Assembly (NCBI GenBank): GCA_039720395.1
Contig: CM077820.1
Location: 16,143,161-16,207,160 of the forward strand
Source of the DNA: Liquidambar formosana
Taxonomy: Eukaryota; Streptophyta; Magnoliopsida; Saxifragales; Altingiaceae
Reading direction: 5' to 3'
DNA length: 64,000 nt
Shown: positions 1 to 64,000 of the stretch, one piece after another
Layout of the letters: each line of letters starts with the position of its first letter
Numbering within the stretch: the first letter of the stretch is position 1
The notes under the pieces: model-generated
Database searches by the model: none
What the model was told of the DNA's origin: nothing
Seen by the model: the letters and a program-made list of their open reading frames with translations, nothing else
Translations under genes and position numbers: made by a program

Positions 1-42
1 CTAGAGTGAATACATCGATTATATATGCTGGGCTTTCTGCAG

Positions 43-180
43 GGACAATGTTGCTGTGTTGGTTCTCATACATTTGTGCATGAACGCATATATGATGAAT
101 TTATGGAGAAATCGAAGGCACGTGTGATGAAACGTATTGTTGGTGATCCCTTCAACAAGGGTGTTGAACAAGGTCCTCAG
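43..180 (+). pseudogene. ALDH2-like aldehyde dehydrogenase exon, isolated
   Basis: One 46-codon exon, with an acceptor (ctgcag) just before it and a donor (cag|gtactc) just after. It reads [20 protein letters not shown], then a segment ending in [17 protein letters not shown]. This is the catalytic-cysteine exon of family 2 (mitochondrial type) aldehyde dehydrogenases, with the Cys in the GQCCC motif. In that family the next exon starts with an ID...QF-type sequence; nothing like it follows in the next 900 bases, and a CACTA transposon end lies downstream. It is either the cut-off 3' part of a gene lying left of the window or a fragment carried by the CACTA element. The exon itself has no stop. 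Confidence 0.75.
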
Positions 181-758
181 GTACTCTCTCTTTCTGTTTC
201 TCTTTCTCTCAGCTGTTGCTGGAAGTTGATAATGTGTTCTGTTGTTCATTTATTCATGTAAAATCCATGCAGGCCCTTTTGGTATGTCCCATCAGCAAGC
301 TTTTGGCACAAGTTATTGCTCAAGCTGCCTTATCCTAATTTCATGCAAATTCAAGCTGGATATATATATCAACTTATTGGAAGTTCAAAAAAGAGAAGTT
401 GAAAGTTATAGATTTTTGCTTGTCTTAAAAACAAATTTAGATGAGAAACATTATTTTTTTTGGATGGGCTGTAGCTTTTTGTATATGAGAGATTGTTTTT
501 TGGATGGGCTATAGTTTTTATGTTCATGAGAGGTAGCTTTCTATATTGCTCTCATGAGATTAATGAATATAATCTGTACTTTGTTTGACTTCTAATTTTA
601 AGTAGTAATTATGGATTATTGGATTACAAATTGGTGCATACTTATTGCTTTAGAATGTATGTGAGCCAAAAATTATTGAATGGTAACAGGTGAATATCAA
701 AAGGAAAAAGTTAGGATATCCAAAAAAAAAAAAAAGGGGGGGGGGGAACATTAATGGC
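181..758. other. Non-coding stretch after the ALDH exon
   Basis: It begins as an intron (pyrimidine-rich after the donor). I see no further ALDH exon. An A-run followed by a G-run (about 721-747) precedes the CACTA subterminal repeats. Nothing else recognised. Confidence 0.5.
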
Positions 759-1077
759 GCACATTGTATGCCGTAGATACCTATTCACGGCATAAAAAGC
801 ATGCCGTAGATAACTTATTCACGGCATGCATATTATGCCGTAGATAACTTATTCACGGCATGCCATGTATGCCGTAGAAAACTTATTCACGGCGTATTTA
901 GAAGGCCGTTAATGTAGTTTCACGACGTGCAATATATTATATTTACGGTTTGCAAAGTACGTCGTGAATATACAATGGTTTTCCATGGCGTTACCCAAGA
1001 CAGCATTTTTTTGTACGCCGTTAAATGTCATCTACATTGTACTTTGCACGCCGTGGATGACTATTTTTGTTGTAGTG
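759..1077. mobile_element. CACTA (CMC/En-Spm) right terminus with subterminal repeats
   Basis: The end at 1064-1077 reads TTTTTGTTGTAGTG, the reverse complement of the CACTACAA-type CACTA terminal repeat. Inward lie at least four short palindromic units of the form GCCGTAGATAACTTATTCACG plus GC (about 768-895), then more diverged copies to about 1055. Such repeats are typical transposase-binding subterminal arrays of CACTA elements. The left terminus is not in the window. A 3-bp target duplication would begin at 1078 (AAC), but its partner cannot be seen. Confidence 0.7.
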
Positions 1078-2340
1078 AACGTAGTGGCATTCTCGTCACT
1101 TGTTGAGCGAATGATCTCGAGTTCAAATTTACAGAAAAACATTAATGCACATTTGTTAGTATTAGGATGGAATTAGAGGTATAGATAAAGTCTATCGAAT
1201 GTCAAAAATAATAATAATAATCTAATTTGACTTCCCACTCCAATTAGGTTTCTTTTGAGAGCTAACTTGTGTGGAGTGAATGGTGGCCTCATTCGTGTTT
1301 CAAGGGAATAGTTAAATAAAAAAGGGGAAATTAGGCAGAAGTCCGAATCCCACATTTGGTAAAGTGTTAAGTCTCATCACTTTTGTTCTTTAGCTACAAG
1401 TCCACTTTTTTTTTTTTTTTCTAAACGTTGACGTTTAAGCAAACCTTTTGTTCTATAAAACCAAACAATACCAGCACTGCCCTTTACTTTTGGTGGAGGA
1501 ATTTTCGGCAAGATACCCAAATCCTCTTGATACCCACCCATCATTCAACGGAGGGATTTTCGGCTTTCACCAACGGCTTTCCCATAAATTTCGTGCTTTA
1601 CTTCTTCTTCCCTAAAGGTGAACTGTAACCAACTGGAAAAAGCCGCCGGAGAGACGTCGTGGTCACTATTGAAGGAAGACAATCTACACCCAAGAAAATG
1701 GCTCAAAAACATGAGTTTTCACTTGGTTTCTTCTTATTTTTTTTCTTTTTTTCCCCTCTAAATCCCATAACTTTTAACGTTGAAATTGTAATTTTCGTCA
1801 ATTTTATCATTTTTTGCGGATTTGAGTGTAACTATTTTTAGTATTTTAAAAGTTGATGCTTTTTTTTCAAGGGTTTGGGTGTAATTGTTTCTAGGGTTTG
1901 GGTGTTCATCTTAAATAGTTACATATTTATATTTTCGGTTGTGGATGGATTAATTCCATTCGATTGTGCTGTTAACAAATAAAACCCACAAAACAGTTAC
2001 TTTACTTGGCCATGTAACTGTTACAAATGTGGAAGCCATAACCCAGCTATAGCAGGGAACACAAGAAATTGAGATTTCCTGCCGACAATAACAAACCCTA
2101 AAAAATAGTTACACCAAATGAATTGGGTGCATAAACCGATAAAGATGAAAAATAGTTACACCAAATGAATTAGTTACATCACACTCACGTTTTTTTGCCA
2201 TCTCTACTAGTGAAGAATCCGTTCCTCTCCAAACAATTAAAGTTCATCACGCTTTTGATGTCCGCCAATGGTGAAAACAGTGGCACACCTTTTGTTCTAC
2301 AATTGAACCTCAAACTTCTTCGCCAAAAATTCCCTTTCTT
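1078..2340. other. Intergenic, no gene recognised
   Basis: Short open frames only, none resembling a known protein. A 24-base direct repeat containing AATAGTTACACCAAATGAATT sits near 2101-2124 and 2149-2172. 'Gttaca'-rich sequence here resembles the dispersed repeats near 10.7 kb and 51.5 kb. The part up to 2348 was continuous with 6749 onward before the hAT insertion. Confidence 0.4.
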
Positions 2341-2348
2341 GGTGCAAT
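2341..2348. repeat. Left 8-bp target-site duplication of hAT element
   Basis: GGTGCAAT lies immediately before the hAT terminus at 2349 and recurs exactly at 6741-6748. Confidence 0.93.
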
Positions 2349-5300
2349 CAGGGGCGGAACATACAATGGAACAGGGGGGGCCATGGCCCCTGCAAAATTT
2401 TGGAAAAAGAACTGACCCTACGTATAGTTTTGCAACATGTGCACAAAATATACTAGGTGACCACCACAATTGGTGGGATGCACTTTACCAAATCAAAGTT
2501 AATGCTTGAATTTTACAAAACTAACCCAACTTTTAGATAAAAAAGATAACGTTAAGAAGATAGTTTGGTTAAACCACTCATATTTTTCCCTAATCCCTAT
2601 ATAGCAGCATACCTATATGCCTTTCTCTTTACGTTTCCAATGCACACAGCCATACCCACATGCCTTTCCAGCTTTACGTCTTTTCCAATGTACACAACCA
2701 TACCCATATCCTTATTCAGCCTCAGTCATCAGTCCCTCTTCCTTCTTCCATCCCTTCCTTTAGTCCTCTAACCCCTCTTTGCATCTGGTGAAACCGTGAA
2801 ATCCCTAATTCCCTAAATGGCTAAATCAATAAATCTCTTTTATGAGTTTTATCAATTTATCTCCATTACTATTCCATTAAGAAATCTCCCCTAATTCTCT
2901 AAAAAGGAATTGAGTTTTGGATTTTGGAAAAAATCCAAAAGACAACACCACAGTCCACATATAACATATTCTCTTTGTCTTTTTGGTGCAACCATGCAAG
3001 AGAACAAAGCTAGTAGGATAGTGAGGAAACCTTTTCGGCTGCCATCAGGTCATGTAACTATAAACTAAGTAAGTTCTCCGGCCACTTGGACCACTTCTCC
3101 TCTTCAATCTTCATTTTATATTCTTATATAAATACTTTAATTTATACAATCATATACTGTTGTCTACTTGTCTTGATTTTTGCTCTAATGCTCTATTAAA
3201 ATGAAAAGTTGAAAACTTTATATAAAAAAATTCCATATCATAATAAATTATTCCATCTAAGTTGGGAGTTGGGGGCTGGTATGTTGGGTGTCTTCATTCT
3301 TGAAGAATGAAATCCTATCTGAGGACTCAACTCACAAATTCTTCACTTTGTTAGACACTTTACGCTTAGACTAATAAAAGATTTTGAAATAGTAAAATGA
3401 AAATTTTATATTAAAAAAATCTTATTAGTGACGCATATTTCAAAATTCATTTGTTCATTAACTCATTAAGCATATTTTTTTTTAATCAAAATGAATCAAT
3501 TTTTGTTTGTTTACTTATTTAATTTTGTTTAATGATAGATTGACAGCGAAAAAATCCAATATTGTAATACAAAATATGTGACTAGACAAATCCTATGTAC
3601 AAGGCTACAACTTGTGAATGTGAGAACAAGATATCAGGTATGTAATTCATACAAATTTCTTAATGAATTTTTATTTATTTATTTATTTATTTTGTTTCTT
3701 GTTCTAATATTTGGATTCTAGAATGCTATAATGTTATTAGGCAACTTGGATAAATGATTTTATTTATTTCTATTTTAGAGTAATATTATGTTTATTTGTC
3801 TTGAAGAAATAAGTATGAATTTTTTTTTTTTAATTTTTGTTATTGGGCAACATGGGTATTAGAAACTTTTGTTTAATGCTAATAGATAAATAATTAGAAA
3901 ATAATTAGAAAGTTTCTTTGTAAATTTTAATTGATAAAATAGATAAATAATTTTCTTGTTACCTTTAAATCTTAGGTTGCAATGTCACATCCTCGTCAAA
4001 CAATCAAGCCAACAAAAACCATCGATACATACTTTAAGAGAAAAGTTGTTGATACTGTTGAAAGTAATTCACCTTCTGAAGTTGCTTTTGATGTTTTAAT
4101 TCCAAATGAGCTACAACCTTCTAAATCTCCAAGACTTGAACCTAAAGAAGTTGATGCTACTTCTTTAGAACGTGATCCGGGATTACGGCTTCCAATCTGG
4201 CAATATCCCATTAATCAACGCGATGAAATTCGTCGAGCTTATATTAAAGCGGGGCCAAATCAATTCATGCGTTCGGAATATCCATTTTCTAGACGAGAAC
4301 AGCATCCTCGTCGGTTTCAATCTTTTTGGTTCATACTATTTCCTACGTGGCTAGAATATTCCCTTTCAAAGGATGCTGCATTTTGTTTACCATGCTTTCT
4401 TTTTGGAAAGAAACCAACAAGACGTCCTAGGTATAACGCATTTACTGTTGAAGGGTTTCGAAATTAGAAAAAAGTAAATGATGGCAAGTGATGTGCATTA
4501 TTGAATAATGTTGGAGAAGATCCTTGTTCACCACTCAACAATACTGTAAAAGCTTGTGAGGATCTAATGAATCAGTCTCGGCATATTGACAAAGTAATGC
4601 ATGCGCAAACTTCTTTAGAAATTTTGAAGAATCGATTGCGGCTCAAGACATCAATTGATGCCGTTCGATGGCTTACATTTTAATCCTATGCTTTTAGAGG
4701 CCATGATGAAAGACCGAATTCAAAAAATCGGGGTAATTTCATTGAAATAGTAAAGATTTTGGCTTCATATAATGGTTATGTTGCCGAAACCGTCTTAGAA
4801 AATGCTCCTAAAAATGCCCAATATACCTCACCATTGATTTAAAAGGAGTTTTTGCACATTCTCTCCACTAAAGTGCGTAACAAAATCCGTGAAGATATTG
4901 AGGACGGCAAATTTTGTATTCTTGTTGATGAAGCACAAGATAAGTCTAAAAGAAAGCAAATGGCTCTAGTGTTAAGATTTGTTGACGAGGGTGGTGTTCT
5001 CCTGGAGTGCTTTTTCTGTCTTGTGCATATAAGAGACACTATTTTATTGACTCTTAAAAAGGAGTTGGCAGTTGTTCTTTCTTGTTATAGTCTCAATATT
5101 CAAAATATTCGGGGTCAAGGGTATGATAGTGCTAGCAACATGCGTGGTGAATGGAATGGATTGCAAGCATTATTTCTTCAAGATTGCCTATATGCATACT
5201 ATGTACATTGTTTAGCCTATCGACTACAACTAGCATTAGTTGTAACATCTAGAGAAGTGATTCCAGTCCATAAATTCTTTTCAAAGTTGAGTTTCATTGT

Positions 5301-6740
5301 CAATATCATTGGTGCTTCTTGTACATGAAATGATGAATTATAATCTGCTCAAGCCATTGAAATTGCACATATGATAGCCACTGATGAACTTGATACTGGT
5401 AAAGGGGCTAATCAAATTGAAACTTTGCAAAGAGCTGGAGATAACCATTGGGGTTCTCATTTTCAAACCATCACTAAGGAAGGAAGAAATTATACTCAAC
5501 GTAGGGATGCTGATTCTGCTCTTGATTCACTTACTTCCTTCAATTTTGTATTTATTTTACTTTTGATGAAGGAAATAATGGGAATTATTGATGATCTTTG
5601 TCAAGCTTTGCAAACAAAAAGTCAAGATATCTTAAATGCTATGCAATTAGTTTCTTCTACAAAAGCACTCATTCAAGACATGCGAGAAGATGGTTAAGAT
5701 GATTTTCTTGAGAATGTGAAGTCATTTTGTGGACGGTATGGCATTGATATACCTGATATGAGTGCTCGTTATATAGTGGGTGGAAATAGGTCTTGTCATC
5801 AAGTGGATCACATTACAATTGACCATTATTACCGGATTAATATTTTTACAACTGCAATAAACTCTTAGTTACAAGAGTTCAATACTAGATTTAGTGAGAA
5901 AGCAGTGGAATTCCTTACGCTTAGCTTAGCTTTAAATCCTAAGGATGCTTATAAATCATTTAAAATTCATGACATTTGCACCATTGTAAAGAAGTTTTAT
6001 CCTGAGGATTTCACAGATCTAGAGAAGGATCGTTTGAGATTTCAGTTGAAACATTATGAGCATGATGTACCTCACCATCCAATTTTGAAGAATATGTCTA
6101 CTATTACTGAACTATGCCGAGGCTTAGTGAAACAGAAAAGTCAAAGGTCTATGATTTAATTTATAGACTAATTTGTCTTGTGTTGACTCTTCCAGTTTCT
6201 ACGGCAACCACAAAACGGGCTTTTCAGCTATGAAAATTGTTAAGATACAACTTCGAAATAAGATGGAGGATGAGTTTCTTGCAGATTATTTAGTTGTTTA
6301 TATTGAAGGGGAGATAGCAGAGAATTTCAGTTCAAATTCAATTATTGATGAGTTTTATTTTCTAAAAGATCGTTGGGCACAACTTTGATAGAAGAAACTT
6401 GACTTTTGTTTCTTATTTTCTTTTTGTAAATATATATGTTATATTGTCATACTTGACTAGATATATGACGAAGATGCATGGTCTTTTTTTCATTTTTGAT
6501 TTTGTAACATCTTCGCTAAAGTTGGTTCAAATATTTTTCTTTTTAATGTACTTAGTGGATTATGATTTATGAATTATGAAGTCCTTTTGCCTTACGAATA
6601 AGCTCATTTTAAAATTCTTTTTAATAGTATTTATATAATAAGAATTTGTGGTAAAGGAAAAGAATATTATTACTAGTTTATTATAATTTCTTAAGTTAGC
6701 CTTTGGCCCCAACAACCTCTAGTTCCTCGTTCCACCCCTG
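2349..6740 (+). mobile_element. Complete hAT transposon (4.4 kb), inactive
   Basis: Termini are CAGGGGCGGAAC (2349-2360) and GTTCCACCCCTG (6729-6740), inverted with 11 of 12 bases matching. Both ends also carry a GGCC/GGCCCC-rich subterminal stretch. The 8-bp flanks (GGTGCAAT) are identical, as expected for the hAT superfamily. The interior carries one transposase frame on the plus strand, broken by stops and frameshifts, so the element cannot move by itself. Confidence 0.95.
3982..6388 (+). pseudogene. hAT transposase pseudogene (TTF zinc finger / DUF4371 / hAT dimerisation)
   Basis: The order of homology is complete. N-terminal leader (IKPTKTIDTYFKRK), then a TTF/zf-MYM1-like zinc finger (LSKDAAFCLPCFLFGKKP, about 4357-4420). 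The DUF4371 core follows (FCILVDEAQDKSK near 4914; GQGYDSASNMRGEWNGLQAL near 5116; YYVHCLAYRLQLA near 5200), and last the hAT C-terminal dimerisation region (FSAMKIVK to FLADYLVVYIEGEIAE, 6223-6320). Frame 1 is interrupted near 4465, 4681, 4840, 5326, 5338, 5695, 5866 and 6157; the reading then shifts twice, near 6130 and 6220, each consistent with one lost base. The usual second His of the HCxAHRLQL motif is Tyr here. Zinc-finger MYM-type protein 1-like genes in plants are this family. No intact product is possible. Confidence 0.93.
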
Positions 6741-6748
6741 GGTGCAAT
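6741..6748. repeat. Right 8-bp target-site duplication of hAT element
   Basis: GGTGCAAT, identical to 2341-2348. Confidence 0.93.
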
Positions 6749-7263
6749 TGCTTTGCGCAATTATTGCAATCATGTTTTTTCCATTTCTCTTGCGTCGAAA
6801 CTCTCCGGATTTTGTAGGAAGTAAATGACAGCTTGTTTGATGGTGAACTGATTTCATTTGTAAGTGTAGAGGCATTTCGGTCTTCCCACCTTTAGTAAGA
6901 CTTGAGGCTTTACAACTTTTTTGAGTGATACCTCACCCGTAAAAGTTTGCTAAAATAGATTTGGGGCCGAAGTCTCCAATAAAAAATTGGTTCGTTGAAA
7001 GATAATAATAATATATAATAATTCATAAAATTTAGATAAAACTTAAATAACCGACTAAGGGACACCCATTAGTCGAATACTCGAATGTGCGATCTCGCCC
7101 CCACAGCACAGTGCTGTGTTCAGCATCACCTCTGAGCACGTTTCCTCCACATCCGTGTATTTTACGGAGTATTAACATTATAAGTACATGGTTCTGGTCC
7201 CAAAACATGCCCCACCGAATCCTTACTCCTCACGCAGCCATCCAACAAGATTCAGCCAATTCA
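6749..7263. other. Upstream region of F-box gene 1
   Basis: No gene seen. 6749-7080 continues the sequence interrupted by the hAT insertion. The last 100 bases match the 5' flanks of the other F-box copies (the motif CCCCA-CCAAAACATGCC and the run into TCAATGTCTCTCCAA). An in-frame ATG at 7087 lies in sequence that is not conserved in the paralogues and is not preferred as start. Confidence 0.5.
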
Positions 7264-8493
7264 ATGTCTCTCCAAGCATCGTCTTTCGACGTAATCGCCG
7301 CCAACGACGACCTCTTAACGGAAATCCTTCTTCGTCTGCCCATTCAATCACTCTTCCAATTCAAATCCGTTTCCAAACATTGGCTTTCTCTCATCTCCGA
7401 TCCCCACTTCTCTCGTCGCCGCCGAAACCTTAAACCCAACGCCGTCGCCGGCCTTTTCCTGAGCCCAGTTAGGACGGACTACTACGTCGAACGCACATTC
7501 GAATTCGTTCCTCTTGGGGACGACGAGTTTGGTCCCTCACGCTTTAGATCTCTCCCTTTTCTCGACGATAACTCGGTTATTCCGAATTCTATTCCCATTT
7601 TGCACTCTTGCAATGGCTTGTTGCTTATTTGTGCCTCTGGAGAGGGTAAGAATGAATATTATGTGTTTAATCCTACCACTATGCAATTCTCTCATCTTCC
7701 CGATCTGCTTCCCATCGACTGTGAGAGGGCTATTGCCATATATTTCAATTTAGCTTTTGATCCGTCTAAATCTCCTCAATACAAAGTTGTCTGTGTTAGT
7801 ACTCGTGATTCACCGTTCAGTCGTTACCGGATCGACATCTATTCGTCCGAGACGGATTCTTGGCGGGTCTCTGCTAATCTTTCCATTGAACGAGCTGTTA
7901 TTGAATTAAATGTTAATATATTCAATGATGGGGTTTTTTGGAACGGTTCCATTCATTATATAGGCGCTAATGAGAGGGCTTACTTGCGTTTCGACGTGGA
8001 ACAAGAGCGGCTTCAAGAAATGCAGATGCCCCCAATTCCTGATGGGCTGAAGGATGAATGGAGGGCCACGTATTTGGGGGAGTCTCGAGACCATTTGCAT
8101 CTTGTTGAGGTTTACGGTTGTACCAGGACGCAGTTTGATGTCTATGAGATGGAGAGGGACTACTCGAGGTGGTTTGTGAAGTATCGTGTCGACCTTGATA
8201 CAGTCACGACTCTATTTCCTGAGATGATTGTGAGCAATTCTCAGTTCCCGGATTTGCGTTGCTATGAATTTCATGTGCTCTGTCTTCTTCGGGGAGAGAC
8301 AGAGGAAGAGTCGTACATGGTGCTGCACATTCATGATAAGCTCATCCGTTACAATCTCAAGGATAAGACTTGCAAGAAACTTTATGATTTAGCTCCCATT
8401 AATGTTGATAAACGCTGCCTCTGGTATTTTGAAACCTTAACTTTCGGATGGTTTATGGCTTATCAATATATTGAAAGTCTTTCTTGTGTTTGA
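7264..8493 (+). CDS. F-box protein, At5g07610-like (copy 1, intact)
   Basis: Single-exon gene, 409 aa from the ATG that begins MSLQASS. This start matches those of copies 2 and 3 and places the F-box about 12 residues in; the frame stays open upstream to 7087. Residues 12-55 form the F-box (NDDLLTEILLRLPIQSLFQFKSVSKHWLSLI), which in this family binds SKP1 and recruits an SCF ubiquitin ligase. The rest is the F-box-associated (FBA) beta-propeller-like region, with CNGLLLI, FNPTTMQFSHLP, AFDPSKSPQYKVV and SSETDSW motifs, which normally contacts the substrate. The substrate is unknown. Three related copies and three 3' scraps lie in the window, so this is a locally expanding family. Confidence 0.9.
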   Translation: MSLQASSFDVIAANDDLLTEILLRLPIQSLFQFKSVSKHWLSLISDPHFSRRRRNLKPNAVAGLFLSPVRTDYYVERTFEFVPLGDDEFGPSRFRSLPFLDDNSVIPNSIPILHSCNGLLLICASGEGKNEYYVFNPTTMQFSHLPDLLPIDCERAIAIYFNLAFDPSKSPQYKVVCVSTRDSPFSRYRIDIYSSETDSWRVSANLSIERAVIELNVNIFNDGVFWNGSIHYIGANERAYLRFDVEQERLQEMQMPPIPDGLKDEWRATYLGESRDHLHLVEVYGCTRTQFDVYEMERDYSRWFVKYRVDLDTVTTLFPEMIVSNSQFPDLRCYEFHVLCLLRGETEEESYMVLHIHDKLIRYNLKDKTCKKLYDLAPINVDKRCLWYFETLTFGWFMAYQYIESLSCV

Positions 8494-9672
8494 AGCAAAT
8501 TTTGTTATAAGAAATGGGTCTTTGTATTATTTCATATCATTCTCTTGGAAAATTTTTTTGTTCAATATTCTATGATGGGAATTATGTTCAATATTCTATT
8601 TTTTTTGTTCAAGTACAGGCTTGCTAGCTAAAATGCCCAAACGTTGCCCAGTGCTGCTTTGGATGTTCAATTAGCTTCAATCTATAAGATTTATCGTTTC
8701 TTATTCTCAACTAGAATTGGGAGGCTGCGTAAATTTTTTAAATGATATGATTTCTCCAAGTTATGTACCATGCAGTCATTTCTTGTTGTATAGTAAGGGG
8801 AAATGGCTCTCCACATGTGCGCAGGCTATGCCAAAATACACATCCACATGTGCACAGGCTCTTAGCTTCATGTGTGCTTAATTATGAACTTATGAGAAGG
8901 CTGGGATCAGACCAAACACACAAGAAGCACCCTGAATTGCCTCTTTTTTATGGGTAAACGTCTGCATCGTATATTATTACAACTAGCTAATCCCTTCACC
9001 TTCCTGGCTTGACCTCTCGACCACTTGACCTGATGGTCAGTCAAGAAATCTTCAATCTCAACTATTAGTTGAGTCAAAGCCTGTTGGTAAGAACAGTCCT
9101 TTCCACCCCTTTTTTCCTGTTTTTGAGCTCAAAATATGCAAAATGGTGACCTGACTGGCTGATTTCTACTAGTGTTGTTTGGAGTTTTCCCACTTAGAAT
9201 TCTCAAATCCTTTATTTTAATTTCCAAAGATAGAGATTAAAGACGATGCTATTTGAAGGCTTTAAACAACCCAACTCAAAAGAGAAAAAAATCGAATAGA
9301 ACGTCAATTACTGTAGTCTACTATAGCGTTTATGATCATCAATTTTAAAAGCTAACAAAGTTCTGTCTAACCATCCTCACTCTTGAAATGACATGGTTCT
9401 TTCTGTTGCAGAGAAGAAAATGACAACAGAGAAAATTGTTCAGGTGATAAATGCAACTACTAACAAGGACTGTATAGTACAAACATTATACAAGAAATGC
9501 ATTTCCAGATTCATTGGTATCAACTATCAAATCAACTTGCACGAAGCTATATTTGTAGTTCCAAAAGGTAAAAATAATTATCGAATCAATTATAGAAGTT
9601 TGATTAACTTTTATGAGATGAGGTTTTCAGCTTTTATGCTTAATTTTGAAAATTAGATAGTTATTTAAACTT
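8494..9672. other. 3' flank of F-box copy 1, shared with other copies
   Basis: 8620-8950 closely resembles 15430-15760 and more loosely the sequence after the other F-box copies (21700, 23350, 46000, 58400): GCTGCTTTGGATGTNCAATTAGCTTCAATC, then a CATCCACATGTGCACAGGCT block. It therefore belongs to the ancient duplication unit. From 8960 to 9672 I recognise no gene. Confidence 0.6.
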
Positions 9673-9939
9673 TCATAACTGTACAGTACTCCAGGGTTCA
9701 AGGCCCTCCATTAGAAACCCTCGTCCCCCCCACCCCAAGGAAAGAAGAATGGAAAACATGAAGCGATCCAGGCTACAAGATCTGGAATGTATGTAATGAT
9801 CATCTTTTTGAAGCTCCAGTGAGGAGCCAAACCAAATAGCAGTAGGACAATGCAGAAAGAGATGAGAGGCTGTTTCTAGAGATGGAAAAAAAAAATTATA
9901 TGCCTTCGAATAAATGCTTCCCCAATTGAAAAAAAACAA
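9673..9939 (-). pseudogene. LINE reverse-transcriptase zinc-binding (zf-RVT) fragment
   Basis: The minus strand encodes ETASHLFLHCPTAIWFGSSL, which fits the zf-RVT pattern of plant LINE ORF2 (E...HLF.HC..A..W). No reverse transcriptase core or LINE tail accompanies it. The plus strand at about 9690-9735 also has a SINE-like B-box (GGGTTCAAGGCCC), similar to 50061-50160. Confidence 0.5.
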
Positions 9940-9994
9940 AAAAAATCCAGTAACTTCTACAAAAAAATCCCAATCTTGGCTGGGACCGTGAGTT

Positions 9995-10500
9995 TATTTG
10001 GAGTTTGATTGCTCTAATTGTTATTGCGTTGATTAGATGACCAAAGTTGCATGATAGAAGACAGGCTACACATGCAGTTAATCTTGGCATTTGTTCTAGT
10101 GTTGATGCAAAGCTCCAAGCTATTAGGCAATCGATCATCTTAGCTTACCATGAATCTCATGATTCTGATTTTCCTCAACTAGAATGACGATGCCACCCTT
10201 ACTGGAAAAGGACAACCAAGAAAGTATCACCATAAAAATTCCAACTAGAAGTCCTGATTTGAGTGAACTGATCCGAGACTTCCAGGCTGTCGTTGAGTTG
10301 GGTGGCTTGCATAGGAGTGCGAATCCTCCTCTGAATGAGCATGAACAAAACTAACAAATCCATCTCCAAATGAATATGATCGACTTGCAATTAGTGAGCC
10401 ATTTTAAAAACAAATCTAAGAGTAGATGATCATGCAATAATATTGCCACCAAGCTATTTGGCAAGGACTCGTCTTGGCTTGGAATGAAAGGTATTTGTTG
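9995..10500 (+). pseudogene. Degenerate RNase H-like fragment (copy 1)
   Basis: The plus strand resembles the better-preserved copies at 24481-24790 and 59271-59570: TTTGATTGCTCTAATTGTTAT, then CTTGGCATTTGTTC, then GGACTCGTCTTGGCTTGG. The part from 10235 onward matches 15770-16060 closely. These look like remnants of a plant RNase H-like (LINE-type) domain. Several stops; no product. Confidence 0.4.
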
Positions 10501-10659
10501 GAAAATTATCACTTCCCATGTTGCCCTAATATTGGCCGGGTTTCATAGGGCTTCATACACCTCTTTGGGCCCTCTACCTAACAACTTAAACTCTTAGATT
10601 GAAAACTTAGCATAATATCAAAGCATATTGTTCTTAGGCCAAACGTTGCAATTTGCTAA

Positions 10660-11530
10660 GCCAAATAATAATAGGGGTCTTTGGCTACAAGTCCATAAAA
10701 TTAGACTTGTGTAGCCATAAGTCTATCATAAAATCTTATGTAGTCAAAGGTATCTCTTAGATATTTTCAGATGATATTACCCATTCATATTATGTAACAA
10801 AAAGTTCCTCTTAGAAAGTTACATATGATCAGTGTAACTGTTTTTTTTTTAATTTTTTTTATACATAATTTTATATTCATCATGAGTCTTTTTCCTAATT
10901 TTTCTCAAAAAAAAAAAAAAAAAAAATCAATTAAATCTGGGCAAACATCTACTTGTAACTGAAGTTTGTACTAAACCCACAAAAAAATAGTTACATGAAA
11001 ACAATTACTTTTAAGTCAATTGTGACTGAATTTAAGTCACAAAATATTTAAATCTTACAAATTTTTAGTTTCAAACACATCAATTTAATTAATTCAATAG
11101 TTACATCTAATAAATTTAATAATTTTGTATGGGAAATTGTACAAAATTGAACTCACATTAAAATAGTTACATGTTTATTTATTTTAAAACCGATACATGT
11201 AAATATGTAATCAATGTAACTATTTTTTTTTATGCATAATTTTATTTTCATCATGGGTTTTGTTTCGAAAAGCTCGACGAATAGATTTCAAATATATAAA
11301 TTTTATTGGAAATCGATATCTAGATAAAAAATTATGTCATTTTAAAATTTGAAAACAAAAAATAACACTTAAGGGTGAACTTGACTTTATACATTTACCA
11401 CGGTTACAAAAGTAAACTCATTTTACTTAAAAATGGACTTATGGCCGCATAAGTTTGTTGCATAGACTTATGCCTCTATAAGTCCTATAAAAATAGATTT
11501 TTCGCTAATTTCTCCATAATATTAATCCTA
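10660..11530 (+). repeat. Dispersed repeat, inverted copy at 51.2-52.0 kb
   Basis: Matches 51190-52015 in opposite orientation over nearly its whole length. Both copies carry the stretch around ACTTAAGGGTGAACTTGACT (11370) and repeated GTTACAT/GTAACTG motifs, and both end in 'tggacttatggcc'/'acttgtgtagcc' pieces that resemble each other inverted. A long-terminal or fold-back transposon is likely, class unknown. A relative lies at about 19130-20000. Confidence 0.55.
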
Positions 11531-11923
11531 CTAGACTATTTTTGGAATAGTGTCGAACTCGGTTGATCTACCAAGTAAAAGTTTGACATTCAAGTTATGC
11601 AACACTTTTTTTTTAATATATATATTTTGGCCGAAGGGGATTTTAAAAGCTTCAGCTTAGTTAATCTCCTTAATACAGTTTAAGCTATTGCCCGCTCCCA
11701 TCGCCCATCGATTCAACTAATAAACTCGAGATGATTAACTTAAGAGAGGATGAGAAGAAACCTAAGATCTTTGATTTCTTAAACCTTAAGTCTTAAAAAT
11801 CACTTTTTCATGTCGCTTCGGGTCGTCTCACACCTTTTAAGAAAGCACTTTTAAAAATCACTTTTCATGCATCGACTCATACTTCAATTACACATTCCCT
11901 ATTTGAAGCTAGATACATTCCCC

Positions 11924-11998
11924 ACCCCACGCCCCACCCCCCCCCGGGGGCCCGCCCCACCCCGCCCCGCCCCGCCCTGCCCCGCGGGCGCCCCGCTC
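11924..11998. repeat. C/G-rich minisatellite (CCCCGCC-type)
   Basis: About 75 bases almost wholly C and G with repeated CCCCGCC units, in an otherwise AT-rich region. The paralogous site at 16600-16635 has a plain C-rich tract with A interruptions, so the repeat has been remodelled after duplication. A similar GC tract lies at 45887-45945. Confidence 0.7.
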
Positions 11999-12252
11999 TC
12001 TTTTCTTTCTTTGAGAACCAGATATATTCACTTAGCATTTTTAGCTATTTTGAATTTGCCTTCTACTTAAATTTCCTTGATTATGAAAATTCGTTGGAAT
12101 TAATTGTTATCTAAAATTTTCGCAAATTTGAAAATGTAGCAATTTTCTTTTTCTAATAAAAAAGTGTTTGAAGAAATGGCTTCTTCTTCAAGAAAAATCT
12201 TATAATTTTCTTACAATAAATTGAAAAATCTAAAAGAAAGTTTCATTATAGA

Positions 12253-12254
<2 letters not shown>

Positions 12255-12290
<36 letters not shown>
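12255..12290. repeat. (AT)n microsatellite
   Basis: Uninterrupted TA/AT dinucleotides. In the paralogous block the same position holds two MITEs (16898-17690). Confidence 0.9.
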
Positions 12291-12291
<1 letters not shown>

Positions 12292-12793
12292 AAATTACGA
12301 GATCAAAAGTTTGGAAAATGAACTCAAGTGGATTCAATCTTAGAATTTATGCCTTTAGAAGTGGGAGGTTTTAAGTTTGGCCCTATTGACTTTATCCCAA
12401 TTGTTAATGCTTTTTTTTTTTTTTTGTTTTTTGATTGATTGATACGAAGTGGATAGTTACTTTATTTGTTTACGAATCTAGATATTTGTTGGATGCAATA
12501 TATAGACTCCAAAAACCCTTTTGACATGAAAAATAAAAAATCAGAAAATTAAAAGTTTGCAGTTGCAATGTATTATAAGACAATACTTGTCCAGTATATA
12601 TGAAGGAACTCTTCTTAACTTCTATTCATTTTCTAACACTTGTCATAAATAATTGAAAAAAATTATGAATTTATACATACAAATAAGTAGATATGTAGTC
12701 ACCAATACACGTGTGGGGCAAGTATTTCTAACATTATAATTACATGATTTTGGCCCCAAAGGCCAAAACAAGCCTTCTTGCATTGCTAGCTCC

Positions 12794-13505
12794 TAGGGGT
12801 GTTCATTGTTTAGGTTAAAACCGAAAACCAAACCGAACCAAACCAAACCGACCGGTTTGGTTTGGTTTTTTTGTCCTTAGGTTTGGTTTTGGTTCTAATT
12901 TTAGAAAACCGAATTAAATTGGTTTGGTTTTGGTTTTCATGTTTAAAAAACCAAACCAAACCGAAAAAACCGAAAAAATATAATATAAATATATATAATT
13001 TTATATATTATATATTAAACTTAGTTTGTAAATTTTCTATTCTAATAAGGGCATAATAGGTAATAGATTGTAAATTTTCTTAATGGTTTTTCTTTATTAG
13101 ATTAACATGTATTAAATTAGCTATCATTGTTGTGTGAGATATTAGCACGTATTAGATTGAAGATTTGAACTTGGATTGACGTAAGTCAATACTTTTCCAT
13201 TTTGATACAATGTTTAATTTTTTTTTTTTTAGTTGCCATTGTAATGATTTTATTAAAAATGTTTTTATTTAGAGTTTGGCTTGTCATTTTTCTATTTTTA
13301 ATTATTTATTGCTATTAGGTAGGATAAAACCAAAATCAAACCAAATCGAACCAAATCGAAATTTTATAGTTTGGTTTGGTTTGGTTTGGTTTGGTTTTTT
13401 TTATAGTATGATTTGGTTTTGGTTTGAGAAAACAAAAACCGAAGTATAATGATTTGGTTTAAAATCTACCCTAAAACCGAACCAAACCGAACCACGAACA
13501 CCCTA
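12794..13505. mobile_element. Non-autonomous hAT element upstream of F-box copy 2
   Basis: Inverted ends TAGGGGTGTTCA and (read inward from the right) TAGGGTGTTCG. The exact 8-bp target duplication CTAGCTCC is at 12786-12793 and 13506-13513. Inside both ends are runs of AACCAAACCGAACC and its complement. The right end is only 53 bases from the ATG at 13559. Copy 3 keeps an unoccupied equivalent (GTGCTAGCTACAGCCCAATT near 20370). Confidence 0.92.
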
Positions 13506-13558
13506 CTAGCTCCAACCCAATTTCCATCAAGAGAAGCCGAACATTTTCAGCCGATTCA

Positions 13559-14782
13559 ATGTCTCTCCAAACATCAACTTCCGACTTGATCGCCGCCAAC
13601 GACGACCTCTTATCGGAAATCCTTCTTCGTCTGCCCATCAAATCCATCCTCCAATTCAAATCCGTATCCAAGCATTGGCTCTCTCTCATCTCTGATCCCC
13701 ACTTCTCTCGTCGCCGCCTGAACCTTAACCCTAACCCCGTCGCCGGCCTTTTCTTGAGCCCATGGGGGACGGACTACTACGTCGAACGCACATTCGAATT
13801 CGTTCCTCTTGGGGACGACGAGTTTAGTCCCTCACGCTTTAGATCTCTCCCTTTTCTCGACGATAAGTCGGCTATTCCGATTTCCCAGTCTTGCAATGGC
13901 TTATTGCTAATTTGTGGCTATCGAGAGGGTAAGCATGAATTATATGTGTTTAATCCTACCACTATGCAATTCTCTCATCTTCCCGATCTGCTTCCCGAAT
14001 TCGATGACTGTGACAGGGCTCGTGTCATGGGTTTCAATTTAGCTTTTGATCCGTCGAAATCTCCTCATTACAAAGTTGTCTCTGTTCGAACTCGTGATTC
14101 ATCGTTCAGTCGTTACCGGATCGACATCTATTCGTCCGAGACGGGTTCTTGGCGGGCCTCTGCCAATCCTTCCATTGAACAAGTTATTCTTAGAATCAAT
14201 CATATTAGATTCAGCGATGGGGTTTTTTGGAATGGTTCCATTCATTGGATAGGCCCTTTTGTGAGGACTTACTTGCATTTCGACGTGGAACAAGAGCGGC
14301 TTCAAGAAATGCCGATGCCCCCAATTCGTGATGGGTTGAAGGAAAAATGGAGGGTCACGTATTCGGGGGAGTCTCGAGACCATTTGCATCTTGTTGAGGT
14401 TTACGGTTGTACGATGACGCAGTTTGATGTTTATGAGATGGAGAGGGACTACTCGAGGTGGTTTGTGAAGTATCGTGTCGACCTTCATACAGTCACGATT
14501 CTATTTCCTGAGATGATTGTGAGCTTTGCTGAGTTCCCGGATTTGCGTGGCTATGAATTTCATGTGCTCTGTGTTGTTCGGGGAGAAACAGAGGAAGAGT
14601 CGTATATGGTGCTGCACATTCAAGATAAGCTCATACGTTACAATCTCAAGGACAAGACTTGCAAGAAACTTTATGATTTGGCTCCTATTCATGTTGATAG
14701 AAACAGCCTTTTGTATACGGAAACTTTAAATTTCGGATGGTTTCAGGCTTATCAATATATTGAGAGTCTTTCCTGTGTTTGA
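13559..14782 (+). CDS. F-box protein, At5g07610-like (copy 2, intact)
   Basis: Single exon, 407 aa, starting MSLQTSTSD. The F-box is at residues 12-55 (NDDLLSEILLRLPIKSILQFKSVSKHW). The FBA region follows, with CNGLLLICGY, FNPTTMQFSHLPDLLPEF, FDPSKSPHYKVVSV and SSETGSW, ending IQDKLIRYNLKDKTCKKLYD to YQYIESLSCV. It is closer to copy 3 than to copy 1 (the GYREGKHE insertion and LLPEFDD are shared by 2 and 3 only). Predicted role: substrate adaptor of an SCF ubiquitin ligase; target unknown. Its immediate 5' flank is a transposon, so its expression may differ from that of copy 1. Confidence 0.92.
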   Translation: MSLQTSTSDLIAANDDLLSEILLRLPIKSILQFKSVSKHWLSLISDPHFSRRRLNLNPNPVAGLFLSPWGTDYYVERTFEFVPLGDDEFSPSRFRSLPFLDDKSAIPISQSCNGLLLICGYREGKHELYVFNPTTMQFSHLPDLLPEFDDCDRARVMGFNLAFDPSKSPHYKVVSVRTRDSSFSRYRIDIYSSETGSWRASANPSIEQVILRINHIRFSDGVFWNGSIHWIGPFVRTYLHFDVEQERLQEMPMPPIRDGLKEKWRVTYSGESRDHLHLVEVYGCTMTQFDVYEMERDYSRWFVKYRVDLHTVTILFPEMIVSFAEFPDLRGYEFHVLCVVRGETEEESYMVLHIQDKLIRYNLKDKTCKKLYDLAPIHVDRNSLLYTETLNFGWFQAYQYIESLSCV

Positions 14783-15177
14783 AGCAAATTTTTGTTGTAA
14801 CAATGATGTAAAGCGTGCGATTTGTGCTAACTTTGCCGGCGATGAGATCATTGGGCATCTGGTTTAGCCTCTTCTGCTTTGGATGTACAATTAGTTTCAA
14901 TCTATAAGAGTTCTTGTTTCATATTCTCAGCTATAAATTGTAGGCCGTATTGATTTTTTATTTTTTAATGGATGTGATTTTTCTAAATTCTCTACTATGC
15001 AGTCATTTCTTGCTGTACGGTAAGGAGAAGTAGCTCTCGTTATATGGTAGATGTGAGTAATGTCCCTATTTTTGAAGAACAAAATCCTCGTTAAAAGTCT
15101 TTATTTGAGGCTTAAAGTTGAAGGAGTAGGCTATGGGTCTAATTGTTGGGCTTGAGTAGCGAGTACTTGGAGAAGAT
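14783..15177. other. 3' flank of F-box copy 2
   Basis: Shared with the flank of copy 3 (21652-22060) and the block near 56730: GATGAGATCATTGGGCATCTGG, CTCTGCTTTGG-type sequence, then GTCTTTATTTGAGGCTTAAA. No gene. Confidence 0.6.
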
Positions 15178-15285
15178 TTTGGCTCCTATTGATATTGATA
15201 GAAACTGCCTCTGGTATATGGAAGCTTTAACTTTCCGATGGTTTAGGGGCTTATCAATATATTGAAAGTCTCTCGTGTTTGAAGC
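15178..15285 (+). pseudogene. F-box gene 3'-end scrap
   Basis: Encodes LAPIDIDRNCLWYMEALTF and, after a one-base shift, a form of AYQYIESL, followed by the usual GTGTTTGAAGCAAATTTTG end. Matches only the last ~35 codons of the F-box copies, so it marks a lost gene or an unequal-exchange junction. Confidence 0.8.
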
Positions 15286-16897
15286 AAATTTTGTTTTAAG
15301 AAATGAGTCTTTGTATTATTTTATAAATATCATTCTGTTGGAAATTTTTTTTGTTCAATATTCTTTGATGCGAATTATGTTAAGAGTCTTTCTTTTGTGT
15401 TTTTCTCATAGGATTTTAAGCGAGTATAGGCTTGCTAGCTAAAATGCCCGAACGTTGCCGCTGACGGGATCACTGGGCACCTGGTTTAACCAGTGCTGCT
15501 TTGGATGTACAATTAGCTTCAATCTATAAGATTTTCGTTTCTTATTCTCAACTAGAATTGGTAAGCTGCGTAAATTTTTTAAATGGTATGATGTCTCCAA
15601 ATTCCCTACCATGCAGTCATTTCTTGTGGGGAAATGGCTCTCCACATGTGCGCAGGTTATGCCAAAATACACATCCACATGTGCACAGGCTCTTAGCTTT
15701 GTGTGTGCTTATGAACTTATATGAGAAGGCTGGGATCAGACCCAACCCACACCAATTCAAGCACCCCAAATTGCAGTTAGAATTCCTGATTTGAGTGAAC
15801 TGATCCGAGACTTTCAGACTGTCGTTGAGTTGGGTGCCATATATGCATAGGAGTGCGAATCCTCCTGTGAATGAGCATGAACAAAACTAACAAATCCGTC
15901 TCCAAATGAATATGACTGACTTGCAATTAGTGAGCCATTAATTTTAAAAACAAATCTAAGAGTAGATAATTATGAAATAATATTGCCGCCAAGCTATTAG
16001 GCAAGGACTCGTCTTGGCTTGGAATGAAAGGTATTTGTTGAAAAATTATCACATCTCACATTGCCCAAATATTGGGTTTCATAGGACTTCATACACCTCT
16101 TTGGACCCTCCGGATAATAACTTAAGCTTTTAGATTGAAAACTTAATATAGTATTATAGCACATTGTTTTTGGACCTAATCTTGCAATTTGCTAAATCAA
16201 ATAATAATCCTACTAGACTATTTTTAGAATAGTGTCAAACTTGATCGATCTACTAAGTAAAAGTTTGACATTCAAGTTATGCAACACTTTTTTTAATATA
16301 TATATTTTGGCCAATGGGGATTTTAAAGAGCTTCAGCTTAATTAATCTCCTTAATACAGTTTAAGCTATTGCCCACTCCCATCGCCCATTGCCTATCGAT
16401 TCGACTAATTAAACTCGATCTAACCTAAGAGAAAATGACAAGTCAAACCTAAGATCTTTGATTTCTTGAGGCTTAAGTCTTAAAAATCACTTATTCATGT
16501 CCCTTTGGGTCATCTCACACCTTTTAAGAAAGTAATGCGTGCATCGACTCATAGTTCAATTATACATTCACTATTCTCATACTTGAATTACATCCATCCC
16601 CCCCACACCATCCCCCCCACCCCCCCAAAACCCCCCTCTTTTTCTTTCTCTGAAAACCAGATATATTCACATAGCATTTTTAGCTACTTTGAATTTGCCT
16701 TCTACTTAAATTTCCTTGATTATGAATATTCGTTGGAATTAATTGTTATCCAAAATTTTCACAAATTTGCAAATGTAGCAATTTTTTTTTTCTAATTAAA
16801 AAGTGTTTGAAGAAATGGCTAATTCTTCAAGAAAAATCTCATACTTTTCTTGCAATAAATTGAAAAATCTAAAAGAAAGTTTCATTATAAAATACAT
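15286..16897. other. Duplicated F-box flanking sequence
   Basis: 15430-15760 repeats the 3' flank of copy 1. 15775-16060 repeats the RNase H-like scrap at 10235-10500. 16200-16890 repeats the upstream block of copy 2. From about 16336 the sequence is also repeated at 55784 onward. No gene. Confidence 0.6.
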
Positions 16898-17287
16898 GGG
16901 GAGGGTTATTGACACTTGGTGTAAAACTTTCTACACTTACACCTATTAATATCTTTTTAAAGAAATTATATTTAGCCAATCTAACCGTTGGATTACATAT
17001 CCCTATCATGCATGTCATGCATGCCAAATTTCAAATTAATCGGATTTTGGGAAGTGTTTGATCTATAAACTTACATTTTTTTTAATAAATAGAACTTTAA
17101 TTTCGAGCACTTTATGGATGACATAGCTCCTAATCTCCGATAAACTTGAAATTTGACATGCATGACCTGCATAACAAGAATATGTAAGCCAACGATTGGA
17201 TTGGCAAAATATGATTTCTATAGAAAGATATTGACGGGTTTAAGTGTAAAAAGTTTTACATTAGGTGTCAACAGAATCCTTCCCAAA
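16898..17287. mobile_element. MITE with GACACxxxGTGTAAAA-type TIRs
   Basis: Left end GGGGAGGGTTATTGACACTT, right end (inverted) GGGAAGGATTCTGTTGACAC; the following ~35 bases also match as inverted repeats (GTGTAAAACTTTCTACACTT). No coding capacity. Relatives at 56209-56599 and at 63857 to the window end. Target duplication not clear because it sits in AT-repeat sequence. Confidence 0.8.
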
Positions 17288-17305
17288 ATATATGTATTAT
17301 ATATA

Positions 17306-17690
17306 GGGGAGGGATCCGTTTACACCCGGTATAAAACTTTTTAGTCTTACACCCCTCAATAAAATTTTGTAGGATCGATGTTTAACAAAACCAACCGTTA
17401 GATTGGATATTGCTCTCATGGAGATCATGCGCACCAAATTTCACATTGACTGGAAATTAGGAACTATTCCATCGATAAAGCGGCCTAAATTATAGTTTTA
17501 TTTGCAAAAAGCAAAGTGAGTTTATTGATGAGATGCTTATGATTATCTAATCAGTATGAAATTTGATGTGCATGATCCCCATTAGAGCAATATCCAATCC
17601 AACGGTTGATTTTGTTAAATATCCTACAAAAAGTTTTTGAGGGGTGTAAAGCTAAAAATTTTTACACTAGATGTAAACGGATCCCTCCCC
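17306..17690. mobile_element. MITE with GGGGAGGGATCCGTTTACA TIRs
   Basis: Left end GGGGAGGGATCCGTTTACAC, right end its complement (TGTAAACGGATCCCTCCCC), with ~50 bases of inverted match. The interior has an inverted pair around CAACCGTTAGATTGGATATT and AATATCCAATCCAACGGTTG. Inserted in an (AT)n tract. A truncated copy is at 56618-56722. Confidence 0.85.
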
Positions 17691-17808
17691 ATATATATAT
17701 ATATATATATTGTAAATTATGAGATCAAAAGTTTGGAAAATGAACTCAAGTGGATTCAATCTTAGAATTTATGCCTTAAGAAGTGGGAGGTTTTAAGTTT
17801 GCCCCAAT

Positions 17809-18807
17809 CAGGCCTCGCAATTGGGTGGTTTTGGGCGGGTTTAGATGGGTTTAATTAAAATGTCACCCAAACCCAACCCAACCCATTTATGTGAAAACCC
17901 ATTTAAGCAAAACCTAAACTCACCTATTTATTGCAAGCAAAAACCCAACCCAACCCAACCTAATAGTTTTAGGTGATGTTTGGCTACTTTGTCTAGCGTT
18001 CGTCCCTTTCCCTTTCCATTTGGCAACAACTTCAAAAATCCAACTCCATTTCTTCCCTTTCGTTATAATGGCCCTTCTCTCTTTCTCTTTCCCTCTCCCT
18101 TATCTCGCTTTCTCTGTACCCTTTCTCTTCTATGGCTCTCCTTCTAATACCCATTTCAATAGTTTTCATCATCCTTGCTTACAACCTATATCAACAGCTC
18201 TGATTTAAGCTCACACTGGGCCCATGTCCATAGCCAATTGTCAGAAACCTTTACGACATAAGACCAACCATTTGCCAACCATCTGCCAACTTGTGACTTC
18301 CTCCTCCCCATCGATTCATCTCCGTTGCAGGTGCTCATCTCCGATAACAGCAAGGGTGGCATTTCAACGGCAACATCGTTGGATTATTTGATGGTGGCAA
18401 CCGATTCTAGCTTGATCAAGGTCGATGTGGTGACAGAGGCGAAACTAAAGGATAATGGGTTTATGAGCATGAGAAGGATGAAGCTGGTTTGAAGGAGACG
18501 AGCGACAGCATAACAGGCAAGCTGCGGTGTTAAAGAAGATGAGCGGTGGTGGAGTTCAATTGAAAAGCTTAAGAGAATTGAACATGTGATTGTGCGAAGG
18601 GCGAAGGAGAGAGCTAAACATCAGATCTTTGATTGGGTTTAGTTCACACCCAACAATTTTTATGTAAACCCGATTAGACCGAATTATTAATTGGGTTCCT
18701 TTTGGGTATCCATTTACCACCCAATTAATAAAATTATTTGTACACACCCATTTAACTTGGACGGGTTTGGGTGGGTTCGTGGGTTTGGGCATAAATTGCC
18801 AGCCTTG
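17809..18807. mobile_element. Non-autonomous hAT-like element, 1.0 kb
   Basis: Ends CAGGCCTCGCAATTGGG and, inverted from the right, CAAGGCTGGCAATTTATGCC. The flanking 8-mers are GCCCCAAT (17801-17808) and GCTCCAGT (18808-18815), 6 of 8 matching. Copy 2 keeps an empty version of the site (TTGGCCCTATTGACTTTATC near 12374). Repeated AACCCAACCC motifs lie inside both ends. No transposase. Confidence 0.8.
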
Positions 18808-18815
18808 GCTCCAGT

Positions 18816-20423
18816 TGACTTTATCCCAATTATTAATGCTTAATTGATATAAAGTAGATAGTTACTTTATTTGTTTCCCTATCCAGATATTAGTTGGAGG
18901 CAAAATATAGACTCTAGAATCTAGATACCCTTTTCATATGAAAAATAAAAAATCAGAAAATTATAAGTTTACATTTGCAATATATTGTAAGACAATACTT
19001 GCCTACACATTCCATTCATTTTTTGACACTTGTCATAAATAATTGATAAAAATGAATTTAAAAATATGAATAAGTGAATGCACAGTCACCTATACGCATG
19101 TGAGTTCATATAAATCCATACAATTAGTTTTTTCTCAATTATTTATTGGTCATTTGGTGACAAGTCTTGTTTTCAAGACTTGTATAGGTGCAAGTCTCCT
19201 TTCGAAAACTAGTTAAGACTCAAGTCCTCTTTATGATAACAGGACAAAAATGCCCCTATCACTATTAACACTTTCCATGTAAAATTTAGAGAAATAAATT
19301 CTCCATAATACCTGGAGAGTATTTTGCTCCAAAATCTTCGAAAATCATGTTCCTCGTATCCGAAGATTCTGTAATTGAAAATTACATATACTTTATGTAA
19401 TTGTTTTAAATTTCAGATTTTGGTGTTTGTTTTTGGAAAATTATAGTAAGTTGTTTTAATTTTTTTTTTTTTTTTTTTTTTTTGGGTTTAACTGTTTCAA
19501 ATAACTTTGAAATTCAAAAAAGTTCACAAAACTTACATGTACTTTGTGTAACTGTTTTAAATTTTTTTTTTAAAATCTAAAATGTATTTTATTGTTTAAG
19601 CAGAAATTCTTTTTTGGGGTATTGAAAACAGTTACACTTGGGTTTGGAAAATTGTAATAAATTGTTTTTATTTGTTTTTGATTTATTTTTTTATTTTTTT
19701 TTGTGTGTAACTGTTTTAAATAACTTAAAGTTTCAAAAATGTGCATAAAAGTTATATCTACTTTGTATAACGATAGCTACATGTAAATTGGAAATTACTG
19801 GTAAAAATAAAGTATTCTCGACTTTTCGTGCGTTAAAAATGAAAGAAAATAAAAACAAATCGCCATAGTTGTACCATATTTGAATATAGTATTAAATCTG
19901 CAAAAATCAAGTAATTGCGTTCTTTAAAAATAGAAAAAAATAAAGGGAAATGACCATAATTATATTGTGTCTGAATATAGTATCAAATCTGCAAATATCA
20001 AGTAATCTTATGTGTTAAAAATGGAAGAAAATAAAAAATTCAAATTTCGTATGCAAATATGATATCAAATTTGTTATGACGGTTAAATAGTCATTAATTA
20101 AAAAACGAAAGTGATATTTCATTTAATTCACCACCGTTTTCTTAATTTATGAACTTGAGACAACACAAGTTTTCCTTGAGTACTAATCCCTTCGGAAGTC
20201 TTCCAAAATGTATTCTTTACTAATTTCCTCATTATTTAGATAAGTGGTAGTACACGAGAGAAGATTGGGAGGGTTTTTCTTCCGTGCACGTGTGGGGCAA
20301 GTATTTCCTAACATTATAATTACTCCACATGATTTTGGCCCCAAGGACCAAAACATGCCTTCTTGCAGTGCTAGCTACAGCCCAATTTCCATCGAGGCAA
20401 GGCGAACATTTTCAGCCAATTCA
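18816..20423. other. Upstream region of F-box copy 3
   Basis: 18816-19100 continues the F-box upstream block. About 19130-20000 is a repeat relative of 10660-11530, rich in poly-T and GTAACTGTTTT motifs. 20280-20423 is the conserved proximal 5' flank (CACGTGTGGGGCAAGTATTTC, GATTTTGGCCCCAAGG). No separate gene. Confidence 0.5.
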
Positions 20424-21651
20424 ATGTCTCTCCAAACATCATCTTCCGACGTGATCGCCGCCAACGATGACCTCTTATCGGAAATCCTTCATCGTCTGCC
20501 CATCAAATCCATCCTCCAATTCAAATCCGTATCCAAACATTGGCTCTCTCTCATCTCCGATCCCCACTTCTCTCGTCGCCGCCTGAACCTTAACCCTAAC
20601 CCCGTCGGCGGCCTTTTCTTGAGCCCATGGGGGACGGACTACTACGTCGAACGCACATTCGAATTCGTTCCTCTTGGGGACGACGAGTTTGGTCCCTCAC
20701 GCTTTAGATCTCTCCCTTTTCTCGACGATAAGTCGGCTATTACGATTTCGCAGTCTTGCAATGGTTTATTGCTAATTTGTGGCTATCGAGAGGGTAAGCA
20801 TGAATTATATGTGTAATGTGTTTAATCCTACCACTATGCAATTCTCTCATCTTCCCGATCTGCTTCCCGAATTCGATGACTGTGAAAGGGCTAGTGTCAT
20901 GGGTTTCAATTTAGCTTTTGATCCGTCGAAATCTCCTCATTACAAAGTTGTCTGTGTTCGACCTCGTGATTCATCGTTCAGTCATTACCGGATCGACATC
21001 TATTCATCCGAGACGGGTTCTTGGCGGGTCTCTGCCAATCCTTCCATTGAACGAGTTATTCTTAGATTCAATCATATTAGATTCAGTGATGGGGTTTTTT
21101 GGAATGGTTCCATTCATTGGATAGGCCTTTTTAGGACTTACTTTCGTTTCGACGTCGAGCAAGAGCGGCTTCAAGAAATGCCGATGCCCCCAATTCCTGA
21201 TGGGTTGAAGGATGAATGGAGGGTCACGTATTTGGGGGAGTCTCGAGACCTTTTGCATCTTGTTGAGGTTTACGGTTGTACCATGACGCAGTTTGATGTC
21301 TATGAGATGGAGAGGGACTACTCGGGGTGGTTTGTGAAGTATCGTGTCGACCTTGATACAGTCACGACTCTATTTCCTGAGATGATTGTGAGCAATCATG
21401 AGTTCCCGGATTTACGGTGCCATGAATTTCACGTGCTCTGTGTTGTTCGGGGAGAAACAGAGGAAGAGTCGTATATGGTGCTGCACATTCATGATAAGCT
21501 CATACGTTACAATCTCAAGGAGAAGACTTGCAAGAAACTTTATGATTTGGCTCCTATTCATGTTGATAAACGCTGCCTTATGTATACGGAAACTTTAAAT
21601 TTCGGATGGTTTGAGGCTTATCAATATATTGAAAGTCTTTCTTGTGTTTGA
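20424..21651 (+). pseudogene. F-box protein copy 3, broken by a 7-bp insertion
   Basis: Starts MSLQTSSSD at the same point as copies 1 and 2, and runs through the F-box (NDDLLSEILHRLPIKSILQF) to YREGKHELYV, then stops at 20814. At the break the sequence is TATGTGTAATGTGTTTAAT where copy 2 has TATGTGTTTAAT: seven extra bases that look like a local duplication of TGTGTAA/TAATGTG. The rest of the protein (VFNPTTMQFSHLP to the usual YIESLSCV end, to 21651) is open in another frame with no further stop. A truncated F-box-only protein of about 130 aa is possible; it would keep SKP1 binding but lose the substrate region. Confidence 0.88.
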
Positions 21652-22820
21652 AGCAAGTTTTGTTGTAACAATGATGTAGAAAAGCATATTCGGCATGCAA
21701 TATGTCCCAACGTTGCCGGCGATGAGATCTCTGGGCACCTGGTTTAGCCTCTGCTGCTTTGGATGTACAATTAGCTTCAATCTGTAAGAGTTCTCATTTA
21801 ATATTCTCAACTAGAAATTGTAGGCTGTCTAGATTTTTTATTTTTTTATTGTATTAAATGGATGTGATTTCTCTAAATTCTCTACTATGCAGTCATTTCT
21901 TGTTGTATGGTAAAGAGATGTAGCTCTCGTTATATGGTCGATGTGAGTAATGTCCCCACTTTTGAAGAACAAAATCCTCGTTAGAAGTCTTTATTTGAGG
22001 CTTAAAATTAAAGGATTAGGCTATGGGTTTAATAGTTGGGCTTGACTAGTGAGTACTTAGAGATGATTTTGAAAAAACCTTGAACAAATGAACAATACAG
22101 GGGTTGGGACTTGAGAGGCTGGAGTGAGTCTTCCATTTAACTGTGACACGGCCACGTGGTGTCACGGGCCATTAAGAGTCAAGTAAGGTGGGATTGTGGG
22201 ATTAAAAAGTATTCTAACTATTCCACTTTACTTGGTTCTCATTGGCCCGCCATGTCACGGTTACAAGTTTTTCTTGGAAGGTTGGGGATGACTCTGCTAT
22301 GCAAAAATGCACATCCACATGTGCACAGGCTCGGAGCTTTATGTGTGCTTATCAGCTTATGAGAAGGCTAGGGTCAGACGCAACCCGCACCAAGCACTTC
22401 CAGTCCCCTCCTTTCCTCCTTCCTTCCTTTATTTATTTATTTATGGGTAAATTACATACACCTCTTGTAGTCTTGTGTTATCTAATCACCCCTGTCCTTT
22501 ACTCCTCTACTTTGAAAAATAATGTACACCCACCTCCCCTCTGTCAAATAATCATTACAGCTCATAACATTTAAGGATGATATCATGCAAAAATAAACCC
22601 AAAATATCCATTCTCACTCTCTTGCAAGCACCATGACCACAACTAAGCATCTATGCTCTCCCTCTAAAGGAAGAGTAAAGCTTCTATTTCTACTCTATTT
22701 CTATTTCATTACAAGATGCGTGGGATCACCCATGGGCAAGTTCAGTAAGATACCATAATTTTGAGCCCAACTGTTACAATCTGAAATGTCACCATTACTC
22801 AATTTTGTATGACCATAGTT
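21652..22820. other. Duplicated intergenic block A with hairpin MITE
   Basis: 21715 onward pairs with 56725 onward in block B. 22141-22265 is a hairpin MITE: ACGGCCACGTGGTGTCACGG to CCACTTTACTTGG. It is also present at 57153-57277, so it predates the block duplication. No gene. Confidence 0.65.
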
Positions 22821-23130
22821 GTGAAGTATCGGGTTAAACTCAATACAGTTCTGACTCAATTTCCTGAGATGATATTTGTGAGCTATGATGAGATCCTGGA
22901 TTTGCGTTGCTATGAATTTCATATACTCTGTCTTGAGGAAGAGTCATATGAATTTGGTGTTGCACATTCATGATAAGCTCATACGTTACAATCTTAAGGA
23001 TAAGACTTGCAAGAAACTTCATGATTTGGCTCCTATTCGTGTTGATAGAGGTTACCTTTTTTATACAGTAACTTTGGTTTTTGAACGGTTTGCAGCTTAT
23101 CAATATATTGACAGTCTTTGTTGTGTTTGA
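22821..23130 (+). pseudogene. F-box 3'-end fragment, block A
   Basis: Begins within the FBA region (VKYRV) and shows FPEMI, DLRCYEFHILC, HIHDKLIRYNLKDKTCKKLHDLAPI and AYQYIDSLCCV in shifting frames. The N-terminal F-box is absent. Its duplicate is at 57850-58188. Confidence 0.85.
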
Positions 23131-23794
23131 AGCTAATTTTGTCATAAGAATGATGTACAAAAGCATGTTCGACATGCAATAATTAAGAAATTAGTCTTTG
23201 TATTATTTTAGATCATTCTCTTGGAATTTTTTTGTTTAGTATTTTCTAATGGGTCAATTCTATTCCATTCTATTATGTTCTGATTCCCCCAATTCCAACC
23301 ATGTAAACGCACCCCTAAAGTTTTGTGTTTTTCTAGTAGGATTTCTAGTTAGTATAGGCTTGCTTGCTAATATGTCCAAACGTTACCCATGATGGGATCA
23401 CTGGCCTCCTGGTTTAGCCGGTACTGCTTTGGATGTACAATTAGCTTCAATCGATAAGATATTTCATTTCATATTCTCAACTAAAATTGTAGGCTGAATA
23501 GATTTGTTAAATGGATTTGATTTCTCTAAATTCTCTACTATGCAGTCTTACTTGTATGCGGAGAACTCGCTCTTGTTATATGATTAATGTCCCCACTTTT
23601 GAAGAATATCCGGCCTCCTTAAAAGTGTTTATTTGATACTTGAGTTCCACTGTTACTAAATCTTAATCTCATGGCCGCTCACACAAGGTTTCATAGTCAT
23701 CATGGGCATTGGACTTATCTAATCCATATAGGTTGTGAAGTCTTATAAGGGCTTAAGATTTGACCAAAGGGCTTCCTCATTATCAAAAAAATTC
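23131..23794. other. Non-coding, duplicated in block B
   Basis: Continuous with 58189-59056 in block B apart from the SINE inserted there. No gene. Confidence 0.55.
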
Positions 23795-24225
23795 GGAGGC
23801 TTTTATTGGCACCCAAAAATATGCTTTTCATCCCCCACTTATTTTACATTTTAAGATTTTTTGAAAAACATATATGGTTTTCGTAAAAACTGATCGCTTT
23901 TTCTATTAGAAAACAACTTTTTGGAAGAAAGTTTTTTCAAAATCTATCGTTGTAGGTTTTTTAGTCATTTACGAGCAAATACTATAAATGGCAAAAAATT
24001 TTACTTAAACAATAAATTTTGAAAAAAATTTCTTCTGAAAAGTTACTCAAAATGATGTTTTCTAATAGATTACACGATCAGTTTTTATGAAAAACTTTCC
24101 ATATTTTTCATAAACCTTAAAGTGTAAAATAAGCGGGGGATGAAAACCATATTTTTCATGAAATCTTAAAGCGTAAAATAAGTGGAGGATGAAAAGCAAG
24201 TCTTGGGGTGCCAATAGAGGCCCCC
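23795..24225. mobile_element. MULE-type MITE with long hairpin, 431 bp
   Basis: Ends GGAGGCTTTTATTGGCACCC and, inverted, GGGGGCCTCTATTGGCACCC. The two halves pair through most of their length. The 9-bp target duplication AAAAAATTC is at 23786-23794 and 24226-24234. Paralogous block B has a single AAAAAATTC (59057-59065) and no element, so insertion after the block duplication, or precise loss from B, is read directly. A 9-bp duplication points to Mutator-type transposition. Confidence 0.92.
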
Positions 24226-24234
24226 AAAAAATTC

Positions 24235-24294
24235 CAAGGTCATGTTTTGGGCTTATTTGATTCAAGTATAGGTGAAATGAGTGACATCTATTTC

Positions 24295-24333
<39 letters not shown>

Positions 24334-24480
24334 TGACAATGAGAAGGTGGGAAAAAAATGAAAAAAAAAAAAAAAAGTGAAGAAAGATAAAGGCGTAGTT
24401 TAGATTCATAAGATCGGATCTTTTAATTGTCACAAAGTCACGAACACTTACATTTTTCCAATTTGAATCCAAAAGTCAAT
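24235..24480. other. Non-coding with T and A homopolymers
   Basis: Runs of T (24301-24332) and A (24359-24375). The block B equivalent (59120-59170) has much shorter runs. Confidence 0.6.
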
Positions 24481-24790
24481 CAATTAAAAATGGAAGCAAC
24501 ATTTAAAATTGGTAACGATCAGAGATTGATTGGTGTAATTGTTATAATATTGAGAGATAACCAAAGGTCCCAGATGGGTACGCTAGCTCCACAACAAATC
24601 TTGGCATTTGTTCAGGTGCTTCTGCAGAGCACGAATCTATCTAGCTACCAGGCATGGACTCATCTTGGCTTGGGATAAAAGGCATCTCAAGGTCATCTGT
24701 GAAAATTCATGCCAAGGCTACGATTTTGCAATCTGGTAAATCAAATTGTGATCCTAGTGGACCTCTTCTAGAATATATAGTATCGAACTT
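24481..24790 (+). pseudogene. RNase H-like domain fragment, block A
   Basis: Encodes MEATFKIGNDQRLIGVIVII, then LRDNQRSQMGTLAPQQILAF and, after frame changes, QAWTHLGLG. The pattern (FKIGN..G.IGVI.RDNQG..) resembles RNase H-like domains of plant LINE-derived reading frames. No intact reading frame. Duplicate at 59271-59570, degraded relatives at 9995 and 15775. Confidence 0.55.
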
Positions 24791-25028
24791 TAGTTCAAGT
24801 CTCCCCTTACAAGAGGCTACAAGTCCACTCAGCTCACACTCTTTTAACTGTTCACTATTGTCTAACACATAAAAGCTCATCTTGACCTTGACGTATGAAA
24901 ACACCCGATTATCGAAGAATATTTCTAATCTTTCCACATTCTAAGTTATGTACATAATCCAGCCCTTAAGGTAAGTTTTCCGTATGTGATAGACTGAAAG
25001 ATGACACACCAACAGCCGATAATAACAA

Positions 25029-25173
25029 CTTGCCTTTTCGGCAGCTACTTGTTACCGCTTTGGTTCAATACCAATCCCGGATTTACCTCGCTCTGTTTTA
25101 TTTGAGGAAGCCGGGTTTGGAAATGAACCAATTTTTGCTTCTTAATATACTCTTATTTGATTATAAAAAAAAA
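25029..25173 (+). mobile_element. Short retroposon (LINE-like 3' end) insertion
   Basis: 145 bases ending in an A-run. The flanking 17-bp direct repeat ACAGCCGATAATAACAA is at 25012-25028 and 25174-25190. Block B (about 59870-59887) has this sequence once and lacks the insert. Long target duplication plus A-tail indicate target-primed reverse transcription of a 5'-truncated LINE or a SINE. Confidence 0.88.
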
Positions 25174-25260
25174 ACAGCCGATAATAACAATGATTATATA
25201 GAAACTGATTTTAAACATTCTAATCCTCTCTGTGTCTAGAGAAGAAACTACCAACTAGAA

Positions 25261-31547
<6,287 letters not shown>

Positions 31548-33064
31548 GAACCTCTAACTTCCTTTCACTTTGCGAACGTGGGAAGGGTTTTATCAGTCAG
31601 ATACCGATGAGATAAGAAGAGGGAATGAGGGGCACACTTGCGAGGCTTTGCCGGGTCAACATTGGGCTCTAGAGTCAAGTCAATCAAGCAAAGTGCTTTG
31701 ATTTTTTTTTACCTCCACAGGGATCGAGAGGAAAGTTCAGAGAACCTTCAATGGAGGTGTGGAAAATCACGGGGGGGAGTAATGATACTGATGGGGGACA
31801 GAAGTGAAAGAGTGACGCCAGTAGTAAAATCAGGGTCGTCACTTTGTATGCGTGTATATCCGGAGGGCCTATTAATTTCCACATCATTTTTCACTGTATT
31901 CACTCATCTTCCTCGCTTATTTTCGCATTTTTGGTGTGGAGCAGTGGAAGCAATCAAGGAAAAAAAAAAGTTTGAAAATAAGCCCTCCCTGAGTCCCTGG
32001 CTTGTTTTTCTTTTGCAATAATAGCTGGAGGAGCAATCTTTGTCATGCCTGATCTCTTAACACGTTCAAATAATGATGATATGAGACATTTTCAATAAGG
32101 CCGGATGATTTAATTTTTGGGGGAGAACCTATTTTTCTACTATTTTTTTCTTTATTTTTGGATTGTATCATACAATGTGTGAAAATAAGCCATAAAGAGG
32201 TGTCGAAATAAATCAAAAAACTAAGCACATGTATAATTGAACATTTCAAAAAGTTTTTAATAGATAAAAACCTGATCAATCCAGGTTTGAATTCGATAAC
32301 ATATGAATGCCCTGTCCCAAATTATTCTTAACTACATTATTCCTTCATCATTATTCTTTCTCGTGCTCTACGTCATCTTGGGATTCATTTTTTTGAAACG
32401 ACTCTTCTCCCTTGCATGTATACCCCACCTCTAATTTTCAATAGGCTTTAATTTAGATGGACATCGTGTCAAAAAAATTGTTAGATGTACAACTGAAATT
32501 AAATAGCCTGAGTCAAAACTCTGTGAATTGGTGGTAACCCACAGATTAAAGAGTTGGTGGCAACCCACAGATTAAAGAGTTGATCTAATCATCCAATCCA
32601 TAACATACCTTAATGGATTAAGTAGGAAGATAGAAGATTCCAATAGAAAACCAATTATTAGATTTTGATTTTATAAGATGAAGATAAAACCAAAATATTT
32701 TTACTATTGGAAGTGATGTTGCTGTTTAGTGTAGTAAGGATATATTGGCTTGCTAGTGTTACAATTATTTTTTTATTTTTGGATCAGCAACAATTAAAAG
32801 TTCAAAAGTATTTTAAAGTATGAAAAATATGGATTACGTCAAATTCATTAACTATACATTGACTTTTTAAAAAATGAATTCTTCTTCTTCTTCTTCTTCT
32901 TTTTATTTTTTATTTATTTTTTATTATTATTTTTTTTTGAACTTTGTAGTTTGTATAGCAGAAGAGAGATTTTTTTTTTAAGTTATGTATGTTTGTGCAT
33001 CTATTATACGGGTATCTATGTTATTATATAAAGAGCAGTACACAGATGTGGCATAGCTTTGAGG
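31548..33064. other. Upstream region of the CRK gene
   Basis: No gene. Features seen: a tandem two-copy 29-base repeat (GGTGGCAACCCACAGATTAA type) at about 32525-32583, a (TTC)n tract at 32878-32900, and T-rich DNA. The CRK promoter must lie in the first part, since transcription runs leftward from just above 31547. Confidence 0.5.
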
Positions 33065-33796
33065 TAGGGGTGCTCATCGGTAGTGTCTGATTGGATTTGG
33101 GGTTTACTCACAATCTATCCACAGATAATCAAGTGAACACAAATTTCACTCACTTCTGCCCACTTGATCGGGCGATTTCATGCCCATACACGACATCGGA
33201 TTTACGAGAGGGTTGCGAGTGGATTGTGGGATTAGGCTTCAGCTGGGCCTTGCTTTATATTTTTTAAATTTGTCCATAATATTTTGATTTAGTAGGCGGT
33301 CTTTCAATCTTATATAATTGTACCATTTCAATTATATATACTCTTTGGGTAAAAGCAAACATGCCACACAAAATAACAATTAACTTGAAAAAAATATAAA
33401 ATTAAACAAGCAAAAATTAGAAACAAAAAGATACAAGCTTGAATGATCGAACAATATGCAAAAAACTGATTAAATATAATTACACCGAATTATATACTGT
33501 TCAACATTATGAACAATATGATCTAGACTATTTGTCATACTAGTTGTAAGGGAGCAGAAAAGGAGAAGAGAGTCAATGTCTAATCTTATCAAGTATTGAA
33601 ACACATGTGGGCGAACGGGTTAAGGTCAAGTTTTATCTTTTAGCTAGAACCATCAACCACCCATGAAATCACAAAAAAATAAAATCCTGAACCACTATCC
33701 ACCCACCCTATCAATTGAATCCACCCGTATGTCGTTAGGTGGGGTTGGATTGGGCGGATATATATGTCAGGTCATGTGGGTTTATGAGCACCCCTA
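33065..33796. mobile_element. Non-autonomous hAT element (TAGGGGTGCTCAT ends)
   Basis: Ends TAGGGGTGCTCAT and, inverted, TAGGGGTGCTCATAAACCC. The flanking 8-mers are CTTTGAGG (33057-33064) and CTTTTAGG (33797-33804), 7 of 8 matching. Same end type as 12794-13505. No coding region. Confidence 0.9.
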
Positions 33797-34020
33797 CTTT
33801 TAGGTCTACTTTTTCTCATTTTATATTTTCATTAACCGTGACCTTTTTTCTAAATTAACATGACACATTAAAATTAATTTGAAATTGAACTTCAAATCAA
33901 ATTAAAATCAAGATTTCTCAAGTTTAAATTCCCATAGATCATCCACCATTCATTTTCCACCGCAACTCAAATTTTTATAATGACCTAATGTTTCATGTTT
34001 GTGATATATATATATATGTA

Positions 34021-35340
34021 TACAGTGCCGTTCAGGTGGGCTGAAGCTGATATACTGGTATATCAGCGTGAGTCATCGTGGCCATCCGTTCAAAGTGTAT
34101 GCAAATCAACGGCTGGGGTGCTTTGGAGACAAAACTGCAGCTGCTGTCACATCCGTCAGCGTCCTCTCTCGTCCTCTCTCTTCTCTCTCATCACGTCTCC
34201 CTCCTTCCAATTCAGACGGGCTCCTGTTTGAAGTTTGAAAGCTTACTCTCTCTCCCTCTCTCTCTCTCTCTCTCTCATCGCAGCAGCACCCCTTTCATCG
34301 CCGGAGCCCTTCATCGCCGGCAGCCTTACCTCACACACACGACCTCTCCTTCTTTCTCTCTTGGCCACCTCACCTCACACACACGACCTCTCCTTCTTTC
34401 TCTCTTGGCCACCTCACCTCACACGACCCTCACCGCCGGAGCAGGACACGCAGCAGCCTGCCTCATCGCCGGAGCCTGCCTCAACTCACACGACGTCTCC
34501 CTCTCTCTCTCGTGGCTGGCTTACGAACCTCAGCTCACCGGAGCTGACCCTCACCGCCGGCACCCCTCATCTCACCAAACGCAGCAGCACCCCTTCATCG
34601 CCGGAGCCTGCCTCACCTCACCGCCGGCCATGGCTGCTCCTCACTGTTAGCAGCAGCACGCGACCCTCACTGCTGCCACGCGTGAAGCTGCCGTCACCGC
34701 TGCCGTGAAGCTGCTCGCCGCCGCTGCTCTCCACGAACCTCGCCGCCGCTGCTCCGGTGAGTCCTCCATGTTCGATTTCTGCCAAGATAATGTTTCTGCC
34801 AAGAAAAATAATGTTTTTCCAAGAAATTTATGTTTCTGCCAAGAAATTTTATGAGCAAATTAAGGGTATACATGAGCAACTTGAATGACAAAAAAAAAAT
34901 AAATTGCTTTACATTCCATTCATTTCTTAGATTCTAAACTACATTACTATGTAGTAAGTTAGTAACTTAATGCAACTTCACCGCTGAAAAGATTCCTTAA
35001 AGAAAAGAATGACCCATGTTATGGAATTTTATAAAAGTCAGGAGGGAAGTTGAAAGAGAAGTATTTTTTTGAAACTATTTGCCAACCAACATCAGTAGTC
35101 CTGTTTTTTTTTTTGAATTATAACAATAAATTCGAAACAGAGGATCACTAAATTTCGAAACAGAGGATCACTAAATCACTAAAAAAACAGAAAATTATAA
35201 GAAAATTCTCTAAATTATAAGAAAATGAATTATAACAAAATTCCAAACCTTATTTTTTCCTATTGAATTATTAGAAAATTGATTCATGATTAATTACATA
35301 TTTGATTAAGATGTATGTGGCTTTTGTACCCTAAATATGT
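34021..35340 (+). repeat. Left long terminal inverted repeat of the MULE
   Basis: 1320 bases. By eye it differs from the right repeat at only a few places: C/T at the TKRSS/TKCSS codon (about 34580 versus 41655) and a one-base T-run difference near 34815. It contains a (CT)n tract, a GC-rich stretch (34270-34770) with repeated TCATCGCCGGAGCC and TCACCGCCGG units, and a splice-donor-like GTGAGT at 34757. Confidence 0.95.
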
Positions 35341-35737
35341 GTCATGTGACTAACTATACAACAATGTGGACATTGGCATAATGTAGATATTGGCATAATT
35401 TTTCTTCATAATATCTATTTAATTTGTTATATTACATGGAGAATTAGGATCATCATGTAGTCATGATTTTGATCACCATAACTCATTGTAACTTAATTTA
35501 CTAGCTAGTGGCAACAGTTTAAAAAAAATTCCCTATTCTCCAATGACACCCACATCACACAGCTTCTCTGTATTTAGTTTAACTATTGTTTTAGCAATTA
35601 ATTTGATGGCTTGTTGCTTTCAATCTATTATGTCTTCATTTGTTCTCCTTAATTAATTTTTCCAGTTTCAGTGGATTCATCTATGAAATATGTTTTTTTT
35701 TTAATAAAAAAAATAGTATGTTTCCTTCTTAATACAG
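34757..35737 (+). other. Predicted 5' UTR intron of the transposase gene
   Basis: Donor CCG|GTGAGT inside the left TIR; acceptor TTTCCTTCTTAATACAG ending at 35737, four bases before the transposase ATG. Inferred from motif quality and position only. Confidence 0.4.
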
Positions 35738-35741
35738 ATCA

Positions 35742-38009
35742 ATGGAGGACTTTGATGTTGAATTAGATGAGTCAGAAACACAACACCATGGCTCCTCCTC
35801 AATCAATTCAGAAGTGTGTTATATTCCTAATGTAATGCAAGGACACAAACCTTTCATAGGACAAGAGTTTGACTCTTTGGACATGACTTATGCATTCTAC
35901 AACAACTATGCGAGGCAAGCTGGGTTTAGTGTTCGAATTGGGAGTAGTAATAGGAATCGTGAGAATGAAATAAGCAGGAAAGTGTATACTTGTTCAAAAG
36001 AAGGTGAGAAAATAGTCCGAGCACCAAAGCCTGATAGTAAACAACCAAAGAGGCGTCGAGGGATAACACGAGAAAGTTGCAATGCAAAACTCGCCGTTCT
36101 CAAGTCGGGTGATAAATTTAAAGTGTCTATATTTGAGGAGGTGCACAACCACACTTTTTCATCCCCCGGCAAAGTTCAGCTTTTGCCATCTCATCGGCAT
36201 GTCTCATCGGCCCAACGGGCACTAGCACAAACCTTCAACAATGCAAATATCCCTCCATCCCAACTGATGAGTGTTTTAGAGCTGCAGGCGGGTGGTTTAC
36301 AAAACATTGGCTGCACTGAACAGGATATGAGAAATGCTAGAAGAGATGCAAGAAAAGCGACTGATGGCCATGATGCAGACATGCTGAATGAGCATTTCCT
36401 TACTCAAAAAGAGAGAAATCCGAATTTCACATACACCATTGAGACAGATGATGAGAATCGGATTTCACATATATTTTGGGCGGATGCATCAAGTAGAGAG
36501 GCATACAAACATTTTGGGGATGTTGTAGTGTTTGACACTACCTATCAAACAAATAAGTATGATATGATTTTTGCACCAATATTGGGGGTTAACCATCATG
36601 GGCAAACAATAACGTTTGGTTGTGGGTTCTTGTGTGATGAGAACCATGAATCTTTTATTTGGTTGTTTGAGGAGTGGATGAAAGTTATGCCAGGTGAGCC
36701 ACCCAAGATGATCATTACTGATCAAGATCCAGCCATGGAGATTGCCATTAGACATGTATTTCCAACAACATGTCATAGGTATTGCATTTGGCACATCTTG
36801 AACAAGTTCTCTGAGAAAGTTGGTGCTCGCATATGTAGCCAATACTATGAAAGTTTTCGTGATTGTATTTGGGATTCAGAGGACCCAGAAGAGTTTGAGT
36901 GTAGATGGGCTGCTCTCATTGAAAGAAGTGAGTTACATGAGAATGGGTGGTTACAGACAATGTTTAACAAGCGGGATAGGTGGGTTCCTGCTTTTGTTAA
37001 ACATGTTTTCTCAGCTAAAATGTCATCTAGTCAAAGAGCAGAGAGTAACCATTCATTTGCAAAGAAGTATGTGGACAGGCGTAATTCTTTGTGGGATTTT
37101 ATTACAAGGTTCAATAGGGCGCTTTCCAAGCAAAGGTACGGCGAGTTACAAGCCGACCATGTTGATCATAATGAGAGACCCATGTTGAAGACTCCAGTTG
37201 CATTGGAGGGACAAATGGCTAATATTTATACACGTTCTATCTTTGAAAAATTTCAAGATGAGTTGTGGGAATCTATGAAATATGGGAGTACTGTTAAGGT
37301 GGATGATGAGTTCCACACCATCTATGAGGTTGAAAGGCGGGTGTTTGATGGTGGCAAAGGCAAAGGCAAAGGTAAAAGCACCCAAAGGCAAAATGAGGAT
37401 GGTGAAAAAACAATATCAGACAGGGTCCGATTGATTGTGGATGATAAGGTTACTGATTTTGCAAGTTGCAGTTGTAAGAATTTTGAGTGGGAGGGAATTC
37501 CTTGCAGACACTTGTTGCACTATTTTTTTTGTAGAAAACAATACAATGAGTTGCCAGGTAAATATATCTTGAAGAGGTGGACAAAGGGTGCAAAGTGTAT
37601 GAGTTTAATGGAGGGCAGTGCAGTGAACATGGAGGATGCAGGTGATAGGGGCGTGTTAGTTCGCCGTAATGATTTATGTGGAGTTTTTGCAAGGGTAGTT
37701 GATGGAGCCGTTTTAAGTGTAGAGGGAACTGACATGTTGAGAGAAGATTTGTTAGCTAGTGAAATGAGGATCAAAGCACTCTCTATTGGAGAGGGTAGCA
37801 ACAATTTGGGAGTTCCAAGCAATTATCCTCCAATCAATTCTACTCCTGTATTGTTAGAACCTAATCAAGTTAGGGCTAAGGGATGTGGGAGAAGAATAAA
37901 AGGAGGAAAAGAAAAGGCTAGGGAACAAAATTTGAGAAAATGTAATGGATGTGGTCAATGGGGACAGTCCCATGACAAGAGGAATTGCCCAGCTTTAATG
38001 AACATGTAA
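35742..38009 (+). CDS. FAR1-type MULE transposase, 755 aa, open
   Basis: Residues 49-139 are a FAR1 DNA-binding (WRKY-GCM1-like) zinc finger (FYNNYARQAGFSVRIGSS, CNAKLAVL, HNH). Around 260-345 lies the MULE transposase core, with the first Asp in VVVFDTTY (D265) and the second in IITDQDPA (D327), then TTCHRYCIWHIL. SSSQRAESNHSFAKKYV follows at 428-444. A SWIM finger C-x-C-x9-C-x-H is at 576-590 and a zinc knuckle C-x2-C-x6-H-x4-C at 734-749. No stop or frameshift. An alternative end is likely: a donor (AT|GTAAGT) at 38006 could join 38246-38322 and 38541-38557 by GT-AG introns, replacing the last residue by about 31 others ending FTDS. FAR1/FHY3 host regulators descend from such transposases, but the flanking TIRs make this a transposon gene. 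Confidence 0.93.
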   Translation: MEDFDVELDESETQHHGSSSINSEVCYIPNVMQGHKPFIGQEFDSLDMTYAFYNNYARQAGFSVRIGSSNRNRENEISRKVYTCSKEGEKIVRAPKPDSKQPKRRRGITRESCNAKLAVLKSGDKFKVSIFEEVHNHTFSSPGKVQLLPSHRHVSSAQRALAQTFNNANIPPSQLMSVLELQAGGLQNIGCTEQDMRNARRDARKATDGHDADMLNEHFLTQKERNPNFTYTIETDDENRISHIFWADASSREAYKHFGDVVVFDTTYQTNKYDMIFAPILGVNHHGQTITFGCGFLCDENHESFIWLFEEWMKVMPGEPPKMIITDQDPAMEIAIRHVFPTTCHRYCIWHILNKFSEKVGARICSQYYESFRDCIWDSEDPEEFECRWAALIERSELHENGWLQTMFNKRDRWVPAFVKHVFSAKMSSSQRAESNHSFAKKYVDRRNSLWDFITRFNRALSKQRYGELQADHVDHNERPMLKTPVALEGQMANIYTRSIFEKFQDELWESMKYGSTVKVDDEFHTIYEVERRVFDGGKGKGKGKSTQRQNEDGEKTISDRVRLIVDDKVTDFASCSCKNFEWEGIPCRHLLHYFFCRKQYNELPGKYILKRWTKGAKCMSLMEGSAVNMEDAGDRGVLVRRNDLCGVFARVVDGAVLSVEGTDMLREDLLASEMRIKALSIGEGSNNLGVPSNYPPINSTPVLLEPNQVRAKGCGRRIKGGKEKAREQNLRKCNGCGQWGQSHDKRNCPALMNM

Positions 38010-38540
38010 GTTTACTTATTTAATTTATACAAAAACTTCGACAATGTAATATAGATATATAGTTGTTTGTGCCATAGTACATTATTGATGGAATTGCTAA
38101 GATTTATTCACTTCTATTATCACATTATGTTGTTCGAAAATTAAATTGGATTGAGTTGATCATTATACACATTTAAAACACTTATTGTCTATAATTTATT
38201 TTTATAACTTCATGCTAATAGTTGAGTATTTGATTTTATTTTTAGACCCGCTCCTAGCACTAATGTTAGAACTTCACGCAATCGTGATCCTGTATCCAAT
38301 GATGAAGTGTTTTCTTCTATGGGTAAGTAAATAAGATTTAATAGGATTTATATTTACTACATAGTTAGTTGATATATGTTACAGTTCATGATAAAATTTA
38401 ATTGTAAGTACTATTAAGTTGGTTAATTTATTTATTTAGTTTTCTTGTATTTTTTTATTTTTTATTTTTTGTTGTCATTGTTTGGTTTTGTTGTTAACAT
38501 TATTATTATTGTTTTATTTATTTCTTTTTTTTTTTTGTAG

Positions 38541-38959
38541 GGTTCACAGATAGTTGATGAGCCAGTGGAGCAAAAAACTGTTTTGGCGCACATAAGGTCC
38601 AATTTCATTTCTACTTTTATTCATGGCTTGTAACATATTCTATTCCCGGTTCTTAAATGATGAGTGGCTGGTTTTCAGATTAGAGTATCTCAGTTCTATT
38701 TATTTTGAAGCCTTCTAATTAGATGATGGCAATGTGAAGTAGTTTGGATCATCATATACAGTTTTGTGTACTTTTTGGTAGGTTAAGGACAATCTGTTAA
38801 GCTTTGATTTTTGCAAGCATTGTTGCTTCAATACAACTGGAAATTAGCTCAATGCATTTATGAGATTATAGAATGTTTGCATCATTAGAGAGTTTCTTAT
38901 CTCATAAATGAGGGAAGCAAGGCGATGATCATTGGAGTCTATTTTTTTGTTTAATGTTT

Positions 38960-38995
<36 letters not shown>

Positions 38996-39115
38996 AGTCT
39001 ACTTTGCATATCCTGATATTTTCTGGTGGCGTAATCTGCAGAAAAGTGGAAGAGCACAAGTTGGAGATGGTCAACAGGGAGAACGACCTCCGGAATGTAA
39101 GCAGCAGTAATATTT
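38541..39115 (+). pseudogene. Two exon-like pieces, possible captured host fragment
   Basis: After a 3' splice-site-like TTTTTTGTAG, the frame GSQIVDEPVEQKTVLAHI runs to a donor-like AG|GT (38600). A second piece after CTGCAG (39042) continues in phase as KVEEHKLEMVNRENDLRN and stops at 39115. The ~440-base intron-like gap holds a (CT)n tract (38961-38992). The charged, helical sequence looks like a coiled-coil end, but I cannot name the source gene. It could also be the ancestral C-terminus of the transposase, since it lies just downstream on the same strand. Confidence 0.4.
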
Positions 39116-40159
39116 GATCACCAGAATGGGATTTGTGGACTGAATGGGGTTTTGACTTTGATGTTGATTGGAGTGGTTCGGGATGAAAAAGAAAGGTTTG
39201 GGGTGGGGGGGGGGGGGGTTTGCTGGTTTTGAGGTGTTCTTTTTCTTATCATTATATTAAAATTTTAAATTTTTAGATCCTTTTTTTCCCTGGTTTGGAG
39301 GAAATGTGGTCAGAATTAGTTAAGAGGTGCCATGTGATTTATTGATGCATTTCCTGATGTGGACGTTTTTTGAAACTGTTACACCTATGATATTTGTTAG
39401 TGCATGTAGGCTGGTGTTCTGTTTTTGCTTTCATGGTTTCTCCGGTGGGTGTGGATCTTAATCATTTGGTCTGTCTTTAGATGATTATGGCCATTTTGGT
39501 CAATTTTGTGTTTAAAAGCAGGAAAAACGCTTTCAAAATTGCACAAAATAATGCAAATAACCTCTGAATAGAAAGCTGTTACATCTACCATATGTGTCAA
39601 AGGGCTCCGCTAATCTTTTGTGAAATCCCTTCGAGTACCCATTGACTCAAAGAGTGAGTCATATAAGGAAGGTAGCCAGGAATCGGTATTCGCGGCAATC
39701 AGATCTGGCTTGTCATATGGACATTTCTTGCAGACTCCATAGTTTGATGAAGAGCATGATGAGGTTGCTTGGTACAGGTGGTTTTTGATTAGAACCAGCA
39801 ATTGTTGGAAGGAGCTGAAGAATTCCCTACCTAACCCCACCAAATCACAATAACGTATTAACTACCTCGTGTGAACATATTTAGCTTTGGGTATTAAGAA
39901 GCCCAGTTAATTATGTTTGTGTAAGATCGTATAGTGCTCCATATTTAATTTCTAAAATATATATATAAAATGAGTTGGTTACTTGGCATAATAATATATA
40001 ATAATAGATCCCACTACCACTGAAGAAAAATATAATTGGCATAATACAAAGACTGAAGTCTCACATAATAATATATAATAATAGATCCCAAATGCCAATG
40101 TGCCAAGCCAGTCCTAAGTCAAGGTGCCTAAAAGTCTTATACACAGTGAAATTAAGAAA
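39116..40159. other. Region between the convergent MULE genes
   Basis: G-run near 39200, T-rich DNA, and direct repeats of ATAATATATAATAATAGATCCCA near 39990 and 40064. A minus-strand 77-codon frame (39843-39610) has no recognisable similarity. Transcription terminators of both genes must lie here. Confidence 0.5.
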
Positions 40160-40659
40160 CTAATTTCTAAAAATCCACATTAATATTACAATGATTAGTA
40201 GCAAAATTATCAAACGCTTCAACATTAATATTTCTTCGCGTATTGCTTGAATCTGGTTATCGTTTCCAATCTGGTTCTTGTTTCCTTGCGACAATGGTTG
40301 GCTACCAATGTTTTCATATCTTCCCCGCCTACCACTCCAACCTTGTCCGTCACGTCGTCGCCTTTGCAATTCATCCTCCCATACACGAACCCACTGCACA
40401 AATCCATTGCATTCCCCAACCTAATCATAGAAACAATAATGAGTAACAATAATTAATTTCGCATTACAATAATAATGGTTGATAATACTATGATTAACAA
40501 TAATTAGTTTCTCACATTGCATGTCGATGCATAGTAATGTTTACCGAAGTTGTCAATCTTACTATACGCAATCTTGATTTCACATGGCATTCGACGACTG
40601 CAATCACAAAATCTTCGCAAATCTAAACCTGTACTGCATGAGCTTCCTTCGGATGCCAT
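40160..40659 (-). CDS. GRF-type zinc-finger protein with C-terminal membrane tail, 134 aa (MULE gene B)
   Basis: Exon 1 is 40659-40516 (48 codons from ATG, with an in-frame stop directly upstream). Exon 2 is 40420-40160. The intron starts GTGAG and ends TTAG. The product begins MASEGSSCS; residues 18-61 fit a GRF zinc finger (CDCSRRMPCEIKIAYS, then FGKHYYASTC, then CNGFVQW). A basic QRRRRD stretch, a short heptad-like helix (IQAIREEILMLKRL) and a hydrophobic tail (LIILLLIIVILMWIF) end the protein. Small plant proteins of this layout (At4g04775-like) have unknown function. It is read towards the transposase, and its ATG is about 230 bases inside the right TIR. Role in transposition is an inference from position. 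Confidence 0.8.
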
Positions 40660-40668
40660 TCATACACC

Positions 40669-41477
40669 CTATAACCAAAATTCCCTAACAAATTTCCAAC
40701 CATTAATGGAACTAAATATATATATTTTATTGAATGTGAGCATAAATTTATGTTTAAAAATAAGGGAAAAAAAAATTACATAAGGCAGATGATTGGGATT
40801 TCAATAAAATATAAACAGGAGCTAAACTGCACCTACACATATTGTGAGTAGTGGCATCCGAGATACAAATGTTTAACTAGTTCCTCGTACAAACATATTT
40901 AGGGTACAAAAGCCACATACATCTTAATCAAATATGTAATTAATCATGAATCAATTTTCTAATAATTCAATAGGAAAAAATAAGGTTTGGAATTTTGTTA
41001 TAATTCATTTTCTTATAATTTAGAGAATTTTCTTATAATTTTCTGTTTTTTTAGTGATTTAGTGATCCTCTGTTTCGAAATTTAGTGATCCTCTGTTTCG
41101 AATTTATTGTTATAATTCAAAAAAAAAAACAGGACTACTGATGTTGGTTGGCAAATAGTTTCAAAAAAATACTTCTCTTTCAACTTCCCTCCTGACTTTT
41201 ATAAAATTCCATAACATGGGTCATTCTTTTCTTTAAGGAATCTTTTCAGCGGTGAAGTTGCATTAAGTTACTAACTTACTACATAGTAATGTAGTTTAGA
41301 ATCTAAGAAATGAATGGAATGTAAAGCAATTTATTTTTTTTTTGTCATTCAAGTTGCTCATGTATACCCTTAATTTGCTCATAAAATTTCTTGGCAGAAA
41401 CATAAATTTCTTGGAAAAAACATTATTTTTCTTGGCAGAAACATTATCTTGGCAGAAATCGAACATGGAGGACTCAC
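40669..41477 (-). other. Predicted 5' UTR intron of the GRF zinc-finger gene
   Basis: The mirror donor GTGAGT in the right TIR (41477-41472) and an acceptor TTGGTTATAG ending at 40669, nine bases before the ATG. Same arrangement as for the transposase. Motif-based inference. Confidence 0.35.
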
Positions 41478-42213
41478 CGGAGCAGCGGCGGCGAGGTTCG
41501 TGGAGAGCAGCGGCGGCGAGCAGCTTCACGGCAGCGGTGACGGCAGCTTCACGCGTGGCAGCAGTGAGGGTCGCGTGCTGCTGCTAACAGTGAGGAGCAG
41601 CCATGGCCGGCGGTGAGGTGAGGCAGGCTCCGGCGATGAAGGGGTGCTGCTGCATTTGGTGAGATGAGGGGTGCCGGCGGTGAGGGTCAGCTCCGGTGAG
41701 CTGAGGTTCGTAAGCCAGCCACGAGAGAGAGAGGGAGACGTCGTGTGAGTTGAGGCAGGCTCCGGCGATGAGGCAGGCTGCTGCGTGTCCTGCTCCGGCG
41801 GTGAGGGTCGTGTGAGGTGAGGTGGCCAAGAGAGAAAGAAGGAGAGGTCGTGTGTGTGAGGTGAGGTGGCCAAGAGAGAAAGAAGGAGAGGTCGTGTGTG
41901 TGAGGTAAGGCTGCCGGCGATGAAGGGCTCCGGCGATGAAAGGGGTGCTGCTGCGATGAGAGAGAGAGAGAGAGAGAGGGAGAGAGAGTAAGCTTTCAAA
42001 CTTCAAACAGGAGCCCGTCTGAATTGGAAGGAGGGAGACGTGATGAGAGAGAAGAGAGAGGACGAGAGAGGACGCTGACGGATGTGACAGCAGCTGCAGT
42101 TTTGTCTCCAAAGCACCCCAGCCGTTGATTTGCATACACTTTGAACGGATGGCCACGATGACTCACGCTGATATACCAGTATATCAGCTTCAGCCCACCT
42201 GAACGGCACTGTA
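40893..42213 (-). repeat. Right long terminal inverted repeat of the MULE
   Basis: Inverse of 34021-35340 to within a few bases. The match ends abruptly at the inner edge (ACATATTT at 40893-40900). Confidence 0.95.
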
Positions 42214-42475
42214 TATATATATATATATATAGATATTTTTTTTTTCAGAATATTAATTATATTTTTTAAGAGAAAAAGAAAAAATAAACTTATTGTGCAT
42301 AACACAACCATTACTCATAGCACGAATATTTACTAACAAAGCAAGCAGCATTTGATTTTACAAAACACAAATACACATTTTCTGTCTATCTTGGGTAAGC
42401 TTTGTATAATTGTTGCTAGGGTGAAAAAAAAAAAAAAAAAAATGAAGAAGAAAGAAAGAAAGAAAGAAAGAAGAG

Positions 42476-42850
42476 GAAGGCTATTGCTACCACATAAAGT
42501 ACTAAGTCCCCTACTTAGTTTAAAATTTTTAAGGTTTTATGAAAAATATGAAAGGTTTCAATGAAAACTAGTCACGTTGTCTACTAAAAAAAAAATCATT
42601 TTAAATAACTTTGTAGAATAAAATTTTTCCAAAATCAATTGTTTAAGTGGACTTTTTGGCCATTTATAATCTTTGTTTCATTTTTACAAAATGTTGCATA
42701 AAAAATGTTCAAAAACTCCACTTAAATGATAGATTTTTAAAAAAAATTTATTTTACAAAGTTATTTGGAAGGATATTTCTATAGTAGACTAGGTGACTGG
42801 TATTCGTAGAAATATTTTATATCTTTTTAATAAAGATAAACGATTGTAAA
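42476..42850. mobile_element. Hairpin MITE, same family as 54978-55640
   Basis: Opens GGCTATTGCTACCAC and contains AAGGTTTTATGAAAAATATG. The centre (TTTTTGGCCATTTATAATC) separates inverted arms (GATTTTTAAAAAAAATTTATTTT versus AATAAAATTTTTCCAAAATC). No coding capacity. Confidence 0.6.
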
Positions 42851-43675
42851 GCCGACTCACGTTAGCCGAATGTGAGCCGACTATTAACTTTAAATAAAAT
42901 GTTGATTGTGACAATGAAATTTGACTCCAGCATCCATAATGACTTAGTCCAAAGGATATAAAAAAAATAAAATAAAAAATAAAATTTAAAAAGAAGAAAA
43001 ATCCTTTTTCACTTTTTTAAATGGCTAAAGTGCACGGTGACATCAACTGAAGATAAAAACAAAAAAACAAAAAAATAATAATAATAATCAATGCAAGTGT
43101 GCCATCATGGCTTTGCTTTAAACTCTCGCTATAGTTAACAAAAAAGTTGACATCTGACACCTTTAACATATCTTCTAGCATGTACATTGGGGTACTCCCT
43201 TGCTGTTACCTGACACACTTTTTACCTAGTAGCTTTACTTAAGGCTCCACTGTGGATGCTCTCACTGTCCAACTTCATTATTAAGTTTGAAAAAAAGGGG
43301 GAAAGCCTGACAGCACTACCATACTGCCTCTGGTATTGTAGCAGACCCACGGTATTTTAATACCGTCCCTTATCTCTCTCACTTTCCATTATCTCTCTGA
43401 CTCTCTCCCCATCTCTATCTCATTCTCTTTCTTCTCTCATTACAGTGAAGTGTTAACTCTCTCTCTTCTCTAATTCCAGTAGAGTCGAAGTTGTGCTATG
43501 ATTTGCTCATGTTTTGGCTTTATACAAACACATGGCAACAACTGTAAGAGCTTGGTAAAGTCCTCGCATTAGATACTAGTAGCCTTCGGTGATATAATTT
43601 TCTCTTTTATGGCTTACCCATGTGGCCTTTTTCTTCTTCTTCTTCTTCTTTACTTGCTGCAGGTTGGATCAACTT

Positions 43676-43915
43676 GCTTAATAAAGTTAGCTAGGTTTTG
43701 GATAAAGTTAGCTAGATTTTTAGAAAATTAGCTAGGTTTTTGTTAAACTTAGCTGGATTTTTAGAAAAGTTAGCTAGATTTTTGGTAAAGTTAGCTAGTT
43801 TTTTAGAAAAATTAGCTAGGTTTTGGTAAAGTTAGCTAGATTTTTTTGTAAAGTTAGCTAGATTTTGGTAAAGTTAGCTAGTTTTTTTTGGTAAAGTTAA
43901 CTAGGTTTTTCATTG
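43676..43915 (+). repeat. Minisatellite of ~22-base GTTAGCTAGATTTTT units
   Basis: At least ten imperfect tandem copies of AAAGTTAGCTAGATTTTTGG, varying in T-run length and at the AGA/AGG position. Confidence 0.85.
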
Positions 43916-44533
43916 AAAAAAACCTAGGTTTTCTAAGTTAAAATTGAAAATTTTTTTTTGTAAAATAATTTAATTAGGGTCGAATTTGCTGGTTCTTCAC
44001 ACTTTCTTTCTTTCTTTCTTTCATATATATATATATATATATATATATTTCCCCTTTCTAGCTTGAATAAATTACTTGATTTTTATTTAACAGATTTATA
44101 GATTTTCATTTGCGAAAACCCTAGGAAAGAGAATCGATCATGCCGTTGCGAAAACCCTAGGAGAGAGGCACATCCTCGTCAATCGGGTTTTGTTTTTGCA
44201 TTCTGGTCAATCGGGTTTTTAGCAACATTTTTAGTAGCTTTGCAGTTCCCTTTTTGTTAAAAGGTGTTTAGTATATATGTCATTTGGTTGATGTTTTTGT
44301 AGGGAAATAGTGGGCTTATGTAGCAGCCCTCTTTTATAAAACCTTAAAAAAATGTAGATTTAGTGAGTAACTTAGAGGACTTTGCGATGTCAATAGCGTA
44401 GCCCAAAAAATTATAAAAAGAGAAAGGAAAAGATAGGGCTTACCTCATAGGCTTATACAGTAAAACACAAATTCACCTTTTTTGGCTCCGAAACAAGGCC
44501 GTAGAGGCTCGAGACAGAGCATACCCTTCAAAC

Positions 44534-45748
44534 ATGAAGACGGTGCTATCTATCAAGAGAAGACGAACAGCTTCAGTCAATTCAATATCTCACCAAGCAT
44601 CATCTGCCGACGCAATCGCCGGCAACTACGACCTCTTAGCGGAGATCCTTCGTCGCCTGCCAGTTAAATCACTCGTCAAATTCAAATCCGTATCCATACA
44701 CTGGTTCTCTTTCATCTCCAATCCCCACTTCTCTTGCCGCCGATACCGTAACCCTAACCCTAACTCCGTCTCCGGCCTTGTCTTGCACCCATCTTCGTAT
44801 TTCCTCCACCATGATTTCGCTTTTGTTCCGCTCGACGAGAATACGAATCTGGTAACGCACCCTTTCCGTCTCTGTTTTTTTGGTTACGATCCGTCGCATA
44901 CTGCAGTTTTACAATCTTGCAATGGCTTACTGTGTTGTTCCACAATTCGACTTAGTCGGCCTCTTCTTCACCATTATCATGTCTTTAATCCTACTACTGA
45001 GCAATACAATACCCTTCCACTACTCCATGGAGTTGATTTCAGGACTGTTTTTGGTGTTGGCTTAGCCTTTGATCCCTCGAAATCTCCTCACTACAAACTT
45101 GTTTATGTTTGAACTTTCGATTGGTCATTCGATCGTCGTCAGATTGATGTCTATTCATCCGAGACGGGTTCTTGGAGCGTCTCTGCCGCTGATCATGTTG
45201 GTACTATTATTTTTTATATGAGATTCAATGGTGGGGTTTTTTGGAATGGCGCAATTCATTGGATGGGCACTCGTGGGGATTCGATGCCGAAACAGAGCGA
45301 GTTCGAGAAATGCCTCCGCTCCCAATTCCTGATGGGTTGAATGAGAGATGAAGGGTTGGGTACTTTGGGGAGTCTCGAGACCACTTGCATCTTGTTGAGA
45401 TGTACACTTGTTTCACTGGAGAGTTTAACGTTTATGAGATGGAAGGAGACTACTCTGGACAGTTTAACGTTAATAATCTCCAAGCAATTCGGACTGTATT
45501 TCCTGAGGTCACTTGGAGCTATCCTAACCGACAACACTTGGATTGGGATGAATTTGCTATACTTTGTCTTCTTCGTGGAGAAACTGAGGAAGAGTCATGT
45601 CTGGTGGTGCACATTCCTGGTATGGCCATACGTTAGTCTTAAGGATAAGACTTTTAAGAAATTTTGTGATTATGATCGTACTATGGGTTGTTATATACTC
45701 AGTTCGGATGTTGCTTATCAATATATTGAAAGCCTTTCTCGTGTTTGA
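44534..45748 (+). pseudogene. F-box protein copy 4, decayed
   Basis: Encodes an F-box (YDLLAEILRRLPVKSLVKFKSVS) and the FBA motifs FNPTTEQYNTLP, FDPSKSPHYKLVYV and SSETGSWSVSA, to the end AYQYIESLSRV. The ATG used by the other copies is ATA here (SVNSISHQ); an upstream ATG at 44534 is in frame. A TGA at 45110 interrupts the frame, a shift occurs around 45280-45350, and another after MAIR near 45636. The most diverged copy, so probably the oldest split. Its 3' flank (46000-46200) still resembles those of the other copies. Confidence 0.88.
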
Positions 45749-47560
45749 CGTTATTTGGTACAGGAACTGTATATCGTATATTCGACAATTAAAATTTCAA
45801 TTAGTACCCTTTTACTATGTTGGGTTAATCTCTTCGAAGCTTTGTGTTCAATAGTCTTTGCTGGGAATTTTCTAAAAAACTGCTCCCCTGCCCCCGCCCC
45901 TGGGGGCGCGCGGGGAGAGGGGGGGGGGGGGGGGGTGGGCGCCCTGGTGATAATGCGATAAATTTCTCAGTTGTAATCCTCTCATAGGATTTGGGGGAAA
46001 TATAGGCATGCTTGCTAATAGGTCCAAGCATTGCCATAGATGGGAGTCACAGGTACCCGGTTTAGCCAGTGTTTTTGATGTACTATTAGCTTCGATCTGT
46101 GAGATATTTCATTTCTTTTTCAATCAGAATTGGTATGCTGTTTAGATTCTTAAAATGGATATTATTTCTATAATTTATCTACTATGTAGTCATTGCTTAT
46201 TATATAGTAGGGTAAACTCACTCTTGTTGTATGGTTGGGTGAGGTTATCTTTCTGCCCGATTGAGGCTTAATTTTGTTCACCATTTTATTTTATATTTTA
46301 AACTACCCTCGAATGGATCATGCATTTGGACATGTGTACTTGTGAGCCTATCTAGCATAACATTTTTTAATTTTCATAGAAATGACCCAATAAGCTTAAT
46401 CAATTCAGTGAATGGCCAGTGCTTTCTATGGTCATCTTAGTAAAATCTTTTTGTCCTTTCCTAAATTTATTAAATTATTGTAGGAGCCTAGCAGGTGTGA
46501 TGTATTTATGTCTAATTCTTGCTCTTAAATATGCCAATCCTTCTTTGCATTTCCTTTCCTTTAATGGGATTCATTTCATTCTTGGTGGTCAAATGGACCA
46601 GGTAGGTTTGTCGAAATCTAATAAGAAAAATGATACATGGTCTTGCTTATTTCCTTTAAAGTAAAAATGAAAAATGATCTATTTTCCTTAATTACTGGTT
46701 GGGAAATTTCTTTCCTTTTTACCCTTGTTGCGTTGAAAATTTGAGCATGCTAGTTTGGTCATATTCTAGGTTTTGCCTTTCCATCAATTTTACTAGTTTG
46801 GAAAACCAAATGTAAAGCCTAGTAGAGTGAGTTTTATTGTCCTTTAGATGCTTTCCTATAAGGGTAACTGTAATGGCTTGGGCATGCATATCATACTTCT
46901 GCTGCAATCTCCAGTGTCCCTTTAAAACACCTTTGAGGGAGCAGTTTTGTTCCTATTTCTTTTAGGAATAACTTCAACATTAATCGCCTGCTATTAAGAA
47001 ATAGATAAATGATAAAGCTCACTAGCTCAATACTTAAATTTTATTAGAAGTCATCCTCCTTGCAGCTACTTATAAATGAGAGGTGCAACCTCTCCTCTCT
47101 GCACATACAGGACGGTTTCCTGTTCATGTTTTTTAATCAGTCAATGGTTTACTTTGGCTTTGTTCTATACACTTGATGAAAGCCTTCATCGCTAAGTGCA
47201 TAGACAGGGTGCCTTGATTTGATTTTCTATGTACTAGATTATCCTAATTCATGTTCGTTTAGTTGCCTTATCCAGTTTTGTTATATGGTTTTTAATGTTT
47301 AGAAATAATTAGAGGCCTTGAATTTCACAAATACTTCTCATGGTAATATATTATAGCGTCTAGTTTCTCAGCTACTGGAAAATTTTAAACTAACTATAGA
47401 TGATGCTAATTTATTATAGAATTATTTGATGCTCTTTCTTATTGACAGTAAGATCATGTTAGTTTCACTTTTATAGGGTCAGTCTCTACTTTTCCTTCCT
47501 TCTTTTGTAGCATTCAACCGATACTTCATTATTTATTCTATTTCTAACTATATTGTCCTA
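45749..47560. other. Intergenic; F-box 3' flank then unrecognised sequence
   Basis: 46000-46240 resembles the 3' flanks of the other F-box copies. A GC tract lies at 45887-45945. From 46250 on I see no gene or clear repeat. Confidence 0.5.
45887..45945. repeat. GC-rich tract with G-run
   Basis: C-rich half (CTGCCCCCGCCCCTGGGGGC) followed by a long G-run; forms a near-palindrome. Comparable to 11924-11998. Confidence 0.75.
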
Positions 47561-47569
47561 TATGTGATG

Positions 47570-48420
47570 TTGTGGTGCAAAGCCGCCGTGCCCTCCCGAG
47601 CCAGGGGGGAGTTGTTCGACACAACTGGAAAGCGATGTTTATTAATAAAGAGTTACATTTGCATATACTTAGAGATGGGATGAGCAACCCATCTAGGATT
47701 GTATTTTGTAATACCTCTAAAAACAAAAACTAATTGAAAAATGTAGGATGTGATTGTATAATTGATAGGCACAAGTTTGAATTGACAGATTTCTTCACCA
47801 ACTTATTTGCAGCAAAGTGCCCTCTCAGTAATACTAGATAAGTCAGTCCAGGGCATTTGTTGTTGATGATGATTAATATTTTCCATGCTGCGTGTGCTGA
47901 ATATAGACATCATGATGTACGAAAAAGTCTCTATATTAAGACTAGTGATTCCTCGTAATAGGGTTAAAGCTTGATGATTAGCTAGTATCTCAGTCCTACA
48001 ATTTGTTTGAAAATCCATAGGGGGAGTTTCCCAAGCAAATATGTATAGGACCAAAATCTTTTAACCTGGTATGAGCAAGCAATATAGGATTGGATGGATA
48101 AGAAGTCATAACCTTAAACCCAGAGGGTGATGGATAAAAAGATATGATGACTAACCCGAGATTGAGTCCTATAAGATGAGGAAATTGAGTGCAAGCTAGA
48201 AAGATTAGAGTAGAAGTGAGTTTAGATTGAGCATTGGAAAAACAATCATGAATGGAATGAAAAGCAAGGTAGTCAACAAATATATGTTGGCAAGTTTCAC
48301 TTCCGGAACAAAAGGAGCAAGAAGTAGAAGGAACAATAGGCTTAAAATAATTCATCTACTCCCAGGATCCCAATTATGATGGCACCCTAGTAGACCAAAA
48401 TCATGTGCTATAGCCCATCT
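47570..48420 (-). pseudogene. LINE ORF2 C-terminal fragment (zf-RVT and RNase H)
   Basis: The minus strand reads PSTSCSFCSGSETCQHIF (zf-RVT, about 48330-48270), followed downstream by EILANHQALTLLRGITSLNI (RNase H-like, about 47990-47930), with stops between. The order zf-RVT then RNase H is that of plant LINE ORF2. Reverse transcriptase and endonuclease parts are absent. Confidence 0.7.
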
Positions 48421-48648
48421 TTAAAATAAAATAAAATAAAAGAGAGAGAGAGCAATCTTAGCATGAGCAGCAAGCCACTAAATAACTTTGGTTTTAGAAG
48501 TGTAGGTAACTGCAAGATTCGACACCCAAGGAAGAACGGGTGGGCTTGAGGAAAAGAGAATACAGCCTATGATAGGTTGATTTAATGAAGAACGGGCCAT
48601 TAGGAGCTGTGCCCAGATGATCATAGCTGGGCCTAGAAAAGAGAACGA
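48421..48648. other. Short intergenic stretch
   Basis: (AAAAT)n/(GA)n near 48422-48450; no gene. Confidence 0.4.
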
Positions 48649-48657
48649 TAGCAATTA

Positions 48658-48850
48658 GGGAACGGCTATTGCAACCCCCCTAAAGGTTAAGTTGCCCCCC
48701 CAAATTTTTTAATGAGAAGAATGATGCTGCAAAATGACCAAAAAGGGCTTTATGCAACCCACCCCTCCCATTCCACTCTCCGGCAACATTCTCCGCCGAG
48801 CACCCACCCCTCTCCCGCACCTTCCTCCTCTTCCCTCTTCTTCTCTTCTT

Positions 48851-48893
<43 letters not shown>

Positions 48894-49135
48894 CTTCCCA
48901 GAACCCCTCTCCCGCACCCCCCCTCGTCAGCAGCCTTCCCTCCCCGTCGTCGGAAAAAATGGAGGAATACACAGATCTGACCACAAAGGAAAAAAAAAAA
49001 AAATGGAGAAGAAGAGGGAAGAGGAAGAATCTCCCGTTGCCAGCACCCCACCCCACCGGAAAAAATGGAGGTTTTGAGAAAAAACCTCCCTTGCTGGAGA
49101 CACACGGATCTGACCAGTAGCAAAGGGAAAAAAAA

Positions 49136-49167
<32 letters not shown>

Positions 49168-49547
49168 AGAGGAGAAGAAGAGAGAAGAGGAAGAGCCTCC
49201 CGTCGCCGGCACCCTACCCCACCGGAAAAAATGAAGGTTTCGAAAAAAAAACGTCCCCCCACAGATCTGACCAGCAGAGGAAGGAAAGAAAAAAGAAGAA
49301 GAAGAAGAAGAAAGAAGAGGAGAAGGAGAGAGAAGGGGAAGAACCTCCGTCGCCGTCGCTGTCGCCGTTCTCCTGTCGCCGTTTCGTGTGGGGGGGAATG
49401 GGGTGGGTGAAGGGGTGGGTGAGGGTTAGGGTTATTTAGAAGAGGGGTGTTTTAGTCTTTTAAAGGGGTGGGTATATATATATCTGGGGGGTGGGGATAT
49501 CTGGTAGGGGCAACTTAACCCTTTGGGGGGTTGCAATAGCCGTTCCT
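48658..49547. mobile_element. Non-autonomous MULE-like element, 890 bp
   Basis: Inverted ends of ~42 bases: GGGAACGGCTATTGCAACCC and, inverted, AGGAACGGCTATTGCAACCC, both continuing to GGTTAAGTTGCCCC. The flanking 9-mers TAGCAATTA (48649-48657) and TGGTAATTA (49548-49556) match 7 of 9. Inside: a long T-run (48848-48893), then three imperfect ~125-base tandem units, each with CAGATCTGACC and CACCCCACCGGAAAAAATGG-type sequence, and GAAA/GAAGAG runs. The long frames on both strands come from these repeats and are not genes. Confidence 0.78.
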
Positions 49548-49556
49548 TGGTAATTA

Positions 49557-50328
49557 TTTTGAGGGAATTTTAGATTGGTTAGGCTATATGAAATAATTAC
49601 AGTTGAGTGTTATTTTCTACCAACTTCTTAATAAATGACTACTAAGTTAACTAACAATGACTATTGACTCTAATTATTTTCCCTAAGCCCGACCAATCTA
49701 AAATTCCCCCTGCTTTTAATCATAGAGAGACAAATACTACGAAGAAAAAAAATCAATGGATGAAATGTTCAAGGTTCTAGAAACTTGATTTGTGAAATCA
49801 ACAAAACGGGCACGAGAGCAATATTATCTCTAAAAGTAAAAAGACCGATCCATTGATTATCCCAAACACTAATAGACTTCCCATCACCAAGAAGACACTT
49901 GGTATACTGTTCTTCCTTTTGCAGGCTAGAGTGTGGAAATAATTATCAAAGCTATGTAGTTCAAAGAAGGCAAAAATAATTATCAAAGCAATCATAAAGT
50001 TGTGATTAACTTTTAGAGATGAGGCTTTTGACAACTAGATAGTCATTTAAATCGTCAAAACAGGACCAATGAGCCTCAGCTCACTTGGTGTCAGGGTGGG
50101 TTTGGGAAGTCCTAGGGTTCAAGGCTCTCCTTTGTAAACCTCTATCCCTCCAAAAAAAAAATATTTTCTTTTATTTTTTAAAATAAAAGAATAAATATCA
50201 CCAGAGGGATCTGGGCTTAATTGAACTCAGCTAACACAATAAATTATGTAAATCTTCACTTGGACTGTCTCGACCATTGCAAAGGATGAAACATTGGGCT
50301 TTCATGCTTCTTCCATTATTATCCTAAG
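49557..50328. other. Intergenic with SINE-like piece
   Basis: 50010-50050 resembles 9610-9670. Otherwise no gene. Confidence 0.4.
50061..50160 (+). mobile_element. tRNA-derived SINE-like fragment
   Basis: A-box-like CAGCTCACTTGG and, 30 bases on, a B-box-like GGGTTCAAGGCTC, ending in an A-run. These resemble a polymerase III internal promoter (tRNA-type TAGCTCAGTTGG / GGTTCGAnTCC). No target duplication identified. Confidence 0.5.
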
Positions 50329-50650
50329 CTACGTTTGTTATTAGTGAGTGATGAACAGAATGAAATGGTGATTCCATTAGCAAGACAATTTGGTAGTCTT
50401 AAAAGAATTGAATTCCCTTGTGGAGGCCTTACTCGCTCGAGGAAGGAATATACCTTTCTCTCAAATCAAGATGAAGGACCACTCTCATCCCTTAAAGAAT
50501 GAAATCATAAAAAATGGGTCATCTATGATCTCTCTCCAATTCATTCCACTCTTACCGAACATTGGAATGGAATAACTACTACCATTCCATTCTCATAGTC
50601 GTTCACATTCCATTTCCTCTCTATTTTGTTTATGCAAACCAAACGTAGTC
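50329..50650. mobile_element. MITE with CTACGTTTG ends
   Basis: Left CTACGTTTGTTA, right (inverted) CTACGTTTGGTTTGC, and inner GAATGGAATGG/CCATTCCATTC inverted pieces. Common type of small plant hAT-like MITE. Target duplication unclear. Confidence 0.55.
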
Positions 50651-51189
50651 TATAGTCTTTGCATAGTGGAAATTCTGGGAAGGGGAATTAGGAATTTGGA
50701 ATTCCTTAAGCCACAATTAAACCTAAAATTGTAGAAATGATACAAAATTTCATTTGCCGTAAGAGCCAATAGTTAAAGTAGCCATATTCAGCTCAGCATC
50801 ATCGCTGCTTTAACCAAACAAAACACCCCATCTCTATTAAAAAAAAGAAAAAAAAATGACCTTTTTTTTAATCAATGAATGCTTCGAGTGTTGTAACTGT
50901 GTAAGCCAACTCCTTAACACAATCGTAATGAAAATTTCAGAAACCATAGTTCTTAGTCTTAGGGAATAACTCAAGAATTAGTCAGCAAAATAAAAATACT
51001 GAGAATAAAATGGGAAGATTCAAATAAGTTAGATGCTGCAAAATGTCTGCCTAGTGGGGCATTTCAGTTTGTGGGGAGGGGTAGGTGTGTGAAGGGAAAA
51101 AGTTGACACCAAATCATCTTTTGCCACGTGAAAAGCACCAATGGATCAATTTGAAATCTCTCACCTGATCAAAGTATTTAATTAGGGGA
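50651..51189. other. Intergenic, nothing recognised
   Basis: AT-rich with short A/T runs; no gene or repeat identified. Confidence 0.4.
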
Positions 51190-52015
51190 AATTAACGAAA
51201 AATCTATTTTTATAGGACTTATAAAGGCCTAAGTTTATGCAGCAAACTTACATAGTCATAACTCCACTTTTAAGTAAAATGGGTTTACTTTTGTAACCGT
51301 AGTAAATGCATAAAGTCAAGTTTACCCTTAAGTGTTATTTTTTGTTTTCAAATTTTAAAATGACATAATTTTCGATTTAGATATGGATTTCCAATAAAAT
51401 TTATATATTTGAAATTTATCTGTCGAGCCTTTCGAAACAAGACCCATGATGAAAATAAAATTATGTATAGAAAAAAAAAAATTACATTGATTACATATTT
51501 ACATGTATCGGTTTTAAAATAAATAAACATGTAACTATTTTAATGTGGGTTCAATTTTGTACCATTTCCCATACAAAATTATTAAATTTATTAGATGTAA
51601 CTATTGAATCGGTTAAATTGATGTGTTTGAAACTAAAAAATTGTAAGATTTAAATATTTTGTGACTAAAATTCAATCACAATTGACATAAAAGTAATTGT
51701 TTTCATGTAACTATTTTTTTATGGATGTAGTATGTACTTCAGTTACAAGTAGATGTTTGCCCAGATTTAATTGATTTTTTTTTTTTTTTTGGGGGAAAAA
51801 TTAGGAAAAAGACTCGTGATGAATATAAAATTATGTATTAAAAAAAAAAAAAAAACAGTTACATTGACTATATGCAACTTTCTAAGAGGAACCTTTTGCT
51901 ATATAATATAAAGGCGTACGATCATCTGAAAATATTTAAAAAGGACCTTTGGCTGCATAAGATTTTATGATAGACTTATGGCTGCACAAGTCCAACTTTG
52001 TGGACTTATGGCCAA
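51190..52015 (-). repeat. Dispersed repeat, inverse of 10660-11530
   Basis: Matches the earlier copy in reverse orientation (for example AAATGCATAAAGTCAAGTTTA against its complement near 11375). No coding sequence. Confidence 0.6.
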
Positions 52016-52110
52016 AGTAACAGGTTTGCCAACCTCAGAGTAGACAATCGGCCCAACCCCACCCTCAACATCTAGAGACAAGACCACTTAAAAGGCCAAT
52101 GTGTCAACTA

Positions 52111-52347
52111 AGGGCTTGTTTGGAAATTTTAAAAATTAGATTAGACTAGATCTGGTTTATAACTTTTATCTGGTTTTTAAATAAAAGTCACAGTTGGTTT
52201 GAAAAAAACTGTATTCATATATGCCTTATTTTTATAACAAAATTGAACTGATTAGCAAGAAAAAGAGATTTTCCAAACAGTGCGAGATCAAAACTGACTA
52301 GACTTATCCTTAACTAACCAGGTTTTCAGGTTTGCCAAATGGCCCAT
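52111..52347. mobile_element. Small MITE (GGGCTTGTTTGG ends)
   Basis: Left GGGCTTGTTTGGAAA, right (inverted) GGGCCATTTGGCAAA. Inner CTGGTTTTTAA/AACCAGGTTTT pieces are also inverted. No gene. Confidence 0.55.
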
Positions 52348-53189
52348 TACTGATAATGTTATGCACACATACAAATTCAGCCAAACTACATCCACAAGTA
52401 ACCTCAATCATAAAAGTAGGGAGCCCTTTGCTCCTTCATAAGGTACACTCCATTTCACTGGTGAAGCTATATACTTCTCTTTTATATCTTTAACTTGACC
52501 CTACCAATTTTTTAGTTATCCCCTCAAAAAATTTTATTTTAATCCTCTAACTACTTTTTTGACCCAAAAAATTAGTGAGTTTGACCCTATTATTTATTAT
52601 AATTATTTTTCTACCCTTTATAAAGTTAAAGAACAAAATCCCATTGTGATCTGCCACTAAGGGTTTTTTTCTTTTTTTTTTTTAAATCCAAAATAATTAT
52701 CATTAGTCTTGAGTCTTGACTCTTGAAGACTAATTTCTTGACTCCACCACTGTTTCGAAATATCTCAAACAAGCACTATGGTGCTAGTAGCAATAGTCTG
52801 TGAGCCTGTAATCGCATTCTATTTTATTTATGTGAAATCGTCTGCATGGTGGGGAAGAAAAATGTGCGTGATTATTTTCTAGTTAATTAGAAAGAGAAGA
52901 GTGAACTTGCTGTCCGTGTTTGTAATAAATCAAAAGTGATTGACTGAGTTTTACAATTGTGAGGGTATTAAGCATTTTTTAGGATGACCTAAGAATCATA
53001 AGGAGTAGAAGTTATTACAAAAGTTGAACTCTTACAACAACAACAACAACAAAAAAAGGGGGCAAAAAAAACAAACATAATGGAGAAGAAAGGGAGAAGC
53101 CATAGATGTTCTTTTTCTACATAAAACATAGTGAAAAAGAACACAAAGTAGGCTCTTCCCTCTGTTGAAGTTACGTCTTTCTTTGCATA

Positions 53190-53234
<45 letters not shown>

Positions 53235-53235
53235 A
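52348..53235. other. Intergenic, no gene seen
   Basis: AT-rich, with an (AAC)n tract near 53036-53050 and (AT)n at 53192-53220. Confidence 0.4.
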
Positions 53236-53505
53236 ACCAACATGGCACGGATTAGGATTTGGTGAAGTTTGGGACTTTAAATGTATGGTGAAGTTACCGC
53301 TGGATTGACGCCACATGGCAAGGAAGAAGAAGGGATGGTTCGGATTTGTTGATAGTAAAGTAGTTGAGACCACAAAATCTGAGAACACCAGCTAATTTGA
53401 GACATCCTTTCTTCTCCTTTGCCATGTGGCATCAATTTAGCGGTAACTTCACTATGTAGTTACAGTCCTAAACTTCACCAAATCCGGATTCGACATGGCT
53501 AACCA
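53236..53505. repeat. Fold-back element, ~270 bp
   Basis: Left arm ACATGGCACGGATTAGGATT, GGTGAAGTTTGGGACT and GGTGAAGTTACCGCTGGATT, then CCACATGGCAAGGAAGAAG. The right arm gives the same pieces inverted (CTTTGCCATGTGGC, TTAGCGGTAACTTCAC, AAACTTCACCAAATCC, GACATGG). The two arms pair almost end to end. Confidence 0.8.
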
Positions 53506-54977
53506 CCATCATATTTCACCATCAATTTGCACACCCTAGCCATGCTCAACCTCCCTGCATGTGAACTAATAGCCGCCATATTTGTAAACCAATAACCACT
53601 ATATTTCTCTCTTGCAGCACTGACCAGCTGTCGACCTTACTGTTGTCACTGTCGACCTTATCACTGTAATTATTTACATCCACATTGTGAACTTCGGTTG
53701 CAAGATCTAATTGAGCTAACCACATCCAAGCCACAAGCATTGTCGCACCACAATATATATAGTACAAAGAAGCCTTTGCCATCAATGTGCTTCTCGACTT
53801 AAATGAATTGATTGGAAGAGCTACAATGGTGAGACTAGGAGGTTAGATTGGCACATTAGGCGATGGCTTTTGTTGGTGTTAGAACACCACTTCACCCCAA
53901 GCTAATACTCCCTCTCACGGGTTGACCCCGCTCGCATGTGGATAGATGAATCGATACATGCCAATGAATTAGACTGAGTTGAACCGATAAACGGTATGAA
54001 GGGATAAATGAAAAGGAGGGGGGAGGAGGTGCATGTGAAAACTTGAAACCAGGACCTCCTAGAGATTAGAGCTCTGATACTATGTTAGAGCACCACTTGA
54101 CCCCAAAAGCTTAAACTGTTAGGGAATGGGTTAATAATGTATATCAAGCTATCAAGCTAATAGTTAGTATGGCATTTTCGGTGTTAAAGTAGAAAATGAA
54201 GGAGGTGGAGAAATCCTATATCTACATCGGTAGGGTTGTCGTAGATCGAATAGCCACTAGAAGGTAGTCAAAGGTAGATTGCCGTTAGGAATTATTGCCA
54301 GAGAGGGAGAGAGACTGAGTTTTCGAGTTCTCGCAAGGTAAACTTCATTGCAAAGAAAGGTATTTTTGTCAGAAAAATGGCAAAAGAAAGCTTCATCTCA
54401 AAAACTCTACAACTTCGGAATTTTTTTTAAGGGAATTGGACTATCAAAAAATTTAAAATTTATTTCAAATATTCCATGGATACAGAGTAGATAATAAGTT
54501 TTCGTATGAGTAGCGATTAGCCAAGCTTAATGTATCCGCACCTTTTTTATTTTTCATATGTCTTTAAACTATAGGAGAACACAAACCCACAAACACTCAT
54601 CTAAAGTCAAAATGAACACATCCGTAAACCCCTCACCTTTATTAGGATAAGACTTGTCATTAGGGCCAAAAGGCCATTGACAACATGTTAGACATTTTAT
54701 TGATGGGGCCAATTAAAATAATTAAATAAGACATTTTGTGGATGGTTTAAAAAACAGAAAAAGGGTCCCCACCTTATCAATGTGTTTGGATAGAAGGAAG
54801 TGGAGAGAATATAAAGGAAATGGTAGAAAGGAACACTATCCCTTGTTTGGGAGTTTTATGAGGAGAGAAAATAAATAAATAAATAAATAAATAATGGAGA
54901 GAAAATTGAGGGATTCAAAACCCCTCTAGACCTAATTTTTTTTCCCTTCTAGAAGTGGCAGGAAATGGAGGGAAAGG
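53506..54977. other. Intergenic with LTR-like pieces
   Basis: Apart from the TRIM/LARD-like piece listed next, no gene. (AAAT)n at 54864-54894. Confidence 0.4.
53877..54190 (-). mobile_element. Possible TRIM/LARD remnant, minus orientation
   Basis: TGTTAGAACACCACTTCACC (53877) and TGTTAGAGCACCACTTGACC (54083) look like the same LTR terminus. Directly before the second, GAGCTCTGATACTA is the complement of an initiator-Met primer site (TAGTATCAGAGCTC). LTR ends and target duplications are not resolved. Confidence 0.42.
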
Positions 54978-55640
54978 AAAGAGGATGGTTATTGCCACCA
55001 CAAAAATTCTTTTGTACCCACACTAGCTTATTTTAAACTTCTCAAAGTTTTATGAAAAATATAAAACATTTTCATGAAAACTGGCCTCTATCATTTTGAT
55101 CGACTTTGTAGAATAAAGTTTTTCCAAAATCTATTGTTTAAGTAAACTTTTTGGCCATTTACAGTCATTATTTCATTTACATAAACAGAGATTGTAAATG
55201 GTCAAAGAGTTCATTTAAACGATAGATTTTGAAAAAAATTTATTTTAAAAAATTGTTCAAAATGATGTTTTCTAGTGGATTATGCGACTAGTTTTCATGA
55301 AAAGGGACGACTAGTGCCATCACAAAAATTCCTTTGCACCCTCCATTTATTTTAAACTTCTTAAGGTTTTATGAAAAATATAAAAGGTTTTAATGAAAAC
55401 TAGACACATTGTTCACTGAACATAATTTTGAACTACTTTATAGAAGAAAGTTGTTTCAAAATATATTGTTTAAATAGATATTTTGGCCATTTTTCTTGAA
55501 ACAATCGAAAAAAATGAACATAGAGTAAATGGTAAAAAATTCCACTTAAATTACAGATTTTTGAAAATCTTTCTTCTACAAAGTTGTTCAAAATAATAGA
55601 GGGCAGTTTTTATGAAAACCTTTTATATTTTTCATAAAGG
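54978..55640. mobile_element. Two hairpin MITEs of one family, side by side
   Basis: Copy 1 about 54978-55300, copy 2 about 55303-55640. Each starts near GCCA(C/T)CACAAAAATTC, continues to TTTATGAAAAATATAAAA, has the central TTTTTGGCCATTT region, and closes with inverted arms. Related to 42476-42850 and, by end sequence, to 23795-24225. Confidence 0.65.
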
Positions 55641-55783
55641 GTAGTGCTAGCATGACAGATTGTCATTGCTAAAAGCAATGACAGTCAAATCATGACCACA
55701 AATGGGTTTTGATTCTTTTTTTTTTATAAAAATTATGGATTATTATTTTTTGTGGCCATAATTTGACTGTCATTGCTTTTAGC
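55641..55783. repeat. Inverted repeat at the left edge of block B
   Basis: CTAAAAGCAATGACAGTCAA (55669) and its inverse TTGACTGTCATTGCTTTTAG (55763-55782) flank a T-rich loop. The right arm ends exactly where the duplicated block begins (AGCTTAATTAATCTCC). Confidence 0.75.
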
Positions 55784-56208
55784 TTAATTAATCTCCTTAA
55801 GAAAGTTTAAGCTATTGCCTACTCCCACCACCCATTGCCTATCGATTCGACTAATAAACTCGATTGATGACTAACCTAAGAGAGAATGACAAGTCAAACC
55901 TAAGATCTTTGATTTCTTAAGGCTTAAGTCTTAAAAATCACTTTTTCTTTCTCTGAAAACCAAATATATTCACATAGCATTTTTAGCTACTTTGAATTTG
56001 CCTTCTACTTAAATTTCCTTGATTATGAATATTTGTTGGAATTAATTGTTATCTAAAATTTTCACAAATTTGCAACTGTAGCAAATTTTTTTTTTCCCCT
56101 AATTAAAAAATGTTTGAAAAAATGGCTAATTCTTCAAGAAAAATCTTATACTTTTCTTGCAATAAATTGAAAAATCTAAAAGAAAGTTTCATTATAAAAT
56201 ACATGAAA

Positions 56209-56599
56209 GGGTTCCGTTGACATTTGGTGCAAAACTTTTTATACTTACACCTACCAATATCTTTTTAAAGAAATCATATTTCGCTAATCTAGCCGTTGGA
56301 TTACATATCCCTATCATGCACGTTATGCAAGAAAAATTTCAAGTTAATCGGATTTTGGGAAGTGTTTGATCTATAAACTTACATTTCTTTTAATAAATAG
56401 AACTTTAATTTCGAGAACTTTATGGATGACATAGCTTCTAATCTCCAATTAACCTGAAATTTGAGATGCATGACCTGCATAACAAGAATATGTAAGCCAA
56501 CAGTTGGATTGACAAAATATGATTTATATAAAAAGATATTGCCAGGTTTAAGTGTAAAAAGTTTAATTTACACTAGGTGTCAACGAAATCCTACCCAAA
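56209..56599. mobile_element. MITE, duplicate of 16898-17287
   Basis: Left GGGTTCCGTTGACATTTGG, right inverted GGTAGGATTTCGTTGACACC; interior as in the block A copy. Confidence 0.8.
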
Positions 56600-56617
56600 A
56601 TATATATATTATATATA

Positions 56618-56722
56618 GGGGAGGGATCCGTTTACACTTGGTATAAAACTTTTTAGTCTTACACCCCTTAATAACATTTTGTAGGATTGATATTTAACAA
56701 AACCAACTGTTAGATTGGATAT
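56618..56722. mobile_element. Truncated MITE (GGGGAGGGATCCGTTTACAC)
   Basis: The first ~105 bases of the element seen whole at 17306-17690, cut at GATTGGATATTG where the sequence switches to the F-box 3' flank. Confidence 0.85.
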
Positions 56723-57849
56723 TGGCCGACGATGAGATCTCTGGCCACCTGGTTTAGCCTCTGCTGCTTTGGATGTACAATTAGCTTCAATCTGTAAGAG
56801 TTTTCATTTCATATTCTCAATTAGAAATTGTAGGCTATCTAGATTATTTTATTTTATTTTATTTTATTAAATGGATGTGATTTCTCTAAATTCTCTACTA
56901 TGTAGTCATTTCTTGTTGTATGGTAAGGAGAAGTAGCTCTCGTTATATGGTCAATGTGAGTAATGTCCCCACTTTTGAAGAACAAAATCCTCGTTAAAAG
57001 TCTTTATTTGAGGCTTAAAATTAAAGGATTAGGCTTTGGGTTTAATAGTTGGGCTTGACTAGTGAGTACTTAGAGATGATTTTAAAGAAACCTTGAACCA
57101 ATGAACAATAGAGGGGTTGGGACTGGGGAGGTTGGAGTGAGTCTTCCATTTAACTGTGACATGGCCACGTGGTGTCACGGGTTAATAAGAATCAAGTAAA
57201 GTGAAATTATGGAATCAAAAAATATTATGATAATTTTACTTTACATGGTTCTTATTAGCCCACCGTGTCACAATTACATACAAGTTTTTCTCGGGAGGTT
57301 GGGGATGACTTTGCTATGCAAAAATGCACATCCACATTTGCACAGGCCCTGAGCTTTACGTGTGCTTATCAGCTTATGAGAAGGCTAGTGTCAGACGCAA
57401 CCCGCACCAATCACCCCGAATCCCTTCCTTTCCTCCTTCCTTTGTTTATTTATTTATTTTATTTTTGGGTAAACACCTCTTGTAGTCTTGTGTTATCTAA
57501 TCACCCTGTCTTTTCTGAAATTACAATGTACTACCCTATTTTGGAAAATAATGTACACCCACCTCCCCTCTGTCAAATAATCATTATTACAGATCATAAC
57601 ATTTAAGGCCGATATCAAGCAAAAATAAACCCAGAATACCCATTTTCTCACTCTCTTGCAAGCACCTTGACCACAAGTAAGCATCTATGCTCTTCCTGTA
57701 AAAGAAGAGTAAAGCTTCTATTTCTAGTCTATTTCTTTTTCATTACAAGATGCGTGGGATCACCTATGAGCAAGTTCAGTAAAATACCATAATTTTTAGC
57801 TCTGTTTTTGAAGAAAAAAAAAAAAAAATACTCAATTTTGTATGACCAT

Positions 57850-58188
57850 AGTTGTGAAGTATCGGGTTAAACCCGATACAGTTCTGACTCAATTTCCTGA
57901 GATGATTGTGAGCTATGATGAGATCCCGGATTTGCGTTGCTATGAATTTCATATACTCTGTATCGAGGAAGAGTCATATATATATGGTGCTGCACATTCA
58001 TGATAAGCTCATGCGTTACAATCTTAAGGATAAGACTTGCAAAAAACTTCAAATCCAGATAAGACTTGCAAGAAACTTCATGATTTGGCTCCTTTCGTGT
58101 TGATAGAGGTTACCTTTTTTATACAGTAACATTGTTTTTCGGATGGTTTACAGCTTATCAATATATTGACAATCTTTGTTGTGTTTGA
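57850..58188 (+). pseudogene. F-box 3'-end fragment, block B
   Basis: Duplicate of 22821-23130 (VKYRVK, FPEMIVSYDEIPDLRCYEF, HIHDKLMRYNLKDKTCKK). It has an extra local repeat of GATAAGACTTGCAA(A/G)AAACTTC at 58030-58080. Broken frames. Confidence 0.85.
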
Positions 58189-58768
58189 AGCTAATTTTGT
58201 TATAAGAATGATGTACAAAAGCATATTTGACATGCAATATTTAAGAAATTAGTCTTTGTATTATTTTAGATCATTCTCTTGGAATTTTTTTGTTCAATAT
58301 TTTCTAATGGGTCAATTCAATTCCATTCCGTTCCTATTCCTCTGATTCCGACCATGTAAATGCACCCCTAAAGTCTTTCCTTTGAGTTTTTCTAGTAGGA
58401 TTTCAAGGTAGTATAGGGTTGCTTGCTATTATGTCCAAACGTGGCCCATGATGGGATCACTGGGCACCTGGTTCAGCCGGTGCTGCTTTGGATGTACAAT
58501 TAGCTTCAATCTATAATATATTTCATTTCATATACTCAACTAGAATTGTAGGCTGTATAGATTTGTTAAATGGATTTGATTTCTCTAAATTCTCTACTAT
58601 GCGGTCTTACTTATATGCTAAGGAGACCTCGCTCTTGTTATATGATCAATGTCCTCACTCCTGAAGAATATCCTCCTTAAAAGTGTTTTTTTGATGCTTG
58701 AGTTCGACTGTTACTAAATTTAAATCCCTTAGGTTGCCCACTCAAGATTTCATGGTTATCATAGGCAT

Positions 58769-58970
58769 ACCAATGGGGGGTTTAGTTGGTAAGAATTGAA
58801 TTCTTCGCTTGTAAGGCTTAGGTTTGACTCTCGCTACCAGCAGCCCTCTTTGGTGGGCGATCTTTAACTCCAATGTAAATCCTCATTGAAGCTTGCGGCT
58901 TGCCTTGGCCCCGGATTGGGGTAACCTCCCCTCACTTAAACTTTTTTTAACCAAAGAAAAAAAAAAGTTA
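58769..58970 (+). mobile_element. tRNA-derived SINE, absent from block A
   Basis: A-box-like TTTAGTTGGTAAG (58781) and B-box-like GGTTTGACTCTCG (58831) suggest a polymerase III promoter. It ends in ACTTTTTTTAACCAAAG and an A-run. The direct repeat ATCATAGGCAT is at 58758-58768 and 58971-58981. Block A has the site once (ATCATGGGCATTGGACTTAT near 23700) with no insert. Confidence 0.85.
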
Positions 58971-59270
58971 ATCATAGGCATTGGACTTATATAACCCAAA
59001 TAGGTTGTAAGTTCTTATATGGGCTCGAGTTTTGACCAAAAAGCTTTCTCATCATCAAAAAATTCTGAGGTTACGTTTTGGGCTTATTAGATTCAAGTAT
59101 AGGTGGAATGAGTGACTTTTTTCTTCTTTTTTTTTTTTCCACAATGAGAAGTGGGAGAAAAAAATGAAGAAAAAAATTTGGAGAAAGATAAAGGCATAGT
59201 TTAGATTCATAAGATCGGATCTTTTAATTGTACACAAAGTCACGAACACTTACATTTTTCCAATTTGAAT

Positions 59271-59570
59271 CCAAAAGGCAATCAATTAAAAACGGAAGCA
59301 ACATTTAAAATTGGTAACGATCAGAGATTGATTGGTGTAATTGTTGTTGAATTGAGACATAACCAAATGTCCCAGACGTGTACGCTAGCTCCACAATTAA
59401 TCTTGGCATTTGTTCAGGTGTTGCTGCAGGGCACGAATCTAGCTAGCTACTAGGCATGGACTCATCTTGGCTTGGGATGGAAGGCATTTCAAGGTCAATT
59501 GCGAAAATTCATGCCAAGGCTACGATTTTGCAATCTGGTAAATCAAGCTGCGATCCTAGTGGACCTCTTC
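59271..59570 (+). pseudogene. RNase H-like domain fragment, block B
   Basis: Duplicate of 24481-24790 (TFKIGNDQRLIGVIVV, LAPQLILAFVQVLL). Not intact. Confidence 0.55.
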
Positions 59571-59956
59571 TAGAATAGTATCAAACTTAGTTCGGGTCTC
59601 CACTTATAGGGTCTCCACTTATAAGAGGGGAAGAAATGTCATTAGGCTACAAGGCCACTCGATTACAATACTCTTTAACTGTTCTTATTGTCTAACACAT
59701 AATAGACATGTAGCAAAAGAGGATAGGACTCACATGCAAGCTCATCTTGACTTTAACGTATCACAACACCAAGAGCCGATAATAATTGTGATCTTTCCAC
59801 ATTCTAAGTAATGTACATAATCCTTAAGGTAAGCTTTCCATATATGATATACTGATAGATGACACACAAAGAGCCGATAATAACAATGATTATATAGAAA
59901 CTGATTTTATACATTCTAATCCTCTCTGTGTCTAGAGAAGAAACTACCAACTAGAA

Positions 59957-62032
<2,076 letters not shown>

Positions 62033-62259
62033 CTTTTTCAAACAAATTGTTTCATTTTATTCCATTATCAATATAATGTCCACAAAAACTATATCTAGCT
62101 ACTTTTCTCTCAAAATTAGTAATAATGGTAAATAATAGCTAGAAACCACCTTTTAACTAAATTTTGTAATTTTTGGTCATTATTATTTAGCCATTAAGGA
62201 AACTAAAATTTATGGAAAATAATAATAAGAAACCACCTATCAAATTCAATATTTAATCT

Positions 62260-62294
<35 letters not shown>

Positions 62295-62308
62295 TATATC
62301 TATATCTA
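62033..62308. other. Start of intron 1 of the CRK paralogue, with (CT)n
   Basis: Resembles intron 1 of the other CRK for the first ~150 bases, then (CT)n at 62263-62291 and TCTATA repeats. Confidence 0.6.
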
Positions 62309-63795
62309 TCTATACTACCTATAAAAAGATGAATGTGAGAAAAACTTTTGATTGACTAATATATCCTTATTTTAATTTTTAAATACACAACTACCCTTCT
62401 GCATATATAGGAAATATAGCAATATAAAACACATACCTTAATAAGAATTCTAAGGAAACTATAATTCGTATAATAATTAAATAAAACCAAATCCAAATAG
62501 GAATTCTAAAGAAACGGAAACTATAATTCGTAAAACCCTAACAATGTTAACATATAAATACAAATAGAAACACATTATAAAAATCATAAAACCTTAACAG
62601 AGGAAAGAACAACTATTGCTTTTTTTTTTTTCTGCGTCTTCATTGCGTCTCCTTTCTTCTGGTGCTTTGTCTGGTATGTAGTTTTCAATAAACTTGACTT
62701 ATATATACAAATTATGTTTAAACATTTAAATCTCTACCTGCATAAACATTTAAATCTCTGCCTGCATTGCATGATTGGACTTTTAAATCTCTATTTGAAT
62801 TACAAAATTAGCAAGAAAAAGAAGAGAATCAAAGACGAATCGATTTAATGAAAATAAAAAGACGCATGCTTGAACCAAAACAAATGAAAACCCAAATTAA
62901 GAGGCCAAAAGAAAAAAAAACTTAAATTGCATAAGTAAAGTTTTGAATAGCACATATAATCTTTGATTATTTTCTAAGGATTCGCATATCAGAAAAAATT
63001 TGAATTGCATTATTGAACGTTTAAATTGTTGTTGTTAATAATTTTCATATTTTGTTGAGAATTCATATATAATCTCTGATTTTTGAAAATAATCAAGTCA
63101 AATTACCAAGAAAAAGAAGAGAATAAAAAAGTATTCAATTGAAGGAAAATAAAAAAAGAAGTAGGCTTGAACAAAAACAAAACAAACCCCCCCCCCCCCC
63201 TCCAAAAAAAAAAAAAAAAAAAAAAACCATTAACGAATGCACAAGAAAAAAAGAAAATAAAAAGGGAAGCTCTAATGAACCACCAAAAAAAGTCCCTATC
63301 AAATCGTGAGGTTCATGAAACTTTGCAATATCTACCTACAAACCCAAAATACCAAACTAAACAAAACAAAACCAAAAAGAACAAAAAGAAAAGAAAATAA
63401 CTTAGATCACAACCCCCAAAACAAAAAAAACAAAAAAAAAGTTCAAAATCATTTTTTTTTTTTTAAATGTATAGGCCCAAAAAAATAAAATCACAAGCAA
63501 TGATCCACCACGCATCGACGAAGAATATATATATATATATCAAAATCAAATCATATCAAAGAACCTATGTATAATGAAATTTCAAAGATAATTTTAAACA
63601 CAATGATTTGGGAAAGATAATGAAAAAAAAAAAATAGTGATCATATCAAAAGAAGTAAAGGATTGAGTGATCAAAGTGCTTTCATCTTTTGCAAAGGTAC
63701 GATAAAATTATTAAATTTAAAAAATTATTATCATTATTGAAAAAAATAATTTAACTCAAAAAAATTCACGTGCAACGCATGTGTGCACCAACTAG
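62309..63795 (+). mobile_element. Non-autonomous Helitron, ~1.49 kb
   Basis: Left end TCTATACTACCTATAAAAAG, preceded by A: the usual Helitron 5' TC end. Right end CTAG followed by T (63792-63796), with a hairpin just inside (GTGCAACGCATGTGTGCAC, stem GTGCA/TGCAC). Insertion between A and T without target duplication fits Helitrons. The interior is AT-rich with C- and A-runs (63187-63227) and no Rep/helicase gene. It lies in the presumed intron 1 of the CRK paralogue. Confidence 0.85.
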
Positions 63796-63796
63796 T

Positions 63797-63822
63797 ATAT
63801 ATATATATATATATATATATAG

Positions 63823-63856
<34 letters not shown>
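63797..63856. repeat. (AT)n(GA)n microsatellite
   Basis: TATATA then GAGAGA runs between the Helitron end and a MITE. Confidence 0.9.
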
Positions 63857-63861
<5 letters not shown>

Positions 63862-64000
63862 TCCGTTGACACCCGGTGTAAAACTTTTTATACTTACACC
63901 CGTCAATATCTTTGCATAGAAATCATATTTCGCCAATCCATCGTTGGATTACATATTTCTATCATGCACGTCATGTATGCCAAATTTCAAGTTAATCGGA
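63857..64000. mobile_element. MITE (GGTTCCGTTGACACCCGG), cut by window end
   Basis: Left half matches 56209-56599 and 16898-17287 (GTGTAAAACTTTTTATACTT, GTTGGATTACATATTTCTAT). Confidence 0.8.

Follow-up and report, generated by a model that had tools for sequence, protein, structure and literature searches.

In the maize element MuDR, each of the two genes is read inward from a terminal inverted repeat (TIR). Numerous Mutator-like elements (MULEs), among them MuDR, Abermu type II and Mutyl, carry a second gene that is often antisense (PMC6446971, PMC9168764, PMC4486113). The two oppositely transcribed genes of MuDR, mudrA and mudrB, comprise a transposase gene and another whose function is ill defined (PMC4486113, PMC9168764). 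In Abermu type II of grasses, an opposite-direction open reading frame (ORFR) lies between the transposase and the 3′ TIR, and its Ka/Ks was below 1 in three barley-wheat comparisons of the Abermu family (PMC9168764). In some Jittery-like families of grapevine, the transposase is followed downstream by a coding sequence for ULP (PMC2528002). The citrus element CitMule, which is 6.9 kb long and described as non-TIR, has one predicted five-exon transcript in which the first exon is large and the others are small, encoding a FAR1-MULE-SWIM transposase of ~800 residues (PMC4334395). The Jittery group of dicots and monocots (maize Jittery type) is tabulated with one ORF and TIRs of 39-292 bp (PMC6446971, Table 1), and MuTAnT of Medicago is described as a MULE with a Jittery-like transposase, a single ORF and a TA microsatellite target (PMC4486113).

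Here we analysed an 8,193-bp MULE at positions 34021-42213 of a 64,000-nucleotide stretch of Liquidambar formosana DNA (the window). The element resembles MuDR and Abermu type II in its pair of opposed genes, CitMule in the domains, size and exon layout of its transposase, the grapevine families in having a further coding sequence, and MuTAnT in the kind of transposase and the target. Unlike that of MuDR, its transposase contains a FAR1 domain, and its second protein is GRF-like and has a hydrophobic helix at the C-terminal end. Its TIRs of 1.32 kb are another difference from MuDR, distinguish it from the non-TIR CitMule (PMC4334395) and are longer than the 14-640 bp reported for MULEs (PMC6446971). 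Abermu has a MURA-related transposase, TIRs of 138-145 bp (in Hvu_Abermu) and ORFRs that are described as having no assigned function, as differing among distantly related plants and as unlike MURB (PMC9168764). The Jittery group differs in both gene number and TIR length (PMC6446971), the grapevine families in carrying ULP rather than a GRF-like gene (PMC2528002), and MuTAnT in its single ORF and its ends (GGGGTTTGC...) (PMC4486113).

Searches of openly accessible papers yielded no MULE whose second gene is of the GRF type; the mention of 'GRF' in the text of PMC8774480 is the name of a software program. A preliminary description of the window had proposed a two-component transposon of an undescribed kind. 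The two components hold, whereas the novelty has to be narrowed: MULEs frequently have an antisense second gene (PMC6446971, PMC9168764), as MuDR and Abermu illustrate, and ULP is carried by grapevine Jittery-like elements (PMC2528002). The new part, within the literature searched, is the GRF-like identity of the second gene.

Structure of the element and its genes

The inverted ends, the rightward transposase frame and the leftward two-exon gene reported in the preliminary description were all recovered. The left TIR (34021-35340, plus strand, 1320 bases) and the right TIR (40893-42213, minus strand, 1321 bases) are 99.85% alike, with one substitution and one gap between them, and in length and identity they agree with MULEs of the long-TIR type. 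The window contains the terminal sequence TACAGTGCCGTTC at two places, inward-facing at each, whereas 100 shuffled sequences did not contain it with up to one mismatch allowed. The element is probably young, as judged from this identity, which gene conversion could also produce, and it is probably autonomous.

Both insertion points lie in TA microsatellites (34003-34022 on the left and 42212-42232 on the right), and TA runs also flank the copies designated C4, C151 and C10. Because CAGTGCC immediately follows an (AT)n run in copy L022, the terminal TA is probably the target microsatellite and CAGTGCC the start of the element, a small correction to the element end as first drawn. The element inserts into TA microsatellites, and since the sites seen are of this kind, a target site duplication of 8-11 bp is unreadable.

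The main exon of the transposase gene (35742-38005, plus strand) encodes the FAR1, MULE and SWIM domains and is open from the ATG at 35742 to a donor site at 38005. It is followed by a predicted exon whose GT-AG sites keep the frame open (38246-38321, plus strand) and a predicted last exon (38541-38633, plus strand), to give a total of 810 residues. Each of the three domains scores above its Pfam cut-off, the MULE transposase domain (PF10551) with an E value of 2.5e-31, and FAR1-RELATED SEQUENCE is the name of many among the 120 relatives listed. Among the sites that at least 95% of 66 relatives conserve, the transposase retains 91 and departs at two; those retained include D265, D327 and E434, which we take, by motif position, to be the catalytic DDE triad. 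With FAR1 at the N-terminus joined to a MULE core and SWIM, the element would be classified as a FAR1-type MULE that is Jittery-like by domain content.

The leftward gene consists of exon 1 (40659-40516, minus strand), which holds the start and the first part of a zinc-ribbon motif identified by profile match, and exon 2 (40420-40160, minus strand), which holds the end of the motif, a linker and the C-terminal hydrophobic helix. The exons are separated by a 95-nt GT-AG intron, and the product has 134 residues. Its N-terminal part shows the motif order CxC...N-x-G-K-x-Y...C...C...F-x-x-W, and the hydrophobic helix (residues 112-130) is clear, with a mean hydropathy of 2.75. C8, C18, C20, C26, C47, C52, the block CSRRMPCEIKIAYSKI and W58 are invariant across the 15 open copies found in the genome (see below).

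The assignment to GRF zinc fingers, also made earlier, stands only in a weaker form. The small GRF-type plant proteins related to At4g04775 have the same motif order (CxC, N-x-G-R/K-x-F/Y, C, F-x-x-W), and in 64 of the 100 matches listed a run of hydrophobic residues lies close to the C-terminus, whereas identity over the aligned motif is 20-23%. In an hhalign comparison with 32 plant GRF-type proteins, the small protein scored 32.4 in the right register, above every one of 400 shuffled sequences (best, 22.96), and for the same GRF pairing a comparison tool returned a probability of 23.5 and a score of 26.2. On the other side, its sole Pfam match is a weak one to GRF (PF06839; 17.6 bits, E = 0.0042) that falls below the curated cut-off of 25.9. 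Two custom GRF profiles were weaker, one giving 7.5 bits at rank 3 of 5001 and the narrower one failing to recognise the protein (best domain, -0.9 bits). A protein search with the small protein yielded no homologue at E 1e-3 or better (six candidates), and a search of the PDB gave a weak match to NEIL3 (E = 2.9) ranked behind an unrelated one. We therefore designate it as GRF-like, a putative zinc ribbon at the profile level, rather than as a member of the GRF family. A codon-bias score in favour of the GRF frame (fraction 0.005 against background) was discarded; frame 2 scored higher, and one of the three training genes had 36 stops. An Rfam scan of the window gave no match.

Each TIR leads into one gene, the two genes converge, and both predicted leaders fit one donor motif, CG/GTGAGT, located at offset 734 in both TIRs. 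From this donor, a 5′ leader intron is predicted for the transposase gene (34757-35737, plus strand; acceptor ATACAG/ATCAATGG) and another for the GRF-like gene (40669-41477, minus strand; acceptor ATAG/GGTG before the ATG). Since the same TIR donor can be paired with an acceptor just 5′ of each ATG, a common untranslated leader exon for both genes is plausible. The leader acceptor of the small gene, ATAG or ACAG, is kept in all 14 open copies listed. Four of the five copies checked that share the TIR of the window (group A, below) have the exact 13-base donor motif once per orientation, and it is missing from the C4 copy. The plan is that of MuDR, with a second gene convergent with the transposase and each gene beginning beside a TIR. 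The element was also considered as a Pack-MULE, and this was rejected because its transposase and second gene are both open rather than gene fragments.

Copies in the genome and association of the two genes

In the 718-Mb assembly of L. formosana, the element end sequence has 14 exact matches, compared with six for a control. Three inward-facing pairs delimit full-length copies, namely the window element (C1, 8,193 bp), C4 (8,223 bp) and C151 (8,188 bp). Within each of these 8.19-8.22 kb copies the TIRs are 99.0-99.9% identical, and the transposase main exon and the GRF frame are open; the main exons of C4 and C151 are 99.8-100% identical to that of the window. Their flanks of approximately 700 bases have nothing in common at E 1e-5, and the three copies are therefore separate insertions and not duplicated contigs mimicking copies. 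The other eight end matches are single. Two of them, C8 and C10, match the element, whereas the remaining six look like chance because they are without any match of at least 150 bp to it. Both the transposase main exon and the GRF frame are open in C10; in the C8 copy (L032, L021) the GRF frame is open and the transposase is broken by four stops and a one-base deletion.

The small gene has at least 40 copies, window included, that are 84-100% alike, a lower bound because 40 of 60 candidates were scored. A single random capture, which had been named beforehand as the finding that would speak against a helper gene, is ruled out by this number and by the three full-length copies in unrelated flanks. 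Fifteen of the 40 copies, including that of the window, are open, in that the start, frame and splice sites are kept and there is no premature stop (L051, counted among them, is without the usual stop codon), and 25 are not. The open copies fall into two groups. Group A (seven copies, the window counted; identity over 95%) has the TIR of the window; group B (eight copies; identity approximately 87%) has a different TIR. Copies intermediate between the groups are decayed. TIR-like DNA lies upstream of the small gene in 29 of the 40 copies (16 A and 13 B, the A match of L036 being weak), or in 15 of 40 on a stricter count of the A TIR alone. All 15 open copies have a TIR upstream, and the 11 copies with neither an A nor a B TIR are all decayed.

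A group B element on C13 has the same plan, with transposase pieces convergent to an open GRF-like gene. The pieces have 77-83% protein identity to the transposase of the window and are broken by one stop and one frameshift. An inverted repeat with 96% identity over 798 bp is located upstream of both genes; its left arm begins at a TA run, and it ends about 5 bases before the GRF ATG. A comparison of this group B TIR with the group A TIR gave no match. The groups share their genes and not their TIRs, so the two genes have remained coupled even as the ends became dissimilar.

The check proposed beforehand, whether the GRF gene travels with the transposase, gave a consistent answer over the at least 40 places: wherever both were found, they converge. 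In a search that scored 150 of 1141 MULE candidates, 19 of the 40 copies had a MULE domain at most 10 kb away, against 0.95 expected at random places. All 19 are convergent with the small gene, at distances of 3.6-7.0 kb, which rules out chance adjacency. For 18 copies, a 601-bp probe was placed at the expected distance; 15 of these probes matched the transposase, which was again convergent every time. Two further probes (L043 and L050) matched DNA bordering the transposase, and that of L030, a group A copy, fell on the left TIR. When both lists are joined, a convergent transposase lies beside 24 of the 40 copies, of the rest 15 having been examined only to 1.5 kb and one (L030) being without a transposase at the probed place. 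DNA of the 3′ part of the transposase occurs within 1.5 kb at three of those 15 (L040, L045 and L061).

The arrangement could also arise from two overlapping or nested elements, or from an ordinary host gene beside MULEs by chance, and the 11 decayed loci with neither TIR would fit such an origin. We consider it extremely improbable, as the 19 neighbours all converge at 3.6-7.0 kb and a single TIR pair encloses both genes at three unrelated sites. From this organisation, the element is almost certainly a two-component one and, on comparison of the copies, the small gene is an old, co-inherited second component.

The association does not extend to canonical GRF domains, of which the genome has at least 71 others. 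No scored MULE domain lies 10 kb or less from any of the 71 (random expectation, 0.39; the same 150 of 1141 candidates scored), and the notion that the GRF genes of this genome are MULE genes generally is therefore unsupported. Likewise, the locus tags of six transposases and seven GRF genes listed for Rhododendron molle include no neighbouring transposase/GRF pair.

Tests for constraint on the small gene

Between the window and C13, the two genes have diverged to a similar degree, with dS 0.337, dN 0.099 and dN/dS 0.29 for the transposase and dS 0.294, dN 0.094 and dN/dS 0.32 for the GRF-like gene (Fisher p = 2e-4). Across 48 A-B pairs of open copies, the mean dN/dS of the GRF-like gene is 0.41 (range 0.29-0.60), and among open copies it is 0.26 within A and 0.33 within B. 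By region, dN and dS are 0.117 and 0.374 in the N-terminus, 0.071 and 0.314 in the motif, 0.147 and 0.262 in the linker, and 0.074 and 0.059 in the membrane part.

When the mutation spectrum of decayed copies was used as the neutral reference, the missense-to-silent ratio of the window-C13 pair was 0.43 of neutral (p = 0.0026), and that of within-group variants of open copies was 0.36 (33 silent and 41 missense; p = 2.5e-5). Pooling the within-group variants with the fixed differences gave p = 1.5e-4. Other tests were null. The fixed differences between A and B (five silent and 17 missense) equal the neutral expectation. Private changes stand at 0.87 of neutral in decayed copies and 0.88 in open copies (p = 0.29 and 0.51, respectively), changes common to at least two of all copies at 0.81 (p = 0.13), and a comparison of shared changes with the private changes in decayed copies shows no difference (Fisher p = 0.45). 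The pN/pS of decayed copies against the nearest open copy is 0.54, and that of open copies against the nearest open copy is 0.49, a small contrast. These values were obtained from copies picked for openness and from a short gene of 402 bases, and the data are thin and mixed. The small gene is likely under constraint, as would be anticipated if selection acts on it only in lineages that continue to transpose, with the selection tests agreeing only in part. On the selection check suggested at the outset, constraint on the small gene shows in the window-C13 pair, the within-group variants and the pooled test, and does not show in the fixed differences or in the private and shared changes.

The neutral appearance of the fixed and private changes would suit a passive passenger, a host GRF gene acquired in a single event before groups A and B separated and retained since with no benefit to the element; plant MULEs do capture host genes, and the other GRF domains of the genome offer a source. 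Yet A and B are separated by about 0.25-0.3 silent changes per site, and eight B and seven A copies keep the start, frame, splice sites and six cysteines over that divergence. Together with the deficit in within-group variants of open copies and a dN/dS close to that of the transposase, this makes a passenger distinctly unlikely.

Possible roles of the second protein

We favour, with a probability of roughly 0.65, the reading that the second protein is useful to the element. In the mechanism we envisage, each TIR would drive one transcript, the transposase would cut and join the element ends, and the second gene would encode a small accessory factor, tail-anchored and equipped with a zinc-ribbon-like domain. 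In APE2, TOP3A and NEIL3, the GRF zinc ribbon binds single-stranded DNA, and this suggests binding of exposed ends, while the C-terminal anchor suggests a membrane site, possibly the nuclear envelope. The accessory protein would thus most likely bind DNA or the transposase at a membrane during excision or reinsertion, a specific mechanism that we regard as doubtful in its particulars. We propose only tentatively the broader picture of a true second component of a FAR1-type MULE lineage, a tail-anchored zinc ribbon protein that recruits either the transposase or transposition intermediates to a membrane, that has persisted through complete TIR turnover and that is a functional, non-homologous counterpart of mudrB.

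In Arabidopsis, VANC of VANDAL21 provides anti-silencing protection of the element. The main rival is a comparable role, in which the second protein would shield the element from host silencing, or otherwise manipulate the host, and take no part in transposition. Small interfering RNAs are associated with long MULE TIRs (PMC6446971), and the small gene is retained in many copies, including the C8 copy with its broken transposase. The faster change in the linker than in the motif (dN 0.147 against 0.071) would fit an arms race. Against this, the only Pfam match is a weak one to GRF, and a membrane helix is, in our judgement, unusual for such a role; we consider an anti-silencing factor unlikely, and prefer an accessory factor of the element.

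The role of the second gene in two-gene plant MULEs is not well settled, and the present element offers a compact, recognisable design of a zinc-ribbon-like motif and a C-terminal anchor. Natural copies in which either gene is broken or absent, together with two groups that have both genes but not their TIRs in common, make the question testable, in particular whether the second gene is needed, which step it serves and whether it recognises the ends or the transposase. The case also cautions that a small GRF-type gene which annotation assigns to the host may in some instances belong to a transposon.

Apparent exchange of element parts

Comparison of the window element with another full-length copy on contig C4, which carries GRF-like gene copy L009, suggests a patchwork. 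The transposase exon and the GRF-like gene are 99.8% identical between the two copies, whereas the TIRs of the C4 copy are only about 85–91% like those of the window, and the sequence between the two convergent 3′ ends (38968–39992 in the window) is replaced by a different one in the C4 copy. Judged from these two sequences, some segments of the element have apparently been swapped. A 27-nt exact direct repeat is located directly downstream of the GRF-like gene in the window (39987–40013 and 40064–40090), with its copies 77 bases apart.

At another locus (L030, C14:14382232), the GRF-like gene is open, and a probe of the neighboring site (L069) found a left TIR at the place expected for the transposase. 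This locus is possibly a GRF-only derivative of the element.

GRF domains elsewhere

The domain search found at least 71 GRF domains above the Pfam cut-off in the L. formosana assembly, and none of these 71 lies within 10 kb of any of the 150 scored MULE domains (150 of 1141 MULE candidates). Several belong to multi-copy sets with equal scores, such as five domains of 114 amino acids each, one per contig on C2, C13, C16, C21, and C245; such sets look like other repeat families.

One Brassica oleracea protein (P0193), named "MULE transposase N-terminal all-beta domain-containing" in its source, combines a GRF-type profile match with PF10532. The combination either hints that GRF and MULE are linked in a further lineage or comes from a merged gene model.

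Other frames and domains in the window

Two adjoining frames at 3976–5328 look like one broken hAT-like transposase; Pfam places DUF4371 at 4843–5328, and the first frame, which has no Pfam match, is presumably hAT-like. Related F-box frames of one family are located at 7051–8493, 13475–14782 (the frame covered by the Pfam scan of this family), 20244–21651 (broken across two frames), and 44417–45112. Stress-antifung domains, which are present in cysteine-rich receptor kinases, and one DUF3403 domain were identified by Pfam at 30720–31553 and 59957–60418.
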